From NCBI GenBank assembly GCA_030827315.1, contig JAURER010000028.1:1-34027 (forward strand): a DNA stretch of 34,027 nucleotides. The letters run 5' to 3'. The first letter of the stretch is position 1. Each line of letters begins with the position of its first letter. This stretch comes from Gemmatimonadota bacterium. Its GTDB lineage: Bacteria; Gemmatimonadota; Gemmatimonadetes; Longimicrobiales; Gaopeijiaceae. Below the pieces are notes generated by a model. The model searched no databases and was not told the origin of the DNA. It worked only from the letters and a program-made list of their open reading frames with translations. The translations under genes were made by a program, and so were the position numbers. Of this stretch, positions 1-34,027 are shown in pieces.

Positions 1-522
1 GGGGAGAACCCCGGCCAGGAGTCGCGCAGCGGCGAGGAGCCCCTCGTCGTCTCCCCCCAGCACGAAGACCCAGGTCCGACCGTCCACCGTGGACGTCGCG
101 ACCACCCCTTCTCCGCCGTCCAGCGATGCCGGGTCCACCGGCGGCGCCGCTCCGGCCTGCACCGCCGCGGCCAGGCCGCCGCGGCCGAGGACCACGGGAA
201 TTCCGCCCCCGGTGCCCCGCGCCAGGGGGAGGTCCAGTGCCATCGTCTCGAAGCCGAGCCGTGCCGCGATCTCCGCCGCCGCGGCGACTTCGGCCGGCGA
301 GGGTGCGTCACCGAGGACGAGCGACGCCGAAACGAGGTCCGGTACACTGTCGCCGTTTGTGTCCAGGAGGAGGGCGCCGAGCTCGAAGAGCTGGGCGAGG
401 TCGGGCGGGCCGGCAGACGGACGTTCCTGACCCGACAGTGGCCCCGCCACGGCGGCGCACGCCAGGAGGGCGGCCACGAGCGTTGAAGTGACGGGGAAGG
501 GTCGGTACATCGCAGCGTGCAT
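1..522 (-). CDS. Secreted protein of unknown family, truncated by the left window edge
   Basis: The reading frame is open from an ATG at 522 to the window edge, giving the first 174 residues only. A GGAGA ribosome-binding site lies about 7 nt upstream of this ATG, which favours it over the second ATG at 510. The N-terminus is a typical Sec signal peptide: a basic start, a hydrophobic Leu/Ala stretch, and a likely cut after a small-residue segment ending in LSGQ. The mature part holds a calcium-loop-like segment (DTNGDSVPD), then alternating helix/strand sequence rich in Ala and Gly. I do not recognise the family. The EF-hand-like DxNxD segment suggests an extracellular or periplasmic domain, but the rest of the protein is outside the window. 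The gene is divergent from the TspO-like gene. Confidence 0.72.
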   Translation of the reverse strand, partial: MHAAMYRPFPVTSTLVAALLACAAVAGPLSGQERPSAGPPDLAQLFELGALLLDTNGDSVPDLVSASLVLGDAPSPAEVAAAAEIAARLGFETMALDLPLARGTGGGIPVVLGRGGLAAAVQAGAAPPVDPASLDGGEGVVATSTVDGRTWVFVLGGDDEGLLAAARLLAGVLP

Positions 523-667
523 GGGGGTCTCCGGAGCGGGTCCTGTCGGCAACCAGGCGCGAGGAGGGTGAACGCCGCATGCAGGACGCGCAAGACGGCC
601 GGGACTTGCTGCCGGTCCTCATTCCGAGTCATCGTCCCGCGAGATTCACGTCAGCGAGGGGAGTTCC

Positions 668-1465
668 TTGGAACGTCCGACCGTCCACCTTCCCGTTCCC
701 CGTTCACTCGCCGCGGCGAACGTGCTGGTCTTCGTGACCGTCATGGTGGCCAACGGCACGGCGGGCGCGGGTACGCTCAGCGGTGAGTCCATCGGGCTCA
801 TCGCCAATCGCTATCCGTCCTACTTTCTCCCCGCGAACTGGGTCTTCGGCATCTGGAGCCTGATCTACCTGGGCCTTCTGCTCTTCACCCTCTGCCAGGC
901 GGTCCCGCGAGGCCGGCGCAGCGAGGCCGTCGCGCGGATGGGGTGGGCGTGGGCGCTCAACGGCGCACTCAACGTCGCCTGGGTCGTGACCTTCTCCTTC
1001 AGCATGTTCCTGACCGCCTGGGCGATCATGATCGTGCTCCTCGTCAACCTGGTGTGGCTCAACGAGCGCATCGGCCTCGGAATCCGGCGTCTGACCGTGG
1101 TGGATCGACTGTTCGTCGCCTACCCGTTCGCTCTCTACCTGGCGTGGATCTCCGTCGCGCTCATCTCGAACACCTTCCAGCTCGTGACGTACCTGAACTG
1201 GGGTGGCTTCGGGGTCCCCGGGCCGGTCTGGTCGGCCGCGATGATCACGGCGGGCACGGGGCTGGCGACCTTCATGGTCGTGCACCGGGGCAACTGGCTC
1301 TTTCCCCTGGTCTTCGCGTGGGCCTTCTGGGGACTCGCCGATCGATACGTGGACGTCGGCCTCATCGCCGGCTGCGCGCGTGTGGGTGCCATCGGCGTCC
1401 TGGTGCTCATGGTGGCGGGTATCGCTCGACGCCGGAGTCGTACGCAGGTGACGACCGAAGCCTGA
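668..1465 (+). CDS. TspO/MBR-related (tryptophan-rich sensory) integral membrane protein
   Basis: A 265-residue polytopic membrane protein with about seven hydrophobic segments. The motif PANWVFGIWSLIYLGL near residues 55-70 and the later WALNGALNVAW stretch match the TspO/MBR pattern (W.FgIWs.IY and W.lN..W). Classical TspO proteins are about 160 residues with five helices, so this is one of the longer relatives. Known members bind tetrapyrroles or sterols in membranes; the ligand here cannot be inferred. Translation starts at a TTG with a strong AGGGGAG site 4-6 nt upstream. No ATG fits better. The gene stands alone, with a 180-base gap before the response regulator in which I see only GC-rich sequence with weak hairpin potential. 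Confidence 0.78.
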   Translation: MERPTVHLPVPRSLAAANVLVFVTVMVANGTAGAGTLSGESIGLIANRYPSYFLPANWVFGIWSLIYLGLLLFTLCQAVPRGRRSEAVARMGWAWALNGALNVAWVVTFSFSMFLTAWAIMIVLLVNLVWLNERIGLGIRRLTVVDRLFVAYPFALYLAWISVALISNTFQLVTYLNWGGFGVPGPVWSAAMITAGTGLATFMVVHRGNWLFPLVFAWAFWGLADRYVDVGLIAGCARVGAIGVLVLMVAGIARRRSRTQVTTEA

Positions 1466-1645
1466 CGCCATCCCTCCGGCGCGGACACAGACCCGCCCGC
1501 GCCAAGGCGCCCCCGGGGCGGGGGGAGAGATTGCGCGAGCCGGTCGGGAACCCTACTTCTCCGTTAGCGTTAGAGCAGACGCTCCGTCCCCGCTCTCGGG
1601 CACGTTCGGTTCAGATCCAGAGCTCCAGAAACTCCACTACCTGTT

Positions 1646-2062
1646 ATGGCCAAGATCCTCCTTGTCGACGACGAAGAAATCGATCAGGCGCTCATTCGTG
1701 AAATGCTGGTCCAAGGGGGCTACGAGGTCGTTCTCGCGAAGAATGGGCAGGAAGCGATTTCGATCCTCGAGAGCAAGGCGGTCGCGGCCGTCGTGACCGA
1801 CCTTCGCATGCCGCTGGTCAACGGTCTGCGCCTCATCCGGTCGCTCAGGAGCGAAGGGGACACGATCCCGATCATCGCGATCTCGGGTGTGAACAGCGAC
1901 CAGCTCCTCCTCGCGCAGGACTACGGCGCGAATGCCGGTCTGACGAAGCCGGTCGACCGCGAAAAGCTTCTCGCGGTGTTGAAGCAGGCGCTGTCCGAGA
2001 CGCGCGAAAGCTGGACGAACGCCTGGATCCATCCCGAGTTCGGATCCGTCGGAGATCGCTGA
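1646..2062 (+). CDS. Stand-alone response regulator receiver (REC) protein
   Basis: A 138-residue protein made almost wholly of one CheY-like receiver domain. The acidic pocket is D8-D9, the phospho-acceptor D52 lies in VVTDLRMP, S80 is the conserved Ser/Thr, and K101-P102 is the LTKP signature. There is no output domain, only about 20 extra C-terminal residues. It starts at ATG 1646 without a visible Shine-Dalgarno sequence, so it may be leaderless or weakly translated. The HPt/diguanylate cyclase gene begins 25 nt downstream in the same direction, so the two are probably co-transcribed. A plausible role is to shuttle phosphate to or from the HPt domain of its neighbour. No histidine kinase is present in the window. 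Confidence 0.93.
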   Translation: MAKILLVDDEEIDQALIREMLVQGGYEVVLAKNGQEAISILESKAVAAVVTDLRMPLVNGLRLIRSLRSEGDTIPIIAISGVNSDQLLLAQDYGANAGLTKPVDREKLLAVLKQALSETRESWTNAWIHPEFGSVGDR

Positions 2063-2087
2063 GATCCCTCGCCGGCAGGAGATCCGG

Positions 2088-3713
2088 ATGGCTTCATCCT
2101 TCTTGGATTCTTCTGAGCGGATCCGGGAGCTGCGCGAGGCGTACACCAGCCAGCTCGCCTCGAAATACGAGCGACTCGAGGCCACGCTGACGGATTTCGT
2201 CAACGATCAGGACGTCACGCATCTGCGCGAGCTGGGCCGCCAGGCCCACAAGCTCGCCGGGTCTGCGGGCAGCTACGGGTACTTCGAAGTGAGCCGGCTC
2301 GGGGCTCTGATGGATGTTGCCGTCTCCGATCTCATCAGCGGGGAGCAGGGTGACCTAAGCGCCCTCCACAGGCTGCTGGGGCTGCTTCGGGACGAGCTTC
2401 GTACCGTGGGACAGGTCATTCCGTCCGCCACGGCCCGTGTGCCGGCTGCCAGCGCGGCGGCACGGGGGCTGACGCGAGTCGCGCTTCTCGAAGACGACGT
2501 CGACACTGCGACCTTGCTGACCGAGCAGCTCCTTCCCTTCGGATTCTCCCTGCAGTGCCACGAGACGCCGGAAGCCCTCCACCGCGCGCTCGACGCCGAA
2601 CGCCCGTCGGCACTGATCGTCGACGTCGAGCTGTGGCAGGGTGTGCGGGGAACGACCGTCGCCGCGGAACTCTCCCCCGAGCTTCGCGACGTGGTGCCCG
2701 TCGTCGTCCTGTCGACACACGACGATCTCGACTCGCGGCTGGAGGCGGTTCGCGCGGGGGCGGAGGCCTACCTCACCAAGCCGGTAAACGTCGACGAGCT
2801 GGTGGAGCTGCTGGATCGACTCACGGCCTCGACGCATCAGGAGGTCTATCGGGTCCTGGTGATCGACGACAGCCGTTCCACCTCGCAGCTGTACGCCGCG
2901 GCGCTGGAGGAGGGCGGGATGATCACCCGCATCGCCAACAGTGCGCGGGAGGCCATGCGGGTTTTGCTCGATTTCAGCCCCGAGATCATCCTGCTCGATC
3001 TGTACATGCCCGAGATTAGCGGGGTCGAACTGGCACAGGTGATCCGGCAGTACCCGTCCCTTCTCGCGATTCCCATCGTCTTCATATCGGCGGAGGCGGA
3101 CGAGGCGGTCCAGACCCGTGCCCTCGGGCGGGGTGGCGACGGCTTTCTCACCAAGCCGCTGGACCTCGCGACGCTCACGGATCAAGTGCGCATTCGGGCC
3201 CAGCGCTACCGGCAGCTGCGTGATTCGATGCAGCGAGACAGCCTGACCGGGCTGCTCAACCACCGCAATGCCAAGGAATTCCTCGACGCCGAGGTAAGTC
3301 GCGCACAGAGGAGCAACTCTCCGGTGACCGTGGCAATGCTCGACATCGACCACTTCAAGACCATCAACGACACGCACGGGCATCCGGAGGGCGACCGCGT
3401 CATCAAGAGCCTCGCGCGCATCCTCACACAGCGACTCCGGCGGTCGGACATCATCGGTCGGTACGGTGGCGAGGAGTTCATCGTGATCATGCCCGACACG
3501 GGGGTGCGCCAGGCCGTCTCGGTTCTCGACGCCGTGAGGGACTCCTTTTCGACCGTGTCGCACCAGGCGGGGACCGAGTCGTTCACCTGCTCGTTGAGCG
3601 GTGGTGTGGTCGAAGCGAGTGCGACCGAGTCGGGCAGCGAGGTGATCGCGCGTGCGGACGAGGCCCTCTACGAAGCGAAACGCTCAGGGCGCAATCGCAT
3701 CATTTCGGGCTGA
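2088..3713 (+). CDS. HPt-REC-REC-GGDEF multidomain diguanylate cyclase
   Basis: A 541-residue cytoplasmic signalling protein. Residues about 10-115 form an HPt domain with phospho-histidine H54 in QAHKLAGSAGSYG. Residues about 131-245 form a receiver with acceptor D179. The DxxMP context is replaced there by DVELW, but the LTKPV lysine is kept. Residues about 255-375 form a second receiver with D304 in LLDLYMP and the LTKPL lysine. The GGDEF domain (about 385-541) has an intact GGEEF active loop at 460-464, and an RxxD inhibitory I-site (R451-D454) exactly five residues before it. The protein should therefore make cyclic di-GMP from two GTP and be product-inhibited. AGGAG lies about 7 nt before the ATG. 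The 3' end overlaps the convergent nadC gene by 14 bp. Confidence 0.94.
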   Translation: MASSFLDSSERIRELREAYTSQLASKYERLEATLTDFVNDQDVTHLRELGRQAHKLAGSAGSYGYFEVSRLGALMDVAVSDLISGEQGDLSALHRLLGLLRDELRTVGQVIPSATARVPAASAAARGLTRVALLEDDVDTATLLTEQLLPFGFSLQCHETPEALHRALDAERPSALIVDVELWQGVRGTTVAAELSPELRDVVPVVVLSTHDDLDSRLEAVRAGAEAYLTKPVNVDELVELLDRLTASTHQEVYRVLVIDDSRSTSQLYAAALEEGGMITRIANSAREAMRVLLDFSPEIILLDLYMPEISGVELAQVIRQYPSLLAIPIVFISAEADEAVQTRALGRGGDGFLTKPLDLATLTDQVRIRAQRYRQLRDSMQRDSLTGLLNHRNAKEFLDAEVSRAQRSNSPVTVAMLDIDHFKTINDTHGHPEGDRVIKSLARILTQRLRRSDIIGRYGGEEFIVIMPDTGVRQAVSVLDAVRDSFSTVSHQAGTESFTCSLSGGVVEASATESGSEVIARADEALYEAKRSGRNRIISG

Positions 3714-4572
3714 CCGAGCGGGGGTCTTGGTCGCCGTGGCCCTCGAAGTCCAGCGACACGTCGAGCGAGGGCGCGGAGTGGGTCAGCGCGCCGACGGAGA
3801 TATAGTCCACGCCTGACTCGGCGACCGCCCGGACCGTGTCGAGCGTGATCCCGCCCGAGGCCTCCAGCAGCACTCGGCCTGCGACCCGTTCGACCGCGGT
3901 CCGCATCGTGTCCGGATCCAGGTTGTCCAGCATGACGATGTCGGCGCCGGCCGCGATGACCGGTTCCAGATCGTCCAGCGACTCGATCTCGACTTCGATC
4001 TTCATGTCGACCCCGACGTGGGCCCGCGCCCGGCGTACGGCTTCGGCCGCCGAGCCCACCGCTTCGACGTGGTTGTCCTTGATGAGTACCTGGTCGTAGA
4101 GCCCCATGCGGTGGTTCATGCCGCCGCCCGCCTGCACGGCCATCTTCTGCAGGGCGCGGAGCAGGGGGACCGTCTTTCTCGTATCCAGGATCCGGGCGCG
4201 CGTCCCCTCGACCCGGTCGACGAGCGCGCGCGTGGCGGTCGCCACACCGCTCAGCTGGCCGAGCAGGTTGAGCGCGACGCGTTCGGCTGCCAGGATGGAG
4301 CGGGCAGGCCCCGCGACCGTAGCCAGGCGGGTTCCCTCCGCGACGACGTCTCCGTCGGACACCAGCGCCCCGACGGCGATGCCGTCGTCCACGAGCTCGA
4401 ACACCCGGAGCGCCACGCCGATGCCGGCGACGCACCCGGCCCGGCGGGCCACTACGTGCGCGACCACGTCGGCGCCTTCGGGGATGGTGGCCTGTGACGT
4501 GACGTCACCCGCTTCGTCGAGATCTTCCTCGAGCGCGGCCTCGAGGAATGCGTCGAGGTCCAGGTCGATCAG
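3700..4572 (-). CDS. nadC: Nicotinate-nucleotide pyrophosphorylase (carboxylating), quinolinate phosphoribosyltransferase
   Basis: Converts quinolinate and PRPP to nicotinate mononucleotide, CO2 and PPi in de novo NAD synthesis. The conserved N-terminal EDLDEAGDVTS, the core DTRKTVPLLR, QAGGGMNHRMGLYDQ and LIKDNH motifs, the EVEIESLDD strand and the C-terminal EASGGI/DYISVGALTHS phosphate-binding region are all present. The length of about 290 residues is normal. No ATG, GTG or TTG lies between the in-frame region upstream and the conserved start of the domain. The best start is a CTG at 4572-4570, whose last two bases begin the nadA stop (CTGA), mimicking the usual ATGA coupling. Starting at the first internal GTG would delete the conserved N-terminus. 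It follows nadA directly. The function is secure; the start codon is inferred. Confidence 0.95.
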   Translation of the reverse strand: MIDLDLDAFLEAALEEDLDEAGDVTSQATIPEGADVVAHVVARRAGCVAGIGVALRVFELVDDGIAVGALVSDGDVVAEGTRLATVAGPARSILAAERVALNLLGQLSGVATATRALVDRVEGTRARILDTRKTVPLLRALQKMAVQAGGGMNHRMGLYDQVLIKDNHVEAVGSAAEAVRRARAHVGVDMKIEVEIESLDDLEPVIAAGADIVMLDNLDPDTMRTAVERVAGRVLLEASGGITLDTVRAVAESGVDYISVGALTHSAPSLDVSLDFEGHGDQDPRSVSPK

Positions 4573-5546
4573 ACCCGTACCGCGAGCATGCGCTCGACGG
4601 CCACCCGGGCCCGCGCGGCGATCTCGGGCTCCACGACGACCTCGTGCCTCATGTCGCGGAGCGAATCCCGAATCCCTTCCATGGTGATCTTCTTCATGTA
4701 GGGACACATGTTGCAGGGCCGGATGAACTCCGTGTTCGGCGATTCTGCCGCCACGTTGTCGCTCATCGAGCACTCCGTGACCATCACCACCTGACGCGGC
4801 TGCTCGTGCCTCACCCAGTCGATCATTCGCGCGGTGGAGCCCACGAAGTCGGCCTCCGCCAGCACGTCCGGGGGGCACTCGGGGTGCGCGATGATCTGGA
4901 TGGCCGGGTTGAGGGCCCGGTAGCCACGCAGCTCCTCGCCTGTGAAGCGCTCGTGCACGATGCATGAGCCCTCCCACAGGATGATCTCGACGTCCGTCTG
5001 CGTCGCCACCCAGCGGCCGAGGTACTGATCGGGGAGGAAGATGACTCGATCGACGCCCAGCGACTCGACGACCTGGACGGCGTTTCCGGATGTGCAACAG
5101 ATGTCCGACTCGGCCTTCACGTCGGCCGAGGTGTTCACGTACGTCACGACCGGCACGCCCGGGTAGCGCTCCCGAAGGAGCCGGACGTCCGCACCCGTGA
5201 TCGCGTCGGCAAGGGAGCAGCCCGCCCCGAGGTCGGGGATCAGGACCGTCTTCCGCTCGTTGACGATCTTGGCCGTCTCGGCCATGAAGTGGACGCCTGC
5301 CATGACGATGACGTCGGCCTCCGTATCGGCGGCCATGCGCGCGAGCGCGAGGGAGTCTCCCTTGAGGTCGGAAACCCCGTGGAAGATGTCCGGCGTCATG
5401 TAGTTGTGCGCCAGAACGACGGCGTTGCGCTGCTTCTTCAGCTCCTCGATCTCTTCCATGAGCGGCGAGAGAGCTGCGATTTCGGCGTCGGGGACGATGC
5501 CGCGGAGTCGTTCGGCTGGGCTGATTCCGGTCGTCGAGATGCTCAC
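4569..5546 (-). CDS. nadA: Quinolinate synthase A
   Basis: A [4Fe-4S] enzyme that condenses iminoaspartate with dihydroxyacetone phosphate to quinolinate. With the start used here, candidate cluster cysteines are C110 (LGAGCSLAD), C195 (EGSCIVHE) and the C278/C281 pair in RPCNMCPYMK. Other family signatures are LAHNYMTPDI, GVHFMAETAKI, YVNTSADVKAESD and FLPDQYLG. A GTG at 5570 would add eight residues but has no ribosome-binding site. The GTG at 5546 has AGGA six bases upstream, so I prefer it (325 residues). The gene overlaps nadC by 4 nt. nadB is not in the window, so the iminoaspartate source lies elsewhere. Confidence 0.96.
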   Translation of the reverse strand: MSISTTGISPAERLRGIVPDAEIAALSPLMEEIEELKKQRNAVVLAHNYMTPDIFHGVSDLKGDSLALARMAADTEADVIVMAGVHFMAETAKIVNERKTVLIPDLGAGCSLADAITGADVRLLRERYPGVPVVTYVNTSADVKAESDICCTSGNAVQVVESLGVDRVIFLPDQYLGRWVATQTDVEIILWEGSCIVHERFTGEELRGYRALNPAIQIIAHPECPPDVLAEADFVGSTARMIDWVRHEQPRQVVMVTECSMSDNVAAESPNTEFIRPCNMCPYMKKITMEGIRDSLRDMRHEVVVEPEIAARARVAVERMLAVRV

Positions 5547-5582
5547 GATCGATCCTGATTTCCGATGCACGTGCGGGCCACA

Positions 5583-5610
5583 AGACTACAGCGGACCCGA
5601 GCAGAAGCAA
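5583..5610 (-). promoter_or_regulatory. Possible sigma-70-like promoter for nadAC
   Basis: On the minus strand TTGCTT (5610-5605) and TAGTCT (5588-5583) are separated by 16 bases and lie 37 bases above the preferred nadA start. Both boxes match the consensus only partly and no operator was recognised. The position fits the GTG start at 5546 better than the one at 5570. Confidence 0.22.
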
Positions 5611-5764
5611 TACACCGAACGGGGGCGGAAGTGCGCGCACCGGGATCTGCCGCACGGCGTGCGCGGTGAGCGGTGGGCCGCTGGTGCGGGCCCGGGTCCC
5701 CTCCCATGTTGCCGTAGACGCCTCCGCGCGCCGCAATCCGGGATCCCCACCCTGGGAGGACTTC

Positions 5765-7912
5765 ATGCCACGTGCCCGCCGTTCTCACCCTGCTGCCCTG
5801 ACGCTGGCCGCGGCCGCCTTCGTGCTCGTTGCCCGGCCGGGGAGCGTCGCCGCGCAGGCCCGCTTCACCGTAACCGACGTCATCAGTCCGGCCTTCCCGT
5901 ACTCCCTCGTGTCGGCCGCCCGGGCGGACCGCATCGCGTGGATCGAGTACGAACGCGGGATGCGCAACGTCTACACAGCGGTCGCACCGGAGTACGAGCC
6001 GCTTCGCCTGACGAGCTTCCTGGAGGACGACGGCGTGGATCTGCAGGACCTCCAGATGTCGGACGACGGCGAGGTCGTGACCTTCATCCGCGGGCACACT
6101 CCGAACCGTGACGGATGGGTCGCGAACCCGACGAGCGACCCGCGGGGCGCCGAGCGTGCCGTGTGGGCGATGAGCACGCGGGGCGGGAACCCGTGGCGCA
6201 TCGTCGAAGCGCGCTCGTATGCCCTGTCGCCGGACGGGCGCTGGGTCACCTACGCGGCCGGTGGACAGATCTACCGGGCGCCGGTGAACTCGGGGCTGTC
6301 GGCCGGCGCCGAGGCTGGGGCGCCGTTCTTCACGGCGTACGGTCGAAATGGCGGTCCGGTGTGGTCCCCTGTCGGTGATCGCGTGGCGTACGTGAGCGAT
6401 CGCGAGGACCATTCGTTCATCGGCGTCTACGACGCACGCAGCCCGGCCATCACCTACCTCGCACCCTCGGTCGACCACGACACCTCACCGGCCTGGTCCC
6501 CCGACGGCAAGCGCATCGCATTCCTCCGCCGACCGGGCGATCCGTTCGGTCTACGCGCCGACCGGGGCGACGCCAACCCGGCGACGCTCCCCGCCGGGCT
6601 GCTCCAATCACGCTTCCGGGGCGGCCACCTCCTCGAGATCTGGGTCGCCGACGCCGCCAGCGGGGAAGGCGTGCGGCTGTGGCACTCCGCTCCGGGAGAG
6701 GAGGGCGGTTTCGCCGACATCCGCAGCATCGAGTGGCGGGGTGATCACATCGTCTTCGAGGCCGAGCCCGGAAACTGGCGCCACTGGTACTCGATCTCGG
6801 TGGACGATCCGAAGCCGGAGCCGGTCGAACTCACCCCGGGCGACGGCTTCGTCATGCAGCGCGCGTTCTCGGCGGACGGCCGTACCCTCTACTACTCGTC
6901 CAATCACAGCGACATCGACCGCCGCGACCTGTGGCGGGTGCCGGTCGCCGGGGGGCGACAGCAGAAGCTGACGGACGGCGACGGAATCGAGACGTACCCC
7001 GTCGTGCTCGCCTCGGGCGACGAAGTGGCCTTGCTGTACGCCGACGCACGACAGCCGCAGTCCGTGGCGGTGGTGCCGGCCTCGGGTGGGCGCGCGCGGG
7101 TGATCACGACGCTCCCGCCCGGCTTTCCGCTCTCCGCGCATGTCGTGCCGGAGAACGTCACCCTTACCGCCGAGGACGGAGTCGAGTTCAACAGCCAGCT
7201 CTTCCTGCCGCCCGATCTGCGGCCGGGCGAACGGCGCCCCGCGCTGATCTTCATCCACGGCGGCTCCCGGAGGCAGATGCTGCTCGGATACCACCACCGG
7301 CACTTCTACCACATGGCGTACGCGATGAACCAGTACTGGGCATCGCAGGGGTATATCGTGATGTCCGTGAACTACCGCAGCGGCATCGGCTACGGAAAGG
7401 AGTTCCGGGAGTCGCCGGGCCGCGGGCGCGACGGCAACACGGAATACCGCGACATCCTGGCCGCGGGTCTCTACCTGCACGGCCGGGACGACGTGGATCC
7501 GAGCCGTGTCGGGCTCTGGGGGCTCTCCTACGGCGGCATCCTCACGGCGCAGGGGCTCGCCCGGAACTCCGATCTCTTCGCGGCCGGCGTCGATCTCGCC
7601 GGCGTGCACCTCTGGGGCGACTCGGTCGACCCCTCCACGATCTCCTACCAGTCGTCGTCGATCTCGGAGATCGAGAAGTGGAAGTCACCCGTGCTGCTCA
7701 TCCACGGGGACGACGACCGCAACGTCGAGTTCTCGCAGACCGTGGGGCTGGTGCAGCTTCTGCGCGCGCACGACGTCGACCACGAGCTCATCGTCTTTCC
7801 CGACGACGTGCACGATTCACTCCTCCACCATCGCTGGATAGAGGCGTTCGAGGCGTCCGACGACTTTCTTCGACGAAAGCTCCTGAACCGGAAGGTGGCG
7901 ACCGACCGGTAG
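5765..7912 (+). CDS. Secreted S9 (prolyl oligopeptidase family) serine peptidase
   Basis: A 715-residue precursor. A Sec signal peptide (basic MPRARR start, hydrophobic core, likely cut after VAAQA) precedes a WD40/PD40-like beta-propeller of about 400 residues with repeated SPDG/SPVGD segments. The C-terminal alpha/beta-hydrolase domain carries the triad: S588 in GLSYGG, D651 in HGDDDRNVE and H683 in DDVHDS. This layout is that of dipeptidyl-peptidase IV/acylaminoacyl-peptidase relatives that cleave short peptides in the periplasm or outside the cell. The ATG at 5765 is chosen over one 99 nt upstream because GGGAGGA sits just before it and the signal peptide starts there. The gene converges tail-to-tail on the class C hydrolase with two bases between the stop codons, so no terminator fits between them. 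Confidence 0.93.
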   Translation: MPRARRSHPAALTLAAAAFVLVARPGSVAAQARFTVTDVISPAFPYSLVSAARADRIAWIEYERGMRNVYTAVAPEYEPLRLTSFLEDDGVDLQDLQMSDDGEVVTFIRGHTPNRDGWVANPTSDPRGAERAVWAMSTRGGNPWRIVEARSYALSPDGRWVTYAAGGQIYRAPVNSGLSAGAEAGAPFFTAYGRNGGPVWSPVGDRVAYVSDREDHSFIGVYDARSPAITYLAPSVDHDTSPAWSPDGKRIAFLRRPGDPFGLRADRGDANPATLPAGLLQSRFRGGHLLEIWVADAASGEGVRLWHSAPGEEGGFADIRSIEWRGDHIVFEAEPGNWRHWYSISVDDPKPEPVELTPGDGFVMQRAFSADGRTLYYSSNHSDIDRRDLWRVPVAGGRQQKLTDGDGIETYPVVLASGDEVALLYADARQPQSVAVVPASGGRARVITTLPPGFPLSAHVVPENVTLTAEDGVEFNSQLFLPPDLRPGERRPALIFIHGGSRRQMLLGYHHRHFYHMAYAMNQYWASQGYIVMSVNYRSGIGYGKEFRESPGRGRDGNTEYRDILAAGLYLHGRDDVDPSRVGLWGLSYGGILTAQGLARNSDLFAAGVDLAGVHLWGDSVDPSTISYQSSSISEIEKWKSPVLLIHGDDDRNVEFSQTVGLVQLLRAHDVDHELIVFPDDVHDSLLHHRWIEAFEASDDFLRRKLLNRKVATDR

Positions 7913-7914
7913 GG

Positions 7915-9573
7915 CTACCCGGGGATGCGCACGAACCTCATGTCGTACACGCGGCCCAGGCTCAGAGACAGAGACGCTACCGTTCCGTCGCCGTCCCGGC
8001 GGAAGCGAACGACCCTCCCGCCGCCCATCCCGAATCCGTCGCGATAGAGGGGGGTCATCTCGTGCGTGTCGTCGGGCCGCTGCCAGACGGTGAGCGCGTC
8101 TCCGTCGGCTCGCACCACGTACGTCGTCTCCGCGTCCTCGCTGCGGTACGTGCCGACGAGCTCCTGCAGCTCCGCTGCCGTCGGCGTCCAGCGGTCCACG
8201 CGGTCGTATCGGCGCGCGACGGAGAGTGCGCCTTCGTCACGGAAGCCGGACACGGCATCGCCGGACCGGTCGAAGACGTACCGGTGGTCAGCGTCGGACC
8301 CCACCTGGAATTCGAGCTGCGAGAGCGGAAGGAGGGGGGTGCGGCCGGCCCGGGCCACGCCGTCGCGGACGCGGATCTCCATCGGCTCGCCGGTCACGGG
8401 ATCCCGATACAGACCCTCGTAGGGCCGAAGGTCGAAGGACGCGGCCGCGCCCGCGAAGTCGGGCTCGACGTCCGGTCGCGCCGCGGATCCGAGGAACGCC
8501 CGGGCGATCCGACCCCCCGTCGCGCCGGTGGCCACGTTCGAGGCGTTGCAGAGCATGGCCACGGACAGACCCTGTTCGGGGTACCGGCCGAGGAAGGCCC
8601 GATAGCCGGCCGTCGAGCCTGTGTGGGTGACGGAGCGGACCCCGGCGAAGTCACCGACGAAGAGACCGCCGGCATACCCCATCGGTGTGCCGTCGGACAG
8701 CGTCCCCTCGAGGTGCATCAGGCGGACGAACTCGTCGCCTCCGAGGCGACCGTCGGTGAGGGCTTCGTTCCAGATCGCGAGGTCGCGGACCGTGGTCAGG
8801 ATGCCGCCGTTGCCGTGGACGTACTCGACGGGGCGGTTGATCTCCCACCCGTCGCCGGTGCGGTTGTACGCCGAGCTCCGCCCGCGCACGATGCGACGGT
8901 GGTCGTCGCGCCATTGCGTGTCTTCCATGCCGAGCGGCGCGAAGATGCGTTCCGTGGAGAACTGTGCGAACGGGATTCCGCTGGCCCGGGCGACCACGAC
9001 GGCGAGCAGGTTGTAGCCGCTGTTGCTGTAGGAGTATTCGTGTCCGGGCTCGAAGTTGAGGGCGCTCTGGCGTGACAGGATGTCGAGCACGTCGTCGTGG
9101 TCGTGCGCCCGGTCCTCACGGCCCCAGCCCGAGATCTCCGCGACGCTGCCCCAGTCACGAAGCCCGCTCGTGTGCGTCATGAGCCGGTGCAGCGTGAGCG
9201 GGCTGCCGTAGTCGGGCAGCTCGGGCACCCATTTCCGGACGTCGTCGTCCAGCGTCAGGACTCCGTCCAGCACGAGGAGCATGATGGCTGCCGACGTGAA
9301 CTGCTTGGAGACCGAGCCGCCCTCGAAGATGGTGCCGGGCGCATTGGGGACGCCGTGCTCCAGATCCGCCATGCCGTATGCGCGCTCGAAGACGGGCTCG
9401 CCGTATCGCGTCACCCCCACCGCGCAGCCGGGCGAGGCCCCGGTATCCCACTCCGCGAAGATTTCGTCGACCCGATCGGCCGGGTCCTGCGCCTCCAGCG
9501 GCCGGGAAGCCAGGACGAGAGCGAGGATCGAAAGCGCGGGGGTGAAGCTACGGGGTCGGATCTGGGAGAGCAT
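7915..9573 (-). CDS. Secreted class C beta-lactamase-family serine hydrolase
   Basis: A 552-residue protein with a Sec signal peptide (likely cut after LEAQ). The catalytic domain has the SxxK nucleophile/base motif in GGSVSKQFTSAA, the YxN motif in YSYSNSGYN and an HTG motif in VTHTGSTAGY, as in the PBP4*/AmpC/esterase-type superfamily. About 180 residues follow the catalytic domain and look like a beta-rich C-terminal domain seen in D-aminopeptidase and esterase-like members. Its substrate cannot be deduced. It is more likely a peptidase or esterase than an antibiotic-resistance enzyme. GAGGA lies 7 nt upstream and overlaps the stop codon of the preceding methyltransferase gene, so the two genes are probably translationally coupled. 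Confidence 0.92.
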   Translation of the reverse strand: MLSQIRPRSFTPALSILALVLASRPLEAQDPADRVDEIFAEWDTGASPGCAVGVTRYGEPVFERAYGMADLEHGVPNAPGTIFEGGSVSKQFTSAAIMLLVLDGVLTLDDDVRKWVPELPDYGSPLTLHRLMTHTSGLRDWGSVAEISGWGREDRAHDHDDVLDILSRQSALNFEPGHEYSYSNSGYNLLAVVVARASGIPFAQFSTERIFAPLGMEDTQWRDDHRRIVRGRSSAYNRTGDGWEINRPVEYVHGNGGILTTVRDLAIWNEALTDGRLGGDEFVRLMHLEGTLSDGTPMGYAGGLFVGDFAGVRSVTHTGSTAGYRAFLGRYPEQGLSVAMLCNASNVATGATGGRIARAFLGSAARPDVEPDFAGAAASFDLRPYEGLYRDPVTGEPMEIRVRDGVARAGRTPLLPLSQLEFQVGSDADHRYVFDRSGDAVSGFRDEGALSVARRYDRVDRWTPTAAELQELVGTYRSEDAETTYVVRADGDALTVWQRPDDTHEMTPLYRDGFGMGGGRVVRFRRDGDGTVASLSLSLGRVYDMRFVRIPG

Positions 9574-9582
9574 CGAATTTCC

Positions 9583-10392
9583 TCAGCGTGCGAAGACGAA
9601 CGACATGTATCTCTTGTTCTCACGAAACGCGACCGGGTCGATGAGCGGGCGCTGCCGGTCAAGCTTGGCCAGGGACTTCGTGATGATCCACATGACGACC
9701 CGCGCGGTGACCGGTCGGCGGTGCCGGAGTCGATCGGTGGCGAGGTCCAGGGCGATCTCGGCTCGCCGCGCGTAGTCGGTGGCGAGCTCCATGGTGGGGG
9801 CCGCCGCCTCGGTGATGTCGTGCTCGGCGACCACGCGCAGCCCGTGCGCCTCGGCCTGCCCACGGAATGCGTCGAGGTCGTGTCCGCTTCGAGCCTGGAT
9901 ACCGGCGGCACCGGAAAGAGTGAAGAAGTCGGACAGAACCAGCGTCCCCCCCTCCGCGAGGCAGCGGAGCACCCCGGGGAAGAGCTGGTCGAGCGGTACG
10001 TACTGCGCCGACTCGCTCATCACCAGACAGTCGAACGGCTGCGCGGGTTCGAAATCCTGGAAGCGGCACAGGTGGAACGGGGCGTCGCAGCGTGCGACGA
10101 ATGACGCCTGCTGCGCGGGACTGGGCGAGAGCCCCTCGACGTCGAACCCGGCGGCGAGGAGCCTCGCGCTGAGCACTCCGGTCCCGCACCCGACGTCGAG
10201 CACTCGACGCGCGTCGTGCGGGATCCGCTCCACGAGGTGGTCCTCGTAGCGTTGCTGGGCACGCTTCAGATTCTCGAAGGTCAGCTCGTCGCCGGGATTC
10301 CAGATCCCGTAGTTCATCCGTTCGAGGCCGAGCACTTCGCTGTAGAAGCGAAGCGAACGACTTTCACGGACGGGTGCGCGTGTCGATGCCAC
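9583..10392 (-). CDS. Class I SAM-dependent methyltransferase
   Basis: A 269-residue cytoplasmic protein. The AdoMet-binding motif I is VLDVGCGTGVLS, about residues 64-75, followed by the acidic end of strand 2, a post-I CLVMSESAQYV segment and motif III GTLVLSDFF. The N-terminal FYSEVLG...MNYGIWNPG resembles the substrate-side cap of small-molecule methyltransferases of the UbiE/sterol/sarcosine type, but the substrate is unknown. Of two GTG starts, the one at 10392 has GGAGA about 5 nt upstream and the one at 10446 has nothing, so the shorter form is given. It is first in a two-gene unit with the class C hydrolase, nine bases apart. Confidence 0.88.
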   Translation of the reverse strand: MASTRAPVRESRSLRFYSEVLGLERMNYGIWNPGDELTFENLKRAQQRYEDHLVERIPHDARRVLDVGCGTGVLSARLLAAGFDVEGLSPSPAQQASFVARCDAPFHLCRFQDFEPAQPFDCLVMSESAQYVPLDQLFPGVLRCLAEGGTLVLSDFFTLSGAAGIQARSGHDLDAFRGQAEAHGLRVVAEHDITEAAAPTMELATDYARRAEIALDLATDRLRHRRPVTARVVMWIITKSLAKLDRQRPLIDPVAFRENKRYMSFVFAR

Positions 10393-10506
10393 GGGGTCTC
10401 CGAAGCGGGTCCGGTCCCGGAGGGGTGTCCGGGTGGGGAGGCGCACAACCTAAGCCCGACCTGCGTCGTCCCGCGACCACCGGAGACGGCTCGGCTTCCC
10501 GGACGC

Positions 10507-10542
10507 TCGAGGCCCCGCCGGCATCCGCCGGCGGGGCCTCGA
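10507..10542 (-). terminator. Perfect 16-bp hairpin, probable transcription terminator
   Basis: Arms at 10507-10522 and 10527-10542 are perfectly complementary over 16 bp around the four-base loop ATCC. It lies 70 bases beyond the stop of the S9 peptidase gene that ends at 10612 and before the methyltransferase start. No U-tract follows on the minus strand, so it may be a Rho-assisted or U-less terminator, or an mRNA-stabilising 3' structure. Confidence 0.6.
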
Positions 10543-10611
10543 TGCCGCTCCGCGCACGCTCCGGCCCGGGGGCGGTGACCCGCCGAGGCCGGAGCGACAC
10601 CGCAGGTCGCA

Positions 10612-13203
10612 TCAGGTGATCGGCCTCGCTCCCCCGTCGCGCAGGTGGACGTCGAGCCATGCGCTCCAGCGACCCCAAAGATCGAGCAGCGTCGAGCGGC
10701 TCGCCGGCCCGTGGTCCTCGTAGGGGTAGAGGTACATCGCCGCTTCCTTGCCCAGTCCGTTCAGGGCGTGGAAGAGGCGAGGGCTGTGCTCGGGCGCGGT
10801 TCCGACATTCTGGTCCTGGAGTCCGTGGTACAGGAGCAGGGCGCCCGTGAGGTTGTTCGCGTGGAAGAACGGAGACATCGACGTGTAGACGTCCTTCGCG
10901 TCCCAGAAGATGCGGCGCTCGCTCTGGAACATGAGCGGCGTGAGCGTCCGGTTGAAGTTTCCATCGCCCGCGATGCCCGCCTTGAAGAAGGGGGTGTGAA
11001 CCATGGCGTTCGCGGTGCTGAACGCCCCGTACGAGTGGCCGCCGATGCCGAGCTTCTGGCGGTCGATGAGCTGCCGGCGGTCGAGCTCGTCGATCACCGC
11101 TGCGAGGTTGTTCCGCAGGTCGTGCTCGTAGTTGTTGTTCATCTGTCCGGCCTTGCCCACGATCGGGGCGTCGGGCTCAACCACGGCGTACCCGAGCTGC
11201 ACCAGGTACTGCATGGACCGAGTCCCGAAGCTCGGGAACGCGTTCCGGTTGTACGTCCGGCCACCCTCGTCGTAGCTCTCCTGGTCCTCGTACTCTCGCG
11301 GGTAGAACCAGAACATCGCCGGGAGACGGGTCCCCTCCTCGTAGCCCGGGGGCAGCGTCACGTTCACCAGGAAGCGGAAGCCGTCCGGGCGCTCGACCGT
11401 GAACCGGCGGCGGGGTGCCGCCGTCATGCCGGGCGTATAGTCCACATTGTTCGTGAGCTGAGTCCGCCCCCCGGGTGTCACGCGATATGACTGGGGGACT
11501 TCGGTGGTGGTCTCCCGGGACACGACGAACGCTCCGGCATCGACGTCGAGCATGGATACGATCTGCTCGTGCTGCTCGTCGTTGTTCGCCTCGAAGACGC
11601 GCTCCTTCTCGCCCGTGCGGATCTCCACGCGGTCGAGGAAGTTCTTCGGGCTCGCGAGCATCGGGTCCTCGTTGTACTCGGCTCCGAAAAGAAAGACGTG
11701 GCGCCCGTCGGCGGACGTCTGGACGATCTCGGCTTCCGAGCTTGCGCCGCCGAATCGGCTGCCCAGCGCGGGCACCCCGCCGTCGGCGAGCAACAGCGAT
11801 CCCGGGTTCGCGTAGAAGTCGTCCGCCTCGTACTCCGCGAAGACGTAGGTCGTCGCCGGGTCGGACAGCTCCACCGCGTACTCACGCACGGTCCCCGACT
11901 CGCCCCCGTTCCCGCCCCGGCGCTCCGGGCGCTCGGTCAGGAAGACCATGGTGTGCGAGGCGTCGAAGCGATGCGACGCGATCCTGCGCTCGGCCTCGTA
12001 CACCACCGAGAGGCTCGATTCGTCGAAGGGCGGAGCCCACAGCATGACGCGATCCCCGCGGCTCGAACCATTGCGGCCCCGGGAGGACTGACCTTCCTCG
12101 TCCGCGGGCGCGGCCTCCTGCTGGAGGAACGTGAGCCCGGCCCCGTCCTCGCGCCATGCGAGCTGCCGCCGCTCTTCCTGCTGCTCGCTGCCGCCGACGC
12201 CGGGCGCCGTGGGCATGTTGCCGTCGATCCCCGTCTGGGTTTCCGACCGGTCCAGCTCCACCATGACGGTGCCGCTTCGGTCCCAGATCTCCTCCACGTG
12301 GCCGAAGGAGCGCACGGGGACGACGTAGCTGAACGGCTTCTGCATGACCTCGACGCGCGCGTAGGCGCCCGAAGGCGCGAAGTCGAAGCTGGTCACCATC
12401 GCGGGATCCCCGATCTCCGTCACGCGCCGGCTCTCCACGTCGATCGCGGCGAGCTGGCCCGTGGCGTGGAACTCGAGGAGCGTCTCGTCGTACGGCGTCG
12501 CCATCAGGCTCGCGTACGTGCGCAGCATGTTTTCGCCTTCCTCCGTCTGCTTCACCTGCGGACCCGCGGGCATTCGTGACGGCAGCGGTCGCGGGGCGCG
12601 GTCATCGGGGACGAGCACCGTGGCGATCTCCCGTCCGTCCGCCGTCCACTCGAAGCCCGAGACCATCGTCGCCAGCACGGGACGTCGCGTCACCTGACGC
12701 GCATCGCCCGAAGCCGGGTCCGCGACCCAGATGTGGGTTGCGCCGTCGGTGTGGACGTAGAAGGCCAGCCGCGAACCGTCCGGAGACCAGGCCGCGTTCG
12801 AGACGCGGGCACCGTCCGGCACGTCGATGTCGGTCACGGAGCCGTCTTCCGCGGAGATCACGCGGATACCGACGTTCGACCGGACGGTGAGGTCGCGGGC
12901 CCGGTTCGCCGCGTAGTCGATGAAGACACCACCGAGCTCGTCGAACGGCTTCGAGAAGCGGTCCATCGTGACCGGGCCGTCGCCGATCTCGTGGAGGAAC
13001 CAGCGCCGGTCCGGACTGATCTCGTCGAGCGTCGCGTTGAGCCACCGCGGAGCGAGGACCATCTCGGCGATCGCCGAGGGGGGCGTGACGAAGTTCTTGT
13101 CGGCGAGGATGTCCTGGGGGGCGCGGCCGTCCTGCGCCCGGGCCGGGGCGGCGAGGAGGACTGCCAGAAGCAGGGACCAGGCGAGCGGTGCGATGCGGTT
13201 CAT
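10612..13203 (-). CDS. Large secreted S9-family serine peptidase
   Basis: An 863-residue precursor. A Sec signal peptide (cut near ARAQ) is followed by a long beta-propeller region with SPDRRWFLHE, SPDGSRLAFY and TADGREIA repeats, then an alpha/beta-hydrolase domain. The triad is S724 in GGHSYGAF, D797 in GLQDQNVG and H831 in YEDHGP. The gene is oriented away from the FKBP lipoprotein. The family hydrolyses peptides, and neighbours of this type in peptide-degrading bacteria are periplasmic. It shares fold but little sequence with the S9 protein encoded at 5765-7912, so the two are not a recent duplication. Downstream lies the strong hairpin at 10507-10542. Confidence 0.93.
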   Translation of the reverse strand: MNRIAPLAWSLLLAVLLAAPARAQDGRAPQDILADKNFVTPPSAIAEMVLAPRWLNATLDEISPDRRWFLHEIGDGPVTMDRFSKPFDELGGVFIDYAANRARDLTVRSNVGIRVISAEDGSVTDIDVPDGARVSNAAWSPDGSRLAFYVHTDGATHIWVADPASGDARQVTRRPVLATMVSGFEWTADGREIATVLVPDDRAPRPLPSRMPAGPQVKQTEEGENMLRTYASLMATPYDETLLEFHATGQLAAIDVESRRVTEIGDPAMVTSFDFAPSGAYARVEVMQKPFSYVVPVRSFGHVEEIWDRSGTVMVELDRSETQTGIDGNMPTAPGVGGSEQQEERRQLAWREDGAGLTFLQQEAAPADEEGQSSRGRNGSSRGDRVMLWAPPFDESSLSVVYEAERRIASHRFDASHTMVFLTERPERRGGNGGESGTVREYAVELSDPATTYVFAEYEADDFYANPGSLLLADGGVPALGSRFGGASSEAEIVQTSADGRHVFLFGAEYNEDPMLASPKNFLDRVEIRTGEKERVFEANNDEQHEQIVSMLDVDAGAFVVSRETTTEVPQSYRVTPGGRTQLTNNVDYTPGMTAAPRRRFTVERPDGFRFLVNVTLPPGYEEGTRLPAMFWFYPREYEDQESYDEGGRTYNRNAFPSFGTRSMQYLVQLGYAVVEPDAPIVGKAGQMNNNYEHDLRNNLAAVIDELDRRQLIDRQKLGIGGHSYGAFSTANAMVHTPFFKAGIAGDGNFNRTLTPLMFQSERRIFWDAKDVYTSMSPFFHANNLTGALLLYHGLQDQNVGTAPEHSPRLFHALNGLGKEAAMYLYPYEDHGPASRSTLLDLWGRWSAWLDVHLRDGGARPIT

Positions 13204-13435
13204 GAGGCTGTGCAGGGGGTTGAGGGGGGGCAGCGCGGCCCCACCGGTCGAGTGATGGCGTCAAGGTGCGTATCCGCGCACGTTCGCGACAGGCCGACCG
13301 GGACGCGGCGCGCGTACGGGCGGGGCAGGCCTCCGCGCGGGCGAGGCGTCGGTTCGGGTGACGGGGCCGTTGGGCGATCGGGCGACCACCGTTACTTTCG
13401 GGCGCTCCAGAAACCGATCTCCTGCGGAACGTGTG

Positions 13436-14146
13436 ATGACTGCTCTGAAGGCTGCGACGCTTTTCGGCGTCTCGATGATGGTGACGGCGTGCTCGAACGC
13501 CGGTGGTTCGGGTGACTTCTCGTCCGCCGCGCTCGACACCGGCGACCAGAAGGCGAGCTACGGCGTGGGGCTCAACGTCGGCTCCCAGCTGCGCGACGCA
13601 CGCGAGAGCCTCGACCGGGCCGCGTTCATGCGCGGGATCGAAGACGCCTTCGCGGCGGCCGAGCCTGCGGTTCCCCAGGAGGAGCTCGAAGCGGCCCTGC
13701 AGGCATTCGGCCAGCAGATCCAGACGGCGGCGGCGCAGGAGCGCGCGCGGGTCGGAACGGAGAACGCCGAAGCCGGTGCCGACTTCCGGTCGGACAACGC
13801 CGAGCGTGACGGTGTCACGACGACCGAAAGCGGCCTGCAGTACGAGGTGCTGCGGGCGGGCGACGGCGCGATGCCGACGCGCGACGACGTGGTGCGCCTC
13901 CACTACCGTGGGACGCTCATCGATGGGACGGAGTTCGACTCTTCGTACGGGGGTGACCCCGCCGAGTTCCCGGTCGGGGGCCTCATCGCGGGCTTCACCG
14001 AGGCGCTCCTCCTGATGCAGGAGGGCAGCCACTTCCGCATCGTCATTCCGTCGGAGATCGCGTACGGTCCTGCGGGATCCGGCCCGCAGATCGGCCCGAA
14101 CTCGACGCTCGTCTTCGAGATCGAGCTCCTCGAAGTTCTCCAGTAG
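13436..14146 (+). CDS. FKBP-type peptidyl-prolyl isomerase lipoprotein (Mip/FkpA-like)
   Basis: A 236-residue protein. The N-terminus is a lipoprotein signal whose lipobox VTAC places the lipidated cysteine near residue 19, so it is anchored in the outer or inner membrane facing the periplasm. Residues about 38-125 are the helical FKBP_N dimerisation domain (SYGVGLNVGSQL...). Residues about 135-235 are the FKBP domain with VRLHYRGTLIDGTEFDSSY, GLIAGFTEALLLM and IPSEIAYG. It accelerates proline isomerisation and acts as a chaperone for exported proteins. The ATG at 13436 is preferred to one 78 nt upstream because it gives the clean lipoprotein signal, although the ribosome-binding site is weak (GGAAC). 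Confidence 0.94.
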   Translation: MTALKAATLFGVSMMVTACSNAGGSGDFSSAALDTGDQKASYGVGLNVGSQLRDARESLDRAAFMRGIEDAFAAAEPAVPQEELEAALQAFGQQIQTAAAQERARVGTENAEAGADFRSDNAERDGVTTTESGLQYEVLRAGDGAMPTRDDVVRLHYRGTLIDGTEFDSSYGGDPAEFPVGGLIAGFTEALLLMQEGSHFRIVIPSEIAYGPAGSGPQIGPNSTLVFEIELLEVLQ

Positions 14147-14180
14147 ACCCGGACGGTCCGCAGGGAAGAGGCGACACGGA

Positions 14181-14226
14181 GGAGCGCGTTCTCGCGCTCG
14201 CGCGGGGCCCTCGGGCCCCGCGCTCC
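14181..14226 (+). terminator. Overlapping GC-rich hairpins downstream of the FKBP gene
   Basis: An 11-bp perfect stem (14200-14210 with 14213-14223) overlaps the region of a second stem, GAGCGCG/CGCGCTC (14182-14188 with 14193-14199). The left arm of the second could instead pair with CGCGCTCC at 14219-14226 to enclose the first. It lies 35-80 bases past the FKBP stop and probably ends that transcript. No T-run follows. Confidence 0.45.
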
Positions 14227-14337
14227 CCGTCCTCCGGAAACAAGAGCGGTTCGTTTTCCGTCAGAGGAAGGTGAGGAACCCCGGCGGGCTCACCGGTCGG
14301 GGCGTGACGTCGACCAAGAGGGGAGATCGAGACGCCC

Positions 14338-14670
14338 ATGAACATCGTCACCAGCATCCTGCTCCACGCCTTCCTCCTCTTCCTCGTCGGCCAGTTCGTC
14401 CGCGGCATCGAGGTACGTGACGCGAAAGCGGCGCTCTTCGGCGCCGTGGCGTTGGGACTCGTCAATACGTTCGTCCGGCCGCTCATGGTGCTGCTGACGC
14501 TTCCGATCAACGTCCTGACCCTCGGCCTCTTTCTCCTGGTCATCAACGCGCTGGTGCTCATGCTCGCGGCCGCCTTGGTCGAAGGCTTCGAGGTGGAAGA
14601 CTTCGGCGCGGCGTTCTGGGGGGCTCTGGTTTTCGCGGCGATGAACGTCATTGCCGGCTGGGTCGTCTGA
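14338..14670 (+). CDS. Small four-TM membrane protein of the phage-holin-IV (PF04020-like) family
   Basis: A 110-residue protein with four hydrophobic segments separated by short loops. The pattern NTFVRPLMVLLTLPINVLTLGLF followed by INALVLMLAAALVEGFEV is characteristic of the family annotated as mycobacterial four-TM phage holin superfamily IV. These are chromosomal housekeeping membrane proteins of unknown function in many bacteria; the name does not imply a prophage. A GGGGAG element lies about 12 nt before the ATG, a longer spacing than usual. It is a single gene with a hairpin at each side. Confidence 0.88.
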   Translation: MNIVTSILLHAFLLFLVGQFVRGIEVRDAKAALFGAVALGLVNTFVRPLMVLLTLPINVLTLGLFLLVINALVLMLAAALVEGFEVEDFGAAFWGALVFAAMNVIAGWVV

Positions 14671-14685
14671 GCGGGAACGGTTGAA

Positions 14686-14713
14686 GCATCGGCGCCGCGG
14701 TCGGTGCCGATGC
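14686..14713 (+). terminator. Hairpin terminator after the small membrane protein
   Basis: Arms 14686-14696 and 14703-14713 pair over 11 positions with one G-T mismatch around a six-base loop. It starts 16 bases past the stop codon. A short T-run (TATTTTT) occurs about 20 bases further on, too far for a textbook terminator but consistent with transcript end here. Confidence 0.5.
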
Positions 14714-14783
14714 CAACAGAGAGAAATCCTGTATTTTTCCGGAACCGCCTTCCCCTCCCCGGGGTGGAGCCAGATTCTCGAAC

Positions 14784-16136
14784 ATGCTGCCCATGGCCGC
14801 TTCCCGAGTTCGCCGCATTCTTGCCGTGTCCCTCCTCGTCGCCACCGCGTGCGCTTCTGCGGAGGACCGGTTCAACGAGGGAACCCGGCTTCAGTTTCAG
14901 GGGCGCTACGTCGAGGCGGTGTACCGGTACGCGGAGGCGGTGGAAAAGGACCCGGAGCTCGTCGTCGCCCGGGATCGGCTCCTCGCGGCGGGCGATACCG
15001 CGGTGCTCGTCGCCATGGAAGAAGCCGACGAGCTCGTCGGCAGGGGGGATCCGGTGCAGGCGGCAGGGCGGTACCAGCAGATCGACGCGATGGTCGCGAG
15101 AATCAGGGAGGTCGGACTCCGTCCGCTGCTGCCCGAGGCGTACGCCGCGACCCGCCGCGAGGCGTTCGACGACGCGATCGACTGGCAGATGACCGAAGCG
15201 GACGCCGCCGCACGGGACGGACGCTGGGAGGACGCGGTCCGCTACTACCGCGGAGCCCGCGACGGCTACCTGCCCTCGCGCGATCAGGTGGAGGCCTCGT
15301 ACGACGGGGAGACGGCGCTCCTTCTGACGTGGGCCGAAGTCGAGCTCGCCGACGGCCACCCGCGTTCGGCGCACGAGCTCGCCCAGCGCGCCCTGAACGT
15401 GCGAGGATCTTCGGCCCGGGAGACGGTGCTTACCGTCCGGGACATCCAGGACCGCGCCCTCGCCGACGGTACGGTCGTGATCGCCGTCGTGCCGGTGACG
15501 GCCGAGCCCGGCGTGCGTGAATGGCTCGGCGGGGAGTTCGAGATCCAGCTCGACAATGACCTCGCCCTCGACTACTGGACGCGGCCGCCGCTCTTCGTGC
15601 AGGTGGCCGATCCGATCGTCCTGCGGCGCGAGCTGCGCGGTCTTCTTCGCGGACGGGCCGCACAGTCGCCGCTCGTAGTGGGACGGGCGCTGGATCTGAT
15701 CGGAGCCGACGTGGGCGTGGTGGTGCGCCTGACCGGAATCGAAGTCTCCGAGCGGGACGTCGAGCGCGATCGGCACGAGGCGGTCGTGCGCCGGAACGCG
15801 CGTCGCGGCACGGGGGATGCGGTCACGGACACGGTCGTGTACGAGACGGTCCGCGGGACGATGAGCTACTTCGTCGAGGCCGAGATCGTCCTGGTCGATC
15901 CCGACGGTCGTGAGGTGAATCGCCTCACGGCCTCGGCGCGGGAGAGCGGCCCCTTCGAGCGAGGCGAATTCCAGGGTGACCCGCGCATCCTGCCAAACGA
16001 GGGCGACCACGCCCGCTTCTTCGATCCGGCGGTCCTCTCCGGCCAGATGACCCAGATCGAGGGAGCGGTCATGACCGGGCTCGCCGCCGCGATCGCGAGC
16101 GGGACCTACGACCAGATCGTTGCCGCCATACGCTGA
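14784..16136 (+). CDS. Tetratricopeptide-type lipoprotein with CsgG/LpoB-like C-terminal half
   Basis: A 450-residue protein with a lipoprotein signal (lipobox VATAC, lipidated cysteine near residue 23). Residues about 25-200 are helical and TPR-like (FNEGTRLQFQGRYVEAVYRY, then an AARDGRWEDAVRYY repeat). From about residue 225 the sequence turns alpha/beta (VVIAVVPV, ALDLIGADVGVVVRLTGIEV), reminiscent of periplasmic CsgG/LpoB-type domains; that resemblance is tentative. ATG 14784 or a second ATG nine bases later could be the start. The RND exporter follows after 42 bases, so the lipoprotein may serve that transporter. I do not know its exact function. Confidence 0.82.
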   Translation: MLPMAASRVRRILAVSLLVATACASAEDRFNEGTRLQFQGRYVEAVYRYAEAVEKDPELVVARDRLLAAGDTAVLVAMEEADELVGRGDPVQAAGRYQQIDAMVARIREVGLRPLLPEAYAATRREAFDDAIDWQMTEADAAARDGRWEDAVRYYRGARDGYLPSRDQVEASYDGETALLLTWAEVELADGHPRSAHELAQRALNVRGSSARETVLTVRDIQDRALADGTVVIAVVPVTAEPGVREWLGGEFEIQLDNDLALDYWTRPPLFVQVADPIVLRRELRGLLRGRAAQSPLVVGRALDLIGADVGVVVRLTGIEVSERDVERDRHEAVVRRNARRGTGDAVTDTVVYETVRGTMSYFVEAEIVLVDPDGREVNRLTASARESGPFERGEFQGDPRILPNEGDHARFFDPAVLSGQMTQIEGAVMTGLAAAIASGTYDQIVAAIR

Positions 16137-16178
16137 GGATCCCGGGCACGGACTCCTCCAGGAAACGGTGGAGGGCGC

Positions 16179-18308
16179 GTGCTGAGATCCTGGGCGAACC
16201 GCCGTTCCGGCGCGGGGGCGGTCGCCCTGTCGCTCGCGTCGGCCGCGGCCGTCGTGCTGTTCGTGGATCTGTCCCCGCGCGTCGAGGGCGAATTCTTCTT
16301 CGCGGACGACGATCCGCAGATGCAGGCGTCGCGACGGGTGACCGAGGACTTTCCGCTGGGCTCCCAGCTCGTGCTCCGGGTCGAGGATCGGGTGGGCCGG
16401 CCGGATGCGTACCGGGCGCGCATCGCGGCGCTCTTCGACGACCTTCTCGCGGTGGACGGCGTGGACGGCGGCTTCAGCATCGCGACCCACGACCCGGAGA
16501 GGAGTCCGCTCTACCGGAGGCTCCTCCTCACCTCCGACGCACGGGCGACGAACGTCATCCTCTCGGTGGACGACACCGCCCCCGAGGTGCTGCTGCCGCG
16601 CGTCGAGGCGGTGGTGGCGGCCCACGCCACGGACGAGCTGGCGATCGTCGTTTCGGGCGTGCCGGCCATCGTGGAGCTGATCCGCAGGAGCCTGTACCGC
16701 GACCTCGTCGTCTTCAGCGCTTCGGCGGTGCTCGTCTTCGCACTGATCATCGGTGTCGTCTTCCGCGACCCGGCCGTGGTCGTCGGGACGCTGTCCACAT
16801 GTCTCGTTTCGGTGGGGGTGACACTTCTCCTCGTGCAGGCCATGGACGTGGGGATCGGCCTGCTCACTGCGAACCTGGTGACGATCGTCTTCGTCCTCAC
16901 CCTGTCGCACGTCGTCTTCCTGACCGCCAACTGGAGACGCACCGACGCGGGCGGCGAGTCGGCGACGGACCGACTCGCACAGACGCTGCGGCTCACGTGG
17001 GAGGGCTCGTTCTGGAGCATGGTCACGACGCTGCTCGGCTTCGCGAGCCTTCTGGTAGCGAGTGCGCGGCCGCTGCGCGAGCTGGGCCTCGCCGGCGTGG
17101 TGGGCGCGCTCACCGCGCTCGTGGTCTCGTACGTCGTCTACCCGGCCTTCCTGGGAGGGTGGGCACGTACGCAGTCCCCCGGAGGCGCCGCGCCGGGTGA
17201 AGCGACACGCCCGTTCACCCGATGGCCGCTCGCAGTCGCGGGCGTGCTGGTTCTGGCGGCGCTCGCGGGGGTGCCTCGCCTGGACACGGACCCCGGGCTG
17301 CTGACGTACTTCGCCGAGGGGTCGGAGCTGCACGAAGGGCTGGCCCGGATCGACGCCGACGGGGGCAGCAGCACGCTCGACATCGTCGTTGAGGACCCCG
17401 CGGGGGAGGCGCTGTCGTCGCGCAGCGTCTACCCGCGACTCGAGGCGCTCCAGGCCGCGCTCGAGGCGGACTCGGCGGTGGGTGTCGTGCTCTCGCCGAC
17501 CGTGCTCATCGAGCATGCCCGGACGATTCCCTTCGCCGGGCTCCTTCCGGCGGGGACGCTCCTCGACATCGCGTCTTCGGACCGACTCGACGGCGTCGGG
17601 CTCGGCTTCGTCCGACCCGAGCACGACCAGGCGCGCTTCTCCCTCCGGATGCGCGAAACCAACCCCGAGCCGCGCTCGGCTGTGCTCGTCCGCATGCGCA
17701 CGGTCGTCGAGGACGCGGGACTGCGAGCGGTGACGATCGCCGGCCTCTACGACCTGCAGGCGCAGCTCGGTCGACTCATCGCGTCCAGCCTCGCGATCGG
17801 GATCGGCGGGCTCCTTCTGCTCTTCCTGGGCGTCGCGGTCATCGTCGGCCGCGCGCCGGGGATCGCCGCACGCATGTGGCTGTGCCTCGCCGCCATCCCC
17901 GCGGTCATCGTCGGCACCTTCGGCCACGCGGGCATCGCGATCGACATCATTACCTCGCCGGCGGCCAACATCGCCCTCGCCATCGGCGCGGATTCGATGA
18001 TCCACCTCGTGGTCCGGCAGCGCCGGCTCAGGGCCATGGGCGGAGCAGCGGCGTGGAAGGCGTCCGTCCAGCAGATCGGGCCGGCGGTGGTCGGCGCGAC
18101 GGCCATCGTGTCCGCAGGCTTCGGCATCTTCGTCCTGTCCGCCTTCCCGCCGACCCGGCGCTTCGGGCTCGCCGTGATCGTGGGGACACTCGCCGCCGCG
18201 GCGATGGCGCTGGTCGTGCTTCCGCGACTCGCTTGCCTCGGAAGGGGCCGCACGGACAGCTTGTCGGCCGCGCCGACCCCATTCCTCCGGGACGAGACGA
18301 CCCCCTGA
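16179..18308 (+). CDS. RND-superfamily (MMPL-type) exporter
   Basis: A 709-residue inner-membrane protein with the duplicated RND/MMPL layout: TM1, a periplasmic domain (about residues 30-165), five further helices, TM7 (about 345), a second periplasmic domain and five final helices. Segments such as MDVGIGLLTANLVTIVFVLT and IDIITSPAANIALAIGADSM correspond to the central helices of the two halves. Relatives (MmpL, HpnN and sterol-sensing-like exporters) move lipids or hydrophobic molecules using the proton gradient; the substrate here is unknown. The GTG start at 16179 has GGAGG four to five bases upstream. Its stop TGA is immediately followed by the ATG of the permease gene. Confidence 0.9.
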   Translation: MLRSWANRRSGAGAVALSLASAAAVVLFVDLSPRVEGEFFFADDDPQMQASRRVTEDFPLGSQLVLRVEDRVGRPDAYRARIAALFDDLLAVDGVDGGFSIATHDPERSPLYRRLLLTSDARATNVILSVDDTAPEVLLPRVEAVVAAHATDELAIVVSGVPAIVELIRRSLYRDLVVFSASAVLVFALIIGVVFRDPAVVVGTLSTCLVSVGVTLLLVQAMDVGIGLLTANLVTIVFVLTLSHVVFLTANWRRTDAGGESATDRLAQTLRLTWEGSFWSMVTTLLGFASLLVASARPLRELGLAGVVGALTALVVSYVVYPAFLGGWARTQSPGGAAPGEATRPFTRWPLAVAGVLVLAALAGVPRLDTDPGLLTYFAEGSELHEGLARIDADGGSSTLDIVVEDPAGEALSSRSVYPRLEALQAALEADSAVGVVLSPTVLIEHARTIPFAGLLPAGTLLDIASSDRLDGVGLGFVRPEHDQARFSLRMRETNPEPRSAVLVRMRTVVEDAGLRAVTIAGLYDLQAQLGRLIASSLAIGIGGLLLLFLGVAVIVGRAPGIAARMWLCLAAIPAVIVGTFGHAGIAIDIITSPAANIALAIGADSMIHLVVRQRRLRAMGGAAAWKASVQQIGPAVVGATAIVSAGFGIFVLSAFPPTRRFGLAVIVGTLAAAAMALVVLPRLACLGRGRTDSLSAAPTPFLRDETTP

Positions 18309-19796
18309 ATGTCGAAGGACCCTGACTCCACCGGACTCGAGCGACGCCTGGGCCTGCTCGGTCTGGCGGCCACGGGTATCTGCTCCATGCTCGGAGCGGC
18401 CATCAACATCGTGCCGTTCATGCTGCAGCGGAGCGTTCCCGGAATCGGACCGTACGTTCTGCCCGCTTATCTCTTCGCGGCGGTACCCGCACTTCTGGCC
18501 GCGATGGCGTACGCGACCCTCTCCTCCGCGATGCCCCGGGCAGGAGGCAGCTACGTCTTCGCGAGCCGGGGCCTCAGCCCCTACCTCGGCTTCGTCGCCA
18601 GCTTCTCGCAGTGGTTCGGGCTCTCGGTGGCGATCGGCGTCGTCTCCTATCTCATGATTCCGTTCATCCGGGACGTGCTACTCGCGGTCGGCATGGACGA
18701 GGCGGGCGCTACCCTCGATACGGGCCCCGTGCGTGTCGGGCTCGCACTCGCGTTCCTGTGGACGTCGGTGGTGATCAACATGCGCGGCGTGAGGACGGTG
18801 GAACGCATCCTGGTTCCGCTGATGTTCCTCATGTTCCTGCTCGGGGGCGTGGTGATTGTGGCGGGCTTTCTCTTCGATCAGGCGGATTTCGCGGCGGCGC
18901 TCATGGAACGTGAGGGGGTGGCCGTGCCCGTGGCCGAGGCGGAGTTCGGGCTCGGTCGCTTCGTCGCCGCGGCCGCGATCCTCTTCTCGAGCTTCATCGG
19001 GTTCGACTCGATCGCTCAGGCGGGAGGCGAGGCCAGGAATCCCGGCCGTTCCCTTCCGCTGGCCATCGGAATCGCGGTCGGCACGGTCGGCGCCTTCTAC
19101 TTCCTCTTCACGGCGGCCGTCCATCACGCCGTGCCCTGGGCGTTCATCGCCGAGCGGGCGCAGACGCAGGACCTCACCGCGCCGGGGCTCCTGGGCTACG
19201 TGCTCGAGCCCCGCTGGACAGTACTGATTCTGGCCGGTGCGGCGATCGCCCTCATCAACGACCTGCCTGCGATGCTACTCGCGGTTTCACGCCTGATGTT
19301 CGCGTGGGCCGAAGACGGGGTCTTTCCCCGGGGCGTCGCGGCAGTCCACGAGCGGTGGCATACCCCGCACGTGGCGCTCGTGCTCAGTGGCCTCATGGCG
19401 ACGGCGTCCATCCTGGGGAGCCACTTCGCGGGGGACTTCTTCCTGGGTGTCGACATCCTGGTGACGTCCATGCTGGTCAACTTCGGACTCATGTGCGTGA
19501 CGGTGATCGCACTCCCGCGTCGCAACCCCGCGCTCGCGGAGCGAATGACCGTTCTGCGGCACCGCCCCACGCGCGCGGCGCTGTCCGCGCTCGGTGTCGC
19601 CCTGCTCACGCTCTTCCTGTGCGTGCACGTCTGGAAGGACCTCCATGCGGACGTCGGCGCATGGTACTTCCACTCCACGGTGCTGTGGGTGGGCGTGATG
19701 GTCCTGGCGTCGGTCATCTACCTGCGCGAAGTCGCGTCGCTGCGGCGGGCCGGGGTCGACACCGCCGCGCTCTTCCGCGCCCTTCCCCCCGAGTGA
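18309..19796 (+). CDS. APC-family amino acid/polyamine permease
   Basis: A 495-residue protein with about 12 membrane helices. The N-terminal GLAATGICSMLGAAI segment is the unwound TM1 substrate site of the APC superfamily. FVASFSQWFGLSVAIGVVSY, SSFIGFDSIAQAGGEARNPGRSLPLAI (TM6 and the following loop) and the RLMFAWAEDGVFP segment are family signatures. It should import amino acids or amines by proton symport or exchange. The start codon abuts the stop of the exporter gene, so translation is likely coupled. The AKR-RidA fusion follows 45 bases later. Substrate specificity cannot be read from sequence alone. Confidence 0.93.
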   Translation: MSKDPDSTGLERRLGLLGLAATGICSMLGAAINIVPFMLQRSVPGIGPYVLPAYLFAAVPALLAAMAYATLSSAMPRAGGSYVFASRGLSPYLGFVASFSQWFGLSVAIGVVSYLMIPFIRDVLLAVGMDEAGATLDTGPVRVGLALAFLWTSVVINMRGVRTVERILVPLMFLMFLLGGVVIVAGFLFDQADFAAALMEREGVAVPVAEAEFGLGRFVAAAAILFSSFIGFDSIAQAGGEARNPGRSLPLAIGIAVGTVGAFYFLFTAAVHHAVPWAFIAERAQTQDLTAPGLLGYVLEPRWTVLILAGAAIALINDLPAMLLAVSRLMFAWAEDGVFPRGVAAVHERWHTPHVALVLSGLMATASILGSHFAGDFFLGVDILVTSMLVNFGLMCVTVIALPRRNPALAERMTVLRHRPTRAALSALGVALLTLFLCVHVWKDLHADVGAWYFHSTVLWVGVMVLASVIYLREVASLRRAGVDTAALFRALPPE

Positions 19797-19841
19797 GGTG
19801 GATGCCGCATGAGGCGAGCACACCATGAGTGAGGTACCGGC

Positions 19842-21314
19842 ATGAAGCATGTCGAACGCGTCCAGCTGGCCGACGGGCTGGAGATCTCGCGCGTGCTCAC
19901 CGGGCTCTGGCAGGTCGCGGACATGGAACGGGACGGACGGACGCTCGATCGTGACGCGGCCGCCGAGGAGATGGAGCGGTACGTCGAGGCGGGACTCACG
20001 ACCTTCGACATGGCGGACCATTACGGGTCGTCCGAGCTCATCGCGGGGCGATTCGTGCAGCGCGGCCGTGGGCCCGCGCAGCTTTTCACCAAGTGGGTGC
20101 CCGAGCCCGGGCCGCACACCCGGGCCGACGTCCTGGCCGCGATTGACCGCGCGTGCGAGCGGATGTCCGTCGATGCCATCGACCTCCTGCAGTTCCACGC
20201 CTGGAGCTACGCGGACCCGGCCTGGATGGACTGCATGTTCTGGCTCCAGGAGGTCAAGGAGGCGGGGAAAATCCGGCACCTGGGACTGACCAACACGGAC
20301 ACGGCGCATCTCCGGATGCTCCTCGACAGCGGCGTCGAGATCGCCTCGAACCAGGTGTGCTACTCGCTGCTCGATCAGCGGGCGGCGGGCGCCATGACCG
20401 AGCTCTGCCTGGAGCGAGGCCCCGGGATTCTGGCGTTCGGCACGCTGGCGGGGGGCTTCCTCACGGATCGCTGGCTGGGCGCCGAGGAGCCGTCGCTCGA
20501 GTCGCTCGAGACGTGGTCGCAGATGAAGTACAAGCGCTTCATCGACGCAGCGGGCGGTTGGGCGCCCTACCAGGCGCTGCTCGCCGCCATGGACCGCGCC
20601 GCGCGGCGGCAGGGTGTGTCGATGGCCAACGTGGCGTGCCGCTGGGTGCTCGAATCGCCCGCTGTCGCCGGCATCATCGTAGGCGCCCGGCTGGGGCGCA
20701 GCGAGCACATCGGCGACACGCTGCGCCTCTTCGACTTCGAACTGGATGCGGAGAGCATCGCCGACATCCGCGACGCACTCGCGACGCTGCACTCCATCCC
20801 CGGTGACTGCGGGGACGAGTATCGGAAGCCGCCGTACCTCACGGCCGCGGGCGACCTCAGCGATCACTTCGACGCCGTGCCGTCTCCGTACCCCGTGCAC
20901 GACGGTCCCGGCGGTCGCCGCCGCGCCCTGAGTGGCACGATCTGGGAGGACGTCGCCGGATTCGCGCGCGCGGTGCGGAAGGGAAACCGCATCTTCGTCT
21001 CGGGGACCACGGCCACGCATGGCGACCGTCTCATCGGGGGGCAGAGCGCCATGTCGCAGGCGCATTTCTGTCTGGACAAGATCGAGGGGGCGATCCGATC
21101 GCTCGGCGGGTCGCTCGACGACGTGGTGCGCACCCGCATCTACGTGGCGAACCCCGACGTCGCGGAGGCCGTATCGAGGGCGCACGGCGCCCGACTCGGT
21201 CACGTGCAGCCGGCCAACACGCTGGTTCAGGCCGGGCTGATCGGGGACGGCTACCTCGTGGAGATGGAGGCCGAGGCCGTGGTGGATGAAGCGTCGACGG
21301 CGGCGGGGCGCTGA
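19842..21314 (+). CDS. Aldo/keto reductase fused to a RidA (YjgF/UK114)-like domain
   Basis: A 490-residue two-domain cytoplasmic protein. Residues about 1-325 form an aldo/keto reductase TIM barrel with the catalytic tetrad D56, Y61, K84 and H119 (FDMADHYG, LFTKWV, LLQFHAW), and the phosphate-binding GARLGRSEHIGD near residue 285. Residues about 360-488 form a RidA-like domain (VRKGNRIFVSGTTA, LDKIEGAIRSLGGSLDDVVRTRIYV, VEMEAEAVV). The usual catalytic Arg of RidA, in the PARS motif, is N459 here (QPANTLV). The RidA half may therefore not have classical enamine/imine deaminase activity. GAGG lies 7 nt before the ATG. Position after an amino acid permease suggests work on amino-acid-derived carbonyls, which is inference. 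Confidence 0.91.
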   Translation: MKHVERVQLADGLEISRVLTGLWQVADMERDGRTLDRDAAAEEMERYVEAGLTTFDMADHYGSSELIAGRFVQRGRGPAQLFTKWVPEPGPHTRADVLAAIDRACERMSVDAIDLLQFHAWSYADPAWMDCMFWLQEVKEAGKIRHLGLTNTDTAHLRMLLDSGVEIASNQVCYSLLDQRAAGAMTELCLERGPGILAFGTLAGGFLTDRWLGAEEPSLESLETWSQMKYKRFIDAAGGWAPYQALLAAMDRAARRQGVSMANVACRWVLESPAVAGIIVGARLGRSEHIGDTLRLFDFELDAESIADIRDALATLHSIPGDCGDEYRKPPYLTAAGDLSDHFDAVPSPYPVHDGPGGRRRALSGTIWEDVAGFARAVRKGNRIFVSGTTATHGDRLIGGQSAMSQAHFCLDKIEGAIRSLGGSLDDVVRTRIYVANPDVAEAVSRAHGARLGHVQPANTLVQAGLIGDGYLVEMEAEAVVDEASTAAGR

Positions 21315-21327
21315 CGGAAGGCGCCCT

Positions 21328-21606
21328 TCACCCTCTCGCCGCGCGCAGGAAGCGCCTCGCGAGCTGAGCGACTCGATCCTCGCCGTTCGCCTGGGCCTGC
21401 TCGAGAATCATCGCGACCTCGTCGTTCAGGAGCGGGTCGCCCCACCGGTACCCGGTCGCCAGCTCCGCGCCGCGCGAGTCCCCCGCGTCCGCACCCTGGA
21501 TGAGAGCCCATGCCGCCGCCTCGGCGTAGTACGGGGAGTCGGGGTCGGGAAGCCGGTAGTCCGGCGCCTGCTCATGGTCGTCTTCCTTCACGAAGGCGCG
21601 CGACAT
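21328..21606 (-). CDS. Small conserved hypothetical protein (92 residues)
   Basis: A short acidic soluble protein starting MSRAFVKEDD, a start shared with small GreA/B-like proteins as far as I recall. The remainder has an AAAWALIQGADAGDSRGAELATGY helix and a C-terminal helical QLARRFLRAAR segment. No transcription-factor coiled coil is present, so I do not assign it to Gre. Its ATG lies one base after the stop codon of yhbY, so it is co-translated with that gene. It may act with ribosome-associated functions, but this is only context. Translation from the ATG at 21744 would give a low-complexity Arg-rich extension antisense in style, so the shorter form is used. Confidence 0.75.
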   Translation of the reverse strand: MSRAFVKEDDHEQAPDYRLPDPDSPYYAEAAAWALIQGADAGDSRGAELATGYRWGDPLLNDEVAMILEQAQANGEDRVAQLARRFLRAARG

Positions 21607-21607
21607 G

Positions 21608-21919
21608 TCAGCCTGCCGGTCGAGGGAGCACGATCTCCGGATCGTCGGGGTGAGGGCGGTAGAGGACGATCGTCCTGCCGATCGTCTGTACCGGGTGCAC
21701 GTCGTCGAGCGCATCCGCGACCGCCTTCGCCGCGTCGCGGACATCGAGCGGTGCCGACTCCTGGAGCTTTACCTTCAGGAGCTCGCGCGTGTTGAAGGCC
21801 TCGCGGACGGAGGAGAGGACCGCCGGCGTCACGCCCTCGCCGCCCACCAGTACGAGGGGCTTGAGCCGATGGGCGAGCTTGCGGAGGTGTGCTCGCTGCT
21901 TCGAGGTCAGATTCGTCAT
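21608..21919 (-). CDS. yhbY: YhbY/CRM-domain RNA-binding protein
   Basis: A 103-residue single CRM domain. MTNLTSKQRAHLRKLAHRLKP, LVLVGGEGVTPAVLSSVREAF and LLKVKLQE correspond to the conserved helix, the GxxG-type loop and the sheet of YhbY. The C-terminal VQTIGRTIVLYRP is the terminal strand. The family associates with pre-50S particles and aids ribosome assembly. Start at ATG 21919 gives the normal length; a GTG at 21952 would add 11 residues and has no better signal. It is followed one base later by the 92-residue protein. Confidence 0.93.
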   Translation of the reverse strand: MTNLTSKQRAHLRKLAHRLKPLVLVGGEGVTPAVLSSVREAFNTRELLKVKLQESAPLDVRDAAKAVADALDDVHPVQTIGRTIVLYRPHPDDPEIVLPRPAG

Positions 21920-21958
21920 GACCCGAATGTAGGCAAGTGGTCGTCCGGGCACATCGGC

Positions 21959-22534
21959 TCAGAAGGATCCGGTGGGGAAGGAGAAGCCCACTGTGCCGTT
22001 GGCGCTCATGACCATGCCGGAGAGAACGTCGCCGAACGGGATCTTCCGGTAGATGCCACGCTGCCGAGACGTCAGCCAGGCGAGGATGGCTCCGGCCGGC
22101 GCCCCGACGAGCACGCCGGTGGTCAGGCCGGCCTCGACGCGGTCGAAGTCGGGGTCGATGTGGTTGAAGCCCCCCGTCAGCACGCCGAACGCGAAGCCCG
22201 ACACGAAGCCGATCCCGGAGCCCGCGACCATCGCGGGAGCCGACGCGGGCCGGGTGCCGACGCGAAGTTCCACGGCGCGGACCGTGGAGGCGTGCACGGT
22301 CACGAGGCGGGCTCCCTTGCGCAGCAGGAGGCCGGACTCGCTGACGTCGACGACCTCTCCGGTGATCAGGGAAGGGCCACCGTACCCGATGGGCATGTGC
22401 GGGTTGTAGTAGCTGACTCTGACTTCGTCGCCGACGGCGAAGGCGGCGTTGGACTGCCCCGCGACGGACGACGGAGTGGTCGCGAGCGCGATGGCGAGAA
22501 GTACGTTGGGGATGGTGCGGGTGCGGGTCTTCAT
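21959..22534 (-). CDS. Small secreted/outer-envelope protein of unknown function
   Basis: A 191-residue precursor starting at ATG 22534 with GAGGG eight bases upstream. A Sec signal peptide (likely cut after VAGQ) precedes a small beta domain with VGDEVRVSYYNP, ITGEVVDVSESGLLLR and ARLVTVHASTVRAVEL, which looks like an SH3/Sm-like barrel. Two Gly/Ala-rich segments (GSGIGFVSGFAFGVLTGG and GVLVGAPAGAILAWL) that could insert in a membrane follow, then a short tail. The layout recurs in secreted Gemmatimonadota proteins as far as I recall, but no function is known. The stop lies 39 bases before yhbY. Confidence 0.8.
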   Translation of the reverse strand: MKTRTRTIPNVLLAIALATTPSSVAGQSNAAFAVGDEVRVSYYNPHMPIGYGGPSLITGEVVDVSESGLLLRKGARLVTVHASTVRAVELRVGTRPASAPAMVAGSGIGFVSGFAFGVLTGGFNHIDPDFDRVEAGLTTGVLVGAPAGAILAWLTSRQRGIYRKIPFGDVLSGMVMSANGTVGFSFPTGSF

Positions 22535-22572
22535 GGGGGTATCCCTCGGGGTGGCCGTCGTCTGCAACAACC

Positions 22573-22737
22573 CTACCCAACGGAGTCTGCCCACCCCATA
22601 CGCCCTTCTACGTAGATGCCGCCGGCCATGACGTAGCCGCGCAGGCGGCAGCCGGACGGCTCCTGCAGGATCGGCTCGATCAGCGAACCGGGGGACGCGC
22701 CTGGCGCGCCCGCCCCGGCAGGCCCGGGCCGCGGCGT
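22573..22737 (-). pseudogene. Possible coding remnant in frame after the Sel1-gene stop
   Basis: Fifty-four codons follow the TAG of the Sel1 gene in the same frame before the next stop. The middle part (SLIEPILQEPSGCRLRGYVM and then AGGIYVEGR) has the G/C third positions and amino acid mix of real coding sequence. It has no plausible start of its own. It may be the tail of a decayed gene or an old C-terminus lost by a stop mutation. I recognise no family, and chance is possible in such GC-rich DNA. The rest of this gap between 22535 and 22737 shows only GC-rich palindromic sequence. Confidence 0.25.
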
Positions 22738-23484
22738 CTAGGAACCCGGTTCGGACCGCATCCGTCGAAGGGCCTCGGCGGCCGCTGCGTTGCCCGCGGC
22801 CGCCGCCCGTTCGTACCAGTAGGCCGCGAGCGCTCCCCGGAGCGGGACGCCCCGCCCGGCCTCGTACGCTTCACCGAGGCGCAGCGCCGGGATGACGTCG
22901 CCGGCGCGGGCGGCCCGAAGCCACCATCGCGCCGCCCGTCCGTGGTCGACCGCGACGCCGCGACCGTCCCGGTACATGTTGCCCACGTTGTGGACGGCCA
23001 GCACGTGTCCGTGGCGAGCCGCGCGGAGATACCAGCGCATCGCCTCGGGGAAGTCCTCCTCGACGCCGAGTGCCTCGTCGTACGCGGTTCCCATCAGGAA
23101 GGCCGCTTCCACGTCGCCCGCGGCCGCGAGGTCCCGCACGCGACCGAGGACCTCGCGTGCATGCGCGCGCGCCAGCGCCTCGTCACGCGCGAACCCCATG
23201 CGTCCCCGGGAGTGGACGCGCGCGAGCCACATGCGGGAAAGCGCATCGGATGGTGCGGCGTCGGGCCTGGCGGTCAGCTCGAGCAGGAGCGCCCGGGCCC
23301 GGTCGTCGTCGACGCGCCCGGTCACCCCGGTGTACCAGTCGATGGCCTCCAGGAGACGTTCGTCGGCGACGGTCGCCGGCGGGTCCGACGCCGGCTGCGC
23401 CGACGCGGGGGCGAGGGTCGCGAGCATTGCGCCCAGGAATGCCGAGAGGGCGCGGGCCCGCCGTCGGGTCACGCCCGTCCCCAT
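22738..23484 (-). CDS. Secreted Sel1-like repeat protein
   Basis: A 248-residue precursor. A Sec signal peptide (likely cut after APASAQ) is followed by a helical segment and about four Sel1-like repeats. These include AAFLMGTAYDEALGVEEDFPEAMRW, the next repeat with YRDGRGVAVDHGRAARWW, and a third with YEAGRGVPLRGALAAYWY. These TPR-related repeats mediate protein-protein contacts, here in the periplasm. The ATG shares one base with the stop codon of the upstream FMN oxidase gene (TGATG), a sign of translational coupling. It is therefore the last gene of the qhp-oxidase transcription unit, and could be a scaffold or quality-control partner for the exported enzymes. That role is inferred. Confidence 0.87.
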   Translation of the reverse strand: MGTGVTRRRARALSAFLGAMLATLAPASAQPASDPPATVADERLLEAIDWYTGVTGRVDDDRARALLLELTARPDAAPSDALSRMWLARVHSRGRMGFARDEALARAHAREVLGRVRDLAAAGDVEAAFLMGTAYDEALGVEEDFPEAMRWYLRAARHGHVLAVHNVGNMYRDGRGVAVDHGRAARWWLRAARAGDVIPALRLGEAYEAGRGVPLRGALAAYWYERAAAAGNAAAAEALRRMRSEPGS

Positions 23485-24719
23485 CAGTCCACGCCGATGG
23501 AGTGCGGCCCGAGCGATGCCACGGACGGCGCGCCGATCGCGCGCATGGTGAGCTCCAGCTCGTTCGTGAGGATCTCGAGGGCCCGCTCGACCCCCTCCTG
23601 TCCGAATGCGCCCAGACCCCAGAGATAGGGCCGGCCGACAGCCACGGCCGTGGCACCGCGCGCGATCCCCTTGATGAGGTCGGAGCCCCGCCGGAAGCCG
23701 CTGTCGACGATGATCGGCATGCGACCGGCCACCTCGTCGGCCACCTCCGGAAGCGCGTCGATCGTGGCGCGGCCGTCGCCCTCCGCCCGTCCCCCGTGGT
23801 TCGAGACCCAGATCCCGTCGATACCGTGCCGCACGGCGAGCTCCGCGTCTTCACGGGTGACCAGGCCCTTCACCACGATCTTCTGGTCCGTGACGTCGCG
23901 CAGCCGCCGGATGAAGTCCCACGTCATCGCCGCCCCGGCACTCCCGTCGGCCGGGCCGGAAGGGAGTCCCCGGAGCATCGGCTTGACCGGGTCGGCGCGC
24001 CCTCCGGGCGTGTGGCAGTTCGCGCAGTTGCGATCGTCCACGCGCTCGTAGCGCTCGAGCGTGAGGCGGTTGCTGCCGCCGTTGAGGTCTACAGTGAGCA
24101 CGAGCACCGGGCACCCCGCCTCGACGCTGCGCCGGACGAGCGCGGCGGTGCCCTCCCAGTCCGGTCGGGCGTAAAGCTGGTACCACACCGGCTCGCCGCG
24201 CGCCTCGTTCACCTCCTCGACGGCCGTCGACGTCACGGTCGAGAGCGTCTGAAGGTGCGTACGCGCGCGTGCCGCGCGGGCCGTGGCCAGCTCCCCTTCG
24301 GCGTGGAACGCGCGCTGGCTGCCGGCCGGAGCGACGATCAGCGGTGTCGGCCACTCCCGGCCGAAGAGGCTTACCCTCGTGTCGAGCGTCGAGACGTCGA
24401 CCAACCGGCGCGCGCGCAGGTAGATCCGCTCCAGCGCGGCACGGTTGTTCGCGTACGTCTCCTCCCCGTCGACGCCCGTCATGATGTACCCGTAGTGGGC
24501 CGTCGGGACCTTCGACGCGGCGACACGCTGCAGGTCGAAGACATCGAGGGCCTCGTCGGCGCTCTGCACCAGATCGTCGAACACGCGCCGGGGCGCCTCT
24601 TGGGCGATGACCTGCTCGAGCCCCGCGAGGCCGCCCGCCGACGCGAGCAGGGGGCTGGCCGCCAGCCAGCGCAGGAAGTCGCGGCGGCGCACGTCGGTGC
24701 GGGTCTCGGTCGGGGGCAT
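23484..24719 (-). CDS. Tat-exported FMN-dependent alpha-hydroxy-acid oxidase/dehydrogenase with CxxCH motif
   Basis: A 411-residue protein. The N-terminal RRDFLRWLAAS is a twin-arginine export signal (R12-R13), so the folded flavoprotein is predicted to be periplasmic. The TIM-barrel has the family features: the FMN-site region LIVAPAGSQRAFH, K284 in VVKGLVT, catalytic H308 in VSNHGGR, and the C-terminal DSGFRRGSDLIKGIARGA and AVGRPYLWG phosphate-binding segments. It should oxidise an L-2-hydroxy acid such as lactate. A CANCH sequence (C232, C235, H236) sits in a loop where such enzymes have no known haem. ATG 24719 has GGAG six bases upstream. The gene lies 53 bases after qhpE and overlaps the Sel1 gene by three bases. 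Confidence 0.93.
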   Translation of the reverse strand: MPPTETRTDVRRRDFLRWLAASPLLASAGGLAGLEQVIAQEAPRRVFDDLVQSADEALDVFDLQRVAASKVPTAHYGYIMTGVDGEETYANNRAALERIYLRARRLVDVSTLDTRVSLFGREWPTPLIVAPAGSQRAFHAEGELATARAARARTHLQTLSTVTSTAVEEVNEARGEPVWYQLYARPDWEGTAALVRRSVEAGCPVLVLTVDLNGGSNRLTLERYERVDDRNCANCHTPGGRADPVKPMLRGLPSGPADGSAGAAMTWDFIRRLRDVTDQKIVVKGLVTREDAELAVRHGIDGIWVSNHGGRAEGDGRATIDALPEVADEVAGRMPIIVDSGFRRGSDLIKGIARGATAVAVGRPYLWGLGAFGQEGVERALEILTNELELTMRAIGAPSVASLGPHSIGVD

Positions 24720-24772
24720 GAGGGACTCCGGTCTGGTGGATTGCCCCAGGGTGCGCGGTCGCCGTCGGAGCG

Positions 24773-25480
24773 TCAATGTCCGCCCGGGGACGGGGGCGTG
24801 CGACCGCGGAGCAGGGCGAGCGCCGCGCGGGCCGTTCGCGCCTCGGGCGCGCCGGCCAGAACGCGCGCGAGGACGCCCGTGGCATTCGCCACGGCGAAGG
24901 AGATCCCGTTGAGGTTCCGCTCCCGCGGAAGGCCCGGGACCGGCCGCGGCCAGGGGGCCGCGCGGAGGACTTCCTTGCCCTCGAAGTCGATCACGTGCAC
25001 CTCGTCTCTTGGCTGATCCGGGTCCATGACCACGCCGACCACGCCACCCATGGAACCGGGATACCAGCGGCGTCCGTCCATCGCGAAGGCCGACACGACG
25101 ATCGACCCGCGCTCCGCTGCCCGCTCGATGGCCGGGGCCAGTTCCGTCGCCCGGAAGGCGTTCGGCGTCCCGAGGCTCAGGTTCACCACCCGACAGCCCC
25201 GCTCGGTGGCCCAGTCGATGGCCCGCACGAGCGTGGCCACCGTCGTGGCCAGCTCCCGATCGAAGACCTTCACCACGTGCAGCACGGCGTCGGGCGCCTT
25301 CTCGTGGATGGCGGCCGCGGCCGCGGTCCCGTGACCCAGCCGGTCGACCACGTCGCCCGAGGCGCCGCCGTCCACGTCGAAGGCGATGCCGTCGGCCACG
25401 GAGGGGAGGTGCGGATGAGGCACGTTGGCACCGCTGTCGATGATCGCCACGTGGACGACCGTGGGACGCTGCGCCGTCAT
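24773..25480 (-). CDS. qhpE: Subtilisin-like serine protease, QhpC leader peptidase
   Basis: A 235-residue protein without signal peptide, so cytoplasmic. It is a compact S8 domain with D15 (AIIDSGAN), H50 (LGHGTA) and S194 (NGISFA) as catalytic triad, plus the VVNLSLG strand. In the characterised qhp system this protease removes the leader of QhpC after the thioether bonds are made. The subtilisin oxyanion Asn, normally in AAGN, is not present in the corresponding VSAFAMDG. The ATG at 25480 overlaps the qhpF stop by 4 nt (ATGA). The small size, lack of export signal and position make QhpE the best assignment over a general secreted subtilase. Confidence 0.9.
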   Translation of the reverse strand: MTAQRPTVVHVAIIDSGANVPHPHLPSVADGIAFDVDGGASGDVVDRLGHGTAAAAAIHEKAPDAVLHVVKVFDRELATTVATLVRAIDWATERGCRVVNLSLGTPNAFRATELAPAIERAAERGSIVVSAFAMDGRRWYPGSMGGVVGVVMDPDQPRDEVHVIDFEGKEVLRAAPWPRPVPGLPRERNLNGISFAVANATGVLARVLAGAPEARTARAALALLRGRTPPSPGGH

Positions 25481-27210
25481 CCCTCGAGCACGTCGAGGAA
25501 GAGCGTCCGGAAGTGCGATCCCCCAGCTTCCAGGATCTCCGGTGACCCGTCCTCTACGATCCGTCCCCGCTCCACGACCACGACCCGGTCGGCCTGCCGA
25601 GCGAGGTCGAGTCTGTGGGTGATGATGACCGTGGTCCGCCCCTTCATGACGCGGTCGTATCCCGCGAGCACGCTGGCCTCGGAAGACGGGTCGAGGGCGC
25701 CCGTGGCCTCGTCCATCACGAGCACGGCGGGGGCCGAAAGGAAGGCGCGGGCGATGGCCATCCGCTGGCGCTCCCCCGCCGAGAGGCCGCGTCCCCGCTC
25801 GCCGACGACCGTGGCCGTGCCCTCGGGCATGGATCGTACGAGATCCGCAAGGCCGGCCGCCTCGATGGCGGCGGTGATCTCGCCGTCGGTCGCGTCGGGG
25901 CGCGCGTATCGCACGTTGTCCGCGACGCTCGCGTGGAAGAGGAAGGGATCCTGCTCGACCACGGCCACGTGGCGGCGGACGTCGGAGAGCGGGAGTGTGC
26001 GCAGGTCCCGGCCGTCGAGGAGCACGCGCCCTTCGTCCGGATCGGCGTGACGGGAGAGGAGGTCCGCGATCGTGGACTTCCCGCTGCCGCTCGCGCCGAC
26101 GACGGCCACGACCTGCCCGGCGGGCACGTCGAGGTGGATACCGTCGAGTCCCTCGGTGCCCCGGCCGAAGCCGAAGCGGACATTGTCCAGCCGGAGGGCG
26201 CCTTCGCAGGAGGGCAGCGTCTCGGGCGCCTCCGTCTCCACCACGTCCGGGGGCGTGTCCAGGAGCTCGTGGACGCGCGCCAGAGAGGCCCGCGCGGTGG
26301 CGAGGTTGGTGTAGATCCCCATGAGACCCTGAACCGGGGACATGAGGCGCTGCTGGTACGCCATGAACGCGACGAACGTACCCAGCGTCGTCACGCCGCT
26401 GATGACGCGCCATCCTCCGTAGAGGAAGACCACGGCGGTCCCGGCCGTGAGCAGGAGACCTGGGAGTCCGCCCGCGAGATAGCCGAACAGCCTCATGGAC
26501 AGGAGGGCCTCGACGAACGAATCGTTGCGGCCGCGAAAACGTGCGACTTCCCTGTCCTGCGCGTTCGAGCCCACGACCGTGCGCATGCCCTGCAGCGTCT
26601 CGATCAGGAAGGACCCGATGTCCGCGCTCCGCTCGCGCAGCACGCGCACGCGGTCCTCCAGTTGGCGCCGGTACCGGACGAGAGCGAGCAGGGTGGGTGG
26701 GAGCACCAGGATGCCCACCAGGAAAAGCTGCCAGTCGAGCCAGAGGAGCATCGCCACCGTCCCCACGAGGGCCACCACCTGCCCGAACCACGCGAGGGCG
26801 GCTTCCGCGGTGACCCGCTGGATCTCCCCGATGTCGCCGTTGATGCGCGAGACCACGTCTCCGAGCGGCGTGCGGGCGTAGAAGCGCGGAGACAGCCTCT
26901 GGAGGTGACGGTAGAGGTCCAGGCGCATGTCGAACAGGATGTCCGCGGAGACCTTCGTATAGCGCATCCCGCTCAGGACGTTCAGCACGAAGGAAGCGGC
27001 GGTGATCCCCACGAAGAGTCCGACGATGCGAAGCAGCGCGCCGAAGTCACGCCCGACCAGGGCGTCGTCGACCAGGAGTTTCGAGAGGTACGGGAGGACG
27101 AGATTGAGGCCCGTCCCGGCGAGCGAGAGCAGCACCACCGGGACCAGCGCCCCGGCGTAGGGGCGGACATAGCCGAGGGCGCGCCGGAGCTGGGCGTCGA
27201 TGAGCGTCAC
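25477..27210 (-). CDS. qhpF: ABC transporter, fused permease/ATPase, QhpC exporter
   Basis: A 577-residue half-transporter. An N-terminal six-helix ABC transmembrane domain (residues about 1-310) is followed by an ATPase domain with Walker A GASGSGKST near residue 371, signature LSAGERQ near 473, Walker B VLVMDEAT near 498 and H-loop ITHR. There is no N-terminal C39 peptidase domain, so leader cleavage must be done by another protein, consistent with the adjacent qhpE. In known qhp operons QhpF exports the crosslinked gamma subunit to the periplasm. The GTG at 27210 is the longest start and has no clear ribosome-binding site. It overlaps qhpE by 4 nt. Confidence 0.92.
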   Translation of the reverse strand: MTLIDAQLRRALGYVRPYAGALVPVVLLSLAGTGLNLVLPYLSKLLVDDALVGRDFGALLRIVGLFVGITAASFVLNVLSGMRYTKVSADILFDMRLDLYRHLQRLSPRFYARTPLGDVVSRINGDIGEIQRVTAEAALAWFGQVVALVGTVAMLLWLDWQLFLVGILVLPPTLLALVRYRRQLEDRVRVLRERSADIGSFLIETLQGMRTVVGSNAQDREVARFRGRNDSFVEALLSMRLFGYLAGGLPGLLLTAGTAVVFLYGGWRVISGVTTLGTFVAFMAYQQRLMSPVQGLMGIYTNLATARASLARVHELLDTPPDVVETEAPETLPSCEGALRLDNVRFGFGRGTEGLDGIHLDVPAGQVVAVVGASGSGKSTIADLLSRHADPDEGRVLLDGRDLRTLPLSDVRRHVAVVEQDPFLFHASVADNVRYARPDATDGEITAAIEAAGLADLVRSMPEGTATVVGERGRGLSAGERQRMAIARAFLSAPAVLVMDEATGALDPSSEASVLAGYDRVMKGRTTVIITHRLDLARQADRVVVVERGRIVEDGSPEILEAGGSHFRTLFLDVLEG

Positions 27211-27282
27211 GCCGTGGGCCGGGCGGTTGTGCAGCGGAGGCTCGGGGACGCGAACATTGGGTACCGCAGGGGAGCTGGGCCC

Positions 27283-28371
27283 CTAGCGGCCTCCCGCAAT
27301 CACGGCGGTGCCCGTCATGTCCTCGTCGAACGTCACCGTGCGCAGCAGCTCGAAGGTATCGACGTCGTAGACGTCGATCGTGTTGCCCGCGACAAAGACG
27401 TAGAGCTTCTCGCCATCCGCGCTCACCCGAAGCCCCATGCGGGGGCGTCCGGCGAACGGAACCTTCCGCGCGACGCGCCGGTCGGCCAGGTCGAACTCCC
27501 AGAATTCGTAGCGTCCGACGGTGGAGTAGAGGCCGTACGCCTTCTGGCCGCCGGGCGCGAGCGCGAATCCCCGGCCGCCGGAGACGGGCTCGGACGGGCC
27601 GAGCATGAAGAAGTCGACGTCCTGCTCGTCGAGGCGGACCTGGGCGATGCCCATCAGGGTCCGGTTCTGCACCGGATCTCGCATGCGCACGAGATTGGTG
27701 GCGACCCCGGGCTCGTCGTACGTGCCGGAGGCGACGCCGAAGTTGAGGGAGCCGAGGCCCGGCTCAAGCGGCTTCGAGATCTCCCAGCGGTCGACTTCCT
27801 CGTACGTCTCCGCGTCCACGGCGATGATGTCGTCGGCGAACATGTAGAGCGTCCGGCCGTCCGGGGAGTACGCGAAGCCGACGGCGTCACGCGATTCGCC
27901 ATCGGGGAAGGGGATCGTGTCTGTGACCTGCTTGGTGCGCATGTCGTACTCGAGGATGAACGGCCCCTCCACGAGGAAGCGGTCGGTCATCTTCGTGGTG
28001 CGCTTCACCAGCAGAACGGCCTTCGTATCGTCCGGATGGAAGGCGGATCCCTCGAACCGGACAGTGACGCTGTCGTGAGACAGCGTGAATTCGTCGATGG
28101 CCCGGTTGGTGGCCAGGTCGACGATCTCGAAGCGCTGCATCGAGGCGTCCTCGACGTACAGACGCGTTTTCGACTCGCTCACGGTGACGCCGATCGGGAA
28201 GAAGTTCTTCATCGCGATCCGGTCCACCACCTGCTCCGAGGCCTCGTCCCAGACGAGGATGTCGTTGGTGTACGTGCCGATGTACCACGTCGCGGTCGCC
28301 TGCGCCGAGGCGGCGGAGGCGGAGAGGAGGAGTGCGGTCGCGGCTACGGCGGCGCGGACGTTGAGGCGCAT
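27283..28371 (-). CDS. qhpB: Quinohemoprotein amine dehydrogenase beta subunit (beta-propeller)
   Basis: A 362-residue precursor with a Sec signal peptide (likely cut after ASAQ). The rest consists of propeller-type repeats such as TYTNDILVWDEASEQVVDRI, SPDGRTLYMFADDIIAVDAET, SADGEKLYVFVAGNTIDVYDV. This matches the seven-bladed YVTN-like propeller of the QHNDH beta subunit, which packs against the alpha and gamma subunits and contributes to the active site in the periplasm. The gene lies between qhpC and qhpF. No strong ribosome-binding site is seen, so translation may be coupled or rely on the weak upstream sequence. The assignment rests on position and fold together. Confidence 0.91.
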   Translation of the reverse strand: MRLNVRAAVAATALLLSASAASAQATATWYIGTYTNDILVWDEASEQVVDRIAMKNFFPIGVTVSESKTRLYVEDASMQRFEIVDLATNRAIDEFTLSHDSVTVRFEGSAFHPDDTKAVLLVKRTTKMTDRFLVEGPFILEYDMRTKQVTDTIPFPDGESRDAVGFAYSPDGRTLYMFADDIIAVDAETYEEVDRWEISKPLEPGLGSLNFGVASGTYDEPGVATNLVRMRDPVQNRTLMGIAQVRLDEQDVDFFMLGPSEPVSGGRGFALAPGGQKAYGLYSTVGRYEFWEFDLADRRVARKVPFAGRPRMGLRVSADGEKLYVFVAGNTIDVYDVDTFELLRTVTFDEDMTGTAVIAGGR

Positions 28372-28432
28372 GGGGCTTGTGACGATGGGAAGTCGGGTAA
28401 GGCGGAGGGGCGGGTGCTGCCGTGACGGCGGC

Positions 28433-28795
28433 CTAGGGGAAGATCAGGTCGAGCTTGCGCCAGTCCTTCTGCGCCGAGGCGCACTTGCCGGTCCAGTCGG
28501 GGGCGTGGTTGAGCTGGTCGGGCACGTGCGCCGGCCAGAAGCACCCGAGGTGGCAGTCGAAGATGTCGCGCTCCACGGGCTGGCAGAGACCCGCGGTGCC
28601 GCCCTGGGAGTCGACCTCCCAGCCGGGGGAGAAGACGAGGGAACAGCCCATCGGGAAGTGGGGCCCGGTCTCCTCGTGCGGTGGCGTGCGCAGGCCCACC
28701 ACGTCCATCTCTTCGGCCTTCGCCTGTTCCGCTTCCCACGCCACGTACGCCTCGATGCGCGTGGCCTTCTGGTTGACCGCTCTCAGGTGCTTCAC
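28433..28795 (-). CDS. qhpC: Quinohemoprotein amine dehydrogenase gamma subunit precursor (CTQ-bearing peptide)
   Basis: A 120-residue precursor, here a ribosomally made and heavily modified subunit. The core holds all four known crosslink pairs at the exact known spacings: C51-E60, C71-D77, C85-D93 (thioether bonds) and C81-W87 (cysteine tryptophylquinone, CTQ). They equal C7-E16, C27-D33, C41-D49 and C37-W43 of the mature proteobacterial protein, an offset of 44. The context GCSLVFSPGWEVD, GLCQPVERDIFDCHLGCFWPAHVPD and DWRKLDLIFP is characteristic. The leader MKHLRAVNQKA is followed by an Ala/Glu-rich helix. A fifth cysteine (C105) is extra. The GTG start at 28795 has GGAGG eight bases upstream. 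It works in the periplasm with QhpA and QhpB, oxidising primary amines. Confidence 0.95.
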   Translation of the reverse strand: MKHLRAVNQKATRIEAYVAWEAEQAKAEEMDVVGLRTPPHEETGPHFPMGCSLVFSPGWEVDSQGGTAGLCQPVERDIFDCHLGCFWPAHVPDQLNHAPDWTGKCASAQKDWRKLDLIFP

Positions 28796-28895
28796 TGCGA
28801 TCGCCTCCTCGTGCGATGTCGAGACGTCCGTCGTCCGAACGTCAAACTACTCCCAAACTCTTCGCAACGCTTCGTCTTCGTCGAGGCGCTCCGGA
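28796..28895 (-). other. qhpD-qhpC spacer with a near-perfect direct repeat
   Basis: A 100-base gap, the longest within the qhp run, slightly richer in A/T than its neighbours. The 12-mers TCGAGGCGCTCC (28881-28892) and TCGAAGCGCTCC (28900-28911) match at 11 of 12 positions, the second overlapping the qhpD 3' end. A weak minus-strand TTGACG box could support an internal promoter to boost the stoichiometric subunit qhpC. None of this is proven. Confidence 0.3.
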
Positions 28896-30365
28896 CTAGT
28901 CGAAGCGCTCCAGGAACTTCGGGTTCTTCTCCGCCAGGGCTCCGTAGATCTCCAGGCAGGTGTGCGTCCAGCTCCGTACCCACGTGCAGTAATGCAGATT
29001 CGCGTGGGACGAATCACCGTAGCGGACGTGGGACTCGTGGTAGCACCCGCCCGAACAGATGGGGCGGGCCCAGCAGGTGTGGCAGTCCGTCTTGGCCGCG
29101 ATGTGGTGATCGACGAGGAACTTGCCCTGCTTCTCCCGGTCGATCCCGTCCGCCACCGTGCCGAGCGTGTGCTCGGGCGAGCCTGCGAAGCGGTGACAGA
29201 GCGAGACGTCGCCGTCGGTCGCGACGCCGAGCAGCCCCAGTCCCGCCCCGCACCCGTACGCCTTGCTCACGCCCTTGTGGATCTCTTCGATGGTGTCCTT
29301 GACGTTGGTGAAGCCGTGGTGCTCGTCCCGGAGCGCCGCCTCGAGCCATTCCTGCGCCAGGATCTCGAACTGGCGCATCATGTCGTCCTTGCCCTCGGGC
29401 GTGATCGCGTAATCGCGCTGATCCTGCGTGGTCACCGGTGCGAGGCCGACCTCCCAGAAGCCGATCTCCTCGGTCAGGTGCCGGAAGATCGTGAGCACGT
29501 CCATGTTCTTCTGCGTCAGCGTGACCCGGGCGCCGATGGGGCGCGTGCGGTGCACCGCGAGCAGCTCCTTGATCTTGGGCAGGACGACGTCGTATGTGCC
29601 CTTCCCGTTGTGGAAGACGCGCAGCCCGTCCTGCACCTGCTTCGGCCCGTCGATGGAGATGGTGACGCCGATCTGGTTCTCGGCGAGCCATTCGATGATC
29701 TCGGGCCTGAGGAGCGTCGCATTGGTTGTGAGGCTGAACTCGATCCGCTTGCCCTCTTCCGCGGCCCTCCGGCGGGCATAGGCGACCGTCTTCTGGAGCA
29801 CCGGGAAGTTCAGCAGCGTCTCGCCCCCGAAGAAGGTGACGTGCGCGACGGGAAGTCCTTTCGACTCGGCGAGGAGGAACTCGACGCTCTCCTCGGCGGT
29901 CTCGTCGCTCATGAACTTCGGCTGCTTGCCGTACTGCGTGTCGACGATCTTGTCTTCGCCGTACTCGTAGCAGTACGTGCACGCCAGGTTGCACTTGTTC
30001 GTGACGTTGAGGACCATCGTATTCAGCGGGAAGTCCTCAGGCGGCAGGTCGTTGGGTACCTGCTGCGTCGGCGCGGCCGGGTCGCCGATCGCGCGGATCT
30101 CCGTCAGTTCGTCGATCGTCTCCAGCAGGCGGTCGACGCCGAAGAGGTCTGAAAGCTCGTCGATCAGGTCGTCGCGCTCCCGCGGCCCGCGCGCGAGCAC
30201 GTCCAGGATCGCGCACCCCGCGTCGTCCATCCGGAAGATGCCCGCGGACGGAACCATGTAGAGAAAGCGCGCGCCGTGGGCCTCGAACGGGTGGAACTCC
30301 CGCAGGGCCAGGACGGAGCTCGCCCCCGTCGCGTCCGGCGCCCCCGTCGCGACCGGTGGCGTCAT
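28896..30365 (-). CDS. qhpD: Radical SAM/SPASM peptide maturase forming QhpC thioether crosslinks
   Basis: A 489-residue cytoplasmic protein. An N-terminal segment of about 100 residues, with FHPFEAHGARFLYMVPSAG, resembles a peptide-recognition (RRE-like) region. The radical SAM core has the [4Fe-4S] motif C125-NLA-C129-TY-C132, the GGETLLNF strand and the SLTTNATLL and ISIDGP motifs. The C-terminal SPASM region has GCGAGLG, DGDVSLCHR, DCHTCWARPICSGGCYH and HYCTW cysteines for two auxiliary clusters. In known systems it forms three Cys-to-Asp/Glu bonds in QhpC. The ATG at 30365 overlaps the qhpA stop (ATGA). PqqE-like or sulfatase-maturing roles are less likely because qhpC is the adjacent gene. 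Confidence 0.95.
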   Translation of the reverse strand: MTPPVATGAPDATGASSVLALREFHPFEAHGARFLYMVPSAGIFRMDDAGCAILDVLARGPRERDDLIDELSDLFGVDRLLETIDELTEIRAIGDPAAPTQQVPNDLPPEDFPLNTMVLNVTNKCNLACTYCYEYGEDKIVDTQYGKQPKFMSDETAEESVEFLLAESKGLPVAHVTFFGGETLLNFPVLQKTVAYARRRAAEEGKRIEFSLTTNATLLRPEIIEWLAENQIGVTISIDGPKQVQDGLRVFHNGKGTYDVVLPKIKELLAVHRTRPIGARVTLTQKNMDVLTIFRHLTEEIGFWEVGLAPVTTQDQRDYAITPEGKDDMMRQFEILAQEWLEAALRDEHHGFTNVKDTIEEIHKGVSKAYGCGAGLGLLGVATDGDVSLCHRFAGSPEHTLGTVADGIDREKQGKFLVDHHIAAKTDCHTCWARPICSGGCYHESHVRYGDSSHANLHYCTWVRSWTHTCLEIYGALAEKNPKFLERFD

Positions 30366-32071
30366 CGGTCGTCCCCGATGGGGCGGCGACCGTCGTCGAT
30401 GGGCCGCCAGGGATCGAAGCGAATGTAGAGCGGCACGGTGACCACCAGGTGGGCCCGGGCGCTCAGTTCCTCTCCCGTCGGGGTGCGGTGCGTGCCTACC
30501 ACCCAGACGTCGCCGATGTTGTTCCGGTTGCCGCTGCGGTTCCCGTTCGGACCGTCGACGGCAGGGGTGAAGACCCCGTCCTGGCCCATCGTCCCCACGA
30601 AGTCGACGTCGTCGTCGTCGTAGATGGCCGTGTACTCCTCCATGTGCCACGACGCCGGCACACGCCCGAGCTTCAGGTCGTCGTCGGTCTCGGGCTCGCC
30701 GTCGGGCCCGTCGTTCCATCCGATCACGTCGAAGGTCTGGTACCCCTTCGGGAAGGCGGCGCCGCCGGTTCGCGCCAGCCCGGTCTTCGGGGTCACCTCG
30801 ATGCGGTCGACCCCGTCGTGCACGACGATCGCACCCTCGACGATCGAGCCGAACGCGTAGAGGTCGCGCGCGCCGAGGTCGGCGTCGGGCGAGATCGCGA
30901 GCGAGACGTCGAGGGCTCCGTCGCTCGGGCCGCGCACGGACCGCACCGTCACTCCGGCGCCGAAGTCCAGGTCCGCGGGCGTCGCGGAGGACAGCCCGGC
31001 GCCGAAGACCCGGACCTCCACGGAGCCGCCCTGCTCGAGGGCCATCGGGTAGACACCGGCGACCGTGGCGCCACTCGCGCGCCGCAGCGTGACGTCGGGG
31101 CCGATCTCGTCATAGTCTCCCCGGAACCAGCGACCGTGCATGACGTTCTGGTCGCGCTCGACGAACATGACCTCGCGGAGCTCGCTGTCCCCACCCGGGT
31201 TCGAGCGGCCGCGCCACTGGTACCCCGTGTACACGTTCGACTGACCGGAGCGCTGGATCCGCGTCCCGGTCTCGGCGTAGACGTAGGTGGCCGTGGTGGT
31301 GAAGGCGTCGGGGTTGGTCGGGTCGGCATGGACGGTCATCGTCCCGAAGATGGGGCCTCGACCCGGTTCGTAGCCGGAGAGCGCCCACGTGCCGGCCAGC
31401 CGCGGAGAGCGCTTCGTCGCCGCCCACGCGGACCACTCGGGCGTCTCCAGGGGGAAGGCCTCCGAGAGGTGATCGGCCGCGCGTTCCATCGGGTGGCGCG
31501 GATCGTCCTGCTCCGAGGCCGGACCCGCGTAGCGGAAGGCCTGGAAGTCGACGAAGGGGTAGAGGCCGCGGTGCGTCGCCAGGACGAGGCTCCACTCGTC
31601 CTTCGTGCGACGCTGCGTCATGACCCGTCCCATCGAATGGCACTGGATGCACGTAAACTCGACGTCCGAGTCACCCTCGTAGTCGTGGTCGTCCATCCGT
31701 CGCTCGACCTCGAAGAGCCCCGGGCGCATCTCTTCCGGCGCGAGGCCCTGCTCGTTCGCGAGATACGTCGCGATCTCTCTGGCGTCTTCCTGATTCAGCC
31801 GCGCGCCGTGCAGCGCCATCATCCGGCGGATCGAGAGCTGCCACCCCTCCGGTGACTTGCGGAGGTACGAAACCCGCGACATCCGACCCTCGTCGTCCAC
31901 GACGTGACAACGCGAGCAGCGGTCGATCACCGTCTGGTTGCGGATCGGGAAGCCGTCGTCGTCGGTGAGCGTGCGATGCAGCGGGGCGGTGGGGGCGGGG
32001 CTCCAGGCGAGGAGGACCCCCAGCGCCGCGGTTCCTGCCACGGCGAGCGTGAAGCGTGCGGAGTGCGCCAT
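30362..32071 (-). CDS. qhpA: Quinohemoprotein amine dehydrogenase alpha subunit, di-haem
   Basis: A 569-residue precursor with a Sec signal (hydrophobic stretch residues 8-24). Two c-type haem motifs are present, CSRCH at 52-56 and CIQCH at 141-145, in an N-terminal di-haem domain (about 40-200). The remaining part is a string of beta domains typical of the QHNDH alpha subunit, ending with a long Asp-rich C-terminal region. It passes electrons from the CTQ of QhpC through the haems to an acceptor such as a small cytochrome c. AGGA sits five bases before the ATG. The stop overlaps qhpD by 4 nt. Haem attachment needs the host Ccm/Ccs system, not seen in the window. Confidence 0.94.
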   Translation of the reverse strand: MAHSARFTLAVAGTAALGVLLAWSPAPTAPLHRTLTDDDGFPIRNQTVIDRCSRCHVVDDEGRMSRVSYLRKSPEGWQLSIRRMMALHGARLNQEDAREIATYLANEQGLAPEEMRPGLFEVERRMDDHDYEGDSDVEFTCIQCHSMGRVMTQRRTKDEWSLVLATHRGLYPFVDFQAFRYAGPASEQDDPRHPMERAADHLSEAFPLETPEWSAWAATKRSPRLAGTWALSGYEPGRGPIFGTMTVHADPTNPDAFTTTATYVYAETGTRIQRSGQSNVYTGYQWRGRSNPGGDSELREVMFVERDQNVMHGRWFRGDYDEIGPDVTLRRASGATVAGVYPMALEQGGSVEVRVFGAGLSSATPADLDFGAGVTVRSVRGPSDGALDVSLAISPDADLGARDLYAFGSIVEGAIVVHDGVDRIEVTPKTGLARTGGAAFPKGYQTFDVIGWNDGPDGEPETDDDLKLGRVPASWHMEEYTAIYDDDDVDFVGTMGQDGVFTPAVDGPNGNRSGNRNNIGDVWVVGTHRTPTGEELSARAHLVVTVPLYIRFDPWRPIDDGRRPIGDDR

Positions 32072-32148
32072 CAAGTCCTGACGTGTGCGGTGGAAGGACG
32101 ACACCACATCCTGCGAAGTTCGGCGGGGATCCGCCAGAGTCGTCGGGT

Positions 32149-33729
32149 CTATCGCGGCGGCGTTTCGTGCTCGAGAAAGCCCGCCGCGAAGGCGGTCGCC
32201 AGGGCCGTCAGGTAGTCGGGAAGGGAGACGGGCGCCGAAACCGCGTTGTAGGCCGTCCATCCATCCGGCACCTCCGCGTGCTCCGGCGCGATCCGGACGA
32301 GCCGCGTGAGATCGACCCCGCGTACCCAGCGCATCCCCTCGGGCAGCGCGTCGCTTCCCAGGTGATCCTGCAGAACGATGCGGTGACCCTCGATGCCCGG
32401 TCGTTCGAACACCCGCACGGACGCTCCGGGTCTCGCGGAGAGGCGCTCGCGGGCCCGGATCTCGTCGAAGGCCCTCCGCACGTCGGCCTCGGGTACTTCG
32501 GCGATCCACCGGTCCGGGTCCGCGGCGCCGCCGGCGGAGTGGGTCGTCCGTCCGGTCGCCTCGCCGGGCGCCGGGCTCCCGACGCCGTCGCGGTCGTCGC
32601 CCGCGTGGCGCGCGGCCTCGGCGCGTGTCACCCAGTACGACGTTCCGTACCGCTCCGCGCCGGCCTCGAAGAAGGGCACGGACGCCCGTCGGTAGCGGCG
32701 ATAGACCTCGTGCTCCCGGGCGTCGAAGAAGTCGATCGCCGTCGCGCCCATGGGAGGGTCGACGAGAGCGGTGTGCGCCGTGACGCCGGCGAGCCACCCG
32801 GAGGAGAGCGCCTTCTTCACCCCGAACGACGAGAGCGGATCGATGAACGATCCGGCGTCACCGGCCAGGAGCAGGCCGGGGCGTCCGAACGACGACGCCG
32901 TGTACAGCGCGGCGGGGCACGCCCAGGCGTCTCCGAGGGGCTCCGCCCCGTCCCGCACCGCGCCGAGGTGGACGGTGCGCGCGAGCTCGGCGTCGAGCAT
33001 GGACGTGACGTCCGACCCGGCGGACCCGGCGCGCGGCTGGTCGATCATCGCCGTGAAACAACGGACCTCGTCGGTGAGGGGGACCGACCACGCCCATCCG
33101 TCGGCGTAGCTCTCGACGAGGGTGTGCCCCGGCTCGAGCCCCGGCCAGCCTCCCGGGTGCCGCCATCGGCGTACCAGGGCGAGTGTCGTGGTGCTTCGGT
33201 CGGGCGTACGACCCTCACGGCGGGCGAGAAAGCCGTGCCGGCCGGTGGCGTCGATCACCCAGGCCGCGGTCAGGACGTGTGTCCGCCCGTCACCGCCCTC
33301 GCAGCGGATCGTCCAGCCGGTGGCGTCCTCGTCCGCGGCCCGGGCCGACGCGTCGTCGAGCACGGAGACGCCGGCCCGCTCGGCCTCGGCCACGAGGACC
33401 GTTTCGAGGGAGAGGCGGTCGGTGTGAAAGCCGACGCGCGAGGCTGCGAACGACTCGACATGAGGAGCATCCCCCGCCCACCACACGGAATTCCCGAGGT
33501 TCCGGTGGAAGCGACCGCGCTCGATGGCGTCGAGGAAGCCGAGCTCCTGGAGGATTCGGTCGGCCGACGGCGGCACGGACTCGGCGAGGGCGGCCGCGGG
33601 GGGTGTCGTCGGACGGACGAGAGCCACCCGGTGGCTCCGCCGGGCGAGGAGGGTCGCCGCCGCGCACCCCGCGGGGCCTGCTCCCAGGACGACGACGTCG
33701 AATTCGGTCACCGGGCCGGCGTCCTGCAT
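32149..33729 (-). CDS. qhpG: FAD-dependent monooxygenase for CTQ precursor tryptophan hydroxylation
   Basis: A 526-residue flavoprotein. The N-terminal dinucleotide fold has VVLGAGPAGCAAATLLARR (GxGxxG), a DATGRHGFLAR segment and the LLLAGDAGSFIDPLSSFGVKKAL motif that binds the FAD ribityl chain, as in PHBH/halogenase-like monooxygenases. About 35 residues of low-complexity linker (near residues 380-415) separate it from a C-terminal domain of about 110 residues. In the described qhp pathway this enzyme adds two oxygens to the Trp of QhpC, which later becomes the quinone. The ATG at 33729 is taken because the flavin fold begins directly after it; a longer ORF upstream is Arg/Pro-rich noise. 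qhpA starts 77 bases downstream. Confidence 0.92.
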   Translation of the reverse strand: MQDAGPVTEFDVVVLGAGPAGCAAATLLARRSHRVALVRPTTPPAAALAESVPPSADRILQELGFLDAIERGRFHRNLGNSVWWAGDAPHVESFAASRVGFHTDRLSLETVLVAEAERAGVSVLDDASARAADEDATGWTIRCEGGDGRTHVLTAAWVIDATGRHGFLARREGRTPDRSTTTLALVRRWRHPGGWPGLEPGHTLVESYADGWAWSVPLTDEVRCFTAMIDQPRAGSAGSDVTSMLDAELARTVHLGAVRDGAEPLGDAWACPAALYTASSFGRPGLLLAGDAGSFIDPLSSFGVKKALSSGWLAGVTAHTALVDPPMGATAIDFFDAREHEVYRRYRRASVPFFEAGAERYGTSYWVTRAEAARHAGDDRDGVGSPAPGEATGRTTHSAGGAADPDRWIAEVPEADVRRAFDEIRARERLSARPGASVRVFERPGIEGHRIVLQDHLGSDALPEGMRWVRGVDLTRLVRIAPEHAEVPDGWTAYNAVSAPVSLPDYLTALATAFAAGFLEHETPPR

Positions 33730-33790
33730 GTCCACGTCCGTTGCCGGGCGGGCATGCGAGAGACCCCGGCGCGGCGCCGCTCGGCCCGGG

Positions 33791-34027
33791 TCAGTGCTGC
33801 GGGGCGCAGGCGCACCCGCTCCCGCATCCCTGGAACCCGGCGTCCGGGCCGGAACCGGTGAGCGGCACGGGCGTGCTGAGGAGGCGCTCCACGGGCGCGT
33901 CCGTCGGAGTGTCGCCCGGCTCGGCGCCGGCACGCTCCGTCAGCTCGCCCCATGTCGCGAGGCTCTCGTCCATCGCGTGGCGCACCTCGAGGGTCCGTCC
34001 GTTCGATCCGCAGTGGTATTCGTAGTA
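33791..34027 (-). CDS. FmdB-like zinc-ribbon protein, start beyond the right window edge
   Basis: Seventy-eight residues plus stop are visible; only about one or two residues at the N-terminus are missing, judged by the usual M-x-Y-Y-E-Y start. The YEYHCGSNGRTLEVRHAMDES start and the ELTERAG segment belong to the FmdB-type family of short zinc-ribbon proteins. The second Cys of the usual CxxC is Asn here. The C-terminus, CGSGCACAPQH, is cysteine-rich and may form an alternative metal site. The gene runs in the same direction as qhpG, 61 bases upstream, so it may lead the same transcript. A regulatory or chaperone role is possible but unproven. Confidence 0.8.
   Translation of the reverse strand, partial: YYEYHCGSNGRTLEVRHAMDESLATWGELTERAGAEPGDTPTDAPVERLLSTPVPLTGSGPDAGFQGCGSGCACAPQH

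Follow-up and report, generated by a model that had tools for sequence, protein, structure and literature searches.

A complete qhp operon in a Gemmatimonadota genome, coding for a five-cysteine subtype of quinohemoprotein amine dehydrogenase

The qhp operon, which encodes the subunits and maturation factors of quinohemoprotein amine dehydrogenase (QHNDH), has been reported in more than 1300 species (PMC7876137) and occurs in both Gram-negative and Gram-positive bacteria (PMC8172795). Its radical SAM maturase QhpD joins cysteine sulfur to a methylene carbon of Asp or Glu at spacings of +6 to +9 residues (PMC8172795, PMC7876137), and PapB, a relative of QhpD, makes six Cys-Asp thioethers iteratively (PMC8172795). 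The gamma-subunit precursor QhpC of Paracoccus starts with a leader of 28 residues (PMC7876137). In Pseudomonadota, qhp operons adjoin genes for AraC-type or helix-turn-helix proteins and an aldehyde dehydrogenase. The QHNDH structures and the QhpD and QhpG biochemistry that we found in the literature all come from one of two deeply separated groups. The second group, commoner in our samples and marked by a QhpC with five cysteines, appears unstudied, although its fifth cysteine may already have been mentioned in print. Here, we describe a locus from this second group.

The window, i.e., the whole stretch of 34,027 nucleotides that was analyzed, takes up its entire source contig (C8) in a 3.07-Mb, 98%-complete Gemmatimonadota genome. 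A first-pass annotation, made from the DNA letters, had proposed all seven qhp genes on one strand in the order G-A-D-C-B-F-E, with 4-nt overlaps at A/D and F/E. An ORF check of the window bears this out: the operon spans 24773-33729 on the minus strand, and the overlaps lie at 30362-30365 (A/D) and 25477-25480 (F/E). It is single-copy, as a genome-wide search returned one QhpD over the cut-off and one strong QhpC match. Upstream of qhpG, the contig terminates within an FmdB-like ORF. The features, all on the minus strand, are:

33791-34027, minus: FmdB-like ORF with a degenerate zinc ribbon, cut off where the contig stops; found upstream of qhpG in 11 sister loci
32149-33729, minus: qhpG, FAD-dependent peptidyl-tryptophan dihydroxylase (NCBIfam QhpG NF049967 and 7ctq match)
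30362-32071, minus: qhpA, dihaem alpha subunit with signal peptide and four QHNDH domains (TIGR03908, Pfam, 1jmx_A)
28896-30365, minus: qhpD, radical SAM/SPASM thioether-forming maturase (TIGR03906)
28956-28958, minus: codon of QhpD C470, extra and clade-specific (cysteine comparison)
28433-28795, minus: qhpC, gamma-subunit precursor with predicted 34-aa leader and five-cysteine mature chain (NF037958, PF08992, 1jju_C, 1jmx_G)
28694-28795, minus: predicted QhpC leader, with recognition part MKHLRAVNQKATRIE, spacer and inferred DVVG↓L cleavage motif
28481-28483, minus: codon of QhpC C105, the fifth, clade-specific cysteine (75/75 five-cysteine cores)
27283-28371, minus: qhpB, seven-bladed propeller beta subunit with signal peptide and no cysteine (TIGR03907 below cut-off; predicted fold)
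25477-27210, minus: qhpF, ABC exporter half-transporter lacking a peptidase domain (PF00664, PF00005, operon position)
24773-25480, minus: qhpE, small subtilisin-like leader protease (NF049966, PF00082)
23484-24776, minus: FMN-dependent 2-hydroxyacid dehydrogenase with Tat-like signal, directly downstream of qhpE (PF01070, 4.4e-105)

Three products score above their NCBIfam equivalog cut-offs: QhpA (444 bits against 274, TIGR03908), QhpD (563 against 453, TIGR03906), and QhpC (121 against 50, NF037958); chance matches would come nowhere near these scores. QhpA contains four Pfam domains, Dehyd-heme_bind and Qn_am_d_aII/aIII/aIV, the latter three being domains II-IV of a QHNDH alpha subunit, and its only cysteines are the four in the two CxxCH haem sites. 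QHNDH chains are its sole sequence matches in the PDB (1jmx_A, E 4.3e-80). QhpC, which also matches PF08992, likewise retrieved only QHNDH chains (1jju_C, E 3e-21; 1jmx_G, E 3.9e-21), and its GTG start codon stands behind GAGGAGG, a good ribosome-binding site. The radical SAM CxxxCxxC and SPASM cysteines of a qhp maturase are present in QhpD, the only full-length copy in the genome. QhpG and QhpE fall slightly under the cut-offs of their best-matching models (NF049967, 5.4e-63, 213 bits against 240; NF049966, 1.8e-44, 152 bits against 165). In a PDB sequence search, QhpG matches 7ctq, 'Peptidyl tryptophan dihydroxylase' (6.9e-20), among flavin halogenases; QhpE contains PF00082 and is the best match in its genome, and both assignments agree with operon position and synteny. 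QhpF was named by its conserved operon position, since its domains, PF00664 and PF00005, are those of generic ABC exporters; a Pfam search found no peptidase domain in it. The gene assignments of the first-pass annotation, including the two haem motifs, the radical SAM/SPASM enzyme, the small subtilase, the FAD monooxygenase, and the peptidase-free exporter, are supported, those of QhpG, QhpE, and QhpF as probable.

QhpB is the subunit that sequence models recognize least. It scores 52 bits with TIGR03907, far below the cut-off of 223, and its phmmer matches are generic propellers, as might be expected if the locus encoded a different haem/propeller enzyme or a RiPP cluster that only resembles QHNDH. 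An AlphaFold2 model built from an alignment of 31 sequences (pLDDT 89) was compared by Foldseek with 350,542 PDB chains. The top matches, 1jju_B (6.7e-20) and 1jmx_B (2.9e-18), are both QHNDH beta subunits, and the predicted fold thus identifies QhpB as a seven-bladed QHNDH-type beta-propeller despite its low sequence score. Together with the matches of QhpA and QhpC, this ranking excludes a better fit of QhpA, QhpB, and QhpC to an unrelated haem-propeller family, which the first-pass annotation had named as a refutation. With QhpA, QhpC, and QhpD over their equivalog cut-offs and all residues of the cysteine tryptophylquinone (CTQ) and the crosslinks present, a mere look-alike of QHNDH is exceedingly improbable. 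Because QhpB, QhpE, and QhpG stay under the cut-offs of their curated models, automatic annotation likely leaves such operons partly unnamed.

We put the probability at roughly 93% that the locus is a complete qhp operon for a periplasmic QHNDH of a 'five-cysteine' subtype, probably functional. The reading draws on the equivalog scores of QhpA, QhpD, and QhpC, the fold of QhpB, the similarity of QhpG to 7ctq, the invariant crosslink pairs, and the shared gene order. Against it we count the scores of QhpB, QhpG, and QhpE below curated cut-offs, the identity of only about 38-41% between this QhpD and classical ones, and the missing link to a regulator or aldehyde dehydrogenase gene. The window itself provides gene identities, crosslink residues, motifs, synteny, and subtype, while every reaction step, the cleavage site, export, and the substrate are transferred from studied homologues (PMC7876137, PMC8172795). 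By this analogy, QhpC would be synthesized with a leader whose N-terminal part QhpD would bind, making the thioethers C51-E60, C71-D77, and C85-D93. QhpG would dihydroxylate W87, which together with C81 would give CTQ; QhpE would cleave the leader at DVVG↓L, and QhpF would export the product. In the periplasm, this product would assemble with dihaem QhpA and propeller QhpB into an enzyme that would oxidize primary amines and pass the electrons to a periplasmic carrier.

The operon had initially been described as lying outside its usual proteobacterial setting. Its placement in Gemmatimonadota stands, but the unusualness was overstated: 75 of 395 Gemmatimonadota and 21 of 297 Acidobacteriota genomes yielded a QhpC, compared with 7 of 398 in the Pseudomonadota sample (a phylum recognized as such by its hits and the title of its centre; 10/391 and 19/391 in two orders of that phylum), and more than 1300 species are on record. 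A QhpD scan of GTDB genomes returned 184 relatives, the best 80 of which are nearly all titled Gemmatimonadota or Acidobacteriota, and the gene order G-A-D-C-B-F-E is common to most loci of these two phyla with enough sequence and to Leisingera. The operon is ordinary for its phylum, and its setting is not rare. Recent acquisition from Pseudomonadota, or contamination of the assembly by this contig, might be suspected from the contig's length of just 34 kb and from a few related loci with Pseudomonadota titles (L036, L084, L086, L089; L numbers denote loci and G numbers genomes in our collection). Genomes of the window's genus, however, have the same locus with the same flanks. In a QhpD tree, a check proposed in the first-pass annotation, the window's QhpD nests with Gemmatimonadota, and a long, supported single branch separates it from classical QhpD. 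Both origins were rejected on these grounds as very improbable, and nothing placed the contig in Proteobacteria.

Some of the collected loci deserve mention in their own right. L036 (PBPM01000073.1) is a MAG contig titled 'Rhodospirillaceae' whose qhp locus shares its QhpC with the Gemmatimonadota locus L037, and it is probably misbinned; L089, titled 'Gammaproteobacteria', has its QhpC place in common with G224, whose genome is assigned to the same family as the window. Two QhpC genes occur in G703, G1615, G1634, G1671, and G1690, and one Acidobacteria contig (L085/L094, QHWB01000034.1) contains two qhp loci about 15 kb apart. In several Gemmatimonadota MAG loci (L064, L071, L074, L077), gaps of several kilobases break up the qhp genes, and large ankyrin-like repeat genes (about 1000 aa) lie beside or inside the cluster. 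Loss of QhpE from loci without a nearby qhpE was considered and rejected, because the gene is elsewhere in those genomes: a genome-wide check detected it in all six related genomes and in the window's own.

The QhpC of the window has the crosslink spacings of the characterized gamma subunits, as initially noticed: C51-E60 (+9), C71-D77 (+6), C85-D93 (+8), and, for CTQ, C81-W87 (+6), in alignment with 1jju_C and 1jmx_G. The CTQ Cys/Trp pair and the three Cys-to-Asp/Glu pairs at fixed spacing that characterize a QHNDH gamma subunit are thus all present, and the four pairs are invariant in 75/75 distinct cores. The precursor falls into three parts: it opens with a conserved stretch (MKHLxxINxKAxRIE), which a spacer 2 to 46 residues long separates from a motif of the D-V-V-[AG]-L type, and this motif occurs in 99 of 101 distinct precursors. 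In the window, this motif, DVVG↓L, aligns with the EEVVA↓M that closes the Paracoccus leader, from which we infer cleavage after G34; the first crosslink cysteine would then occupy mature position 17 instead of 7. The variation in spacer length suggests a recognition part and a separate cleavage motif joined by a tolerant spacer.

What is unusual here is a QhpC with five cysteines and a QhpD to match, which the first-pass annotation overlooked in stressing agreement with the known precursor. An alignment of QhpC across phyla revealed a fifth cysteine, C105, in the context WTGKCASAQKDWRK. It is present in all 75 distinct mature cores from loci of the Gemmatimonadota/Acidobacteriota type, while all 36 classical pseudomonadotal cores have A or V at this position. 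In the five-cysteine cores, C51, E60, C71, D77, D80, C81, C85, D93, C105, and D111 are invariant, and position 116 is occupied by D in 74 and by E in one; among the classical cores, 33 have D111, 13 have D116, and none has D80. QhpD shows a parallel difference. An additional cysteine in its SPASM region, C470, is found at 139/139 places in five-cysteine-type loci (105 by pattern, the other 34 read from sequences) and at 0/39 classical ones, where G, A, or V stands instead; of two distant outgroup radical SAM proteins, one has C and the other V. The characterized enzymes have four cysteines in their mature gamma subunit, as do the 36 classical cores but not these 75. As neither NCBIfam nor Pfam includes this count in its definition, QHNDH membership stands, as a variant.

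The role of C105 can be read in two ways. Because every other cysteine of QhpC is used in a thioether, and an invariant unpaired cysteine in an exported protein needs explaining, we considered that QhpD in Gemmatimonadota and Acidobacteriota makes one more Cys-to-Asp/Glu thioether, the fourth, joining C105 to D111 (+6) or D/E116 (+11), accompanied by C470. The mature gamma subunit would then plausibly have five thioether bonds including CTQ; the +6 spacing recurs in C27-D33, and C470 may possibly serve as an eighth cluster ligand. Such a bond is in line with the chemistry of QhpD and with the way in which its relative PapB works iteratively. We hold this proposal tentatively, at somewhat less than an even chance. 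Alternatively, C105 would not be crosslinked and would remain a free thiol or form a disulfide between two enzyme complexes, leaving the classical three Cys-to-Asp/Glu bonds and CTQ, to which we give even odds. A single deep branch carries the differences at both C105 and C470, whose co-occurrence therefore counts as one historical event. The acid at the canonical +6 position, D111, is not diagnostic either, being shared by 33 of the 36 four-cysteine cores, and D116, which first looked specific to the clade as a partner, was set aside when a larger classical sample showed D in 13 of 36. A model of QhpC places C105 inside a short helix, with a pLDDT of 51 that is too low to judge distances. Against an uncrosslinked C105 stands its invariance in 75/75 distinct cores, an unusual pattern where a cysteine of an exported protein has no partner. 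Moreover, QhpA has no cysteine besides the four of its haem sites in 70 of 75 loci, QhpB has none at all in 68 of 78, and no conserved disulfide partner was found in either set, which rules out an inter-subunit disulfide as a conserved feature. If C105 is crosslinked, this QhpD would lend itself to comparative study of how the number and positions of thioethers across an entire protein subunit are set by a radical SAM enzyme.

Around the operon, searches with AraC/HTH regulators encoded beside L113, L116, and L117, which divergent regulators would escape, found no QhpR in the window or in 80 loci, and queries from pseudomonadotal loci found no linked aldehyde dehydrogenase in the same set. The single AraC-type domain of the genome is on another contig. 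The suggestion that control may differ for want of a qhpR-like gene agrees with this result, though the contig ends just upstream of qhpG. There, the FmdB-like ORF (MPYYEY...CGSGCAC; in the window and L033-L045) has lost most zinc-ribbon cysteines and has a Cys-rich tail. In the 11 sister loci, it is an 80-aa protein directly upstream of qhpG, and its homologue in L040 matches Zn_ribbon_8 at E 4.6e-4, below the Pfam cut-off; it is possibly the first gene of the operon in the window's clade. The FMN-dependent 2-hydroxyacid dehydrogenase is probably an accessory gene. Its occurrence next to qhp is confined to the window, L033, L037, L043, L044, and L045, and in these six loci the Tat-type enzyme follows qhpE directly together with a Sel1-repeat protein (window 22738-24776, minus). 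Beyond the seven genes, we found no operon gene conserved across the phylum, the FmdB-like and FMN-dehydrogenase genes being limited to close kin. In the first about 4.5 kb of the loci L033, L035, L037, L040, and L045 from close relatives, putative sulfite dehydrogenase-like (SoxC/SorA-like) genes lie upstream of qhp, accompanied in several of these loci by a c-type cytochrome. Elsewhere in the window, two long ORFs of 476 and 1320 aa (12605-14032 and 14046-18005, minus) have no Pfam match.

Compared with the qhp (pea) systems and QHNDHs of Paracoccus, Pseudomonas, and Cupriavidus (1jju, 1jmx), the locus shares all seven structural and maturation genes, the two haem sites, the four crosslink pairs, and a leader combined with a small subtilase, an ABC exporter, and an FAD monooxygenase. 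It differs from them in the low identity of its QhpD (about 38-41%), which also has C470, in a QhpC with a fifth cysteine, F in place of W42, a longer leader, and an N-terminus extended by 10 residues ahead of the first crosslink cysteine, and in the lack of a linked AraC-type QhpR or aldehyde dehydrogenase. A Leisingera thetidis plasmid (L116) has the identical gene order, but there a helix-turn-helix regulator and an aldehyde dehydrogenase follow, and QhpC has four cysteines. Two Bradyrhizobium plasmids (L150:7073-9741, L151:6761-9492) carry a QhpD-like radical SAM protein and a QhpG-like 'tryptophan 7-halogenase' adjoining ferritin-like proteins; qhpA/B/C are not annotated there, and the pairs possibly represent another tryptophan-modifying system. 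Among the PapB/SCIFF thioether maturases of ranthipeptides, PapB acts on a short RiPP whereas the substrate of QhpD is an enzyme subunit, and the window's QhpD scores 281 bits against PapB, under the PapB cut-off and over the QHNDH-specific one. Closest to the window are the Gemmatimonadota and Acidobacteriota loci and a Novosphingobium plasmid (L115), which have the same five-cysteine QhpC and C470-bearing QhpD and differ by degree alone, in the length of the leader spacer and in the FmdB-like and FMN-dehydrogenase neighbors of its near relatives.
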